From: Nothopassalora personata
Lineage: Eukaryota > Ascomycota > Dothideomycetes > Mycosphaerellales > Mycosphaerellaceae
DNA length: 64,000 nucleotides
NCBI GenBank assembly: GCA_033816765.1
Contig: CM066291.1
Location: 1,922,001 to 1,986,000 of the forward strand
Direction: 5' to 3'
Within the stretch, counting starts at the first letter, position 1. Every line of letters begins with the position of its first letter. The position numbers and the translations under genes are program-made. Shown here in pieces: positions 1 to 64,000 of the stretch. The notes beneath the pieces were generated by a model, which did no database searches, had not been told where the DNA came from, and was given only the letters and a program-made list of their open reading frames with translations.

Positions 1-579
1 AGGTGCGTGGACGAATGCCGGGACTGACATTTTGTAGCGTCGACGACGGAAGAACCAATCGTGGTGTTTGTCCTGGCGACTGACGTGTGCACATCCCCAG
101 ACACCTTGGATGGGAAGATACATTTGCTAAATGAGGTAAGTCATGATGCACCGGCTGCAGGATCTAGTCTCCACGCTCCAGCTCAATACAGGAAGTGGAT
201 AACACGAATAAGTGATATCTCTTAGCATAGGGCACGATACCTCCAATGGAATTTTTTCGGTGTTCAAGGATATATTTCGGCGTGAGAGTTATCACCGCTG
301 AGGCTTACCACATGGAGGAAGTGTTCATGGAAGTCTATCCGAGGTTTCGCACCGCTCTCACCTAAGCTTCGACACGTTATGGTATTGATTAGAAGGCTGA
401 TTCTTTGGTTGAATCATTCACTTGCTTAGGCTTATATATTGATTGGTTGAAGAACCGGTTCATGTGTCTATCTAAGGCTGTATGTGCTTAAAAAGAACAG
501 GTGTAAGTGAATGACTAATCTAGCCACGTGAATTAAGCTTAAGCTTTGAGCCTAAGCTTAATTGCGCTGGATCGTGACA
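1..579. other. Unmutated, possibly single-copy DNA; no confident gene
   Basis: This stretch retains normal CpA and TpG frequencies, unlike the DNA after 580. A 65-codon open frame runs from 28 to about 224 without an ATG and contains a GTAAGT at about 136, so it could be an exon remnant. I recognise no domain in it. The last bases (GTGACA at 574-579, followed by CACCCCCTTAG) would read on the minus strand as a polypurine tract followed by TGTCAC. That resembles the 3' LTR junction of elements E and F, so about 380-579 could be the LTR of a minus-strand gypsy element. No second copy is in the window to confirm this. Confidence 0.35.
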
Positions 580-1346
580 CACCCCCTTAGCTCGCGCAGC
601 TTATAGGTAGATAAGCTAATTTCTATGTAATCATATAATCTCGTAGGCTCGTACGCGCCTATAGGGCTCCCCTCCCCTTTACCTCTTATAACGTTAGTAC
701 TCTTATGTATGTTACTTTAGCTTTCTTTATAAGCTACTATAGTAGGCTACTAAGTTTACTATATTTAGGTAAGACTACGTGCCTAATCTTACCTCCTACT
801 ATTTTTACTAAATTCTTATATTATCGCTATATATAATTAACCTATATATTAGGTCGTAATTAATATAAGGTATTAGTAGGGTAGCTAAGGTAATTATAAG
901 GGGATTACGTAACGGGCTCGGGTTATGTAACATTAGTAAAGGGTTATATACCCGTACTGTCCTTAGTCGCTAACCGCGGACACTATATCTTTTAGTTAGG
1001 TTAGGTAAGGTATAAAGTACGGGACATTACTCTTATAGTAGTCCTATTATATAGATTACTTTAGTATATAACTACTCTACCTATAAAGACATAAGGCTTA
1101 TAGGTTTAAATTAAGGGGTTTATTCTATTCTATTCTATTATTTATTATCCGCTCTAATTATCAAACTTAATTACTATATCTATAGTAGCTAGTATATATA
1201 AGTCTAGGGTTATTCCTATTATATAACTAAGTACTTACTACTTATAGTAAGATAGATATTCTAGCTTACTATAGACTTTGTATTATATAGTATAAGGTAG
1301 TAGTTAGTATACTAGTAATACTAGGCTATACTATACGGGTTTGTCC
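580..1346. other. RIP-mutated, unassigned repeat DNA
   Basis: Very rich in TA, with almost no CA or TG dinucleotides and many TAG/CTA trinucleotides, the pattern of heavily RIP-mutated DNA. I could not read a retrotransposon protein in any frame. It may be the internal part of a minus-strand gypsy element whose LTR ends at 579, or a non-coding part of another repeat. Confidence 0.5.
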
Positions 1347-1750
1347 TATTATAAAATAATTCCTACGGACCCTAGAGTTATAGCTACTAAATGTACACGT
1401 AACTAATCCTACCTAAGCGCTTAGGCTCGGGGCAGTTAGACTACTTATACTTAGACTAATTAGACAACTCGTACTTAGACTAATTAGACTAATTATAGAG
1501 ATTAACGAATCTCCTTTATATTTAGTAACGTAAAGAAACCGTTATAGCTTCGGCGCGTTTACCTTACTATTTAGTATTACTATTTAGAATATACTATAAC
1601 CTAACCTCTACCTTACCGCTACTTAGTGTTTATAAGATAAGATAGCTACTACTTTACTACTCTCTCTTAACTTCCTATTAGCCCGAGAATAAACCCGATT
1701 AAGCTTATCTTCTTAACTTATAATATTATTAGGTTATACTAAACCTAATA
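1347..1750 (+). repeat. 5' LTR of A1 (404 bp)
   Basis: Begins TATTATAAAATAATTCC (mutated from TGTTACGGAATGATTCC as in A2) and ends CCTAATA (from CCTAACA). It is 404 bp, the same as the 5' LTR of A2. U3 contains tandem copies of a unit including GCTTAGACTAATTAGA, shared with A2's 5' LTR but not with A2's 3' LTR. Confidence 0.8.
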
Positions 1751-1859
1751 GCTTTAAACGCCCTCTACGATAGGAGACTAATAGAGTAACCGGGGAATAC
1801 CCGCCCCTATTAAAGTAAGTAGAGCCTAACGACCTTAGACCGTAAACGATACTATTAAT

Positions 1860-2430
1860 TAATATCTTAGCTACCTATATAGATAACGATGCCCTTAAGG
1901 TTAGTAAGCTAGAAGACTTCTATAGTAATAGAGATAAGTTCAATACTTAGGTCTCTTAGATAGATATATACTTCTTATTTAACTCTATAGCTAAGAAACT
2001 TAAGCCTATCTTTACTACTACCTTTTTAAGAGGACGAGTATAGTATTAGGTTAAACCCTTCCTTAGGACTTACCTAGATAGTAACGGTACCAATAATATA
2101 AATAGAATCTTTACGTCTTATAGTTACCTTAAGGGTATAATAAAGAGCGTCTTTAGTATCTCTAATAAGGCCGCTACTACTATATACGTTATCTAGTACC
2201 TAACCTAGAAGACATCTACCGCTAACTACGCTACTAATTCTAGGAATACGCCTAGCTTACCGATTTAGACGATAAAGCACTTTAGGTTATATATTAAAGA
2301 GGACTAAAGGAGTATATTAAGGATAAGTTAATAAGGGACGGTTAAAGGATTAATAACTTAGGATCCTTAGTTAAAATTATAATTAATCTTAATAATAAGC
2401 TCTACAAAAGAGCTATAGAACGACGATACG
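1860..2430 (+). pseudogene. gag fragment of A1
   Basis: RIP-broken gag of the Retrotrans_gag type. Read through the TAG codons, it shows the conserved core with a YFLFNS-like helix and an FLRGR motif, followed by W-KPFL. This part of gag forms the capsid fold. It lacks the zinc knuckle because H1 interrupts it at 2430. The same region is at 4180-4522 and 17802-18370 in A2. Confidence 0.7.
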
Positions 2431-2622
2431 TATAGGGGTAGCCCCTAGCTAACCCTTATATATAATATACGGCTATATCCGGCTTAGTAAGCTATACGTA
2501 ATACGTATACGTATACTAAGCGACGCGTATAGCGTCTATAGAAGAAGGTAAGTTTTAGTTTATCTACGATTAGAAGATCGTAGGCGTACTATATATTACG
2601 ATATCCCCTTATAGTCCTTATA
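2431..2622 (+). repeat. 5' LTR of H1
   Basis: Starts TATAGGGGTAGCC and ends CCTTATA. AAGTTTTAG inside the LTR (2550-2558) is the reverse complement of CTAAAACTT at 2626-2634, three bases past the LTR end. This is the expected self-priming pair. Confidence 0.7.
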
Positions 2623-2639
2623 GTTCTAAAACTTCCCCT

Positions 2640-3695
2640 CGTTATAATCTATATACGCTATAGAGCCCAATCGTAACGCGCGTAACGGCGAGTTACCTAC
2701 GCCCCCCCCCTAAGCCTAAGAGTATAGTAGTAGGCGCGTCGTATAGCCCTAGTTACGAGAAGAGAGGCCTTAAGGGCTACGATTAAAGAGTAGAAGATAT
2801 AGCGGGAGATTAAGCGGTTAGAGATCTTATACGCTATAAGTAGACTACCTCTAAAGTATATAGGAGGACTAGCTAGAGAAGATTACTTCCCTACTATACC
2901 CCCCGCCTCTACCTCTATAGCTACTAATAATAATATTATAGTACGAGGCGCGGCCGTAGCGTGTATAACTCGACCGCGTCTAAAAGAGCTAACGCCTTTT
3001 AAAGGAGATGTAATAAAGAAGGTAAGGGTATTCCTTAGGGAGCTCTTACTTATCTTTGCCCTCTTAGGTACTATATATAAGACGGACGAGTTAAAGGTCT
3101 TATATGGGGTCATATACCTTAGTAGAGAGGTAAGTAAGCGATAGTACGCTAACTATAGCGTCTTTAACCTCGTAGGGTATACCTACTAGGACTTTAAGGA
3201 GTTCTATTAAAATCTATACGGCTGTTGCGGTTGGGCCTTGTCCCTCGTCACGTGGGTGGCCTAGGAAGTGTCGATCCTCGATATGTCTCTAAAGTAGTGT
3301 GAACGAGAGTTCACTACAAGGTTGCAACTTAACACAAGAGTGTTGATTTGAGTTGAGCACGAGGCTCCTATCTACTCGTAAAGAAGCGTCGTCTATATAG
3401 TGCCATGTCTTAGCGTAACTGATCAGACTGAGCAGACTGATCACTGAGCAGACTGATCACTGAGCAGACTGAGCGAACTGATCACTGAGCTGATCAGTCT
3501 GAGCGAAGTCGACCTGCTCAGTTTCGGTCCTTCCCGAAGAATGAGTGGCTGTGGGTTCTTCCTGAACCGAACCGTAACAACGGCGATCCTATAAATTACG
3601 TACTTAATGTTATATTAGAGTACGAGGTTACAAAATAGAACGATAACTAGATAGTATAATAGTTTACGACTAAGTTAGATATTATAGAGGACTAG
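2640..3695 (+). pseudogene. gag fragment of H1, split by a solo LTR
   Basis: Damaged N-terminal gag region, homologous to 22340-22960 of H2. Stops (TAG/TAA) occur throughout. The gene is interrupted exactly between CTATACGG(C) and CGATCC by the solo LTR at 3223-3579, and continues from about 3585 to 3695, where A2 begins. Confidence 0.6.
3223..3579 (-). repeat. Solo LTR, D type, minus orientation (357 bp)
   Basis: On the minus strand it begins TGTTACGG and ends CAACCGCAACA, and over its 3' half it matches the LTRs of element D (44416-44750). It has a 5-bp target-site duplication ACGGC (3218-3222 and 3580-3584). It is not RIP mutated although it sits in mutated DNA. Its U3 is filled with overlapping CTGATCAG/CTGAGCAGA units (about 3418-3510) found in no other copy here. 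Confidence 0.92.
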
Positions 3696-4099
3696 TGTTA
3701 CGGAATGATTCCTATAGACCCTAGAATTATAATAACGAGACGAGCACGTAACTTATCCTACCTAAGCGCTTAGACTTAGAGCAATTAGACTACTTATGCT
3801 TAGACTAATTAGACCGCTTATGCTTAGACTAATTAGACTAATTACCGAGATCTACGAATCTCCTTTATATTTAGGAACGCTAAGAATCCCTTATGGTTTC
3901 GATACGCTTAACTTACTGTTTAATATTACTGTTTAGAATACACTATAACCTAACCTCTACCTTACTGCTACTTAGTCTTTATAAGATAAGACAGCTACTG
4001 CTTTATTACTTTCCCTCGACTTCCTATTGACCCGAGAATAAACCCGATTAAGCTTATCTTCTTAACTTGTAATATTATTAGGTTATACTAAACCTAATA
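3696..4099 (+). repeat. 5' LTR of A2 (404 bp)
   Basis: Begins TGTTACGGAATG and ends CCTAATA. U3 carries the TTAGACTAATTAGA tandem units as in A1. A 7-nt complementarity between LTR CGCTTAA (3905-3911) and TTAAGCG just inside the element is a weak candidate for self-priming. Confidence 0.85.
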
Positions 4100-4732
4100 G
4101 CTTTAAGCGCCCTCTATAATAGGAGACCGATAGAGTAAACGGGGAACACCCGCCCCTAGTAAAGTAAGTAGAGCCCGACGACCTTAGACCGCGAACGATG
4201 CTATTAATGCCTTAGCTACTTATATAGGTAACGATACCCTTAAGGTTAGTAAGCTAGAATACTACTATAGCGACCGAGACAAGTTTAACACTTAGGTCTC
4301 TTAGATAGATATGTACTTTTTATTTAACTCTATGCCTAAGAACCTTAAGCCTATCTTTACTACTACCTTCTTAAGAGGACGAGCATAGCATTAGGTTAAA
4401 CTATTCCTTAGGAAATACCTAGACAGTAACGGAGAAGATAATGCCAACGGAATCTTTAGGTTATATAACTATCTTAAGCATACTATAAAGAGCGTCTTTA
4501 GTGTCTCTAATAAGATTGCTACTATTAAGTTAAGACCTTATAGGATACGTAGTTAGTAGCGGAGTAGAGTAAGAGATTAATCTTTAACTAGCTAATAGCT
4601 ATAGGGCATGTAGCAATATATTAGGAACCAATGCGTTAATTGTGTTAGATGTCTATCTAAGCTAAAGGGGAGAGAAGGTGTCTTCCGATAAGCTAAGTTA
4701 TCGTAGATGCCTTAGGCTATTAGATCATAACC

Positions 4733-4893
4733 TATAACGGCCTATGGCCGCACGACGAGTGAACTTGGCGCGTCACGTGACCGGGCCCGGGCCGACCCGC
4801 GTGCCTCGGCTTATATATCTACTTCGCGCACCTCGCGCTCCTCTTAGATACCTTGTCTAATAACTTCGTACTACCTAAGTAGGTGCCCTTATA
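4733..4893 (+). repeat. 5' LTR of gypsy C (161 bp)
   Basis: TATAACGGCC to CCCTTATA, mutated from TG...CA ends. GTCTAATAA (4855-4863) is complementary, apart from one C-to-T change, to TTGTTAGAC at 4896-4904 just past the LTR. This matches the self-priming arrangement in E. Confidence 0.92.
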
Positions 4894-5195
4894 CTTTGTT
4901 AGACCTTTCTTTTCCGTAGATAAGCTACGAAGGATCTACGAAGGGTAGATTAAGTCCGATAAACGCGATAAGCGCGTTAAGCCTACCGATAGTACGACTC
5001 TAAGAAAAAGTGCAATAGATAAACGCACTTAAGTTAAGTTACTAAGTACGACGACCTATCGTGCTTAAGTTAAGTTAACCCTAAGTTAATAAGTTAATAA
5101 GATAGTACGCGGTAACGGCGGCCGCTAGTTACTACTAGCGCTACGACTAGCGGTCTAACGCGAGTCGGTGCTCAACACATAGACTTAAGGTCGCA

Positions 5196-7330
5196 ATGCG
5201 ACGTAAGAACAAGAATAAGAACGCCTTTAGTAAAAGATAATTAACCTCGGTAAACCAGTTACCGAACTATAGGCGTACCTTAACCTAAGCGACTTCCTAC
5301 ACGACGACGAGATTATCGAGGAGGAGGGTAAGGAGGCTATAGTAGTAGTAGACTACATAGACGACGTAGTAATAGATAAAGGTAAAGAGGGAAATAAAGA
5401 GGTATAAGTCGCGAAGACCTATCGAGTAACACTTAAGTCGCTAACCTAACTCGATATCGCTACTTTCGAGAAGTTGTACGGTAGCGACGTGTCTACACCT
5501 CCCGCAATCCACTTTATCCTACGCCGTAGCGAAGAGAAGTACCGCAACGTCTCTAAACTCGCCGAGCTATTATATAAGAGCTATTACGAGAATTAAGAGT
5601 ATAGAGATAAGTTATAGAAGGAGCTTAACGATACGAAGAAGTAAGTAGTAGATCTAGATAAGCTACTTAAGACGTTAAACGCTTAGTAAAACGACCTCCG
5701 TAAGGACTTAGCTAAGGTCGTAGTAGAACGCGACACTACTATTAATAACCTTAACCTAGTTACCTAAGTACGCGATACGGCGTCGTTAGAGCGTAATATA
5801 GCCGTTATAGAACGTAACACCGCCGTTACTAAACGCAACTCTACTACTTAAGATCTTAGTGCTACTTAGATCGAGCTAGCTGCCCTTAAAGCACTACTAG
5901 TCCCTATAGACGCTAAGAAGTCCTATGCATAGGCGAAGTAAGCTATAATCTAGGTTAAGGAACGCGAAGCCCGCATTAAAGAACTTTAGCGCGAAGTAGA
6001 TAACTACGAGGAGGTAGTTACCAATTACGAGTATAACCTCTAAGCCCTACGTAACGCATACGCTAAGGAACTCGAAGCTACTAAACAGCGCGGCCGTACC
6101 GAAGAGAGAGGCAAGGACCGCCGATCTTCACTATTAAGATCCATCTTACGCCGCCGCGTAGGACGAGAGCTATCGCCTCCTAAGGACAAGGATCGGGCTA
6201 GTAGGTAGCCTAGCGGAGGAGACTTATCCGATAAGTTAAGTAAAGAGGTTATTAAGAAGGACAGGGCTAGTAAGTAGCGTAAGAGTAGGAAGCCGAGATA
6301 TAATCCGGACAGTAGTAATAGTAGTAGTAGCGACGAGTCCTCCGAGGACGGCCGCCGTACTCGCCGCCGCAAGTCTAAGAAGACTAAGATCGACTTTAAC
6401 GACATCCTAGACATCGACGAGTTACTCGATCGCCTATAGAAGATAGACCGAAGCGTAGATAGCCCTAAGTAGAAGTTCTAAGGCGACCTTAGTAAGGAAG
6501 GCGACCTAAAGGGACTATTACTCGAGAAGTAGCTTAGCGTACTAGAGACTAAGCTCGCCGCTACTAGCTTCCGCGATAAGGACGCTATACTTAAATTTAT
6601 ACTGGATTATACCGATAGAGGTACCTAGGCGTTACTTAACCCGAAGGTTCCGTCTATCGTAGGTATTATAAGTAGGAGCGAGCGCCTATACTTATTGGTT
6701 AATAAGACAATAAAGTCCCTAATCGAGTAGTACGGCGATCGTAACCTAGTCGGCCGGGCTCGCGATTACATGTTAGTACTAAAGCAGCTAGAAGAGAGCT
6801 CTAAGGACTCCTTTGCCGAGCTCTACCGTAAGTAGCGCCGCTATACTAACCTTATACGCATGTCCGGCGAAGACGCTATAGACAATCTTATACGTAAACT
6901 TAACTATCGCTATCTAATCCGCTATTAGTAAGCTAACCCTAAGACCCTTACCGACGTAGTCGACGCCCTATTTAAGGCTAAGGAGGATTTTAAGATCGCC
7001 GAGACTCTTTACCTAAAGAAGAAGCCTTCGGCTAAGAAGGACGATAAGGATAAGGATAAGGACAAGTCTAACGGTACTCTACTAACCGGCGGCTCTAGTA
7101 GCGGATCGAAGCGTAAGGTCGACCGCCTCCTATAGGATACCCGCCTAGCTAAATTTAAGAACCTCCTACTCCTCGATAACGCCGAGACCGAGCGCTACAT
7201 AAAGGAGCGGTTATGTAAGAAGTGCCGTAAGCTAGGTTATAAGCTAACCGATAAGGAGTGTAAGCTCTAGGCCTACTAGATGCTACCGCGCCCGACCTAG
7301 TCGGAAAAAGCATAGTCTACTCGTTAAGCG
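5196..7330 (+). pseudogene. gag of gypsy C (dead)
   Basis: Starts at about 5196 (ATGCGACG). An acidic N-terminal part is followed by a Lys/Arg-rich linker (about 6060-6420), the capsid core (about 6580-7000) and a zinc knuckle at 7216-7262. The knuckle reads C-x2-C-x4-Y-x6-C, with Tyr where E and F have His. The same unusual C-x2-C-x4-H-x6-C spacing in E and F supports this assignment. TAG codons are frequent. Confidence 0.75.
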
Positions 7331-7356
7331 TAACAACTAGTAGATTAGATACGAAC

Positions 7357-10300
7357 ATGTTAACGGGACATAAGGCTCTAGGAATTGACCTTAGGATATT
7401 ATCCTATTCCTTACGAATAGTGCACGTAGAACACAATCCCGTTATTAGTTTATACCTAGTAGTACTATATAAGGCAAATGGAAAGAATGTATTCTCGTTT
7501 CTTAATATCGGAGCAAACTCTACCTACGTTAACATCGTATATACGCAAAAGAATAATTTACTACTTACTAAGCTAGATAGCCTATTAGTACTAGGCCTAG
7601 CTAATATATCTACGGCGAAGGAACTAATTAAATACCGGACTGAGTTTACCCTAGATATCGACGGCCATACTAAAGAGATTATAGGCTAGCTAACTAACCT
7701 TAAGTACGATATCGTACTAGGACGACCTTAGCACGACAAGTACTAGCTAGGACTATACTACGAGTCCGGTACTATAACCTTAGACTCGGAACATTGTAGG
7801 GAACACTACCTCGAACACGACGGACTAGCTTAGGTTTAGTCTATTAACGACTAGAACTAAGCCCCTATCCTTACACGATAGGTACACGAGGAACTCCTTA
7901 CTACCTACCAATTAGCTTCGGTAGAAGAAGATAATAAAGGAGACCTTACGTAGTAGCATACCCGATTACTACTTCCGGCTAATAGAGAACTAACCATTAA
8001 GCGTATAACTTCTTGCGGACCTAGACTCGTGCGCCGAGCTACGAAGCGACGCAAGGAAAAGGAAGCTAAAGTAGCCGCCGCCGAAGCTACAGTAGAGGAA
8101 GCGGGAGACAGGCCTAAGAAGCCTATCGACCTTAAGGAAGTTAATACGGACTACTTTATACGACTCGCTAAGTAGAAGGGCGCACAAGTCTACTTAATGT
8201 ACGTATATAACCCGAAGGTAGAGTAGTAGCGATCGGGCGACTCGCTAGCCGTATACGCTATAACCGCGCATAACATAAGGCTAGTCGTAGGCGGTAACTG
8301 TAAGATGCTCTTAGACGATAAGACTATCTAGCGGCTCGACGTACAAGTAGCCGCCTTTATGCTAGTATATAACCGAACCGCGCTATTACTTCGATTATGT
8401 AAGATGTATACTAAATTAGACGTAGCAAAGTTTATAAAGATTAACAACGAATAGATTAATCTAAAAGACTATCTACTACCTACCTATTACGAGTATGTAG
8501 ACTGCTTCTCTAAGAAGGCGTCCGAGGAGCTACTACCTTATCGACCTAGTATCGACTATAAAATTAAGCTTAAGCTAGGAGCCGTGCCGCCGTTTAAGAG
8601 ACCGTACCGCATGTCTAAATAGAAAGACGAGGTCATTAAGCACTGGACCGATGAGTAGCTCGCGTAAGGTAAGATCTAGAGGAATAAAGGACGTGCGGAT
8701 ACAGCATCTCCCGTCCTTATCGTAAAGAAGCCCGGAGGTAGGCTAAGGGTATGCGTGGACTATAGGGCACTTAACGCTCTTACTATTAAGTTAAGATACC
8801 CTATCCCGTTAATACAAGACACTCTAAACCGTATTACGGGCAAGAAGTAGTTTACTAAGCTAGACGTAATCGTAGCCTTTAACCGTATACGTATTACTAA
8901 GGGACACGAATAGATAACTACCTTTACTACCCGATACGGGCAGTTCGAGTGCCTCGTAATGCCCTTCGGATTATGTAACGCGCTAGGAACGTTCTAAGTA
9001 TACGTAAATAACACATTAAGAGAGTTCTTAGACGACTTCGCCTTAGTATACTTAGACGACATCCTAATCTTTAGCGATACGCTTAAAGAGCACATCGAGC
9101 ACGTTAAGAAAGTACTCGGTAGATGTAGGGATACTAGGTTATAACTAGACATTAAGAAATGCGAGTTCTATACCTAATCTACTAAATACCTTAGCCTTAT
9201 CATCGGTAAGGATGGAATCTCTATGTACCTAGAGAAAGTTAGAGCAGTGTAGGAGTGGGAGACTCCTCGTAACGTGACCGACGTGTTAGCATTTGACGGC
9301 TTCGCTAGGTTCTACCGGCAATTCATTAAGAACTACAGTAAGATAACGTTACCACTTACCCGTCTTACTAAGAAAGACGTACCATAGCAATAGACGCTAG
9401 AGTGTTAAGTAGCGTTCGACGGGCTTAAGAAAGCATTTACGGACGTAGAAGGAGAGATACTAGCAGTTTTTTAGTATAGACTAGAGACGGTTCTCGAGAC
9501 CGACGCTTTAGATTTCGTTACCGTAGTAGTACTCTCCTAGCGTCACAATGGCATCTTAAGACCGGTAGCCTACCTATCGAAGAAGATGTCGCCCTAAGAG
9601 TACAACTACGATATCTACGATAAGAAGCTCCTAGCTATAGTTAAGGCCTTCGAGGAATGGCGGCTAGAGTTAGTAGCGGGCGACATTAATTGCGTAGACA
9701 GCGATTGCGAGAACTTCCTCGCTAACCTAAGCGGTAAACCGGTGCTAGTCTACTTAGATTATAAGAACCTCGAGTACTTTATAATAACGAAGGAGCTTAA
9801 TAGACGCTAAGTACGGTAGGTAGAGTTCCTATTACAGTTCCACTTTAAGATTATCTATCGACTAGGTGTCTAAGGAGGCAAACCCGACAGCCTTACACGG
9901 CGCTCGTAAAATGTAATACGTAAGGGAGAGGGAGAGAACGACCTACGGCACACTTAGTAAAACCGAGTGCTCCTACGGCCCGAACTCTTTATACTAAAGC
10001 TATTAGCTAGATGAGTTCTTCATCTCGTAGCGTCCGAAGTAACAGGTGTCGTAGACGAAGACCTGTAACGCGACATCCGCAAATTGTATAAATAATAAGA
10101 GCTATAAGAGGTACTATAGTAGCTAGTAGCCGGAGACAAGGTTAAAATGCTCTATCGTTATAAGATTAACCCGAAACTAGCTATATCTATCGAAGGTATA
10201 ATCTACGTTAAGAATAGAGAAGGAGGCTACAGCCTATACGTCCTAGAGCCACCGGAGGATAACGAAGAGAATATAGTCTACGTACGGATTGTGAAGCATT

Positions 10301-12342
10301 TCTACGACGCTCCCGTAGTAGGCTATCTAGGTAAGACTAAGACTAACACCTTACTAAAGCGCTACTATATCTAGCTAGGCATAACCCGCTTTATCCACGA
10401 GTTCTATAAAGGATGCACGACTTGTACGAATGTAAACCCGGTATAGGATGCCGAACACGGGTTACTAGCCCCGTTACTAGTACTATTCGACACATAGGAT
10501 AACATCGCGATAGACTTCGTAGTCGAACTACCCGAAGGCTACTATAGTACCGATAGACAAAAGTATAAGAACATTCTTACGGTAACGGATCGCCTAGATA
10601 AGGAGCGGCATCTAATCCCAGTCTTAAATATAACCGCGGAGTACATTGCGTTCATCTACCTTAAGCACGTGTTTAGCCGCTATAGTCTACTAAAGTCGAT
10701 CGTTATAGATAGAGGACCCTAATGGCTTTCCGTATTCTAGAAGCGACTCTACTAATTACTAGGTATTAAGCGTAAGCTATCGATAGGCTATTACCCTTAG
10801 ACTAATAGATAGAGCGAGATTACGAATAAGGGAATAGAGAAGTACCTACGCACGTATATTAACTACGCATAGGATAACTAGCCCGACTAGCTACCATTAG
10901 TAGAGTTCACTACTAACGACTACGTCTTAGAGACAACCGGTTTCTCCCTATTTATAGTAACAATTAGTAAGAACCCGAGATACTCTAATGTAGAAGTTAT
11001 GCTACCGCTAGAGCTTATGCTACATAAGTAGCGTCTAGATGCGGAATTAGTAACCGCTTTCGGGACTCGTATAAACGAGATAAGAGCCGCGTTACGCGAC
11101 GCTATGTAGATAGCATAAGATACGTAAGCCGAATACGCTAACCGGCGTAGGACTATAGCGCTAGTATACTAACTAGGCGACATAGTGTACATTAGTACTA
11201 AGAACTAGCACACTACGCGACTATCTAAGAAGCTAGACTATAAGTACGTAGGACCCTATCCTATTAAGGAAGTACTACTACGCGACACGTACCGAGTCGC
11301 GTTACTAGACTCCTTAAGTAATCTATACGACGGTTTCTACGCTAATTACCTACGGCTAGGTTATAATCTAGTTATAGGGCAAGTCGTCCCTCCACCTCCG
11401 CTAATTAAGGTAGAAAACGAAGATAGATCGCACTAGGAGTAGTATGTAGAGAAAGTCGTAGATTCGTATAGGTCCCTACCGCCCGATCGAGTACTAGTTA
11501 GAGGAAAGATCCCGATATATAAGTACTGCGTAAAGTGGGTAGGTAACAATAAGCTAACTTAGGAGCCCGTAGAGACTATGATTATAACAGTAGCCGCCTC
11601 TATCGCTAACTTCTATTATAACTACCCTACGGCCCCTAGACTAGCCGGCTTTACACTACCGCTAGGATAGATAGCTAATAAGGAAGCACTATCTAATGAC
11701 GCGGGCGTAAACCTTAGCGCTACGATGATTACGTCTAACCTAGTAACTATAGGAGGGCTACGTAAGTATATTCTCTCGTAGGGGCCTATAGTACTTATAG
11801 TAGAAGATAACGGCTCGCATAAAGATAATAACCCGCTAGGCATAGCGCCTACGAAGGTAACCGATAACTAGTAAGGTACGAGCGACACACGAAATAGACA
11901 TTATACTTCCCTTAATACGGTAACTACGAAGGTACTACTAACTTAAGTTAGTATCGGACCCCGTAGCTCTTTAGTAACCTAAGTAATAGCCGATGTAACG
12001 GACTCTCTTACGGAGTTCGCTTACCGTTGTAGCTAGCGCAACATATCCTATATAGGCTAAGTTAGCTACCGAGATAGAGCGACGGAAGCGTAGAGCGCGG
12101 GCCTAGATAACGATACGACAAATAATGAGACTAATATGGAGGATAACGAAGCATTTACACATGCTTATAGCAGGTTAATAAATAATACGGTGCACCGGAG
12201 TAACCGTTTTAAAAGGGGGGGGGGTAGTGTAACGGCCTATAGCCGTACGACGAGTGAACGTAGCGCGTTACGTAACCGGGCCCGGGCCGACCCGCGTGCC
12301 TTGGCTTGTATATCTACTTCGCGCACCTCGCGCTCCTCTTAG
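7357..12342 (+). pseudogene. pol of gypsy C (protease, RT, RNase H, integrase, chromodomain)
   Basis: The protease is near 7510-7530 (NIGANS from DTGANS) with a YDIVLGRPW motif at about 7706. RT follows at about 8690-9300, with [18 protein letters not shown] and YLDD at about 9049-9060. RNase H lies at 9480-9850. The integrase zinc region ends in CTTC near 10415. The integrase D,D,E acidic residues are visible near 10512, 10710 and 10818. The chromodomain is at about 11470-11620. The reading frame continues through the polypurine tract into the 3' LTR, as in E and F. Multiple stops; non-functional. Confidence 0.88.
12211..12227 (+). promoter_or_regulatory. Polypurine tract of gypsy C
   Basis: AAAAGGGGGGGGGGTAG immediately before the 3' LTR. 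It is the usual plus-strand primer site in reverse transcription. Confidence 0.85.
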
Positions 12343-12388
12343 ATACCTTGTCTAATAACTTCGTACTACCTAAGTAGGTGCCCTTATA
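12228..12388 (+). repeat. 3' LTR of gypsy C (161 bp)
   Basis: TGTAACGGCC to CCCTTATA, same length as the 5' copy with scattered transitions. Followed by TAACC target-site duplication. Confidence 0.93.
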
Positions 12389-12430
12389 TAACCTAACTAT
12401 TAGCTCCCCTTAAGATGCTACATCTTAATA

Positions 12431-15400
12431 CTCCTACTTATCTTATATAGGAGGTTATAGTCTACTCTTCTCCTATTAGTAGTATTTAGACCTCTATAAT
12501 AGGTTAAGCTAGCTTATAAACCTCTAGAAGTATAGACTAGTCTTTAGCTTTATAAACCTATCTATAACTATCTTAGATGTTAGGGTATACTTAATAGTAA
12601 TAAGCCTTCTCTACTAAAGTTTCCTAACAGCATTGTAGGCAATGTTAATATACTTTAACTTATTATGAACATGTGCATCCCTTACTAGGGTAAGGGTAGC
12701 TTAGTTGTTACCTCTTAATTAGACTAGTCTTAAGCTTAACATAGTCTCCTAGTTTCTAGTAATCCTTAGTTAATAGGAACAGTCTCCTACTAACTCTAGA
12801 TAGTCTATCTCCCTTAGTAGTGAAGCTAGGAATTGGGATTGCTTTATATATGCATTTATAGCCATGTATTTAGCTTCTATTATAGATGTTGCTATAGACT
12901 TTTGCTTCTTGCTTATCTAGGAGACTAGTACCCTATAGAGGAAGAAGACATACCTAAGGATAGAGACTCTATCTACTTTGTCTATTGCATAATTAGAGTT
13001 ATAGTATCTAACTAGGCATCCTTCTCTATACCTAGAGAAGATAAGGCTAAGATTAGGATATAACCTTAGATATCTTATAATCTTCTTTAAAGCCTCTATG
13101 TAGTGGGTGGATAGGTTACTTATAAATAAGCTTATCCTTCCTAGGGCAAAAGCAATGTCTAGCCTTGTAATTGTTACTAGCTACATCTATGTACTATTAA
13201 TACTCTAGTACTCTACCTTGTTATACCTCTTATCTATGTGGCTTAAAGGTTTAAGAGCCTTATAGCTGTCTATAGGTAAGTGTGTAGGTGCTGCCTTCTT
13301 GTAGTTTATCCCTATCTTAGTAAGGTTGTCCCTAATAAAGTGTCCCTAGTTAAGTTTTAGGATTCCTCTCCTCCTATCCCTTATAACTCTTATACTAAGG
13401 ATCTTTTTAGGTTTACTAAGATCTTTAATCTTAAAGACTTTGCTAAGTTCTCTTTTAAACTAGAGAACATCTATTAACTTTAGTGTAGCAATTAGAATGT
13501 CATCTATATATGTAAGAATTATAATCTCTTTTTCCTTATAAATAAGTAGGCATGGATCTACCTCTAACTATGTGAATCTAATCTCTCTAAGCTTTAACAC
13601 ATAGAGTTAATTCTAATCTCTAGCTACTTACTTAAGTCTATATAAGCTTTTAAGGATCTTAAACACTATGTTTAGTAGAAGCTTAACTCCTAGTAGTAGT
13701 AACATAAAGATGTCTTTATAGAGGGTGCTTTCTATGAACCTATTGTTTACATCCACTTAGTAAAGATAGAGATCCTTCTTGTATATAATAGCTATAAATA
13801 CCCTAAGGGTGTCCTATCTAACTATAGGCGCAAATGTCTCTATAAAGTTAATACTAAACTTCTGTAAAAAGCCCCTTATAACTAGCCTAGCCTTAAACTT
13901 TTCAATGGCTCCACTAATGCTTCTTTTAACATTAAAGACCTATCTTAACGTAACTAAGTTTACTCCTTTTAGTAGAATAGCATTCTCCTAGGTATTATTA
14001 CTCTATAGAGCATCTAGCTCCTTCTAGATTGCTTCCTTCTAAAGGTGTCCCTATTTCTTATTATTTATAGCATCCTTATAGGACTTTAGAATTAGGATCT
14101 CTTACTTATATATAATAACTTCTATAGTTGCTATAAAGGCTATCTCCTTAACTTCTTCTAGGAATTCACTATCCTATAGTACTAAATCATCCACTAATTG
14201 CATAGCTATAAAGAAAGCTTAGTAGTAAGTAGCAAGGTTCTCTAAGAGGTCTATTGCTTCTCCTACTTTAGTAGCTAGTTTAGGTATAGGGACTATAGAT
14301 CTTAGGGCTTTCTATTTCTATTTATAGCCCTTAACATTATAGTTAGCCCTCCTCTTACTAAGGGATAATCTAAGAGTAGTTACTTGTGTCCTAGTGACAT
14401 TCTTTTCCTAGAGATCTAGTAAGCTTATCTTAATTAGCTTATCGATTTTCTGAAATTCCCCTACATTCTTTAGAGGCTAGGGAAGTTATATAAACAGCTT
14501 TCTTAGCTAGGCTGTTACTAGGCTGCTCTGCTAAATAATTGAATAGTGAATAGGTTGCTCTAAGGATATGTCCTTCCTTAGCCTCCCTAAGGGTCTCCTA
14601 GCTAGTGCATTGCTTAATAGATTCAATTTTGTAACATTAAGATCTATATTACCTCTAGGTTAGTCCTTAAAGAAGTCTGTATATATGTGTTGTTTAATAG
14701 CTTTTATGTCTAGTTCCTAAAAGAGCTAGGCCTTAGCTATGTTTTTAACGTATCTAATACATACTACTTCTTTACCTCTATTTATTAGTTTATTACTTCT
14801 TGCCTATTAAGGCTAGGATCTTGTGTCTATATAGATAATAGCTTTGCATCCCTAAACCTTTAAATAGTTAATAGTTAGCTTAATACTATTAAAGGCTTTA
14901 TCTAGTGAAACCTTAAACCTATTATAGTCTAGACTATTTAGTAGTTTATTCCTTATGTAGGTTTAGGCTTCTAGTGCTTTAGGCTAGAATTTAATTAGCA
15001 TCTTAGCCTCTTTAAGCATTGCCCTTATAGAGTCTTCTAAGGTTTGTATTAACCTTTTAACTAGTCCATTTTAGAGCGAGTTATATACCTTAGTATGCTC
15101 TAGCCTAATTCCTAAATCCTTCTCCTACTGCTTAACTAATGTAATAAGTTCCCTTACATTATTAAGCCTAACTGCTTTTAACTACGCTAATGATTTCCTC
15201 TCTACCTTAATCTTCTAGTTCTAGAGAGCAACTAGAGCATCTTCTCTTTTCTTAAGAGGACAGGTCTACTTTTTCTAGAGAAGTTGTTAACAATCTTAAG
15301 CTAGTATTTGAACCCTAGCCTTAATGTTAGTAGTGAACTACATATGTTAATAGATACAAGGGCAAGTCTTTTAGGTCTTCTCTTAGTAACTTTACCTTTG

Positions 15401-17120
15401 TACTTCTTTATCTTTGCTATTAAACACACTCTACACTAGTAGAAGCCATCCCTAGAAATAGGAATAGGTTCTTTTAAGTCTATTACCTTATAAAGATTCT
15501 AGAGCAAGTTCTTCCTAAAGTGTGCAAATCTTCTATACTAAAGCTCCTACTGTTTTAGGTTAGTCTCTAATTTAGCAGTTATAAAGGCATTCTCTATTAG
15601 TAGTGCACATAATAAGTAATGTGCCCTTTTTTATAGTAGAGGAGAAATCTCATTAATAAATGGAACCCCCCTAAGGAGCCTTATCTAGACAACAGTTTAG
15701 CTAGAGGGGGATATAAGAGAAAATGAAGGAGGTTAGACACTAAACTGCTTACTAAACTAGTTCTAAGAAACTAGGTTTACCCCTAGCTTAGGTATAAGTA
15801 GAACATCTTCTAAAACAACTTTCCTATTAGATCTCCTACTTATCTCTACAGTCCTAATATAAGTGGCTAATAAATGCCCACCTCCTACTTTGATCTATTT
15901 CTTCTTTATTAAGGGAGTTATAGATCTAAAGAGACAGTTCTAGTTAGTTATATAGGATAAAGCATAAGAATTAAGTAACTACTCTAATAAGGGGAACTTG
16001 CCTTAGACTTCTATAGTTAAGTAAGCCACTTTATTATACTTATTATTATTAGACATTATCTTCTAGGATAAGTTGCATAAGTTAGGTAGCTCTTAGGTAG
16101 AGAAATCTTTCCTAGTCTTCCTCATTTTAGAGGAAGGAGACTAGGCCTAGTTCTTCTAGAGTGACAGCATGTTAGAGCTAAGTTTCTTTACTATTTTCTT
16201 AAGTTCCTCTATAGAGGACTTCTCTCTTAGTGTTCTTCTTAAAGATAGTAGTAGAGATCTTCTCTTCTTAACATATGTTACATTCTAGGAGGATAGTACT
16301 TAGGAATGAGATCTAAGGACCTTCTTTACCTTAGAGAGACTAGGGCAGTCCTTAATAAGATAGTCCTTCTTATAGAGAAGGCAGGAAAGTGATCTTGCCT
16401 AACCTAAGGGCCTAACCTAGGTAGCTACTATACTATACTTAGCCTTAGAGGGATTCAATCTAGCCTCTTAAGCCTTAAGGATCTTTAAGGTCCTTTTATA
16501 ATCTATCTTTAGCTAAGCTATAATAGTATCCCTAGCTATATAGTAGTTAGGTAGTAGTGAGCTTAAAAGCTAGGTTATTCTTATATTAGCTTTCCTATAG
16601 TGCTGGCCCTCTAGGTTAACATTAGCAATCCTCCTTCTAAGAGACACTAGGTGTGCCTATACAGATCTAATAGTAAACTCTTTACTCATCTTAAAGTTCA
16701 TAAACTGTTTTGTAAGCTTATATACATAGGTTAGCAACACCTAGCTATACTTGTTCTAGAGATGTACCTATATCTTAGTAGCTTTTCTAGATTCGCAAGA
16801 GCCCTTAAGCTTAAATTTATCTTCTTCTATAATCCTACTTAGGATACTAAAGCTGCAAGCTGCATTTTGTTTTGTCTATGTTAGTGTATTAAGAATCTCT
16901 TTAATCTCAGTCTCTTCCTAGAGTTTTAGGTTCTTGCCCTTAATGTTGTTAAATAACACTTCTAATAGGTTATCAATTGCAAAGAATGCTAACTAGCTCT
17001 CTATCTTATATCTCTAAAGGTTGAACTATCTCTTCTAGTTGTCTCTCCTAAGAATTGGGATTTTAGTTCCCTTCTCTTCTCCTTTCTCTTAGTGTAAATC
17101 TATAATAAATTGAATGTAAT
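12431..17120 (-). pseudogene. Copia-1 gag-pol polyprotein (dead)
   Basis: Reading from about 17100 leftward and through TAG codons, the order is gag, zinc knuckle (about 16380), protease/integrase (about 16100-14700), RT (about 13450-14100) and RNase H (about 12450-13250). The RT region is homologous to 43797-44093 in copia-2. The order integrase before RT is diagnostic of Ty1/copia. Stop codons throughout make it non-functional. Confidence 0.8.
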
Positions 17121-17530
17121 GAAACAAGGTATATATACTTTAAAGTCGTAGCTTAGGTCCTGCTAAGGCTTTTAGTGTAGAATAGTAAGGTTCGTAGGTA
17201 TAGATACTAAGGCCTACTTAGTAGGGTAAAGAAAGAGCGGTGTAGTCTCGGAGCTAGGACACAGGTCTGTTTCTCCTAGTAGAGTTCCAAATAACTTACT
17301 TAAAGTCCTTCTTAATAGTATCTCGATGCAGTTCTACCTATAGAGTGTCTTTAAGGTATTGGCTTATAGTAAGCCGTATAGAGTCCTTTTCTAGATTACC
17401 TATTACTTAGTATTAAACCAAGCTCCTTAATAGGACAGATAGGGTAGACTTCTACTTCCTAGATGTTTTCTACTATAATAGCAAGGGATATAAGTAACCT
17501 GTACTGATATAGGTTGCTCTTACTCCTGCA

Positions 17531-17549
17531 CAAACCCGGGCTTATAACC
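17531..17549 (-). promoter_or_regulatory. Copia-1 primer-binding site (initiator tRNA-Met half)
   Basis: The plus strand next to the 5' LTR reads CCCGGGCTTATAACC, and copia-2 has the same at 50288-50302. With one RIP change reverted it matches the GGGCTCATAACC anticodon-arm region of initiator tRNA-Met. Drosophila copia is known to be primed by an internal half of that tRNA, so I infer the same mode here. Confidence 0.6.
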
Positions 17550-17796
17550 TATTAAGTTAAGACCTTATAGGATACGTAGTTAGTAGCGGAGTAGAGTAAG
17601 AGATCAATCTTCAACTAGCTAACAGCTACAGGGCATACAGCAATATATTAGGAACCAATGCGTTAATTGTGTTGGATGTCTATCTAAGCTAAAGGGGAGA
17701 GAAGGTGTCTTCCGATAAGCTAAGTTATCGTGGATACCTTAGGCTATTAGATTATAACCTAACTGTTAGCTCCCCTTAAGATGCTACATCTTAACA
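17550..17796 (-). repeat. Right (5') LTR of copia-1 (247 bp)
   Basis: Runs from TATTAAGTTAAGACC to CATCTTAACA on the plus strand. It is followed by the target-site duplication GCTAC and then by the interrupted gag of A2. Confidence 0.93.
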
Positions 17797-20700
17797 GCTA
17801 CTACCGTTTATGTTATTTAGCATTTAACCTAGAAGACATCTACTACCGAATATACTACTAAATTCTAGGAATACGCGTAACTTACTAATTAGGACGACGA
17901 AGCACTTTAAGTTATATACTAAAGAGGACTAAAGAAGTATATTAAGGACGAGTTAATAAGGGACGGTCGGAAGATCGATAGCTTAGGCGACCTCGTTAGA
18001 GTTACGATTAATCTTAACGATAAGCTCTACGAGAGAGCTATAGAACGACGATACGACTCTAAGATATCCGGAAAGGCTAGATATATACTAGGCTACAACA
18101 ATCGTAATAGAGGCTTCTACGACAACTATAATAATAAGCTTAGGAATAAACCGTACTACGGACTATAGCTAATAGAACTCGACGTTACCGAGAAAGGTCG
18201 TAAGATTAGGAACAGTAATAGGAATAGAGCATCCCGGAGTTCGAAAGAAATACGAACTTACTATAGATATAGTAAACCTAGCTAGCTAGTAAGGGACTGC
18301 CGTAGTAAGAATATAGTACGCCGCAAACAGTTTAATATAATGTAACCTCGAACTAGTAAATCTAAGAGTAGCGTTAGATCTCGAGGAGATACCGACTATA
18401 CTCGGAGAGTAGGGGAGAGAGCTAGTAATAGAAGTACGACACCTCTCCTAGACCCCTTAGAAAGACGAGGAGGATACTATAGGTAGTAAATAGTAGTTAT
18501 TCTATTTAATGCGAAGAACTAACTACGACAGTTTAATATAATAGTACGAAGAGTCGACTACGAGATCGAATCCAAATCTCGAAATAGTTATAGAAGCCTT
18601 TATTAGCGATTCTATTACTAAGACTCGTGTTAGGTTTACTACGCCGCAAAATTAGGCGTAGGGTATTAGCCTTAGTAACTAAGAGGAACCCTAGGAGTAA
18701 CGTATAGGCAAAACGCTACGCTCCGAGAAGTAGATATCGATAAATCCTACTTTAATGACGATAGAAGCAACAAGGAAAACTAGGACCTAGAATAGAACGG
18801 ATCGTAGTTACCGGAACTATAGGAAGAAAGTTAAGAAACTACCGGGCTAGATACTATCGAGGAAGACTAGGATCCGGAAGAATTAAGCGAAGAAGATTCC
18901 TCCGAAGAAGAAGAGAGCGACACTAACGACGATAATAAACAACTAACCTTTACGATTAATACACCTAAGAAACTATACAATATAATCGTACACCTATAAA
19001 GAAGGCACGAAGAATTCCTACCTAAGATAGACGGACGAAGAATGCTATACTCTATTAAGTTTAATAAGACACTCGACGCCCTACGAGGTATAGCCTAGGG
19101 ATACCTACTTATAGAAACAACCGAGAATCTAGCAACCGCTATTATAGAACGACTACCGATAGGAAGCTAAATAACAGGTACCGGATACCTTATACCGTTA
19201 GGAATATTTATATTAAACGAATTGCAAAACATAGTATAGTACGTACGCGCACTCTACTTAGAAACGTAGAAGATCTAGGAACGTTACTAAATATAGGTAC
19301 GGATATAGAAAGGCTCGCGCTAGGTTTAAGCGGAGGCCTCGAGACACGAAGTACGACGTTCTATATACGAATAGGGAAAAGGATTAACTCCCTAGGAATA
19401 AGCGACCGAAGGGAGTTATATAATATAGAAAAGGCTTAAGCATTACTAACGATAATAGTGTTTTAAACTAAGATTATCGTTAACGGGTATAAGATAGATG
19501 CTATAATAGATTCCGGAGTAAGCGGGAACTTTACCTCCGAATTATTTATTATAAGACATAGGATCGCTACCTATAAGAAGAAAGAGGGTTATAAATTAAT
19601 CGCGGTAGACGGATTATCCTTACCTAGTATAGAGCGCGAGACGATACCGCTACGACTTGCTATCTAACGGCACTACAAGGAGATTATCTTAGATATTACT
19701 AATATAGCTAGTTATAACATCGTACTAGGTATACCTTAGTTAAGAAAGTATAACCTAGTAATCGACTAGAGAAGAGGAGTACTTACATTTAGGGAATGCG
19801 ACTACGTTATTAACATTTAGCCTACGTAGCGGTAGCGTTCGCTAGTAGATAAGGTAAAGAGATAGCTAAATAAGATACAGCTTACGCTAAATAGAAGGAT
19901 AGAAGAACTACCTTCGACCGGGATAGACACTAGCGTAGGGCCGCCGGGTTACGAAGTTACTAGTAGTAATAGAAGTAACGCACTATCGAAGAATACTAAC
20001 ATCTTAGAGTTAAGTATTCCTAAGGAGTATCGTAAGTAGTCGCGACTCTTTAAAGAGGAAAGAGGTAAGGATGCCTTACCTAAGTACTAACTATAGGATT
20101 ATAAGATAAACATTTAGCTAGGGAAAGAGCCTCTATAGGGACCCCTATATTAAATGTCTAAGAAAGAGCTATAGACCCTACGAGAATAGCTAAAGGAGAA
20201 GCTAGCTAAGGGATAGATAAGAAGATCCACCTTAAGTATAGGAACTCTATATATATTCGTTCTAAAAGTAAACGGGAAGTTACGACTCGTATAAGACTAT
20301 AGGAAGTTAAACGAGATTACGATTAAGAACCGATACCCGCTACCTAACATCGAAGAAGTATAAGATAGATTAACCGGATCGGACTAGTACACGAAGATTA
20401 ACCTACGAGATGCCTTCTACGCTATACGAATAGCGGAAGGAGAAGAATAGAAAACCGCTTTTAGAATAAGATACGGACTTTACGAATTCTTAGTTATACT
20501 AATAGGATTAACTAACGCACCCGCATCCTATTAAGACCTTATTAACGAGACACTTAGAGACCTACTCAATATATACGTTATCGCTTATATAGACGATATA
20601 TTAGTCTACACGAAAGGATCCCTTTAGAATTACATAAAACAAGTCTAGGACGTATTCGAACGACTTACGCGTTTAGGATTTAAGACAGCACCCGAGAAAT

Positions 20701-21707
20701 ACGAATTCTATAAGAAAGAAGTTAAATTCTTAGGCTTTATTATTAGCACTATAGGGATAACGATCGACCCTACGAAAACATAGTTAATTAGAGAATAGCT
20801 AGAACTAAAAACAGTTAAGGACGTATAATTATTCCTTAGACTAGCGAACTATAACCGGAAATTTATTAAGGACTACGTAAAGACAGTAGCACTAACAACG
20901 ATACTTACGAGAAAAGACGTTACCTAGAAATAGGGAAAGAAATAGACTAAAGCGTTTTAGAAACTTAAGGAACAATACCCTTTAGCCCCTACGCTTCGAC
21001 TATTTAATAGTAGTAAGGAAGTCTACGTCGAGACCGATACGTCTAATATAGTAATAGGCGCGTGTCTAATATAGATACACGATAGGTAGAGACACCTAGT
21101 AGACTATTACTCCCGGAAAATGACTATAGCGGAATAGAACTACGACATCTATAATAAAGAGCTTCTAGCTATTATTGCTACTATATAATATTAGAGAGTA
21201 TATATCGAGGGCCTACTAAAGTTAACGATTCTTTCTAACTATAAGAATCTTACGTACTTTACGACGACAAAAGAACTTACCCGAAGGTAAGCCCGCTAGT
21301 CGGAGCTACTAGGATAGTATAAGTTCGAAATTAAATATACTCTAAGACGAGAGAATAGCCGCGCCGACGCGCTAAGCTAAAGAAGCGACTATATAGAAGG
21401 AAAAGAACTAGTGCAACATAAGATACTAAAGACAAACCCCGACGGAAGTCTTAGTACTAATACTAGAGAATTTAACAACATCGTACGGATATTAGGCGAT
21501 AAGGACGAACAATTCCCTATATCGCAAGGGAAATACTAAGTACTAAAGAATCGAGAAGAAGAATGTATACAATAACATTACGATAGACTAACTTACGGAC
21601 ACCCTAGAACTTTAAAGATAATAGACCTAATATAGCGTAGCTTCTTACTCCCGTAGATAAGACTTAAGGTGTTACGCTATATTAAATAATACGTACACTA
21701 CTAACGA

Positions 21708-21904
21708 TGTAAGGGGCAGCCTAGTGGCTAACCCCTACATATAGCCTTGTATGTAACATGCGGTCGCGACCGGCTGCTAAGCCGCACGTAACACGCATAA
21801 GTACACCTTACGACGCGCGATGCGTCTTGAATAAAAGGCAAGAATTAGTTCATCTACGACTAGTAGGTCGTGGGCGTGCTATACATTGCGACATCCCCTT
21901 AACA
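21708..21904 (+). repeat. 5' LTR of H2 (197 bp)
   Basis: TGTAAGGGGCAGCC to CCCCTTAACA. AAGAATTAG at 21840-21848 is the reverse complement of CTAATTCTT at 21908-21916, three bases past the LTR end. This is a self-primer pair. Confidence 0.93.
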
Positions 21905-21996
21905 GTTCTAATTCTTCTCTTCGTTGCAATCTATACACGCTATAGAGTCCGAACGCGACGACAGTAGCGCTACGCCTACGGCTCCCCTAAGCCCTA

Positions 21997-22342
21997 TGTT
22001 ACGGTTTGATTCGTGGAGAACTCACAGCCACTCACTAAGCGAGGAGAGCAAAGAAACTTGCGGGACGGAGAGCAAGAGATCAAGAGATCGAGAGAGCAAG
22101 AGATCAAGAGATCAAGAGAGCAAGAGAACAAGAGATCAAGAGAGCAAGAGAGAGCAGGACAGATCACGCCAAGACATGGCACTATATAGGCGACGCTCTT
22201 TTGCAAGTAGATAGGAGCCTCGTGCTCAACTCATTTTAAGTATACACCATATACTGTTTGGAACCACTACCTTCATAACTGATTGAGACATCCCTGCAAA
22301 GATCCAAGCCCGAGTTGTGATAACGTACAGCGGTTCCTAACA
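21997..22342 (+). repeat. Solo LTR G1 (346 bp) in H2
   Basis: TGTTACGG to CTAACA, with target-site duplication CCCTA (21992-21996 and 22343-22347). Not RIP mutated. U3 holds a run of AGAGATCAAGAGAGCA-like units (about 22065-22155) unique to this copy. The TATA core (CACTATATAGGCGACG) and the sequence after it match the D/G family. Confidence 0.95.
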
Positions 22343-23640
22343 CCCTAGGGCCTAGTAATAAGCGAGGCGTGCAGCCTTAGTCGTAAGGAGGGATGCCCTT
22401 CGGGTAGAGGTTAAGGAGAAGGAGATATAGAGGGAGATTGAACAGTTAGAGATCTTATAGGACGCAAGCGTGCCGCCGGCGGACCCTTAGGGCAAATCCG
22501 GCGGAGAACTATCCCCTACTCCCCCTCCCCCTCCTCTATCTATAGTAACTAACGATAATATCGTAGCTCGAAGCGCGGTCGTATCGCACGCGATACGTTC
22601 GCGTCTTAAAGAACCTACGCCTTTTAGAGGGGACTCGATTAAGAAAGCACGGGTATTCCTAAGGGAGCTCTCTCTTATCTTTACCCTCTTAGGCGGCACG
22701 TATGCGACGAACGAGTCAAAGGTCCTATATAGGGTTATGTACCTAAGCGGAGAGGTAAGTAAGCGATAGCACGCTAACTATAGCGTCCTTAACCTTAAAG
22801 GGTATACATACTAGGACTTTAAGGAGTTCTATCGAGACGCATACGGTGATCCTATAAACCGCGTGCTTAACGTAATGTTAGAGTATAAGGCGGTAAAACA
22901 GAAGGATAACTAGACAGTGCGTTAGTTTACGACTAAGCTAGATGTTATAGAGGATTAGTTAGGGGACTATACGGAGGCGTAACGCGTGCGACATATGCTC
23001 GCTAAGCTTACGCCTAGCCTACGGTCCGCAATCGTTAAGTTTTATAACATCCTAACAACTAGAGAGGAACTAGTAATCCTAGCTTCGCGCATTAAAAGCA
23101 CGGAGCGTAGCAGCGGAGGGCACGACCGCGGGCAGCATAGTCGCCGTAGGCGAGAGACTAAGGGCGACTAAGGGCGAAGCGATCGTAGCTCGAAGCAGTA
23201 GAAGTATAGTTAGGCGTCGCGCGACCCGGGTACGAGTTACTAGCGGGACGCCGGCGGATCGTCTATAACCTTCGATAGGACTAAAGCGGAGTACTATGGA
23301 TGCTATAAGAAGGGTCATATTAAGACGGATTGCCCGAATAGGCACCTATAGAAGGACCGTAGCGCGTAAGCGGTTCGTAGGGTAGACGCTACGAAGGCTC
23401 TAACTAAGAAGGGCAGCGACTAGGGAAAAGGTAGAGGACTAGAAGTAGGTCGCTCCTAAGTCCGAGTTTTCCTAAAGTCAACCCCTTAAGGCGAGTAGAT
23501 ATGTGTCTATCGTAGCGACTAGGGAAAAGGTAGAGGACTATAAGTGGGTCGCTCCTAAGTCCGAGTTTTCCTAAAGTCGACCCCTTAAGGCGAGTAGATG
23601 CGTGTCTAGCGCGTTACTTACGAGGCGTAGTCGAGACTCG
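22343..23640 (+). pseudogene. gag of H2 (dead)
   Basis: Follows solo LTR G1. The N-terminal region is shared with H1, then comes the capsid region around 22700-23100. A CCHC-like zinc knuckle near 23292-23336 reads Y-G-C-Y-x4-H-x4-C, with TGT/TGC to TAT/TAC damage. A near-perfect tandem duplication of about 100 bp lies at about 23415-23600, covering the stretch CGACTAGGGAAAAGGTAGAG. Stops throughout. Confidence 0.7.
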
Positions 23641-26600
23641 TGAGGGCTTTTACAAGGCTACGTTTCTCCTAGATAACTATACGGATCTTAGCCTAGTGTC
23701 GTATAAGTATGTACTCCGACATTAAATGCAACCCATTAATAGGGCAAGGCTACCGAAGTTAGAGTCGTATGCGCATAACCTAGGGTATTGCTACGGCGCC
23801 TTTACGGTTCGGCTACGACTCGCTAATAACGCGGGAGTAGAGCGCGTGAGTGACGCTATCTACTACGCGGTACCTATAGGTAGGCCATTAGTGATTTTAG
23901 GTAGACCCTAGCGGCATCGTAATCGGATAGTGAAGGCCGATAAGGATAACTAGTAGTACTACGGTGTAGAGACGCCTACGGTTTAGTAGCGTGACGCACG
24001 CGAGTTCCTTAAGGATCTCGAGAGCTTAAAGCAGATTTATACGATAAGTGTTCGGGCTATTACTATAGTAGTACCTAAAGGAGAGGGCCCCTCGTAGCCT
24101 AAAGAATTTGTAGACTTCCGAGATATATACGCACCTAATGAGTAGGCGAAGCGCAAGATGCCCGACGGGGTTAAGCATACGATTGATCTCGTTAAAGGAA
24201 AGAAACCCCCTTTTAAGCCGCTGTACTACTAGTCCTTAACTAAGTTAGAGGCCTTGAAGGAGTACCTTACGTAAGTAATAGAGAAGGGGTGGATTAGGCG
24301 GTCCGTAAGCGAGGCGGGTACGCCTATCCTGTTCGTGCTAAAGAAGAATGGTACTCTTAGGCTCTATGTTAATGTTACGGATCAGTTCTACGAGGTAGAA
24401 AGAATCCAGCACCGGAGAACCAATGACGGTGTGGGCCCGTGGGGGACACGTCAGAGGTCACGTGAGTCCGGACGACCAGACGACCGGACGACCGGTCGAC
24501 CTGGTCGAACGGTCGAACACGACGCCAAGACATGGCACTATATAGACGACGCTCCTTAGCGAGTAGATAGGAGCTTCGTGCTCAACTCATTTCAAGTATA
24601 CACCATATACTGTTTGGAACCACTACCTTCTTAACGAGTCAGAGACATCACTGTAAAGATCCAAGCCCAGTTGGGATAACGTACAGCGGTTCCTAACAGT
24701 TAATTATAGAGGCCTAAATGAGATTATAGTAAAGAACCGATACCCCCTGCCCCTAATTAGCGAGACGCTAGATAGGCTGTTAGGTTCTAGGTTCTTCACT
24801 ACAATCGATTTAAAGGACGCCTACTATCGTATCCCTATTAAGCGAGGCGATAAGTGGAAGACTGCGTTTCGCACGCGATACGGACACTACGAGTACCTAG
24901 TAATGCCGTTCGGGTTAACTAACGTACCGGCAACCTTTTAAGGGTATATTAACAAGGCGCTAACCGGCTTAGTTAATGACATTTGCGTAGTCTACCTAGA
25001 TAATATCCTTATCTATAGCGAGACGCGTAAGGTACACGTGCGAGCCGTACGCGCGGTACTAGAGAGGCTACGAAAGTTTGCCCTATTCGCAAACCCTAAG
25101 AAGTGTTACTTCTTCTAGGAGAGTATAGAGTTCCTTAGGTTTGTCGTAAGCGCCGTAGGCGTGTCAATAGATAGGAGTAGGGTAGCCGCTATCGAGGAAT
25201 AGCCTACACCTACGACCTTTTATGAGGTCTAGTCCTTCCTTAGGTTTTGTAACTTCTACCGGCGTTTTATAGAAGGATACTCAAGGGTCTATAAGCCCCT
25301 AACGGACCTACTAAAGGGATCTAAGGACGGTAAGAAGTACGGCCCTCTTACGTGGACCTTAAGCGAAGAGTAGGCGTTTCGATAGCTTAAGGCCGGATTC
25401 TTAGGTGCACTAATACTTAGGCACTTCGATCCTACGCTACGTACGCGAGTCGAGACGGATGCCTTAGGTTTCGCGATCGTAGGTATTATATCCTAATTGT
25501 TTAGTACTAAGTAGCATCCTATCGCGTTCTATTTACGTAAGATAATACTAGCTAAGTGCAACTACGAGACGCACGATTAGGAGCTACTTACAGTAGTTAA
25601 GGCTTTTAAGCATTAGAGGCTATACTTAGAGGGCGCTACGTATACGGTGCGAGTGCTAGTCGACTACGCTAACCTATAGGGCTTTATAACAGTAAAGCAG
25701 CTAAATAGGCGGTAAGCTCGATAGGCTACGTTCCTATAGTCTTTTAATTTTATAGTAGAGTATCGGCCGGGTAAGACTAACCTAGCCGACGCGCCTTCGA
25801 GACGTAGTAACTACGTAGCTATAACGTAACAAACTTCGAACTTGCTACCTACCTTATAAAGTAAGCTATCTTTCTAGAAGGAGTCTCTAGAAGGGACAAG
25901 CGAGCCGACGGTAAAGCGCGTGCTTACTACCTACGAGGCGATATAGGGCGACATAGGCGCGGCGATAGTAGTGCGGAGAGGTAACCTTCCCTATTAAGAT
26001 AAGCCGTCTTTACTAGCAGTAGTATGCGCTACAGTAACATAGGGTTAAGCTTATAGCTCGACGGGTAAGTTAATCCTACTCTTAATAAAGATCGCGTAGT
26101 AGTAAGACGACTAGTATGTCGCATACTTAGCGTAGGCGCTAAGCGCGAGGGACGCTAAGGGATAGCATATAAAGGATAACCTTATGTACTGCGGAGACGC
26201 GATCGTGGTACCTAGGGATTACGTAATCAGGTCGCATCTAATTCGCATGCACTACGACGACGTCCTCGCGGGTTACTTTAGAAGGACTAAGACTAAAGAG
26301 CTATTACGACGTAATTATTAGTAGGACTCACTTAGCACGGACGTGAAACAATACGTCTAAGCCTATAGAACCTACTAGGGTTCGAAGGCGAGGCGCTATC
26401 GACCCTACGGCGAGCTATAACCGCTTCCTAGACCGGAGCGACCGTAGTAGGAAATTACTATAGATTTTATTACGGACCTACCTCTAAGTACGCGAGCCGG
26501 TTGCGTGTATAACGCGATCCTAGTAATAGTCGATCGCTACTTAAAAATGAGCTTATACATCCCGACGACGAAGACTTGCATAGCCGTAGAGCTTACGAGG

Positions 26601-27510
26601 CTCCTACGAGACGAAGTCGTGCGACACTATAGTATCCCGTTAGGCATAGTAAGCGACCGAGGTCCGGTCTTTACTAGTTAGTTTTAGAGTAACTTCTACT
26701 TCGAGGCGCGTGTAAAGCGTAAGCTATCTACGGCCTTTCACCCTTAGACTAACGGCTAAACTAAGAGGGCAAACTAAACCCTCGAACAATACCTTCGTTA
26801 TTACTATAGTGACAATTAAACTGAGTGGGCTAAGTAGCTTATAGTTACTAAATTCGTAGCTAATAACAGTATCTACCTAACACTACGGATAAGTCCGTTC
26901 GAAATAGCGCACGGTTAGCGACCTAAGATTACCCCTACACTAACTGGATCTCGAGACGAGACCTAGGGGGGGAAGTACTAGTAGCGGTAATAGCTACGAG
27001 TCGTATACGAAAACTACGCGCTACACTCGAGGAGCGATAGAAGGCTATAGTAGAAAGCTAGGCTCGCTACTATAACAAGACCTACTAAGCTAAGACCTAC
27101 CGCGTAGGTGACTTAGTCCTATTGTTAACGAAGAACCTCAAGTTAGTAGTGCTAAAGAAGAAGATAGGTCCGAAGTTTATCGGCCTATACCGCATTACGG
27201 ACGCTGTCGGTTTGTAGGCGTACCGCCTAGCGCTACTAGCCGACTTAAGGCTCTATAATGTCTTCTATGTCTCTCTCCTCGAGCCGTATATCGGTAGCGA
27301 TAAGGATGGACCCGTACCCCCTCTAGCTAATAAGGACGGAGAGTATAAGGTAGAGGTAGTACTAGATAGGCGTAAGCGTAAGGGTAAGCTGCAGTATCTA
27401 GTCTAGTGGAAGGACTAGCTAGAGGAGTATAATAGCTAGGAACCGGCGGAGGGCCTCGCGAATGCGGATCGCATAGTAGCCGACTATAAGGCGTTAAGGA
27501 GAAGTAAATA
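23640..27510 (+). pseudogene. pol of H2, split by solo LTR G2
   Basis: A protease-like region spans 23650-23970. RT begins before 24367, is interrupted by solo LTR G2, and resumes at 24704 with the blocks [28 protein letters not shown] and YLDN (from YLDD) near 24998. RNase H is at about 25420-25810. The integrase runs from about 26220 to 27100, with its acidic residues near 26463 and 26649. A chromodomain is at about 27345-27500 (YLVQWK, then EEYNSQEP). TAG codons mark it as dead. Confidence 0.88.
24373..24698 (+). repeat. Solo LTR G2 (326 bp) in H2 RT
   Basis: TGTTACGG to CTAACA with target-site duplication GTTAA (24368-24372 and 24699-24703). Unmutated. U3 contains GACGACCGGACGACC-type units (about 24468-24520), different from every other copy. 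The shared core starts at GCCAAGACATGGC. Confidence 0.95.
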
Positions 27511-27645
27511 AGACTAGTACTAGAGCATAAACAAAACTTTTCTTAACTAGAAACAAAACAAAAGCTAAAGAGTAGCGCGCCTACTAGGGGCTACGTAGAG
27601 TAGTAGTAGGCGAGGAGCCCGCGAGTAGCGTGTAAGGCGAGCGCC

Positions 27646-28583
27646 TTAGTTGTCGTCACGTAGTAACTTAGGTAAGAATGCCTAGTCGGCGGCGGTAGTG
27701 TCGATATTCTACGCCTATAGGAACTGGGACTACGGTTAGTAGGGTACACGTAGGCGAGGAACATACGACTTACGGCGCGGCCGAGTTCGAATAGCCTATT
27801 AAGGGCGCGGTTCTGCTCCTACTAGAGCGCGAGGGCTTCGGCGGCGGGGGCGGCGGCAGTAGTAGCGGCGGCGGCGGAGGTACGTATACGGGTCTCCCCG
27901 GCACGCTTATGCTTATAGGCATTGAACTGCCTAATAGCCTATAGGAAGGGTTAGCCGAAGCATAGGGGACGCACTAGAGCCCTCCTCCGCGAGTAGTAGT
28001 CGACTCGCACGAGCGAAGTAGCGACTTACCTCCTTAATGTCGTTACCTAGCTAGGCACATAGGCGGATCTGCTCTACTAGCTCCTACTACTAGAGGTCTG
28101 TAGGCGCCTAGCCTATTATAGCCGTAAGGAAGTCGCGCTAGGACCGCGCGGCGCGTAGGCGGCTCACTAGCGAGGCGATAGCGTAGCTAGTATTAGGTAC
28201 GTAGCTATGTTTACTGCGCCTACAGCGGCTACACTTCTTTAGGAGCTCGCCGGTAGTAACACTATTACAGTCATCGGCCTCGTCTAGCAAGTAGTTAGCA
28301 TGCGAATCGTAGGCGACGCGCGTAGAGACTTACCCCTAACGAAGTACGGGAGGTACCGTATGTATATGTTAATTCTCTACGAGAGCTTAGTAGCTAGCGA
28401 GGGCGTTAGTAGCTACGAGGGTAATGCTAGTCGCTTGCGACCACTAGGCGTTCTAGGGGCGTCGCGCACTAGAGCCGCCTAGCGGCGCTCGTCTTCTACG
28501 GCGCTAGTAGTACTATCGCTACTAGTACTACTAGAGGAGGCGGAGCGGCTAGAGAATGGCGGCGAGGAGGGCACGGTAGACAT
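27646..28583 (-). pseudogene. Antisense four-exon Zn2Cys6-type gene of H2
   Basis: Minus-strand gene between H2 pol and the 3' LTR. Exons are 28334-28583, 28030-28283, 27774-27938 and 27646-27714 (250, 254, 165 and 69 nt, 245 codons plus stop). Introns are 50, 91 and 59 nt. Each starts GTAAGT, has a CTAAC branch site (TACTAAC in the third) and ends TAG (CAG before RIP). The protein has a Ser-rich N terminus, then a motif Y-x2-Y-x8-C-x11-C-x2-C-x6-Y across intron 1. The Tyr codons TAC are the RIP products of TGC, so six Cys are inferred, the pattern of fungal Zn2Cys6 DNA-binding domains. A Gln/Arg-rich helical part follows. TAG codons now break it. Element I has the same gene at 35137-36020. 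Confidence 0.8.
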
Positions 28584-28870
28584 AATGATAATGATAATGC
28601 TAGCGAGGCGCTTACGATAATAGTGCGGTGCGGGTGCGTAGTAGTAGTGTAGCGAAGGTAATGAGCTAGGGAGCGTACTAAGAAAGGGCTAGGTTAGGCT
28701 AGAGTTTTATGCCCCTAACTAGCTACGTCGGTATAGCAACTAAGCCTCACTCACCTATACCTATATAACGACACGTACGTAACCCGTATATGGGCCGTAT
28801 AGCAACTATAGTTCTAGAAGTCCATAGGAGCCTCTACGTAGCAACTAGCGAGCTAAGGACAGCTCGCACG

Positions 28871-28884
28871 GGAGGGGAGGCAAT
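28871..28884 (+). promoter_or_regulatory. Polypurine tract of H2
   Basis: GGAGGGGAGGCAAT directly before the 3' LTR; plus-strand primer site. Confidence 0.7.
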
Positions 28885-29081
28885 TGTAAGGGGCAGCCTA
28901 GTAGCTAACCCCTACATGTAGCCTTACATGTAACATGCGGTCGCGACCGGCTACTAAGCCGCACGTGACACGCATGAGTACACCTTACGACGCGCAATGC
29001 GTCTTGAACAAAAGGCAAGAATTAGTTTATCTACGACTAGCAGGTCGTGGGCGTGCTATATATTGCGACATCCCCTTAACA
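28885..29081 (+). repeat. 3' LTR of H2 (197 bp)
   Basis: Same length and ends as the 5' LTR, with a handful of C/T and G/A differences from RIP. Followed by target-site duplication AACGA and the rest of A2 integrase. Confidence 0.94.
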
Positions 29082-30223
29082 AACGAAATAAGGCTACGAG
29101 ACATATAAAATACGGTTACCTATAGTTTAGGATACTACCGACAAAACTATAGGACGAAGTTACAATAGACTTTATTACGAAACTCCTACCGTTAAGGGAT
29201 TAAGTTACGAAATAACTATACGACATAATACTAGTTATAGTTAATAGACTTACGAAATACGCACACTTTATTCCTATATTAGAAACATACAATGTAGAGT
29301 AGCTCGGATACCTCGTACTAGATAGACTTATCCGATACTACGGATTCCCTTAAGCGTTTATAACGGACAGGGATAAGCTATTTACATTAAACTACTAGAA
29401 GACGCTTATAGGAACAATCGGAATTAAACATAAGCTATTAATAGCATATTATCCGGAGATAGACGGATAAACCGAAAGAACGAACTAAACGCTAGAACAA
29501 TACCTACGACACTATATTAACTACGTATAAGACAACTAGGTTTTATTACTACTAATAGCGTAGATTGTACTAAACAACTATAAATTAGAGACAACTTTAA
29601 CGACACTATTCTATATAAACTTTAGTAAAGATCCTAACCTATTCGGAACACCTAGATCCTACCTATAAGCTAAAAGAGCAATTGTAACGACGGATACTCT
29701 TAAGGAAGTATATAAAGAAACACGTAAGGCGATTAAAGATGCATAATATAAACTGTCTTAATAACGGCAAGACACGAGAAAAATGCTACCTCTACTAAAA
29801 GAGGGGGATAAGGTCTATCTTCTTATAAAAAACTTAAGAATAAGAAGATAGATTAAGAAACTAGATTATGTTAAGTTCGGACTATTTTCTATCGATAAAG
29901 TGATAGGACTAGTTAACTACCGTCTACGACTACTACCCGACGCTAAAATCCACCTAGTCTTCTATATTTCTAAGTTAGAACTAGCGGACGCCGAAACACC
30001 TTACTAAGAGAGCTTATATTTCGAGCCGGAAGTAGAGAACGAATTCGAAGTTAGAAGAATCCTAGATAGAAGAGGTTAGCGATACCTTATTAAGTAGAAA
30101 GGATACGACGAATTAGAAAATACCTAGGAACTAAAAGAACACCTACAGAACTGTTAGTAAAGGATCTAGGAGTACTAAAAACGTACTAGTAGATCGACCT
30201 CCGCTAGAGACTAATCTACTAGA

Positions 30224-30353
30224 AAGCAGTTAAAGTAGGAATCGAACCTACGACCTTAGGATACCTTTAACGAACCTTCGCCTAAGGGTAAGGAGAATTT
30301 ATTAACACATAGGTTATACCCCGACGCTCTAACTACTAAGCTACATAACCGGT
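30224..30353 (-). tRNA. Degraded tRNA-like sequence
   Basis: On the minus strand an A-box-like TAGCTTAGTAGTTAGAGCG is followed 70-80 nt later by a canonical B box and T-arm (GTAGG TTCGATT CCTAC, 5-bp stem). The D stem GCTT/GAGC pairs and the acceptor strands GGTTATG/TTTAACT pair at most positions. An insertion of about 50 nt sits where tRNA introns occur. The anticodon cannot be assigned safely. It could be a damaged nuclear tRNA gene captured by element A, or a tRNA-derived SINE. Confidence 0.4.
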
Positions 30354-30866
30354 TTTAATAAGGGAAACGGAGAACTTATACGAACATATCCCCTACGAAG
30401 AACTAGAGAAGTTAACCGCGTTATTAACAAAGTCGATCGAGGACTATATAGTAGGAGATAGACTAACGGTCGCGTCTATAGTAGGACAATTGACGTCCTT
30501 AATTTCTCCGGAGACCTCTATTTCGGCCTCTAGACACTACGCCTTCTTACGCGCGCGCTCCTCCGCTTAGCGAAGTATCGCTTTATCCCGCATTAACCGC
30601 GCTAACACCTCCGCTAAATCCTCTTTATCCTTCTCGACCTTCTTCCGATACCCGTTACGAGTCTTATCTAGCGATTCCTAGGACAAGTTTACGCATTTCC
30701 GCCCGCGACGAACGTATTCGGAGTAGCGAAGCCGAAAGTTTCCCTCTATAGTAATATAGGAAAGACCGTTCTAGAAACAATAATCGTAGGCTAGATCGAC
30801 GGGACGACCGTACTCGTTTATTTCTTTAGTAAGCCGGAGGCGGTTTTTAGAAGAAGAAGAAGACAT
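30341..30866 (-). pseudogene. Antisense Zn2Cys6-type gene of A2 (dead)
   Basis: Starts at the ATG complementary to 30864-30866 (MSSSSSKNRL) and runs on the minus strand toward A2 pol. It encodes Y-x2-C-x6-Y-x10-Y-x2-Y-x6-C, where each Tyr codon is the RIP product of a Cys codon, i.e. a Zn2Cys6 pattern. The residues after the last Cys (CVNLSWESLDKT) match the intact protein of element D (CVTTSWEALDRT). A charged helical stretch rich in K/E follows, likely a coiled coil. No intron is needed. It is broken by TAG codons; the end at about 30341 is approximate. Confidence 0.7.
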
Positions 30867-30930
30867 CGTTAATAGCTCGATACGAAGGGATATTATATTA
30901 TCTTATATAAGCTTCGAGACGAAGCTAGAC

Positions 30931-30944
30931 TAGAAGGGGGATAG
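30931..30944 (+). promoter_or_regulatory. Polypurine tract of A2
   Basis: TAGAAGGGGGATAG next to the 3' LTR. Confidence 0.75.
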
Positions 30945-31338
30945 TATTACGGTTCGGACATAGCTATAACGGTACGCATAGCTATTAGCTAAGAGGCATT
31001 ACGTACGCTATACGAGATTACTTACTTACTAGTAACCTAGTAATTCGAGATTACTTACTTACTAGTAACCGAGTAATTACGGCTAAGACTAGCAATGTCT
31101 CCTTTATATTTAGGAACGCTAAGAATCTCTTATAGTTTCGATACGTTTAACTTACTATTTAATATTACTATTTAGAATACACTATAATATAACCTCTACC
31201 TTACTACTACTTAGTCTTTATAAGATAAGACAGCTACTACTTTATTACTTTCCCTCGACTTCCTATCGACCCGAGAATAAACCCGATTAAGCTTGTCTTC
31301 TTAACTTGTAATATTATTAGGTTATACTAAACCTAATA
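30945..31338 (+). repeat. 3' LTR of A2 (394 bp, different U3)
   Basis: TATTACGG to CCTAATA. The R/U5 half matches the other family-A LTRs, but U3 has a duplicated unit CGAGATTACTTACTTACTAG instead of the TTAGACTAATTAGA units of the 5' LTR. LTRs of one insertion are identical at birth, so this LTR comes from another subfamily copy. Confidence 0.85.
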
Positions 31339-31340
31339 TA

Positions 31341-33520
31341 GACTCCGGAGCTCCCTACCTTTTTAGAGACGGACTATAGCGGCTTTACGCTTAGAGGCGC
31401 CCTCCTATAAGAAAAGGACGGAGTCGTAAAACTAGTAGGATTCTACTCGAAGAAACTTAATAAGGCTAAGATTAACTACGACATTTACGATAAGGAGATA
31501 CTCGCGGTAGTGTCTTGTCTTAAGGAATAGGCTCCCGAGTTAAAAACATATAGACCCTTTATAATCTAGACGGACTATAAGAACCTAGAATACTTTATAA
31601 CGAAGAGATAGCTTTCTAAACGGTAGATCCGGTAGGTTAAGGAAGTTGTAGAATTCTAGTTTTCACTAGTATATAGGCCGGGCACCGAGGCGATTATGCC
31701 GGACGCCCTTTCTCGAAGGGGGTAGGACACGCTTAGGTAGGACGATAAGTTATTACGGTACCGTAGGTTTCTTAAACCGGACATCGTAAAGAATTAGCCG
31801 GGCTTAAAGGGGGGAAGCGAGGTAGTAGTAGACGCTAGCTCTACTATAAAGGTTTCGTTAGTACAAATCTTAGCTACGTAGTTCGAAGGACTATCCGCCG
31901 TAGAAGAGGCGGATTTACCGGGCGCACTACTAGGACCCTTCTAAGACTAAGAGCTAAACGACCTCTAGGAAAGAACGATCGAGAAGAATAGTACATTCTA
32001 AGCGGTACACCGCGCAATTAAGGTAGGAGCGCGTTTACTTCCTAGCGAGGTAAAACTTAAGGTATAAGTAGGTAACTATAGTATCGACCGTAACGGGTAT
32101 CTTCGCTACCGCGGTAGGATTTAGGTACCTAGAGCTCCTAGTTCTACGGAGTCCGACTATAAGGAGGCGGACATAGCGATCCTATAGAACGACACCCTTC
32201 GAACTAAGCTAATCTAATCCGTACACGATTTACCGGTATACGGCTACCCTAGCCGGGACTCTATAGTATCGATACTAAGTCGTAACTTCTACTAGCCCCT
32301 ATAGTCTAAGCACGTAAGGTAGTTTTTAAGGAACTATAACTACTACGGTAGGAATAATGTATAGAGGGAATAAAAACACGGCCTCCTATAACCCTTACCG
32401 GTCCCCGACCGATTCTTCTAGGAGATCTCGATAGATTTTATAACGGACATACCCGAGTCGTAAAGGAATACTTACCTCTAGGTAATTAAGGATCGACTAA
32501 GCAAGACCGTCGTTTTAGAAGCGATGTCTACTATAAAGGCCGAGGACTACGCTAAAAGGTTCTTAGACTACTAGGTAAGATACTATAGCCTACCTTAAGC
32601 TATTACGAGTAACCGGGGTACTAACTAGACGAGCACCTTCTAGAGGACCTTCTATCGTTTAACCGGTGTAAAATAGAGGCTTAGCTCCGCTTACTACCTA
32701 TAAACCGACGGAGGCCCGTAACGATTAAACTAGGAAGTCTAGGCTTACCTTCGTAACTATATTAACTATAAGCAGTCCGACTAGAAACGCTAGCTCCCTA
32801 TAGCATAACTTACTCTAAACGCGCGGTATTACGCGGGGCTAGGAATAAGCCCCTTCTTCGCGGTATACGGATACGAGGCACTATTACCCGTTTAGTTATA
32901 ACCGGATCTAAAGACTTCTTAGTTAGACGCCGTGTAACGGGTAACGCTATTCGTAGAAAGGATGTAAAAGATTACGAACCTATATTAGGCGAGTATAGCG
33001 GAAGCTACCTAAAAATAGGAGGACTACGCTAACCGGGATAGGAAGCCCGTACTAATCTATCGTATAGGCGATAAAGTTTAGCTAGATCTACGCAACTATA
33101 TTACTACACAACTAAAGAAGAGCCTCGACTATAGACACGCGAAGTATACGGTAGTAGAAGTAATCTCGCCGTTATCTATACGCTTATCTAGGATCCCCGA
33201 CGGGATCTACCCGGTCTTCTATCCTAACTTACTACGACCTATAAGCTAAGACCCCTTACCTAGATAGGAGATCGATAACAAATAGCCGGACCCTATTATA
33301 ATTAAGTCTTACGAAGAGTAGTAGGTAGAAGAGATCCTTTACGCTAGAACTAAGGTTAGAGGTAGAGGCCGAGTACGCGAAGTCCTAGTGAAATAGACCG
33401 GATACTATAAGCCTATATAGGAACTATTAGGGTACCTCGCGGATATAGTAGCCGCGGATAACTTCGAGAGGAAATATATTAACCTAATAACGCATAACAG
33501 ACCGAAGGAGGTATAGGATA
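31341..33520 (+). pseudogene. J pol, RNase H to chromodomain (dead)
   Basis: RNase H is recognised by ETDYSGFTLRG, then YSKKL and YDIYDKE near 31480 and TDYKNLEYF near 31571. The integrase has a Tyr-substituted zinc region near 32330, DFITDIPES near 32434 and a D-bearing SNRGTNW block near 32610. A chromodomain follows at about 33330-33450. TAG codons in every block. The upstream protease and RT are missing. Confidence 0.8.
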
Positions 33521-33559
33521 TAAAAAGAAGGGGGAAACGATAAAAAGATAAGGGTTACT

Positions 33560-34525
33560 AGGGATTTAGCGTAGACATAGGCGTTTAGGAAAGGGTAGGC
33601 GTTTCTTTTAGGTTAGGGAGTCTTTTAAGGAGATAGAGAGAAGTAAGAAGGTATAGGTAAGTTTAAGAACGTTTTATTTTAGTAGCGTCCGCCGTAAAAG
33701 TAGCGGAGCCCGATCCCTTTAGAGATAGCTATATACTATAATAGCCCGGTCGCGGCCCGCGCGAAAGACGAGGGTGCCTAAAGGCTAGTTAGAGGAGGCC
33801 GAGGCCTAACGTACGCGGCGCTAACCTAGCTAGAGGTCGCGTAGGGCGCCCCCGGGACTAAAGAGTCGGTTAGCGATAGTTTTATAACGGGGCCCGTAGT
33901 ACATACGTCTACCTAAAGGTAAGCTAGGCATTAGCTATAGTACCTATAACCTTAGCGGCGACCGTACTAAAGGAATCGGTAAGCGCGTATAAAGAGGCGG
34001 GGGCCGGGAAAACTTACCGGGAGAGTACGCTAGTACGCTAGAGAGGCTTTAAAGCCTTCTAGGCTTTAAGGACGACGCGGAGCTTAGTACGAGCGTCGTC
34101 GCTAAAAGACCGTAAGCCTATAGAAAAGCCGCGGAGGCCGCCGGGGAGGATACTTACGCGCGGTTCTAGTTAGTAGCGCGGGTCCACTTAGCGTAGGTAG
34201 CGTAGGCAAGCTCCGGCCTAAAACGCGTAGTTAGCGATAATTTTCCTTCGGGGTCCGCGTAGTACATATATGTCCTTATAATACTTACGATTAGTGTTAT
34301 AGGGCTAGTAGGCGCGCGCGGTTGCGCCCTAATAATAATTAGCGGACCCCGATAAGAATATAGCGGAGGCCGGTACTTATATACTAGGAGACGTAGTCTA
34401 CGCTAGTAGAGGCGTAGGGGACGTAGTAGATACGGCGTTAGGCCATTTTATACTACGTTCCGGTTAGAATGCGTCGGTCTCCGTAAGAATTTATTCGGAC
34501 TCACTTAATAGTATTAATAGGAGAT
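33560..34525 (-). pseudogene. Possible antisense zinc-cluster remnant of J
   Basis: Past the chromodomain the minus strand contains two related modules, about 34170-34280 and 33810-33915. Each has an Y-x2-Y or C-x2 start, a KLSLT block and, about 20 residues on, a YAT segment. With Tyr read back as Cys the first gives paired C-x2-C motifs. The position matches the antisense genes of H2, I and A2. Introns and ends are not resolved, and the rest of the gene would lie in 41776-42250. Confidence 0.35.
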
Positions 34526-34723
34526 TGTAAGGGCCGTAAGGCTATAAGGGGATGTCGTAATATATAGCACGCCTACGATCTTCTAATCGTAGATGAACTA
34601 AAGCTTACTTTCTTCTATAGACGCTATGCGCGTCTCCTAGTATACGTATACGCGTTACGTGCGGTATGCTAAGCCGGGTATAGCCGCATTATATGTAAGG
34701 GTTAGCTATAGGCTACCCTTATA
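34526..34723 (-). repeat. 3' LTR of element I (198 bp)
   Basis: TGTAAGGGCC to CCCTTATA on the plus strand, preceded by target-site GAGAT. Confidence 0.93.
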
Positions 34724-35136
34724 ACTACCTCCCTTCTAGGACGAGCTGCCCTTAGCTCGCGGCTTTAGGAGGTTTCTATATAAGTGATCTATCTACTTCT
34801 CGTAGATTCCGTTACTATACGACCCGCCTACGGGTCTCGTACGTGTCGTTATTATAGTATAGGTAGGTATAAAGTTATAGTTACCGGGTTAACTAACTCG
34901 GGGGTTTAAGAAGCGTACCCTCTTCCTCCTTTTCCTTCTTTTTCCTTATACTACGTTCTCGTAGCGCACTATACCCGCACTACTAGCAATCTACTAGCTC
35001 CTCGCTAGCGACTACCTAGCGACCCGCTAGTACTACTATAGCTTTAGAGGAAGCTATCTAAGACTAGCTCCGCTAGGAGGCCCTTATAGGGGGCCTATTA
35101 GCACTACTAACACTATTACTAGTACTACGAGCATAG

Positions 35137-36020
35137 ATGTCTAGCGCGCTCGGCGTACTAGATACGCTAGCGAAGCGTAAGTTTAGCGCGCTAGGGCCGT
35201 AGACCCCTAAGTCCTTACTAGCTAGGCGCCTAGGTACTAACATTAAGATATGTATACGTTATCTACTATACTTCGTAGCTAGTAAGTATTCGCTACGCTC
35301 TTTACTTACGATACGCTTACTAATAGTATAGTAGACGAGTAGGATACGTGTAATAGTGTTACTACCGGCGAGTTACTTAAGAAGTATAGGCGCTATAGAG
35401 ACATTAGGCACCCCTACGTTAGTAACACTAGCGTCGCTATCGCGTAGCTAGTAGCTCGCCTACGCGCCGCTCGCGCCTAGCGCGATAAGCTTATCTAGGG
35501 GCTTAGTAACCCTATTACTAAATAAGAGTAGGATGCTCTAGACTAGTAGTACGAGCTCTATACCTAGCTAGGCGAGTAGATCCTAGAGGTAAGTACTACG
35601 CCTCGCTAGCGCTCCCTACGCTCGCCGTATACGGCGTACTATCGCTCCCTATATAAATCGGCTAACCTCCTCCTAGGCTAAGAGGCAGTTCTCTACCTAT
35701 AAGAATAAGCGTATAGGGGACACCCGCGTACGCTTCGCCGGCGCCTCTACTACTACTACCCCCTCCTCCGCCGCCGCTACTACGTCCGTAGTTCTATAGT
35801 AAGAGTAGAATAGGGCCCTTAATAGGCTCTTCGAGCTCGGCCGTACTATAAGTACTATACGTATCGCATACGTGTCCTATGCTAACCGTAGTTATAGTTC
35901 CTATAGGCTAGAAACATCGACACTACTACGGCCGATAGGGCCTTCTTACTACTAGCCCTACGGGACGAGTATAATAAGGAGGATGATAAGGAGGATAATA
36001 AGGAGGATAATAACGAGTAA
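35137..36020 (+). pseudogene. Antisense four-exon Zn2Cys6-type gene of element I
   Basis: Opposite in strand to the gag-pol of I. Exons: about 35137-35281 (start uncertain, N terminus degraded), 35335-35588, 35677-35847 and 35907-36020. Exon 2 is 254 nt, exactly as in H2. Introns of 53, 88 and 59 nt start GTAAGT, GTAAGT and ATAAGT (RIP of GTAAGT), with GCTAAC-like branch sites and TAG acceptors. The frame is preserved across all three. The motif Y-x2-Y-x8-C-x11-Y-x2-Y-x6-Y has the same spacing as in H2, with Tyr replacing Cys by TG to TA change. The C terminus is a D/N/K/E-rich tail ending NNE-stop. Broken by TAG codons. Confidence 0.78.
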
Positions 36021-36289
36021 TCGGGCGCTCTGCGTATATTAGCCGCCTATTACGCGCCTATGTTCTGTCTACGTAGCGCCGTAGTGCGCCTATAAAAGTT
36101 TATTTTTAAAATAAATACTCTTCTCTCTACTCTTCTCTCTCCTCACCTCCCTCTCTAATGTTATTACTGTCGGGGGTGTTTACTCGACTAAGTAAGCGAG
36201 CCTTTTAGTCCGATAGAAGACACTATAGGTTAGTGTCTTCTATGCTAGTTATAGCTAAGTTTACTATCGGGGGTAGAGGTCCTTATATC

Positions 36290-39200
36290 TAGCTACCGAA
36301 GGGTTGAGGTCTAAATGCATAACCTATACCCTTATTTTAGCGCCTTATACTGCCTTCGTAGGTACCTTATATTCGACTACTATACGCGTAGCCTTCGTAG
36401 ATCCTTCCGCCGGCTTATACCATCTTTACTAACGCCTTATATTCGGCTACTATACGCGTAGCATTCGCGAGTCCTTATACTAGCTCCTAGCTGTTATACT
36501 CTTCTAGCTAGCCCTTCTATCGCACTAGGTACTACACTTTACCCTTATACTTACGCTTTCCTAGTACTACCTCTACTTTATATTCCCCGTCCTTATTAGC
36601 GAGGGCTATAGTACCTCTATCCTTCTCGCTACCCGCGTACGGCTCAAGGAGGGATACATAGAATACATCATAAATTCTTAAGTCGGCTAGTAGTACTAGG
36701 CGGTACGCCTACGAACCGATAGCGTCGATAATGCGGTACGGTCTAATAAACTTCGGACCTATCTTCTTCTTCGGTAATACTAACCTTAGGTTCTTTGTAG
36801 ATAATAAGACTATGTCGCCTACGCAATAGCTCTTAGCCTTATAAGTCTTATTATAGTAGCGAGTCTAATTGGCTACTACGATTTCCTAACGCTTCGTAAG
36901 CGTAGCGCGCATCTCTCGTATACGGTTAACTAAGTCTACCGCTACTAGTACCTCCCCTTCCCGGATCTTGCCTCGAGATCCTATAGGTATTAGGGTAATC
37001 TTAGGTCTCTAACTATACGCTATTTCGAATAGGCTTATGCGTAGCGTAGGGTAGACGCTATTATTATATGCGAATTTAGTAATAGCTAGCTACTTAGCCT
37101 ACTCTATCTAGTTCTCGCTATAGTAATAACGAAGGTACTGTTCTAAGGTTTAGTTTACCCTCTTAGTCTAGCCGTTAGTCTAAGGGTAGAAAGCTATAGA
37201 TAGCTTACGCTTTACCTACGCCTCGAAGTAGAAGTCACTCTAGAACTTGCTCGTAAATACTAACCCGCGGTTACTTACTATACCCGCTAGCATACTATAA
37301 TACCGCACGACTTCGTCTCGTAAGATCCTCGTAAGCTCCGCCGCTATATATATCTTAGTCGTAGGAATGTATAAGTTCATTTTAGAGTAGCGGTCGACGA
37401 TTACTAGGATCGCATTATATACGCATTCTCCTCGCTTACTTAGCGGTAGGTCCGTAATGAAATCTATAGTGATTTCCTACTATGGACTGTCTAGCCTAGG
37501 TAGTAGCTATAGCTCGCCGTAGGGTCGATAGCGCCTTGCCTTCGAGGTCTAATAAGCCCTATAGTTTCTAACATACTCCCTTACATCCTTACTAAGTAAT
37601 TCCTACTAGTAATAACGTCGTAGTAGCTCTTTAGTCTTTACCTTACTAAAGTACCCTACTAGTAGGTCGTTATAATGCATGTAGAGTAGTTATGCTCTTA
37701 CTACATAGTCTTCGGGTACTATAATCGCGTTCCCGCGATAGACTAACCCGTCTTTTATATACTAGTCCTTAGCGCCCCCTTCGCTAGGCGCCTACGATAA
37801 GTATACGACGCACCTATCGTCTCTCCCCTATAGATTTTTATTAGTAGTGTAAGTAGTTCACCTAGGCCGCCCTACATTATTATAGCGCACACTCTCGCTA
37901 GTAGCGATCGGGTCCCCTACGGCTCGTAGGCTCCTACTACTATTATCGTCGCCTTATCCTATATCTTCTCGTAGGTAGCGGTTACGCGCCTTACTATAGG
38001 CTCGTCCTCTCTTAATAGGGATTCCTTCTAGAAAGACAGCTTACTTTATAGCGTAGGAAGTAAGTTCGACGTCTACTACGCTACGCGTACGTAGTTACTA
38101 CGTCGCGATAGCGCATCGGCTAGGTTACTCTTCCCCGACCTATACTCTACTACGAAGTCGAAAGATTATAGAAACGTCGCCTATCGAGCTTACCTCCCGT
38201 TTAGCTACTTTACTGTTATAAAACCCTATAGGTTCGTATAGTCGACTAGTACCTAAACCGTATACGATGCGCCTTCGAGGTACGGTCGCTAATACTTAAA
38301 TGCCTCTACTACTACTAGTAGCTCTTAGTTATAGGTCTTATAATTGCACTCGGTAGGTATTATCTTACGAGAATAGAAGGCAATTAGATACTACTTAGTC
38401 CTAAACAGCTAAGAGATAATACCTACAATCGTAAAACCTAAGGCATCCGTCTTAACCCTCGTACGTAACGAAGGATCGAAGTGCCTTAGGATAGGTGCTC
38501 CGAGGAACCTAGCTTTTAGCCGTTAGAACGCTTACTCCTCGTAAGCGGACTACATAAGAGGCCCCTACTTCTTACTATTCTTACATCCCTTTAGTAGGTC
38601 TATTAATAGCTTTGCAATCCTCGAGTACCCTTCGATAAAGCGCCTATAGAAGTTATAGAATCCTAGGAAGGATTAAACCTTATAAAAACTTATAGGCGTA
38701 GGTAATTCCTCGATTACGGCTACCCTACTCCTATCTATCGATACGCCTACGACACTTACGATAAATCCTAGGAACTCGGTATTCTCCTAGAAGAAGCTAT
38801 ACTTCTTTAGGTTCGTAAATAGGGCGAACTTTCGTAGCCTCTCTAGTACCGCGCGTACGGCTCGTACGTGCTCCTTACGTGTTACGCTATAGATAAGGAT
38901 GTTATCTAGGTAGACTACGTAGATATTATCTACTAACTTAGTAAGGGCCTTATTAATGTACCCCTAAAAGGTAGCTAGTACGTTAGTTAACCTAAAAGGC
39001 ATAACTAAGTACTCGTAGTAACCGTATCGCGTGCGAAACGTAGTCTTCTACTCGTCTCCTCGCTTAATAGGAATACGGTAGTAGGCATCCTATAGGTCGA
39101 TTATAGTAAAGAGCCTAGCGCCCTATAGCCTATCTAAGGTCTTACTAATTAGGGGCAGTAGGTACCGGTTCTTTACTATAATCTCATTTAGGCCTCTATA

Positions 39201-40400
39201 ATCTACATAGAGCCTAAGAGTGCTATTCTTCTTTAGTACGAATAGGATAGGCGCACCCGCCTCGCTTACGGATCGCCTAATCTACCCCTTCTCTATTGCT
39301 TACGTAAGGTACTCCTTTAAGGCCTCTAGCTTAGTTAAGGACTAGTAGTATAGCGGCTTAAAAGGGGGTTTCTTTCCTTTAACGAGATTAATCGCATACT
39401 TAACCCCGTCAGGCATCTTACGCTTCGCCTACTTATTAGGTGCGTATACATCTTAGAAGTCTATAAATTCTTTAGGCTACGAGGGGCCTGTTACGGAACA
39501 GTGTTATCGGTGCAAATGGTTGGACAACGGAGCAGGAAACCAGACGAAGCTGCAGACATGGATGCCTGGGGAGTCACGTGACAGAGCGATCAGGACTGAT
39601 CGGTCCTGATCACTCTTGATCAGTTGATCAGACTCGCTCAGGGCAGAGCAGGACAGATCACGCCAAGACATGGCACTATATAGACGACGCTTCTTTACGA
39701 GTAGATAGGAGCCTCGTGCTCAACTCATTTTAAGTATACACCATATACTGTTTGGAACCACTACCTTCATAACTGATTGAGACATCCCTGCAAAGATCCA
39801 AGCCCGAGTTGTGATAACGTACAGCGGTTCCTAACAGGGCCCTCTCCTTCGGGTACTACTATAGTAATAGCCCGAACACTTATCGCATAAACCTACTTTA
39901 AGCTCTCGAGATCCTTAAGGAACTCGCGTACGTTACGCTACTAAATCGTAGGCGTCTCTATACCGTAGTACTACTAGTTATCCTTATCGGCCTTTACTAT
40001 CCGATTACGATACCGCTAGGGTCTACCTAAAATAACTAACGGCCTACCTATAGGCGCTACATAGTAGATAGCGTCGCTTACGCGCTCTACTCCTACATCG
40101 TTAGCTAGTCGCACGCGAACCGTATAGGCGCCGTAGTAATGCCCCTAGTCCTACGTATACGACTCTAGATTTAGAAGCTTTATACTACTAATAGGCTACA
40201 TCTAGTGTCGGAGTACATACTCGTACGATACTAAGCTTAAATCTACACCGTTATCTAGAAGAAACGTAGCCTCGCGAAACCCCTTACGCGTCTCGACGGC
40301 GCCTCGTAAGTAACGCGCTAGACTCGTATCGACTTGCCTTAAGGGGTCTATATAGAAACTCGGACTTAGGAGCGACCCTTACCTAGTCCTCTACCTTTTC
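36290..40400 (-). pseudogene. pol of element I, split by solo LTR G3
   Basis: On the minus strand, right to left: protease (about 40330-40000); RT, with solo LTR G3 interrupting it at 39489-39836 and YLDN near 38905; RNase H (about 38500-38100); integrase (about 37700-36900); and a chromodomain at about 36580-36470 (EYKVEVVLGKRK, then YLVRWKG). TAG codons disrupt each domain. Homologous to H2 pol throughout. Confidence 0.82.
39489..39836 (+). repeat. Solo LTR G3 (348 bp) in element I
   Basis: TGTTACGG to CTAACA, target-site duplication GGGCC (39484-39488 and 39837-39841). Unmutated. U3 has CTGATCGGTCCTGATCA-type palindromic units (about 39585-39640). The core and the 3' part are nearly identical to G1. 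Confidence 0.95.
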
Positions 40401-41560
40401 CCTATTTGCCCTTCTTAGTTAAAGCCTCGACAGTTTCTAACCTACGAACCGCTTACGCGTCGCGGTCTTTCTATAGGTGTCTATTCCGGCACTCCGTCTT
40501 ATAGTAACCCTTCCTACCGTAGCCGTAGTACTCTACTTTCGACTTCTAGCTAGTTAAAGACGAGCTACCGGCGTCTCGCTACTAACTCGTACCCGAGGCG
40601 CCCGGTACTTAACTCTACTTTTATTACTTTAGGCGATCGGCCCGCTTATGTACGCCCTTAGCTTTACGCTTACGACGTACATACTACCCGCGGTCGTGCC
40701 CTCCGCTACTACCTCGGCGCTCGGTACTTTCGATACGCGAGGCTAGGACTACTAGGTCTTCTCTAGTCGTGGGGATATTATAGTAGCTAACGATAGCGGA
40801 CCGTAAGCGAGGCGTAAGCTTCGCTAGTAGGTACCGTATACGTTACGCTTCCGAGTAGTTACCTAACTAGTCCTCTATAACATCTAGCTCAGTCGCGAAC
40901 TGCCGCGCTATCTAGTTGTCCTTCTATCTTATAACCTCGTACTCTAACATAACGTTAAGTACGCAATTTATAGGATCGCCGTATACATCTCGGTAGAACT
41001 CCTTAAAGTCCTAGTATATATACCCTACGAGGTTAACGGCGCTATAGTTAGTATATTATCGCTCGCTTACCTCTCCGCTAAGGTACATAACCCTATATAG
41101 GACCTTTAATTCGTCTATCGCGTACATAGTGCCTAAGAGGGCAAAGATAAGTAAGAGCTCCCGAAGGAATACCCTTACCTTCCTTATTAAATCCCCTCTA
41201 AAAGGCGTCGGCTCTTTTAGACGCGGTCGCGTCGTATACGCTACGGCCGCGCCTCGTACTATAATATTATCGTTAGTAGTTATAGAGATAGAGGTAGGGG
41301 TTATAGTAGGGAGGTAATCTTCTCTCCTCCCTCCTATACGCTCTAGAGGCGGTGCGCTTATAGCGCGTAAGATCTCTAGCCGCTCGATCTCCCTCTATAT
41401 CTCTTACTCTTTAATCTTAGCCCGTAAGGCCTCTCTTCTCGTAACTAAGGCTACACGACGCGCCTACTACTATACTCTAGGGCTTAGGGGCGGCGTAGGC
41501 GACTCGCCATCGTATACGTCGCGATTAGGCTCTATAGCGTATATAGATTGTAACGAAGGG
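40400..41560 (-). pseudogene. gag of element I (dead)
   Basis: Minus-strand gag. Its zinc knuckle at about 40480-40540 reads with Tyr in place of Cys. The N-terminal region at 40950-41470 matches H1 and H2 gag. A remnant proline/threonine-rich spacer contains TAG codons. No intact frame. Confidence 0.65.
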
Positions 41561-41572
41561 AAGCTTTAGAAC

Positions 41573-41770
41573 TATAAGGGCCGTAAGGCTATAAGGGGAT
41601 ATCGTAATGTATAGCACGCCTACGATCTTCTAATCGTAGATGAACTAAAGCTTACTTTCTTCTATAGACGCTATACGCGTCTTCTAGTGTACGTATACGC
41701 GTTACGTGCGGTATACTAAGCCGGGCATAGCCGCATTACATATAAGGGTTAGCTATAGGCTACCCTTATA
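41573..41770 (-). repeat. 5' LTR of element I (198 bp)
   Basis: TATAAGGGCC to CCCTTATA. On the plus strand CTAAAGCTT (41645-41653) in the LTR pairs with AAGCTTTAG (41561-41569), three bases inside the element. This is the same self-primer geometry as H2 with a different sequence. Confidence 0.93.
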
Positions 41771-42250
41771 GAGATATAGTAGTAGTAGTTTCTATTTACG
41801 GCATCTATCTATCGGAACCCGTAGGGAAAACGTCGGCTCCCTAAGCGATAGGTATAAGATACGTAACCGTATACCCCTAAGGCTAAAGACGCTTAGCTAG
41901 GGGGAGGGGGAGGGGCGACTTACGCTTACGGTAGGTAATAAGGAAAAGAGAGAAAGAAAAAGAGAACGAGAACCTAAAGATATATTCTAGGTTCCTATTA
42001 TTTATATATAACAATAGCTATTGTTACTTATTAGACAATAGTAAACCTTACACTTACCTAGGCGATAATACTTCGCCTCGACGTCGGCGGGGCTAGATAA
42101 TAAGGAAGAGTAGCTCGGGCACTTCCTATTACGAGCCTAATAAAAACAGCTAGGACAATAGGCTCTAGGTAGGACAATAGGGAGCACCGGCGTAAATACG
42201 CATGCGGCCGGTATCTATAGGGCGGAGCTAGGGCTAGAGACGGTAAAGGT

Positions 42251-42266
42251 AGAAGGGGGGGGGTAG
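42251..42266 (+). promoter_or_regulatory. Polypurine tract of J
   Basis: AGAAGGGGGGGGGTAG before the J 3' LTR. Confidence 0.75.
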
Positions 42267-42471
42267 TATAAGGGGCGGGCCCCTGTTTCTTAGCATAGGC
42301 TACGCCTATGCGTTCGGATTACTTTCCGACACCTTTTCTTCGGATAGCGTGTAACTTCCCCTTTCTTCTATATCGAACTTATTATAAACTTTATAGAACT
42401 TTAGTATATACGTCGTTTACCCGTAATAGTAGGCGTACTATATAATACGACATCTCCTTATAGTTCTTATA
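42267..42471 (+). repeat. 3' LTR of J
   Basis: Starts TATAAGGGGCGGG and ends near CTTATA. Its last part (ACATCTCCTTATA) matches the ends of H1, H2 and I LTRs. The exact right end is uncertain by about 9 bp. Confidence 0.65.
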
Positions 42472-42520
42472 CTACTAGTAGTACTAGTAAGCTTAATATA
42501 CTATATATATCTATAATAAC

Positions 42521-42767
42521 TGTAAAGTTGAGACCTTATAGGATACGTAGTTAGTAGCGGAGTAGAGTAAGAGATTAATCTTTAACTAGCTAATAGCTAC
42601 AGGGCATGTAGCAATATATTAGGAACTAATGCGTTGATTGTGTTAGATGTCTATCTAAGCTAAAGGGGAGAGAAGGTGTCTTCCGACAAGCTAAGTTATC
42701 GTAGATGCCCTAGGCTATTAGATTATAACCTAACTATTAGCTCCCCTTAAGATGCTACATCTTAACA
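42521..42767 (-). repeat. 3' LTR of copia-2 (247 bp)
   Basis: TGTAAAGTTGAGACC to CATCTTAACA on the plus strand. Next to it, in minus sense, is a purine-rich AAGATAAGTAGGAG, the likely polypurine tract. Confidence 0.94.
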
Positions 42768-44415
42768 CTCCTACTTATCTTACATAGGAGGTTATAGTCT
42801 ACTCTTCTCCTATTAGTAGTATTTAGACCTCTATAATAGGTTAAGCTAGCTTATAAACCTCTAGAAGTGTAGACTAGTCTTTAGCTTTATAAACCTATCT
42901 ACAACTATCTTAGATGTTAGGGTGTACTTAATAGTAATAAGCCTTCTCTACTAAAGTTTCCTAATAGCATTGTAGGCAATGTTAATGTGCTTTAACTTGT
43001 TATAAACATATGCATCCCTTACTAGGGTGAGGGCAGCTTAGTTGTTACCTCTTAATTGGACTAGTCTTAAGTTTAATATAGTCTCCTAGTTTCTAGTAAT
43101 CCTTAGTTAATAGGAACAGTCTCCTACTAACTCTAGACAGTCTATCTCCCTTAGCAGTAAAGCTAGGAATTGGGATTGCTTTGCATATGTATTTATAGCT
43201 ATGTATTTAGCTTCTATTGTAGATGTTACTATAGACTTTTGCTTCTTGCTTATCTAGGAGACTAGTGCCCTATAGAGGAAGAAGACATACCTAAGGATAG
43301 AGACTCTGTCTACTTTGTCCATTGTATAATTAGAGTTATAGTATCTAACTAGGCATCCTTCTCTATGCCTAGAGAAGACAAGGCTAAGATTAGGATATAA
43401 CCTTAGATATCTTATAATCTTCTTTAAAGCCTTTATATAGTAGGTGGATAGGTTACTTATAAATGAGCTTATCCTTCCTAGGGCAAAAGCAATGTCTAGC
43501 CTTGTAATTGTTACTAGCTACATCTATGTACTATTAATACTCTAGTACTCTGCCTTGTTACACCTCTTATCTATGTAGCTTAAAGGTTTAAGAGCCTTAT
43601 AGCTGTCTATAGGTGAGTGTATAGGTGCTGCCTTCTTATAGTTTATCCCTATCTTAGTAAGGTTGTCCCTAATAAAGTGTCCCTAGTTAAGTTTTAGGAT
43701 TCCTCTCCTCCTATCCCTTGTAACTCTTATACTAAGGATCTTTTTAGGTTTACTAAGATCTTTAATCTTAAAGACTTTGCTAAGTTCTCTTTTAAACTAG
43801 AGAACATCTATTAACTTTAGTGTAGCAATTAGAATGTTATCTATATATGTAAGAATTATAATCTCTTTTTCCTTATAAATAAGTAGGCATGGATCCACCT
43901 CTAACTGTATAAATCTAATCTCTCTAAGCTTTAACATATAGAGTTGATTCCAATCTCTAGCTACTTGCTTAAGTCTATATAAGCTTTTAAGGATCTTAAA
44001 CACTATGTTTAGTAGAAGCTTAACTCCTAGTAGTAGTAATATAAAGATGTCTTTATAGAGGGTGCTTTCTATAAACGCATTGTTTACATCCACTTAGTAA
44101 AGATAGAGATCCTTCTTGCATATAATAGCTATAAACACCCTAAGGGTGTCCTATCTAACTATAGGCGCAAATGTCTCTATAAAGTTAATACTAAACTTCT
44201 ATAAAAAGCCCCTTACAACTAGCCTAGCCTTAACCTTTTTAATAGCTCTACTAATGCTTCTTTTAACATTAAAGACGTATCTTAACGTAACTAAGTTTAC
44301 TCCTTTTAGTAGAACAGCATTCTCCTAGGTGTTGTTACTCTATAGAGTATCTAGCTCCTTCTAGATTGCTTCCTTCTAAAGGTGTCCCCATTTCTTATTA
44401 TTTATAGCATCCTTA

Positions 44416-44750
44416 TGTTACGGACACGTCCATTCGCTACGAACAACAAGGGCTCATGCAGGCTGCGAGGCAGCAGGACTGAGGGTGGACGACTCAGATC
44501 GAGACTGAGGCTGAACGACTCAGATCGAGACTGAGGCTGAGCGACTCAGATCAGTCACGCCAAGACATGGCACTATATAGACGACGCTTCTTTACGAGTA
44601 GATAGGAGCCTCGTGCTCAACTCAAATCAACACTCTTGTGTTAAGTTGCAACCTTGTAGTGAACTCTCGTTCACACTACTTTAGAGACATATCGAGGATC
44701 GACACTTCCTAGGCCACCCACGTGACGAGGGACAAGGCCCAACCGCAACA
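44416..44750 (+). repeat. 5' LTR of element D (335 bp)
   Basis: TGTTACGG to CAACCGCAACA. TATATA at 44574-44579. GTGCTCAA at 44613-44620 is complementary to TTGAGCAC at 44753-44760 inside the element. U3 contains CGACTCAGATCGAGACTGAGG-type units about 31 bp long (about 44490-44550). Confidence 0.95.
44574..44579 (+). promoter_or_regulatory. TATA box of element D LTR
   Basis: CACTATATAGACGACG lies in the part of the LTR that is conserved in all five D/G LTR copies. The predicted transcript start (the self-primer GTGCTCAA) is about 39 nt downstream, a fitting distance. Confidence 0.6.
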
Positions 44751-44752
44751 CT

Positions 44753-44760
44753 TTGAGCAC
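44753..44760 (+). promoter_or_regulatory. Self-primer binding site of element D
   Basis: TTGAGCAC, two bases past the 5' LTR, complementary to GTGCTCAA in the same LTR. I see no obvious tRNA 3'-end match here. Confidence 0.6.
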
Positions 44761-44789
44761 CAAAAGCCGCGGGGAGTGCTATCGATTAT

Positions 44790-45779
44790 ATGTCTGGGAG
44801 AGACGCTACCCGGAGTCCGTCACGACAAACGCCACAGTCAACTGGCATCACGGAACGAATGAGCGAAATGTCGATTACAGGAAGCAGCAAGAACAACAAC
44901 ACTCCTATGGGCATGCTGAACCCATTGGACCACCACCGTGCACCTAAGGTGTCCACGCCGGAGACGTTCGACGGGACTAAGGACAAACTGGAGGCTTTTC
45001 AACTGCAGGTTCAGTTGTACCTTCACTTCAACGCACACCAGTTTCAAGGCGAGGCCAGCAAGGTCTTGTACGCCGCATCCTTCCTACGTGGAAAAGCAGC
45101 TAGAGGATTCCGACCATACCTCAAGGACTGGCTCCATAACCAGGGTGAGGGGGAAACACCGAAAACGGAGACTCGAAAAATTTTTCACGACTACGACGAG
45201 TTTGAGACGAAACTCGATGATCTATACGGGATACCTAATGAGGAGGTATACGCCGACCGACATATCCGACAACTTCGACAGACCACTTCTGTAGCGCTAT
45301 ACGCCTCAGAGTTCCAAGGATATGCCGCCGACCTGGAATGGAACGACGCAGCACTGCGATCGCAATTCTACCTCGGACTAAAGGACAATGTCAAAGCTGA
45401 GCTATCCCGAAACGCCAGCGTCGTTACGCTAGGGGCGATGATTAAGGTAGCAAAGGAAATCGACGAAAGGCTCCAGGATTTGAGATACGACCGATTCGTA
45501 CAGCCTGGATACCAGAGACCCGCCGCGGGCGGAAGAGGGGGCTTCAAGGCCAGAAGTCAGGACCCTAGTTACGGAGACCCAATGGAATTGGACGTAACGG
45601 AGCGTAGGACAGGAAGGGGGCTGAAGAGCAAAGGTTCCACCTGCTACGTATGTGGCGAGCAAGGCCACTTTGCAAAGAACTGCAAGAAAAAGAACATGGT
45701 TAGCCGCGAGTTCAACGCAATGATTCGCGAAGAGAATACATACCAGGAATGCGAGAACTTCTTCTCGAAATCTGCCTAG
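44790..45779 (+). CDS. Gag protein of element D (329 aa)
   Basis: Intact Retrotrans_gag family protein. The capsid core lies at about residues 50-230, with the family marks FDGTKDKL, FLRGKAARG and YASEFQGYA. A basic G/R-rich linker follows, then one CCHC zinc knuckle near residues 286-299 (CYVCGEQGHFAKNC, the standard C-x2-C-x4-H-x4-C). It should bind RNA and form particles. It ends with a TAG 113 bp before the end of the convergent antisense gene, and no pol follows. Codons look normal, with no RIP damage. The start at 44790 follows the LTR by 39 bp; an ATG 69 bp downstream is an alternative. Confidence 0.9.
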   Translation: MSGRDATRSPSRQTPQSTGITERMSEMSITGSSKNNNTPMGMLNPLDHHRAPKVSTPETFDGTKDKLEAFQLQVQLYLHFNAHQFQGEASKVLYAASFLRGKAARGFRPYLKDWLHNQGEGETPKTETRKIFHDYDEFETKLDDLYGIPNEEVYADRHIRQLRQTTSVALYASEFQGYAADLEWNDAALRSQFYLGLKDNVKAELSRNASVVTLGAMIKVAKEIDERLQDLRYDRFVQPGYQRPAAGGRGGFKARSQDPSYGDPMELDVTERRTGRGLKSKGSTCYVCGEQGHFAKNCKKKNMVSREFNAMIREENTYQECENFFSKSA

Positions 45780-45892
45780 CAGAAACAACCTGAGGACAGC
45801 AAGGCATCAAACAGCGGCTTCTTGATTTGATGACCTAGGACATAGAAGTCAACATTACGGCATGGACAAATGACTACTGGATACTGGACAAC

Positions 45893-46390
45893 TTACCCGA
45901 CCATGTGACCCGAGGAATCACCCGAAGGACCCGACCACGAGAACGGAGACCCGACGCCGGCAGACTGGAGGTTGGCCTCCAGCTCCTCGAGAGTAGAGGG
46001 GTCACCATCCTCCTCCGACACCTCTTGCGCCATGCACCGCAATTTCTCGTCCGCGCGGCGGCTGTTCTCAGAGAGAACTCGCTCGTTTCTCGTGATACGG
46101 GACTGGAGCGCGGCGAGCTGTTCAAGCAGGGAGTCACGGGCTTTTCGATCCGTTTCCAGCCTGGCGGCTAGTTCCTCCGCTGTTCGGTCAAGCGCCTCCC
46201 AGGAGGTGGTGACGCAGGACCTGCCTGTGCGGACGCAGTGGGCACAAGACGACGACATCCTTAGATCGGAAGAGTATTGGCAGGACCGTTTCAGACGACG
46301 ACAAGTATCACAAGGAACAAGAGCAGGCCACGAATCCGCTAGGATACGAGCAACAAGAGCCTTGCGAGAAAGGGTAGATTTGGAAGACAT
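45893..46390 (-). CDS. Antisense Zn2Cys6 coiled-coil protein of element D (165 aa)
   Basis: Intact minus-strand gene between gag and the 3' LTR. I chose the ATG at 46390 (MSSKSTLSR) because the upstream in-frame ATG at 46510 lies in the LTR. Residues 34-60 have the exact spacing C-x2-C-x6-C-x11-C-x2-C-x6-C of fungal Zn2Cys6 transcription factors (CDTCRRLKRSC and CAHCVRTGRSC). From about residue 70 to 125 a heptad-like charged helix (LAARLETDRKARDSLLEQL) suggests a dimerising coiled coil. An acidic tail ends GHMVG. A nuclear DNA-binding role is inferred from the motif. A2 carries a mutated relative; H2 and I carry a more distant spliced version. Confidence 0.8.
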   Translation of the reverse strand: MSSKSTLSRKALVARILADSWPALVPCDTCRRLKRSCQYSSDLRMSSSCAHCVRTGRSCVTTSWEALDRTAEELAARLETDRKARDSLLEQLAALQSRITRNERVLSENSRRADEKLRCMAQEVSEEDGDPSTLEELEANLQSAGVGSPFSWSGPSGDSSGHMVG

Positions 46391-46476
46391 CCTTTGAAAC
46401 TTGGGGAAGTTAGGAAACGAAGGAGGGGCATTGATTATATAAGACAACGACACGTGATCAATAGGGACATTGATCC

Positions 46477-46492
46477 TAGAGGAGGGAGGTGG
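46477..46492 (+). promoter_or_regulatory. Polypurine tract of element D
   Basis: TAGAGGAGGGAGGTGG directly before the 3' LTR. Confidence 0.8.
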
Positions 46493-46827
46493 TGTTACGG
46501 ACACGTCCATTCGCTACGAACAACAAGGGCTCATGCAGGCTGCGAGGCAGCAGGACTGAGGGTGGACGACTCAGATCGAGACTGAGGCTGAACGACTCAG
46601 ATCGAGACTGAGGCTGAGCGACTCAGATCAGTCACGCCAAGACATGGCACTATATAGACGACGCTTCTTTACGAGTAGATAGGAGCCTCGTGCTCAACTC
46701 AAATCAACACTCTTGTGTTAAGTTGCAACCTTGTAGTGAACTCTCGTTCACACTACTTTAGAGACATATCGAGGATCGACACTTCCTAGGCCACCCACGT
46801 GACGAGGGACAAGGCCCAACCGCAACA
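46493..46827 (+). repeat. 3' LTR of element D (335 bp)
   Basis: I see no difference from the 5' LTR by eye. Followed by target-site CCTTA and the rest of copia-2. Confidence 0.95.
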
Positions 46828-49800
46828 CCTTATAGGACTTTAGAATTAGGATCTCTTACTTATATATAATAACTTCTATAGTTGCTATAAAGGCTATCTC
46901 CTTAACTTCTTCTAGGAATTCACTATCCTATAGTACTAAATCATCCACTAATTGCATAGCTATAAAGAAAGCTTAGTATTAAGTAGCAAGGTTCTCTAAG
47001 AGGTCTATTGCTTCTCCTACTTTAGTAGCTAGTTTAGGTATAGGGACTATAGATCTTAGGGCTTTCTATTTCTATTTATAGCCCTTAACATTATAGTTAG
47101 CCCTCCTCTTACTAAGGGATAATCTAAGAGTAGTTACTTGTGTCCTAGTGACATTCTTTTCCTAGAGATCTAGTAAGCTTATCTTAATTAGCTTATCGAT
47201 TTTCTGAAATTCCCCTACATTCTTTAGAGGCTAGGGAAGTTATATAAACAGCTTTCTTAGCTAGGCTGTTACTAGGCTGCTCTGCTAAATAATTGAATAG
47301 TGAATAGGTTGCTCTAAGGATATGTCCTTCCTTAGCCTCCCTAAGGGTCTCCTAGCTAGTGCATTGCTTAATAGATTCAATTTTGTAACATTAAGATCTA
47401 TATTACCTCTAGGTTAGTCCTTAAAGAAGTCTACATGTATGTGTTGTTTAACAGCTTTTATGTCTAGTTCCTAAAAGAGCTAGGCCTTAGCTATGTTTTT
47501 AACGTATCTAACAAATACTGCTTCTTTGCCTCTATTTATTAGTTTATTACTTCTTGCCTATTAAGGCTAGGATCTTGTATCTATGTAGATAATAGCTTTG
47601 CATCCCTAAACCTTTAAATAGTTAATAGTTAGCTTAATACTATTAAAGGCTTTATCTAGTGAAACCTTAAACCTATTATAGTCTAGACTATTTAGTAGTT
47701 TATTCCTTATGTAGGTTTAGGCTTCTAGTACTTTAGGCTAGAATTTAATTAGCATCTTAGCCTCTTTAAGCATTGCCCTTATAGAGTCTTCTAAGGTTTG
47801 TATTAACCTTTTAACTAGTCCATTTTAGAGCGAGTTGTATACCTTAGTATGCTCTAGCCTAATTCCTAAATCCTTCTCCTACTGCTTAACTAATGTAATA
47901 AGTTCCCTTACATTATTAAGCCTAACTGCTTTCAACTGTGCTAATGATTTCCTCTCTGCCTTAATCTTCTAGTTCTAGAGAGCAAATAGAGCATCTTCTC
48001 TTTTCTTAAGAGGATAGGTCTACTTTTTTCTAGAGAAGTTGTTAACAATCTTAAGCTAGTATTTAAACCCTAGCCTTAATGTTAGCAGTAGACTATATAT
48101 GTCAATAGATATAAGGGCAAGTCTTTTAGGTCTTCTCTTAGTAACTTTATCTTTGTACTTCTTTATCTTTACTATTGAACATACTCTACACTAGTAGAAG
48201 CTATCCCTAGGAATAGGAATAGGTTCTTTTAAGTCTATTACCTTATAAAGATTCTAGAGCAAGTTCTTCCTAAAGTGTGTAAATCTTCTATACTAAAGCT
48301 CCTACTGTTTTAGGTTAGTCTCTAATTTAGCAGTTATAAAGGCATTCTCTATTAGTGGTGCACATAATAAGTAATATGTCCTTTCTTATAGTAGAGGAGA
48401 AATCTTATTAATAAATGGAACCCCCCTAAGGAGCCTTATCTAGACAACAGTTTAGCTAGAGGGGGATATAAGAGAAAATAAAGGAGGTTAAACACTAAAC
48501 TGCTTGCTAAACTAGTTCTAAGAAACTAGGTTTACCCCTAGCTTAGGTATAAGTAGAACATCTTCTAAAACAACTTTCCTACTAGATCTCCTACTTATCT
48601 CTATAGACCTAATATAAGTAGCTAACAAATGCCTACCTCCCACTTTGATCTATTTCTTCTTTGTTAAGGGAGTTATAGATCTAAAGAGGCAGTTCTAGTT
48701 AGTTATATAGGATAAAGCACAAGAATTAAGTAACTACTCTAATAAGGGGAACTTGCCTTAGACTTCTATAGTTAAGTAAGCCACTTTATTATACTTATTA
48801 TTATTAGACATTGTCTTCTAGGATAAGTTGCATAAGTTAGGTAGCTCTTAGGTAGAGAAACCTTTCCTAGTCTTCCTTGTTTTAGAGGAAGGAGACTAGG
48901 CCTAGTTCTTCTAGAGTAACAGCATGTTAGAGCTAAGTTTCTTCACTATTTTCTTAAGTTCCTCTATAGAGGACTTCTCTCTTAGTGTTCTTCTTAAAGA
49001 TAGTAGTAGAGATCTTCTCTTCTTAACATGTGTTACATTCTAGGAGGATAGTGCTTAGGAATAAGATCTAAGGACCTTCTTTACCTTAGAGAGACTAGGG
49101 CAGTCCTTAATAAGATAGTCCTTCTTATAGAGAAGGTAGGAAAGTGATCTTACCTAACCTAAGGGCCTAACCTAGGTGGCTACTATACTATACTTAGCCT
49201 TAGAGGGATTTAATCTAGCCTCTTAAGCCTTAAGGATCTTTAAGGTCCTTTTATAATCCATCTTTGGCTAAGCTATAATAGTATCCCTAGCTACATAGTA
49301 GTTAGGTAGCAGTGAGCTTAAAAGCTAGGTTATTCTTATATTAGCTTTCCTATAGTGCTGGCCCTCTAGGTTAACATTAGCAATCCTCCTTCTAAGAGAC
49401 ACTAGGTGTGCCTATACAGATCTAATAGTGAACTCTTTACTTATCTCAAAGTTCACAAACTGTTTTATAAGCTTATGTGTATAGGTTAGTAACACCTAGC
49501 TATACTTGTTCTAGAGATGCACCTATATTTTAGTAGCTTTTCTAGATTCGTAAGAGCCCTTAAGCTTAAATTTATCTTCTTCTATAACCCTACTTAGGAT
49601 ACTAAAGTTGTAAGCTGCATTTTATTTTGTCTATGTTAGTGCATTAAGAATCTCTTTAATCTTAGTCTCTTCCTAGAGTTTTAGGTTCTTGCCCTTAATG
49701 TTGTTAAATGACACTTCTAATAGGTTATTAATTGCAAAGAATGCTAACTAGCTCTCTATCTTATATCTCTAAAGGTTGAACTATCTCTTCTAGTTGTCTC

Positions 49801-50302
49801 TCCTAAGAATTGGGATTTTAGTTCCCCTCTCTTCTCCTTTCTCTTAGTGTAAATCTATAATGAATTGAATGTAATAAAATAAGGTGTATATGCTTTAAAG
49901 TCGTAGCTCACGTCCTACTAAGGCTTTTAGTGTAGAATAGTAAGGTTCGTAGGTATAGATACTAAGGCCTACTTAGTAGGGTAAAGAAAGAGCGGTGTAG
50001 TCTCGGAGCTAGGACACAGGTCTGTCTCTCCTAGTAGAGTTCTAAATGACTTACTTAAAGTCCTTCTTAATAGTATCTCGATGCAGTTCTGCCTATAGAG
50101 TGTCTTTAAGGTATTAGCTTATAGTAAGCCGTATAGAGTCCTTTTCTAGATTACCTATTACTTAGTATTAAACTAAGCTCCTTAATAGGACAGATAGGAT
50201 AGACTTCTACTTCCTAGATGTTTTCTGCTATAATAGCAAGGGATACAAGTAACCTGTACTAATATAGGTTGCTCACTCCTATACAAACCCGGGCTTATAA
50301 CC

Positions 50303-50549
50303 TATAAAGTTGAGACCTTACAGGATACGTAGTTAGTAGCGGAGTAGAGTAAGAGATCAATCTTTAACTAGCTAATAGCCACAGGGCATACAGCAATATA
50401 TTAGGAACCAATGCGTTAATTGTATTAGATGTCTATCTAAGCTAAAGGGGAGAGAAGGTGTCTTCCGACAAGCTAAGTTATCGTGGATGCCTTAGGCTAT
50501 TAGATCACAACCTAACTGTTAGCTCCCCTTAAGATGCTACATCTTAATA
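50303..50549 (-). repeat. 5' LTR of copia-2 (247 bp)
   Basis: TATAAAGTTGAGACC to CATCTTAATA, flanked on the right by target-site ATAAC. The tRNA-Met-half primer site is adjacent at 50288-50302. Confidence 0.94.
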
Positions 50550-50554
50550 ATAAC

Positions 50555-50715
50555 TTAATTAGACCTAATAGAAGTTTCTATAGGACTACTAGGAATATTA
50601 TACTACTATATAATAAGTATTTAATAGAGATAGAGGATTTTCTCTAGTTTCAATAATAATAGTAATATAAAATAGACTTTAGGAAAGTCCTTAGTTATAG
50701 TAAAGTCTAGTAAGT
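50555..50715. other. AT-rich spacer between copia-2 and E
   Basis: RIP-like, TA-rich, no readable frame. It is target DNA for both neighbouring insertions. Confidence 0.5.
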
Positions 50716-50720
50716 ATCTA

Positions 50721-50904
50721 TGTCACGGGCAGCCCGCGACCCTTCACTGACGATGCGTCGTCCCGGCGGAACCTCGGACCTTCCGCATCGGGTTAGCGCG
50801 GCTTGGCGATGCTTTATCTATCCGCCGCGCCTCGCGCTCCTCTTTCGTAGCTTCGTAGAACAACAACTATCTCATTCGGACCCTATGGTACGCGCGCCCT
50901 TACA
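50721..50904 (+). repeat. 5' LTR of E (184 bp)
   Basis: TGTCACGGGC to GCGCCCTTACA. Contains GCGCCTCGCGCTCCTCTTT, shared in near-identical form with LTR C, probably part of the promoter. GTAGAACAA (50855-50863) is the predicted self-primer. Confidence 0.97.
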
Positions 50905-50906
50905 GT

Positions 50907-50915
50907 TTGTTCTAC
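50907..50915 (+). promoter_or_regulatory. Self-primer binding site of E
   Basis: TTGTTCTAC, just past the 5' LTR, is the reverse complement of GTAGAACAA inside the LTR. In Tf1/sushi elements the 5' end of the RNA primes its own reverse transcription in this way. The 169 bases between the LTR and gag hold no other feature I recognise. Confidence 0.7.
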
Positions 50916-51073
50916 CTCCCTACCCAGATCGCGGATCCAGGTAAGGGACGCGTAACAACAGGAACAGACTCACAGAACCGCGCACGGCGTAGATACAGAA
51001 CTCGCGACTCGCAACATCGCAACAGAGGCAAACGGATTCAGAACACGGAACACGGTAAGGCACTAAGCAACAG

Positions 51074-53107
51074 ATGCCCAAGGAAACCAACGCACCAAAG
51101 GCCTCAGCAACAGGCCGCGTTGAAGGAAACAACATGACTTCCCAGCAGTCACAGACACAAGGCAAGCGCACCTCTCTTTTCCCCGACCTCTCCAGTTTCG
51201 ACAGTCAGACACAAGGAGACGACACTCGGCGAGTCACAGTTGACACCGGTGTCGCGCTTCAGCAAGAGCTGGACAAGGCATGGAACAAAGCACAAGACAG
51301 GGAGCAGAACGGTGAGCTTGATTTCACAGAACTCTTCGAGCCCAGGGTGGGAGAAGAGGAGGACACACCAGTCTTCATTTCACACGACGAAGCCGAACAC
51401 ATCGCTGCCGCCGACTTCCAGAACATCACCGCCGAAGACCTGGCCACACTGACCAAGGAACACCCGAAGACCGTCCACGATTTCGTGCTACGAGGATTCA
51501 ACACTGCCATCATATCTAGCCAACAACTCGATGTGATGCAACGCGCCAATGCACTTCAGAACAAGCAGTACCGTACGCTGTATGCCGAGTACGATCGCAT
51601 CCACGGGATGCTCAAGACCGAACAGACCGCCCTCGCGAAGATGGCCCAGGACCTTAAGAATAAGAACGCCGACACCCTCAAACTCAAGGCTGTCGAGAAG
51701 AAGTACAAGGATGCGAACGAGCTATGTCAGCAGTTCGCCGATATCACCGACTCGGAGAAGAAGAAGAGCCAGGCATTACAAGCTGAGGTTGATGACCTGA
51801 AGGTCCGTCTGCAAGCAGCAGAGGACCAGGCACGAGGACGTCGTTCGCGCTCGCGCCCACGCTCACGCCCACGATCACCACCACCCCGCGAGACCTCACT
51901 CGAGGTGCTCCAGCGTCGGTACCGTGAGGCGGCAGCAGGAGGAGGTGGCGAAGGAGACGATGATGACGATGGCAATGGAGACAAGGACAGGGATCGCCGT
52001 GGTCGTGACCATGACCGACCACGTCGTGATGAGCGCCAAGGCACACAAGGCACGCAGCGGTCAGGCGGTGGTCGCAGCAACCGCACGCAGCAGACACCTC
52101 TCGTGGACCTGCCGGAGCGTCTCATCAACATCGACCCCACCCTCGACCGCAGCATGAAGATCGGCAAGGGTGTGCCTGACCCAAAGAAGTTCAAGAACGA
52201 TGACGACCCGACTTATGACAGCTGGTACACAAGCATCCTGCTGAAGTTGACAGTCGCGACGTTCCGCACTGAACAGGACGCCCTACGCTTCCTGTATGGA
52301 TGGACGGACGGTGAGGTGCAGAAGACTGTGAAGCCTCGCATCCCCATCCCCGGGCACCAGGCTTTCAACGAGTTCATGACTGGCGAAGAACTGTTGGACT
52401 GGATGACTCGACAGTACGGCGTCCGCAACGAGGCCACCAAGGCTGCAGTGGACATCACTACCTGCAAACAGGCTCAGAAGGAGAACTTCGTCCCATTCTT
52501 CGCACGCTATTCCAAGCTGAGGGCATGGGTTGACTGGAGTGACGAGACCGAGTTGATGCTGTTCCGCACACGCCTCAACAAGCGCTACTACATCAAGACC
52601 TTCGGAGACCGCGAGGTGGACCGACGTCTGAACAGCATGCAGGACGTGATCGAAGAGTGCACTGCACTGGACGAGCAGTTCTACGAGACCGAGCAGCTGT
52701 ACCCTCAAGAGAACAACAACCGCCCACGCGGCAATGGAGGAGGCAACCAGAACGGCAACGGCAACGGCAACCAGAACCAGGGCAACACAGCTGCAGCTGC
52801 AGCCGCTGGTGCTGCCGGCGCCGTCGTTCAGCGCCCACCACAGTACGTAGGCACCAAGAAGAAGGAAGACTTGCCAGCTCACCTTCGGGACCTCCCACCG
52901 CTCAACTATGAGGGTCGCGAGGAATTGAAGAAGCAGGGCAAGTGCTACCGATGCCGCACCGGACCCCACTTATCCAGCAATACCGAGTGCCCGATGTATG
53001 GCTACGACGGCGACTATCGCCCACCGCGCCCGCGTAACAACAACGGAGGCAACACCAACCTCAGTTCCCTGGCCGCCGGGCAGGGAAATGGCGAGGCCAC
53101 TGCCTAA
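51074..53107 (+). CDS. Gag polyprotein of E (677 aa)
   Basis: Intact gag. Residues 1-150 are acidic. Residues 165-250 form a long charged coiled coil (LYAEYDRIHGMLKTEQTALA and onward). Residues 255-350 are an R/S- and R/D-rich basic linker with poly-Gly. The Retrotrans_gag capsid core is at about 360-545 (DPKKFKND, DSWYTSILLKL). An N/G/Q-rich and poly-Ala linker precedes a zinc knuckle near residue 623, CYRCRTGPHLSSNTEC. That knuckle is C-x2-C-x4-H-x6-C, two residues longer than the standard retroviral form. The last codons contain the frameshift heptamer. It forms the virus-like particle and packages RNA. Confidence 0.93.
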   Translation: MPKETNAPKASATGRVEGNNMTSQQSQTQGKRTSLFPDLSSFDSQTQGDDTRRVTVDTGVALQQELDKAWNKAQDREQNGELDFTELFEPRVGEEEDTPVFISHDEAEHIAAADFQNITAEDLATLTKEHPKTVHDFVLRGFNTAIISSQQLDVMQRANALQNKQYRTLYAEYDRIHGMLKTEQTALAKMAQDLKNKNADTLKLKAVEKKYKDANELCQQFADITDSEKKKSQALQAEVDDLKVRLQAAEDQARGRRSRSRPRSRPRSPPPRETSLEVLQRRYREAAAGGGGEGDDDDDGNGDKDRDRRGRDHDRPRRDERQGTQGTQRSGGGRSNRTQQTPLVDLPERLINIDPTLDRSMKIGKGVPDPKKFKNDDDPTYDSWYTSILLKLTVATFRTEQDALRFLYGWTDGEVQKTVKPRIPIPGHQAFNEFMTGEELLDWMTRQYGVRNEATKAAVDITTCKQAQKENFVPFFARYSKLRAWVDWSDETELMLFRTRLNKRYYIKTFGDREVDRRLNSMQDVIEECTALDEQFYETEQLYPQENNNRPRGNGGGNQNGNGNGNQNQGNTAAAAAAGAAGAVVQRPPQYVGTKKKEDLPAHLRDLPPLNYEGREELKKQGKCYRCRTGPHLSSNTECPMYGYDGDYRPPRPRNNNGGNTNLSSLAAGQGNGEATA

Positions 53108-53123
53108 GCGTGGCAGACAGTGG
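53083..53123 (+). promoter_or_regulatory. -1 ribosomal frameshift site of E
   Basis: GGGAAAT (53083-53089) lies in gag phase as G GGA AAT, an exact X XXY YYZ heptamer. After a 7-nt spacer, CCACTG (53097-53102) can pair with CAGTGG (53118-53123), or alternatively CTGCC with GGCAG. Gag stops at 53105-53107. The -1 frame is open from the heptamer into pol. Confidence 0.78.
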
Positions 53124-56100
53124 TCAACCGAACAACCAAGGACAGAAAGAGCATGAGATTGAGAGACACAGAGTGCAAGAGCAAGACACGGATACAGACT
53201 ATGGTGAGGAGCTGAAGATATCGGCCTGCGCATTGGAGCCGCAGCAACCAGATGTACACCCTCACATGGTACTCCCAGTAATGATACAGCATGGGAAGGC
53301 ACGAGGCCTTGTAGACTCTGCTTCCACCTCTCTCTTTCTCGACTGGAAGTTCACACGCAAACACAGAATACCCTTGATACCCCTTGTGCGCAACAAGAAC
53401 CTGACCCTTGGGGATGGTAAGGCTGCTGCACGTCGCATCACGCACGTAGCCCTCGTCGATGTTGATATCGACGGTCATCACGAGCAAATGCTATGCTACA
53501 TAACCGACCTCGAATACGACATCGTCCTGGGCCTGCCGTGGCTGAGCACGCACAACCCAAACATCTTCTGGGAGACCGGTGAAGTGGCACTCAGATCAGA
53601 CTACTGCTTTGGTCACTGTCTTAAGAACAAGACATCGACAACAGTCCAGTCCCTGAACCATCGACACCGACAACGTAAGGAAGCAATGAAATATAGACCA
53701 GAGCCCTTCACCGATGATCGCAGCTTCACGGCAGGAGGGGCAGAAGCAGAACTGAACCTATCCTCGATGGGCCTGTACGACGATGATGAGGAAGTCGAGT
53801 GTATAGGCGTCACGCAGCGCGCCTTCGAGATGTACGCGCACCGACCTGGCGCTGAATGTTTCTACATACTATCTACCGGCAAAGAGGACGAAGAAGGCGA
53901 TGGTGAGATCAAGCTGAGCGCAATGGCAGCTGATGACTTGGATCAGTTCCTGAACAAGGAGTTCAACCATAACCCGAAGGAGAAGCTCCCACCAGAATAC
54001 CATGATCTCGTAGATGCATTCTCAGCGAAAGACCATGAAGGACTTCCTCCTCACAGACCTGGAATCGACCACGAAATTCACATCAAGCCTGATGGGCCCC
54101 AAGAACCGCCATACCGTAAGCCCTACGGACTGGCGCCTCAGGAGAATGAAGCAGTCAAGAAGTGGGTCACCGAACAGGAGCAACAAGGCAAAGTCCGGCC
54201 AGCAGGACAGAAGACGAGCCAATCGCCGGCACCAGTACTGGTAGTCAGAAAGCCAGGCGGTGGACTGCGCGTGTGCATCGACTACCGAGGACTCAATGCG
54301 ATCACTATCAAGAACAGGTACCCTATACCGCTAATCCAAGAGACACTGAACCGCATGCACGGCAAGAGGTACTTCACGAAGCTGGACATCGTCGCAGCCT
54401 TCAACAAGCTTCGCATTGCAGAAGGGCACGAATGGCTTACAGCATTCGCTACACGATATGGGGTGTACGAATGTCTTGTGTTACCATTCGGCCTATGCAA
54501 TGGCCCTGCGTCGTTTCAGTCATACATTAACAGCGTGTTACAAGAACACCTGGATGACTTCGTCTCCGCGTACCTGGACGACGTTTTAATTTTTAGCGAC
54601 ACACTGGAGGAGCACATCGAACATGTGCGCAAGGTACTAGCAAAATTGAGGGATGCCGGACTGACGGTCGACATCGACAAGTGCGAGTTCCACCAGCAGC
54701 GAGTTAAGTACCTGGGACTTATTATCACCCCAGATGGCATCGAAATGGACCCAGAGAAGCTTGAATGTATCCAGTCATGGGAAGCACCTTCCAACCTCAA
54801 GGATGTGCAGGCGTTCCTCGGATTCGCCAACTTTTACAGACGGTTCATCGAGGCCTTCTCACGCCTCGCAGCGCCGCTGACCGAATTGACCAAGTCAAAT
54901 GGACCTAGTAATCACAAGAATCGCAGGGTTGACTGGACACCAGCATGCCAAGCAGCATTTGACGCTCTGAAGGCAGCATTCAGCAAAGCCGGTATGCTCG
55001 CACACTATGTGCCCGGTAGGCAAACAGTAGTCGAAACGGACTCATCAGATTTCGTGAACGCCGGAGTGCTTTCTCAGTACGACGAGGAAGGCGTGCTTCA
55101 CCCTGTAGCATTCTATTCAAAGAAGCTGAGCCCGCAGGAATGCAACTATGAGATTTATGACAAGGAGCTTCTAGCGATTATTAAGGCCTTCGAGGAATGG
55201 CGCCCGGAGTTGGCCTGCGAGGCGGATGATGACACCATCGAACCCGTGAAGGTGTTCACGGATCACAAGAACTTGGAGTACTTTATGACCACTAAGCAGC
55301 TGAATCGGCGCCAGGCACGTTGGGCCGAATTCCTGTCCCAGTTCAACTTCCGTATTGTCTATCGACCAGGTGTCCAAGGCACAAAGCCTGACAGCCTCAC
55401 GAGACGCAGCCAGGACCTTCCGCAGGGGGTGGACGATCCGCGAAATCAGCATCAGCATCAGACGTTGCTGCCGCCTGAGCGATTTCTTAAGATCGACTCG
55501 ATGCGCGCAACTGTCGAAGATGCGGCTGAGGATGTTGCACCTGTTGAGAACACACCTACCGCACCAATTGAGGAAGCCCTGAACCCGGAGGCCACCGAAT
55601 TCATACCGTCCACGCAGACGCAGACAGCATCCGAGACGGAACAGGAAGCCGAACTCGAGTACAGAATGACAATGGCTTATGCCGCGGATGCAGACCTGAA
55701 GTCAGCTATCAGAGCCCTGCAGAAGGGCGAGACCCCAGCACTCCTTCAGAAAGCGAAGGTGCATCCAGTACACTGCAAGGTCGAAGGGGACCTGCTGTAC
55801 GTCCGTAACCAGTATAATGACTGGAGTCTATGGGTGCCAGAGGACCAGAAGCTCCGCACTCGGATAGTCAAGATGAACCATGACACCCCAGCGGCCGGTC
55901 ACCCAGGCAGAGCCCGCACCTACGAGCTCGTTGCACGTGAATTCTACTGGCCTGGTTTGGCTAGATCTGTGCGCAGATACAACGCGAATTGCCGCAGGTG
56001 CCGCACGACGAAATCTGTGCATACCCAGCCACCTGGATTACTGCACCCACTTTCGGTGCCAGAACGACCTTGGCAACACATCGCAGTTGACTTTGTGGTT

Positions 56101-57912
56101 GACCTGCCACCAAGCGAACTCGACGGCATGACTTACACCAATGTTATGACAGTCACCGACAGACTCACTAAGGAAGTGGAACTGATACCCATCGGCGCGA
56201 TGACAGCGCAGAACGCGGCGCGACTTTTCTTAAATCACGTGTTCACCCGGCATGGCCTCCCAGAAACCATCACGTCTGATCGCGGAAAGCAGTTCATCGC
56301 CACTTTCTGGAAGCGCCTATGCAAGATGCTGCGCATCAGCAGGAAGCTGAGTTCCTCCTACCACCCTGAAACGGATGGGCAATCAGAACGCACTAACCAA
56401 GAGATGGAACAGTACTTACGCACCTTCACGAATGAGGCACAGAGCGACTGGGCCGACTGGCTGTGCTTAGCGCAGTTCGCTATTAACAACCGAGTGTCGG
56501 AGACCACTGGAGTGTCACCGTTCTACGCCAATGTTGGATATAACCCAGAGTTCACCGAGCGTATCGATTTGCAAGCAGGCAAGGACCGACACATGACAAC
56601 CCTTCAGCGACTCGACAGCAAGTCAGCCGAAGCCTTCGCCAAACGCATCTGTGAGCTACATCGCAATCTTCAAGAGAACATGAGGATGTCACAGGCGCTG
56701 CAAGCCGAAGCAGCAAACAGGCACCGAAGCATCCCACCAGACTACAAGGTTGGCGACTGGGTGTATCTAAGCACGAAGAACATTCGCACCACTCGACCAT
56801 CCAAGAAGCTGGACCGCAGATATGCAGGACCGTACCAGATCACGGAGGTGATGCCCGCTAGGCTGTCATACAAGCTGAACCTGTCGGATGCATTGAGCGG
56901 ACTCGATAATTGCTTCCACACCTCCCTGTTACAGCGAGCCGACAACCCCGATCTCCCACCGCTCGAGGGACAGCACCTGGCACCGCCGCCGCCAGTGGCC
57001 ATCGAACCCGACACAACTGCAGCTGACGCAGTCGCCGATGTCACAGTCACAGCCCCGGCACCAGAATATGAGGTGGACAAGATCTTGGACATGTACACGC
57101 GGAAGCGCGCAGGCAAAGTGAAGAAGGGAAAGAAGCGCAAGGTGGACACTTGGTACAAGGTGCGATGGACTGGCTATCAGGATATGGAGGCCGGAGAGAC
57201 TTGGCAACCTGCAGAGGACCTGTTTGTGAGGGCAGCCGCCGCTCTTGCGGACTTTCACCACAGCCGGCCGGATTTGCCCACGCCTCAGGGCTTCGCAACG
57301 CCATCTGACTGGTCTCCAGTCAATGAGGTGCTCGGACTTAACACGATCAGGGTCGACAGAGACACCGCCACAAATAAGCCTAGCCGAGCCTTGCCTCTGA
57401 TAGAATCTGGTCAGCGCATGTTCACTACGCACCGCTACGATGATCAGGTTACAGGAAAGTCCGTCGTCCCAACTGAGGATCACGGTGCAAGCCGCCGCCC
57501 TCAGCTCTACGACAGAACAGACAGTTGTACCGATGTTCTAGCGAACCCTGCAGAGCCTGCATTGATACCCAACCTTGGTCAAAAGGATCAGACGCGAGCG
57601 TTCGCCGAAGAGGGGCTTAGGCCCTGGGCGTGCCAGCAGTATGAGCAAACAGAGTCTGATGCGCAAGCCGCAGCAGTAGTGACAGAGATGGAGGACGACC
57701 TTGAAGACGATTGGACGTTTGCACGATTATGGAGTTCGACAGGCAAGGGTGATAAGTGGCCGCACAAGACGATGGATAGGCGAGTTAATGGACTGAACGC
57801 TCAGAGGACTGAGACGAGTTTTGAGAGGGGGGGTACTGTCACGGGCAGCCCGCGACCCTTCACTGACGATGCGTCGTCCCGGCGGAACCTCGGACCTTCC
57901 GCATCGGGTTAG
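53110..57912 (+). CDS. Pol polyprotein of E (protease, RT, RNase H, integrase, chromodomain)
   Basis: Open for 1600 codons from 53110, which is a GTG, not an ATG. The first ATG is codon 53, so synthesis as a Gag-Pol fusion by -1 frameshift is expected. Protease: aspartate 69 in DSAS (most relatives have DTG or DSG), then YDIVLGLPW near 136. RT: KPGGGLRVCIDYR at about 381, YLDD at 488-491. RNase H: ETDSSD near 643, YDKE, TDHKNLEYF. Integrase: zinc H-H-C-C at about 921-967, catalytic D994, D1057 and E1093 with exactly 35 residues between the last two. Chromodomain at about 1320-1370 (WYKVRWTGYQ), which in chromoviruses directs insertion to heterochromatin. The C-terminal extension of about 230 residues ends inside the 3' LTR. 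Confidence 0.95.
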   Translation: MADSGQPNNQGQKEHEIERHRVQEQDTDTDYGEELKISACALEPQQPDVHPHMVLPVMIQHGKARGLVDSASTSLFLDWKFTRKHRIPLIPLVRNKNLTLGDGKAAARRITHVALVDVDIDGHHEQMLCYITDLEYDIVLGLPWLSTHNPNIFWETGEVALRSDYCFGHCLKNKTSTTVQSLNHRHRQRKEAMKYRPEPFTDDRSFTAGGAEAELNLSSMGLYDDDEEVECIGVTQRAFEMYAHRPGAECFYILSTGKEDEEGDGEIKLSAMAADDLDQFLNKEFNHNPKEKLPPEYHDLVDAFSAKDHEGLPPHRPGIDHEIHIKPDGPQEPPYRKPYGLAPQENEAVKKWVTEQEQQGKVRPAGQKTSQSPAPVLVVRKPGGGLRVCIDYRGLNAITIKNRYPIPLIQETLNRMHGKRYFTKLDIVAAFNKLRIAEGHEWLTAFATRYGVYECLVLPFGLCNGPASFQSYINSVLQEHLDDFVSAYLDDVLIFSDTLEEHIEHVRKVLAKLRDAGLTVDIDKCEFHQQRVKYLGLIITPDGIEMDPEKLECIQSWEAPSNLKDVQAFLGFANFYRRFIEAFSRLAAPLTELTKSNGPSNHKNRRVDWTPACQAAFDALKAAFSKAGMLAHYVPGRQTVVETDSSDFVNAGVLSQYDEEGVLHPVAFYSKKLSPQECNYEIYDKELLAIIKAFEEWRPELACEADDDTIEPVKVFTDHKNLEYFMTTKQLNRRQARWAEFLSQFNFRIVYRPGVQGTKPDSLTRRSQDLPQGVDDPRNQHQHQTLLPPERFLKIDSMRATVEDAAEDVAPVENTPTAPIEEALNPEATEFIPSTQTQTASETEQEAELEYRMTMAYAADADLKSAIRALQKGETPALLQKAKVHPVHCKVEGDLLYVRNQYNDWSLWVPEDQKLRTRIVKMNHDTPAAGHPGRARTYELVAREFYWPGLARSVRRYNANCRRCRTTKSVHTQPPGLLHPLSVPERPWQHIAVDFVVDLPPSELDGMTYTNVMTVTDRLTKEVELIPIGAMTAQNAARLFLNHVFTRHGLPETITSDRGKQFIATFWKRLCKMLRISRKLSSSYHPETDGQSERTNQEMEQYLRTFTNEAQSDWADWLCLAQFAINNRVSETTGVSPFYANVGYNPEFTERIDLQAGKDRHMTTLQRLDSKSAEAFAKRICELHRNLQENMRMSQALQAEAANRHRSIPPDYKVGDWVYLSTKNIRTTRPSKKLDRRYAGPYQITEVMPARLSYKLNLSDALSGLDNCFHTSLLQRADNPDLPPLEGQHLAPPPPVAIEPDTTAADAVADVTVTAPAPEYEVDKILDMYTRKRAGKVKKGKKRKVDTWYKVRWTGYQDMEAGETWQPAEDLFVRAAAALADFHHSRPDLPTPQGFATPSDWSPVNEVLGLNTIRVDRDTATNKPSRALPLIESGQRMFTTHRYDDQVTGKSVVPTEDHGASRRPQLYDRTDSCTDVLANPAEPALIPNLGQKDQTRAFAEEGLRPWACQQYEQTESDAQAAAVVTEMEDDLEDDWTFARLWSSTGKGDKWPHKTMDRRVNGLNAQRTETSFERGGTVTGSPRPFTDDASSRRNLGPSASG
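57821..57836 (+). promoter_or_regulatory. Polypurine tract of E
   Basis: Purine-rich TTGAGAGGGGGGGTAC before the 3' LTR. It also encodes Pol residues. Confidence 0.85.
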
Positions 57913-58020
57913 CGCGGCTTGGCGATGCTTTATCTATCCGCCGCGCCTCGCGCTCCTCTTTCGTAGCTTCGTAGAACAACAACTATCTCATTCGGACCCT
58001 ATGGTACGCGCGCCCTTACA
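57837..58020 (+). repeat. 3' LTR of E (184 bp)
   Basis: Identical by eye to the 5' LTR. The pol stop codon lies inside it, 76 nt from its start. Followed by ATCTA. Confidence 0.97.
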
Positions 58021-58025
58021 ATCTA

Positions 58026-58575
58026 TTAGGCTTATAACTATCGCTTTATAGTAAGTTAATTAGTATTACTTATTTAAGACTTATATATTAGGTGTTTTAA
58101 AAGTAAGTAGTAAATAATATATATCTATCTATCTAATACTAAAGGTTACTATTAATAAAAAGGCTATAGATATCTAACTAGAGCTACCTATCTTTTAGTA
58201 GTTAATACCTTAATTTTAATAGGCTAAAGCCTAATTACACTTAGATTGTAATATAGATAAGTTACCTAGATCGTAAATAAGCTTTGCTATAAGGTATAAA
58301 GGCGATAGTAATACTAACTCTTATTTAGGATTATTAGTATAGTAGAACATTAATATTAACGTACTTAGCTCGGGTGTAATTCGTGTAGGATGTTACTAGC
58401 CTAATTCCTAGACATCCTTCCTTTATCTCCTTAGCTCTCTAGTAGCATATTCTATTCTAATCCTTACGTAAAATTCTCGTCTCTACGGTGTGTTTTAATT
58501 GCAAAGAGCGAGGTTAAAAAGGCAGGAGCTTGCCCCTAGGGCTATCTAGAAGGTTACGATTCGTTACACATACTT
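58026..58575. other. RIP-like AT-rich spacer between E and F
   Basis: TA-rich and damaged in its first 340 bases, with somewhat more normal composition from 58,360 on. I read no protein or LTR in it. It is the target DNA of E (left) and F (right); the F target site would be TACTT at 58571-58575. Confidence 0.45.
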
Positions 58576-58771
58576 TGTCACGGGCGAGAGGGACTACTAT
58601 AGGTACGGGTAGAGACATATGTAGTTACGCGAGCTATCTAAGAGGTCGAAGGTACGCGCGAGAAGATAAGGGAACGCGAAGTAAGCTAGCGGGCGCTAGC
58701 GGCCGCTAGCGCGCGGGGCTGCGACCGATGACGTGTCGCGGGGCAGTGAGTGAAAGTGCTGTCTCGTGACA
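58576..58771 (-). repeat. 3' LTR of F (196 bp)
   Basis: In minus sense TGTCACGAGACAGC to CGCCCGTGACA. The second LTR is off the window, so the bounds rest on the TG...CA ends, the adjacent polypurine tract and comparison with E. Confidence 0.85.
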
Positions 58772-61700
58772 GTACCCCCCCTCCTCAAAGAAGGAGCTCC
58801 TGTGACTGTGCTATTGCGTTCAGTGCCTGAAGCGTGCCGTGCGCCATTGCTGGCAGCACTGCCATTGCTTGTTTCTTGGGCTTCATCATGTGCAATGCGT
58901 GTCGTGGAGTGACAGTGACCTTCGCAAGGCTTACCAGAAGGCGATGTCGTCATGCCGTCAGCGTAGAGTGGCTCACCTGCGGCCGCGGACAGGAATCCTT
59001 CGTCTTGTAGAGTTGGTGTGTACTGCACATCGAGGATCACTGCCAGGCCGTACTGAGTGACTGTCTCGAGTCCGTCGAAGGCAGGCTTAGGTTTGTCAGG
59101 GTACCGCTGATGGAAGGCAATGGCGAGCTCTTCGCATCCTGGTAATACTGCAGTCCATTTTGCCCAGCTCTGTGTGTTGTCTTTCCATCGCACCATGTAC
59201 CAGACGTCGTTGTACCTGATCTTTGAATCCACCAAGTCATCCACCTCATGCTCCTCGGATGCCTGGCCCTCGCGTTCGACGATCACAGGCGCCGGTGTTG
59301 GCTCACGCTGTCCAGGCATCCCCTCGTCGGCTGCTCGCCGCAGCTTGCTTGTGTGAAACACATTGTGTATTTGCATGCCGTCGCTAAGCTCGAGTTCGTA
59401 CGAGCGCCTGCCCACGGTCCTTGTGACCTTGAACGGCCCAAGGTACTTGTGGTCAAGCTTCTTGCTTGGGCGCGTGGTCTTGATATCACGGGCATCCAGC
59501 AGAACCATGTCACCAGGCTTGTAGGCAGGCGCTGGTGCACGCCGGGCGTTGGCGGCATCGGCGGTGCGTGCTTGTGCAAATGCGTGTGCATCTCTCAGCT
59601 CATCGAGTCGCTCCTGGCGCATGGACTCGAGTACTTCGTGCATGTGCTGCTGAGTGCTCTGCATGTTGTCAACCAGATTGTTAGCGGCTTCGACATTGGG
59701 TACTTCTCTGGCAGTGATTTGTGGTCTCGCAAGGCTCGTGAATTCCATCCGTGGGTGGCGACCGGTGTCTGCAAAGAAGGGTGTCATGCCGGTGCTAGCG
59801 GACTGGTGGTTGTTGAGAGCGAACTCGGCATCCGGAAGTAGTTGAACCCAGTTGTCTTGCTGATAGTTGGCGTAGGCGCGAAGATACTGTTCAAGTGCCT
59901 GGTTGGTGCGCTCGGATTGTCCGTCGGTCTCTGGATGGAAGGCCGTAGAAAGATTTTGCTTGATGCCAAGACGCGCGCAAAGTCTTCGGAAGAGCGCACT
60001 GACAAATTGCGTGCCGCGGTCACTGACGATAACCTCCGGCAGACCGTGCAATGGAAAGATGTGCTTGTGGAATAGTAGCGTTGCATGCTCGGCTGACAAG
60101 TCGTTCGTAGGCAGCAGGCGAACTCGCTTGGTGAGCATGTCAGTGACGGTCATGATATGTTTGTAAACCAGTCCCGTCTCCGGGTCTTTGCTAGGCGGTA
60201 GGTCGACGATGAAGTCCACTGCAATATGCTTCCATTCGTAGCTTGGGGTTGAATGCGAGGACAGTGTACCCTGCTTAAGCAATCGAGACGGTGTAGATCT
60301 CCGGCATATGATGCAGTATCGCACGTACCGGGCGACATCGCTAGCCATGTTAGGCCAAAACAGATTCTGTCTCTGCAGCAGGTTGAAGGTCCTGGCGATG
60401 CCTTGGTGCCCTGCAGCTCTACCGTCGTGGTATCGCTTCACTATTCTGGTGCGAAGGTTCTGGAATGCAGGGACGTATAGGGCTTTGTTGACATATAACC
60501 GGTCCATGATGATCTCGCAATCTGAAGCTGCTATTTTCTGTTGCTGGAGCCACGCGTTGGTACGTCCTTGCTGCAGGTCGGTCTTCAGACGCTGCATGTG
60601 GGCTTTCACAGTCTTGCTGTTATATGCTTCTTCGCACAAGGCTTCTTCTGGCTGATCATCGGTGTCATCTTGGTCGGGGGCATCTTCGGGTTGCGCAAGT
60701 TCTTGAACAGGTTCTTGGGCGGGTTCAACAGGTTCCTCGTTGCTTGGTGTGTCGTCTTCGTCATCTGAGTCGCAAACAGAGGGTGGGACATAGGTCGATG
60801 GCGCGTCCATTTGCATTGCAGATTCCTCGTTGTCATCGATCTGCATCGCGAATTGAGTAACGATGTCGAGGTTGTGCGGTTTCAAGATGGTTTGCTGTTG
60901 ATACTGCACTCTCTCGTCATCCACCCCCGCCGGAATGTCTTGAGAACGACGTGTCAGAGCATCTGGCTTAGTGCCCTGCACTCCAGGTCGATACGTGATC
61001 TTGAAGTTGAACTGTGAAAGGAACTCGGCCCAGCGTGCTTGACGCCTGTTCAGTTGCTTCGTGGTCATAAAGTATTCCAGATTGCGGTGGTCCGACAGCA
61101 CGCGGACTGGCTTATCGTCTGTGGCACAAATGAGCTCAGGCTGCCACTCCTCGAACGCCTTGACAATGGCAAGCAGCTCTTTGTCGTAGATGTCATAGTT
61201 GCATTCTTGCGGACTGAGCTTTTTGGAATAGAAAGCCACAGGCCGAAGTACTCCATTGATCATCTGTGACAGCACTGCTGCATTGACCCAGTCGCTTGAG
61301 TCTGTCTCAACCCAGATCTGTTCGCCTGGTTGATAGTGCGCAAGCATGCCGGCTTGGCTGAATCTCTGCTTGAGTTCCTTGAATGCGGCTTCGCACTGTG
61401 GAGTCCATACGAAAGGCGGTCTCTTTGCTTTGGACACCTTGCCGTTAACCTTGCTTCCTTCCCCCGTCTTGGTGAGGTCCGTGAGGCAGGCTGTGACCTT
61501 CGAGAATCCGTAGATGAATTTGCGGTAGAATCCTGTGAAGCCTAGGAAGGCCAGTACGTCCTTGACATTGCGAGGAGTCTCCCAGTTCATGATGGCCTCG
61601 ATCTTGACTGGGTCCATGTCGACGCCTTCAGTAGTGATAATCAGGCCTAGATATTTGATGCGCTTGACATGGAATTCGCACTTGTCGATGTCGACTGGCA

Positions 61701-63141
61701 GACCGGCTTCGCGCAGTTTGAATAGTACTTTGCGGACATGGGCTCGGTGGTCGTCAAGTGAGCCATCCGTGTATATAAGGACGTCGTCCAGATACACAGT
61801 GACAAAATCGTCCAGGAATTCGCGGAGGATCTCGTTGATCTTGCGTTGCCAGCTGCTTGGCCCATTACAGAGCCCGAAGGGGAGGACTTTGAACTGGTAC
61901 AGCCCATATCTGGTAATGAAGGCTGTCATCCATTCATCTCCCTTGCGGATGCGCATGTTATTAAATGCTGCGACGATATCAAGCTTCGTGAACCACTTTG
62001 CCTTGCACACGCGTTCGAGGGTCTCTCGCAGCAACGGGATGGGATAGCGGTCTTTGATGGTGAGTGCGTTGAGGGCTCGGTAGTCAATGCACACGCGCAA
62101 CCCTCCTCCTGGCTTCTTTACGATGAGAACGGGTGACGACATGTCGGACTTGGAGGGTTCGACCGTGCCGTTGGCCATGCCGTCGTCAATGAACTTCTTA
62201 ACGACAGCCAATTGTTCTGGGTTCATGCTGAATGCTTTCTTGTACGGCAGATTGTTCTCAGAGCCTGGCTTCAGGTTGATGGCATGATCTGAAGGGCCAT
62301 GCTCAGGTAGTTTGAAGTCGTTCTTGTGCCTAAAGGTATCCGCAATGTCATGGTACTCCGGTGGTAGCTTGACTTTGGGGTCTTGCACTTTGCTCTTCTT
62401 CATGAATATTTCCCAGTCGTCCGGAGACATGGCGAACGCAGTGGCATGTTCGTCGTTGGGGTCGAAGTCTTCGGGCCACAGGGCGAACATCTCGCCGTTG
62501 TCCTCTTGTTGCCTGCCTTGCCGCTTGCGGGCGCGTTTGGCCATTCGATAGAATGCGTCGGCGCTGATGAAGCATATGTCCGGGTCCGGTTCTGGCGGGA
62601 CCACTTTCGGTGGTGCGGGTTTTGGTGTATTGGACTTGCTCGTTGCGTCCATGACAATAGTGCATGGTCTGCTGCCCTCGCAATGAGACTGGTAGCAGAA
62701 GGGCTTATCGAATGAGAGTGTCTTGTTCTTGAAACTGCAGGACGGGTCATGTTCTTCAAGCCATGAAATGCCGAGGACAATGTCGTACTTGTCCAAGTCC
62801 GTGATGTAGCAGAGCTCTTGGCTGGTGTGCCCACCGATGGTGATGTCCATCAGTGCCGCCTCTAAGAGGCGGGCAGTAGATCCGTTGGCCAAGCGGAGCC
62901 TACGGGGTCTATCAAGCTTGAATGTAGGTATGTTATTTGCGCGGACGAATCTTGGGTCAGTGAACTTGGAAGAGGCACCAGTGTCAGAGAGGGTGAGAGC
63001 TTTTGCTTTCCTACCTGATGTGCTAGTTACAGTGCTGGCGCACACCATGTGCTTTCCATGCGTTGGTTGTACATGTATAGGCGTATGGGTGTCACCCTCA
63101 GCTGTTACTGCACACAGATATTCCTCCTCTTGGGCAAGCAT
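58696..63141 (-). CDS. Pol polyprotein of F (1481 aa from first ATG)
   Basis: The first ATG is at 63141, but the frame is open back to the gag frameshift site at 63240, so a Gag-Pol fusion is likely. In order: protease with DTGASS and YDIVLGISWL; RT with KPGGGLRVCIDYRALN and YLDD; RNase H with ETDSSD, YDKE and SDHRNLEYF; integrase with an H-H-C-C region ending CIIC, catalytic DFIVDLP, SDRGTQF and E of GQSERTN, with 35 residues between the last two acidic residues; chromodomain near residues 1325-1375 (WYMVRWKDN). The C-terminal extension ends in the 3' LTR. All catalytic residues are intact. Confidence 0.95.
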   Translation of the reverse strand: MLAQEEEYLCAVTAEGDTHTPIHVQPTHGKHMVCASTVTSTSGRKAKALTLSDTGASSKFTDPRFVRANNIPTFKLDRPRRLRLANGSTARLLEAALMDITIGGHTSQELCYITDLDKYDIVLGISWLEEHDPSCSFKNKTLSFDKPFCYQSHCEGSRPCTIVMDATSKSNTPKPAPPKVVPPEPDPDICFISADAFYRMAKRARKRQGRQQEDNGEMFALWPEDFDPNDEHATAFAMSPDDWEIFMKKSKVQDPKVKLPPEYHDIADTFRHKNDFKLPEHGPSDHAINLKPGSENNLPYKKAFSMNPEQLAVVKKFIDDGMANGTVEPSKSDMSSPVLIVKKPGGGLRVCIDYRALNALTIKDRYPIPLLRETLERVCKAKWFTKLDIVAAFNNMRIRKGDEWMTAFITRYGLYQFKVLPFGLCNGPSSWQRKINEILREFLDDFVTVYLDDVLIYTDGSLDDHRAHVRKVLFKLREAGLPVDIDKCEFHVKRIKYLGLIITTEGVDMDPVKIEAIMNWETPRNVKDVLAFLGFTGFYRKFIYGFSKVTACLTDLTKTGEGSKVNGKVSKAKRPPFVWTPQCEAAFKELKQRFSQAGMLAHYQPGEQIWVETDSSDWVNAAVLSQMINGVLRPVAFYSKKLSPQECNYDIYDKELLAIVKAFEEWQPELICATDDKPVRVLSDHRNLEYFMTTKQLNRRQARWAEFLSQFNFKITYRPGVQGTKPDALTRRSQDIPAGVDDERVQYQQQTILKPHNLDIVTQFAMQIDDNEESAMQMDAPSTYVPPSVCDSDDEDDTPSNEEPVEPAQEPVQELAQPEDAPDQDDTDDQPEEALCEEAYNSKTVKAHMQRLKTDLQQGRTNAWLQQQKIAASDCEIIMDRLYVNKALYVPAFQNLRTRIVKRYHDGRAAGHQGIARTFNLLQRQNLFWPNMASDVARYVRYCIICRRSTPSRLLKQGTLSSHSTPSYEWKHIAVDFIVDLPPSKDPETGLVYKHIMTVTDMLTKRVRLLPTNDLSAEHATLLFHKHIFPLHGLPEVIVSDRGTQFVSALFRRLCARLGIKQNLSTAFHPETDGQSERTNQALEQYLRAYANYQQDNWVQLLPDAEFALNNHQSASTGMTPFFADTGRHPRMEFTSLARPQITAREVPNVEAANNLVDNMQSTQQHMHEVLESMRQERLDELRDAHAFAQARTADAANARRAPAPAYKPGDMVLLDARDIKTTRPSKKLDHKYLGPFKVTRTVGRRSYELELSDGMQIHNVFHTSKLRRAADEGMPGQREPTPAPVIVEREGQASEEHEVDDLVDSKIRYNDVWYMVRWKDNTQSWAKWTAVLPGCEELAIAFHQRYPDKPKPAFDGLETVTQYGLAVILDVQYTPTLQDEGFLSAAAGEPLYADGMTTSPSGKPCEGHCHSTTRIAHDEAQETSNGSAASNGARHASGTERNSTVTGAPSLRRGGTVTRQHFHSLPRDTSSVAAPRASGR
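58772..58787 (-). promoter_or_regulatory. Polypurine tract of F
   Basis: In minus sense GAGGAGGGGGGGTAC next to the LTR, almost the same as in E. Confidence 0.85.
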
Positions 63142-63199
63142 CTCATATCCTTGCTCGTGTTCTGGTCCTTCGTGTTCGTGACTCGTGGATTCGTGAGGC

Positions 63200-63240
63200 G
63201 CTCCGTCAACGCGACTGTGTTGAGGAGCTAAGCATTTCCC
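63200..63240 (-). promoter_or_regulatory. -1 ribosomal frameshift site of F
   Basis: In minus sense GGGAAAT (63240-63234) lies in gag phase as G GGA AAT, two codons before the gag stop (63230-63228). After a 5-nt spacer, GCTCCTCAAC pairs with GTTGA-C-GGAGC (63228-63200) as a 10-bp stem with one bulged C and an 8-nt loop. This is the same heptamer as E with a different hairpin. Confidence 0.82.
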
Positions 63241-64000
63241 TGAGGAGCTGCTTCAATGGGAAGGGCCGGTGCATCGGTCATGGCGTTGAGGGCGATTGGG
63301 GTCTCTCGATCGACATCGCCAGTGCGCCACTTGCCACGCGAGTTGTGAAGAATGCACACGGGGTCGAGGCCGGTGTGGTCAGGCTCTCGACAGCGGAAAC
63401 ATCGGCCTTCACGGCGGCACTGGTCGCGGACTTCGTCGGTGAGCTTGGGCAGGTTGCCGTACTTGCGAGGGATGATGCGGACGGCAGGGCCTGTGTTCTG
63501 GCTTCGCGTGGTGACAGTGAGCGTGTTGTTGGTGAGTGGTGTGCGCTGACCGCCGGAGCCAGAACCACCTTGCTGCTGTTGCTGGCCGCCGTTGCCCTGC
63601 TGACGACGGTTGTTCTGCTGGCCGGCATTGGCGTTGTCCTTGTCCTTGTCCTTGTTCTCGTTGTTCTTGCCGTGCATGCTCTTGAGTGTGTTCCAGGCTT
63701 CCTCCTTGTCCTTGGCAATGCGGCAGAACTCAGAGAAGTTCTCGAGCAGTTGGTGATCCTCCATCTTGCGCATCCAGAACTCGTTCAAGCTGATCCATAG
63801 CTTGTATGTAACCAGCTTCTCACCTGCTTTAGCCGATAGGCGGCGGTATTCGATGATGTACTCGGCAAATTCTTGATTCTTCTTCTGGCGGAGCTGTATA
63901 AGCTCGCGGCCTGCCTTGAGTGCAACGTCACGCGGGTTCTCGCCGAAGTTCTCGTCCAGCTCGTCCCACATGTCCTCTAGCGAGCCCCAAGAGTCATTCT
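63228..64000 (-). CDS. Gag polyprotein of F (3' part; start outside window)
   Basis: 257 codons visible, open to the window edge. It begins inside the capsid core (MWDELDENFGENPRDVAL and onward), continues with an N/Q/G-rich basic linker, and has a zinc knuckle CFRCREPDHTGLDPVC with the same C-x2-C-x4-H-x6-C spacing as E. It ends PQGNA-stop over the frameshift heptamer. Role as structural particle protein follows from the family. Confidence 0.92.
   Translation of the reverse strand, partial: NDSWGSLEDMWDELDENFGENPRDVALKAGRELIQLRQKKNQEFAEYIIEYRRLSAKAGEKLVTYKLWISLNEFWMRKMEDHQLLENFSEFCRIAKDKEEAWNTLKSMHGKNNENKDKDKDNANAGQQNNRRQQGNGGQQQQQGGSGSGGQRTPLTNNTLTVTTRSQNTGPAVRIIPRKYGNLPKLTDEVRDQCRREGRCFRCREPDHTGLDPVCILHNSRGKWRTGDVDRETPIALNAMTDAPALPIEAAPQGNA

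Follow-up and report, generated by a model that had tools for sequence, protein, structure and literature searches.

The antisense gene beside the 3′ LTR of element I and its relatives in Nothopassalora personata constitutes one homologous family (the I type) with a fixed place and strand, and is almost always retained. We think it fairly probable that this gene is an accessory regulator of a clade of chromodomain-bearing Ty3/gypsy elements, exchanged at their 3′ end together with U3 and encoding a predicted DNA-binding dimer that regulates element transcription, and that a second antisense gene, carried by elements H2 and A2, is analogous to it.

The window, that is the whole stretch of 64,000 nucleotides analysed, holds an intact carrier, element I (the letters H2, I, A2 and D were assigned to coordinates in the present analysis):

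44416-46827: element I, intact gag-only LTR element with a 5-bp target-site duplication (CCTTA)
44416..44750, plus strand: 5′ LTR, starting TGTTACGG, 335 bp by its end motifs
44757..45779, plus strand: gag ORF, 340 aa stop to stop, without downstream pol
45893..46390, minus strand: antisense regulator-like gene, 165 codons, ATG at 46390, stop at 45895-45893
46214..46312, minus strand: six-cysteine cluster of that gene, C-x2-C-x6-C-x11-C-x2-C-x6-C, by pattern scan
46435..46441, minus strand: putative TATA-like TATATAA 5′ of the antisense ATG, read from the sequence
46456..46475, no strand: inverted repeat GATCAAT-AGGGAC-ATTGATC, 17 nt ahead of the 3′ LTR
46493..46827, plus strand: 3′ LTR, from LTR comparison

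Gag and the intact, convergent six-cysteine frame are the sole genes of this element. Its gag scores above the Pfam cut-offs (Retrotrans_gag 42.4 bits, zf-CCHC 26.4 bits), its two LTRs are identical over 336 bp, and sequence comparison in the window places its empty target site in a paralogous stretch near 14074. Element D is a relic of the same type:

29253..30177, plus strand: integrase (pol) relic, with 83.8% identity to L058 and, starting at 29283, to L057 as well
30504..30866, minus strand: decayed antisense homologue, 44.6 bits with the A1 HMM (i-E 7.3e-14)
31098..31338, plus strand: 3′-terminal LTR piece of D (R-U5-like), sharing 95% identity with window 3859-4099

The D pol relic is ∼84% identical to the intact elements L057 and L058, and its antisense relic is matched by the element I protein, itself a member of family alignment A1, in tblastn (E 3.5e-7).

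Across the genome, 19 homologous versions of the I-type protein were found (141–241 aa), which share homology outside the cysteine cluster too. The genes lie antisense and convergent in all 44 fetched loci counted (L049, without an antisense gene, was left out), with the antisense ATG 65–145 bp from the LTR in 14/14 types. The gene adjoins gag in 103 of the 104 examined copies of gag-only elements (121 gag copies in all; one step of this count took 94 of 149 matches, leaving out stop-bearing and autonomous-type ones). No measurable target-site duplication was seen in element type F3. In the frames read, no such antisense gene is present in two further window elements, 50721-58027 and 58696-64000; L061 and L062, which correspond to them in the genome by RT score, lack it too. 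Searched alone against the protein database, the element I protein gave nothing at E ≤ 0.01; a ten-sequence I-type profile gave 175 matches, and the 120 of these that were listed include relatives in at least four named Dothideomycete species. In viral contigs, none of 77 pattern matches was a relative.

The I-type gene occurs in Ty3/gypsy LTR elements of one chromodomain-bearing clade and in gag-only derivatives of these. In the integrase tree the seven pol-bearing types that carry the gene form one clade, and a chromodomain lies 3′ of the integrase in all four carriers scanned (L027, L044, L055 and L059; Pfam Chromo 55.7–62.9 bits). It is absent in the non-carriers L061 and L062, yet the window element at 50721-58027 has Chromo at 29.1 bits without the antisense gene. 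Together with the homology, six cysteines, fixed place and strand and Dothideomycete relatives of the 19 versions, the single integrase clade supports the earlier proposal of an ancient accessory gene, for the I/D type.

Six cysteines in two C-x2-C triads are present in 19/19 types, by alignment or pattern. The spacing between the second and third cysteine is x6 in most types, which is the usual spacing at that point in Zn2Cys6 factors, and is longer in F8, A57, A58, N1, N3 and N4, some versions having C-x2-C-x13 or more-C instead. In the predicted structure a Zn2Cys6-like cluster leads into a long coiled coil, which ends in a short acidic tail; structural matches, limited to families proposed by Foldseek, are GAL4, HAP1, PUT3, PPR1, LEU3, LAC9 and Pho7. 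These factors have the cluster and coiled coil in common with the I-type model, but they are host genes, whereas the I-type genes belong to elements and stay below the Pfam cut-off where scanned: none of 14 types reached that of Zn_clus (PF00172; N1–N5 lay outside the scan), element I coming closest with 20.4 bits against 21. Pfam scans found no bZIP domain in I-type proteins.

The antisense gene of elements H2 and A2 is of a second type:

21708..21904, plus strand: 5′ LTR of H2, 94% identical to 28885-29081
27690..28583, minus strand: decayed antisense gene of H2, boundaries approximate, mapped from L055
27715..27773, minus strand: inferred second intron-like stretch of H2, GTAAGT...CTAAC...TAG, within a piece absent from L054
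28284..28333, minus strand: predicted 50-nt intron of the H2 antisense gene, GTAAGT...CTAAC...TAG, read from the window and L054
28885..29081, plus strand: 3′ LTR of H2, paired with the 5′ LTR at 21708-21904
34528..34723, minus strand: 3′ LTR of A2 (an element on the minus strand), 95% identical to 41575-41770
35316..35630, plus strand: decayed antisense relic of A2, H2 type, best match, with 10 TAG and 1 TAA inside
41575..41770, minus strand: 5′ LTR of A2, paired with the 3′ LTR at 34528-34723

In L054, a sister copy of H2, the frame is open across the 50-nt intron and the cluster reads C-x2-C-x11-C-x10-C-x2-C-x6-C. The H2-type gene is stop-free in 25/150 scored matches and its decayed relative, the A2-type gene, in 0/150. 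Clean intron loss in L056 was rejected, as the missing 94 and 64 bp ignore the splice sites. The I-type HMM did not match the H2 and A2 antisense genes, hhalign gave a probability of 0.9%, and the H2-type protein found no relative in the protein database and nothing below E 0.1 in Pfam. Judged from these comparisons, the intron-containing H2/A2 gene is a second antisense lineage whose kinship to the I type is unsupported and which may have its own origin. Antisense six-cysteine genes by the 3′ LTR of H2, I, A2 and D are thus upheld, intact in I and as relics in the others, but not the one domain they were thought to share. The window also holds two lineages instead of the four or five separate families suggested earlier, because H2 is related to A2 (the two match as inverted repeats, 73–93% complementary).

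Identity between elements collapses exactly over the antisense gene and U3, showing that this stretch of the 3′ end passes as one module between otherwise near-identical elements. Between versions, gag dS is 0.01–0.16 (F12 was left out of this table because gag is broken in L048), whereas the antisense genes are near saturation. A tentative extension, which we think less likely than not, is that the antisense gene and U3 are a cognate regulator–promoter cassette, of which many regulatory types would be swapped by template switching, like the immunity regions of lambdoid phages; co-resident elements would then be controlled separately, and gag-only elements would be minimal parasites with a coat protein and a regulator. 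Pairing of regulator and U3 was not significant in Mantel tests with k-mers (p 0.10–0.41) or local alignment (p 0.062). Pairs with regulator identity of at least 50% (n = 9) had a median U3 z of 5.4 against 0.8 in 162 others; regulator identity and R-U5 identity gave rho −0.29 (p 0.21) among gag-only types.

A similar inverted repeat precedes the 3′ LTR in 14/14 types in a free search (0.44 expected), the position window having been chosen after an earlier search for hairpins with loops of 3–8 before the polypurine tract (11/14 types; F2 shuffle p 0.15). On a MAFFT alignment read in one fixed register, a pair count gave 28.0%, no better than shuffles, and sliding the same alignment by one column raised this to a better 67.1%; the count depends on column shift because hairpin registers differ between families.

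In the mechanism that we favour, the antisense gene would be driven by a dedicated promoter lying between its ATG and the polypurine tract, and its protein would dimerise through the coiled coil, bind DNA and act on element transcription, perhaps in the manner of the HTLV-1 antisense protein HBZ, with its own U3 as first candidate target. Template switching between co-packaged RNAs could transfer regulator and U3 jointly, since the two adjoin each other near the 3′ terminus of the genomic RNA. In this scheme, H2 and A2 would carry another antisense gene that is analogous in design.

Less likely, although a serious alternative, is that the protein, though binding DNA or chromatin, has the host as its target, countering silencing or steering integration, its diversity reflecting an arms race. 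This is consistent with the strong regulator diversity next to near-identical gag or pol, with the non-significant regulator–U3 match, and with the fact that the clade already owns a chromodomain that could steer integration. However, the gene always adjoins the U3 promoter and is exchanged with it, which suits a cis target, and synonymous sites have diverged too, which points to module exchange of old alleles beyond fast protein change alone. It is improbable that the antisense transcript is the effective agent, through antisense or double-stranded RNA control, with the protein secondary: the convergent layout would yield overlapping RNAs, and RNA-level control is raised for plant antisense ORFs in part of a review (PMC7264820), but the protein is conserved, with six cysteines kept across types of 23–40% identity, pN/pS of 0.36–0.41 and long frames in 19 types. 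Repeated independent capture of host Zn2Cys6 genes, an origin entertained in the initial annotation, is more doubtful still. Such genes are common in the genome (112 Zn_clus matches) and the I/D and H2/A2 types are unlike, so that two origins are conceivable; for the I/D type capture is unneeded because its versions are homologous to each other, beyond the cluster and at one place and strand, and comparison by eye found none of the 14 representative loci, all below the Zn_clus cut-off, among the 112 matches. Finally, we give little credence to a functionless open frame hitch-hiking with the 3′ end, which the H2/A2 gene could fit (no codon periodicity was seen in its decay, and it has no database relative) but which is contradicted for the I type by retention in 103/104 examined gag copies, conserved cysteines, purifying pN/pS and relatives in at least four named species.

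Fungi (brtn) and plants are already known to have antisense genes in this position; the predicted fold, the module exchange and the gag-plus-regulator elements are new. HBZ of HTLV-1, which lies antisense close to the 3′ LTR, encodes a coiled-coil regulator that binds DNA, and its likeness to the I type is one of design analogy, with no common descent claimed: HBZ is a bZIP protein of a deltaretrovirus, the I type having a cysteine cluster instead. The original description of brtn is reportedly that of Zhao et al. 2011, Virology 417:248. In the portions of PMC7264820, PMC4227169 and PMC8365987 that concern it, brtn, published in 2011, is an antisense gene between pol and the 3′ LTR of Boty (Botrytis cinerea, Sclerotinia sclerotiorum), a Ty3/gypsy element of fungi that has gag, pol and a chromodomain, and so occupies the same position as the I type; those portions make no mention of module exchange, many versions or gag-only carriers, and the likeness drawn here is by description, not sequence. 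The system is therefore not wholly undescribed in fungi, as had been supposed, although our literature search found no publication calling such a retrotransposon antisense gene Zn2Cys6. The plant aORF-3R genes (Grande, RIRE2, Retand and PvRetro13), as treated in part of PMC7264820, likewise lie antisense between pol and the 3′ LTR and are kept in most copies; their function is unknown and a regulatory role is suggested. They belong to other lineages and another kingdom, with no Zn2Cys6 domain mentioned in that part, and the word zinc is absent from the review's main text. On the aORF-3R criteria, the I type agrees in place and strand at 44/44 loci and in presence in 103/104 examined gag copies.

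Antisense genes of LTR retrotransposons are known, their function being unknown according to the part of review PMC7264820 that treats them. The I-type gene has a recognisable, predicted DNA-binding design and is the sole gene besides gag in a non-autonomous element. It varies as an exchangeable block with the U3 promoter, which yields a testable hypothesis of retrotransposon self-control for which 19 natural versions are at hand.

Element I, an LTR element at positions 44416–46827, has two LTRs identical across 336 bp. It lacks pol, and carries a gag ORF with a Retrotrans_gag domain and a CCHC knuckle (Pfam), together with an opposite-strand frame of 165 codons that begins at an ATG at 46390 and terminates ∼110 bp away from where gag ends. 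CCTTA lies on either side of the element and its empty target site is visible in an uninterrupted paralogous stretch near 14074; therefore, gag and the antisense gene transposed as one. Matching 5-bp duplications were found for nine of the ten gag-only elements with definable ends. The window also contains a 5.4-kb duplication (12387–17794 and 42724–50547, 96–97% identical), the second copy of which is interrupted by element I.

The fixed location and strand proposed in the initial annotation, as opposed to random placement, are borne out. The gene is antisense and convergent to gag/pol at 44 of 44 loci examined (many near-identical copies among them, of 14 types, i.e. versions of the gene), and its ATG lies 65–145 bp ahead of the LTR start TGTTACGG in all 14 types. 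Published reports already describe the antisense gene brtn of Boty and antisense ORFs of plant elements (PMC8365987, PMC7264820, PMC4227169, PMC5987419, PMC4522978).

In the genome (54.5 Mb, 40 contigs), the I protein has at least 149 matches (150 of 252 candidates scored), and reading their surroundings yielded ten types, in whose alignment, A1, all six cysteines are invariant. Reverse-transcriptase scores defined six other groups, whose downstream DNA yielded four more types (L057–L060) and, in two groups (L061, L062), no antisense gene. With the gag of gag-only elements as query, 121 of 1049 candidates were scored, giving at least 121 copies with identity ≥98%; of these, 84 have a stop-free antisense match directly downstream, as counted against a chosen subset of the I-protein matches. 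Twenty of the other 37 were inspected: 17 have an intact six-cysteine frame, including five new types (N1–N5), two have an F12-type gene with one in-frame stop, and only L071 has none. The gene is thus beside 103 of 104 gag copies examined (out of 121). The I-type versions total 19.

Of 7996 candidates scored in a protein search with the A1 profile, 175 reached E ≤ 0.01, the majority metagenomic (120 of the 175 listed); the four organism-named matches listed, from Elsinoe, Sporormia, Cercospora and Bathelium, represent four orders of Dothideomycetes. For 29 of the 120 (manual count) the longest contig is 6.0–7.5 kb, which suggests candidate whole elements because the autonomous type F2 measures 6.87 kb between outer LTR ends. 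In the integrase tree, the seven I-type elements that have pol group in a single clade (100/100). One branch (99/98) separates all eight carriers, including H2, from four non-carriers; the position of H2 is unsure because its branch is long. A chromodomain ends pol in 4/4 scanned carriers and in neither of two scanned non-carriers, but the window element at 50721–58027 has a weaker chromodomain match and no antisense gene.

The antisense six-cysteine gene of elements H2 and A2 is counted as a second, weaker case. For the H2 type, matches without stops number 25 of 150 scored, and intact copies encode a protein with C-x2-C-x11-C-x10-C-x2-C-x6-C across a canonical 50-nt intron. Pfam and protein database searches found no relative, profile comparison did not demonstrate kinship with the I type, and comparison of the H2 and A2 genes showed no codon periodicity.

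In 14/14 types versus 0.44 expected, within a position range set after an earlier search, an inverted repeat ends 15–21 nt ahead of the 3′ LTR (46456–46475 in I). Its stem is 5–7, GGGAC or GGAC forms the core of most loops, and the 14 types have at least seven different arm sequences; it is possibly an RNA hairpin or palindromic site beside the polypurine tract. CACGTGA, between the antisense ATG and the LTR in types I, F2, F3, F4 and F5 (46449–46456 in I), is a possible bHLH site, and CACGTG is seen again in several U3 regions. Many antisense proteins share at their C-terminal end a short motif, SP-x-x-W (LSPxTW in types resembling F9 and F11), that is a candidate for a role in activation or interaction. 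In A59 and A60 (L059, L060) the first 70–80 U3 bases from TGTTACGG are tandemly duplicated. At C12:1355698–1367583, six F4-type gag-plus-antisense units are spaced at a constant 2056 bp, as in an LTR-sharing tandem array.

The predicted product is best read as a dimer that binds DNA and regulates its element. U3 regions are unlike between types, with significantly repeated 7-mers in 7/14; regulator and U3 similarity showed no significant link across types, and therefore no cognate regulator–U3 pair is demonstrated.

Among six gag-only types (15 pairs), gag dS is 0.01–0.16 and the antisense genes have pS of 0.65–0.80 and 26–63% amino-acid identity; among autonomous types F9, F11, A57 and A58 (six pairs), integrase dS is 0.08–0.18 and the antisense genes are 30–39% identical. 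Sliding identity in gag-only pairs (F4–F8, F5–F12, F5–F8) and autonomous pairs is nearly complete up to the gag/pol end, collapses across the antisense gene and U3, and is nearly complete again in R-U5; F9–A58 has one short 80–93% stretch within the low zone. The regulator tree intermixes gag-only and autonomous carriers, grouping F8 with A58 (99/99) and placing F2 beside F3/F4/F5. A single regulator clade of gag-only types was rejected in a tree test. For F3/F4/F5, pN/pS of 0.36–0.41 shows purifying selection on the predicted protein. Since synonymous sites are saturated beside almost identical gag, the divergent antisense genes mean that old alleles have been exchanged, rather than that the gene has changed fast in place. 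The gene and U3 would travel together in one template switch located between gag/pol and the genomic RNA's 3′ end.
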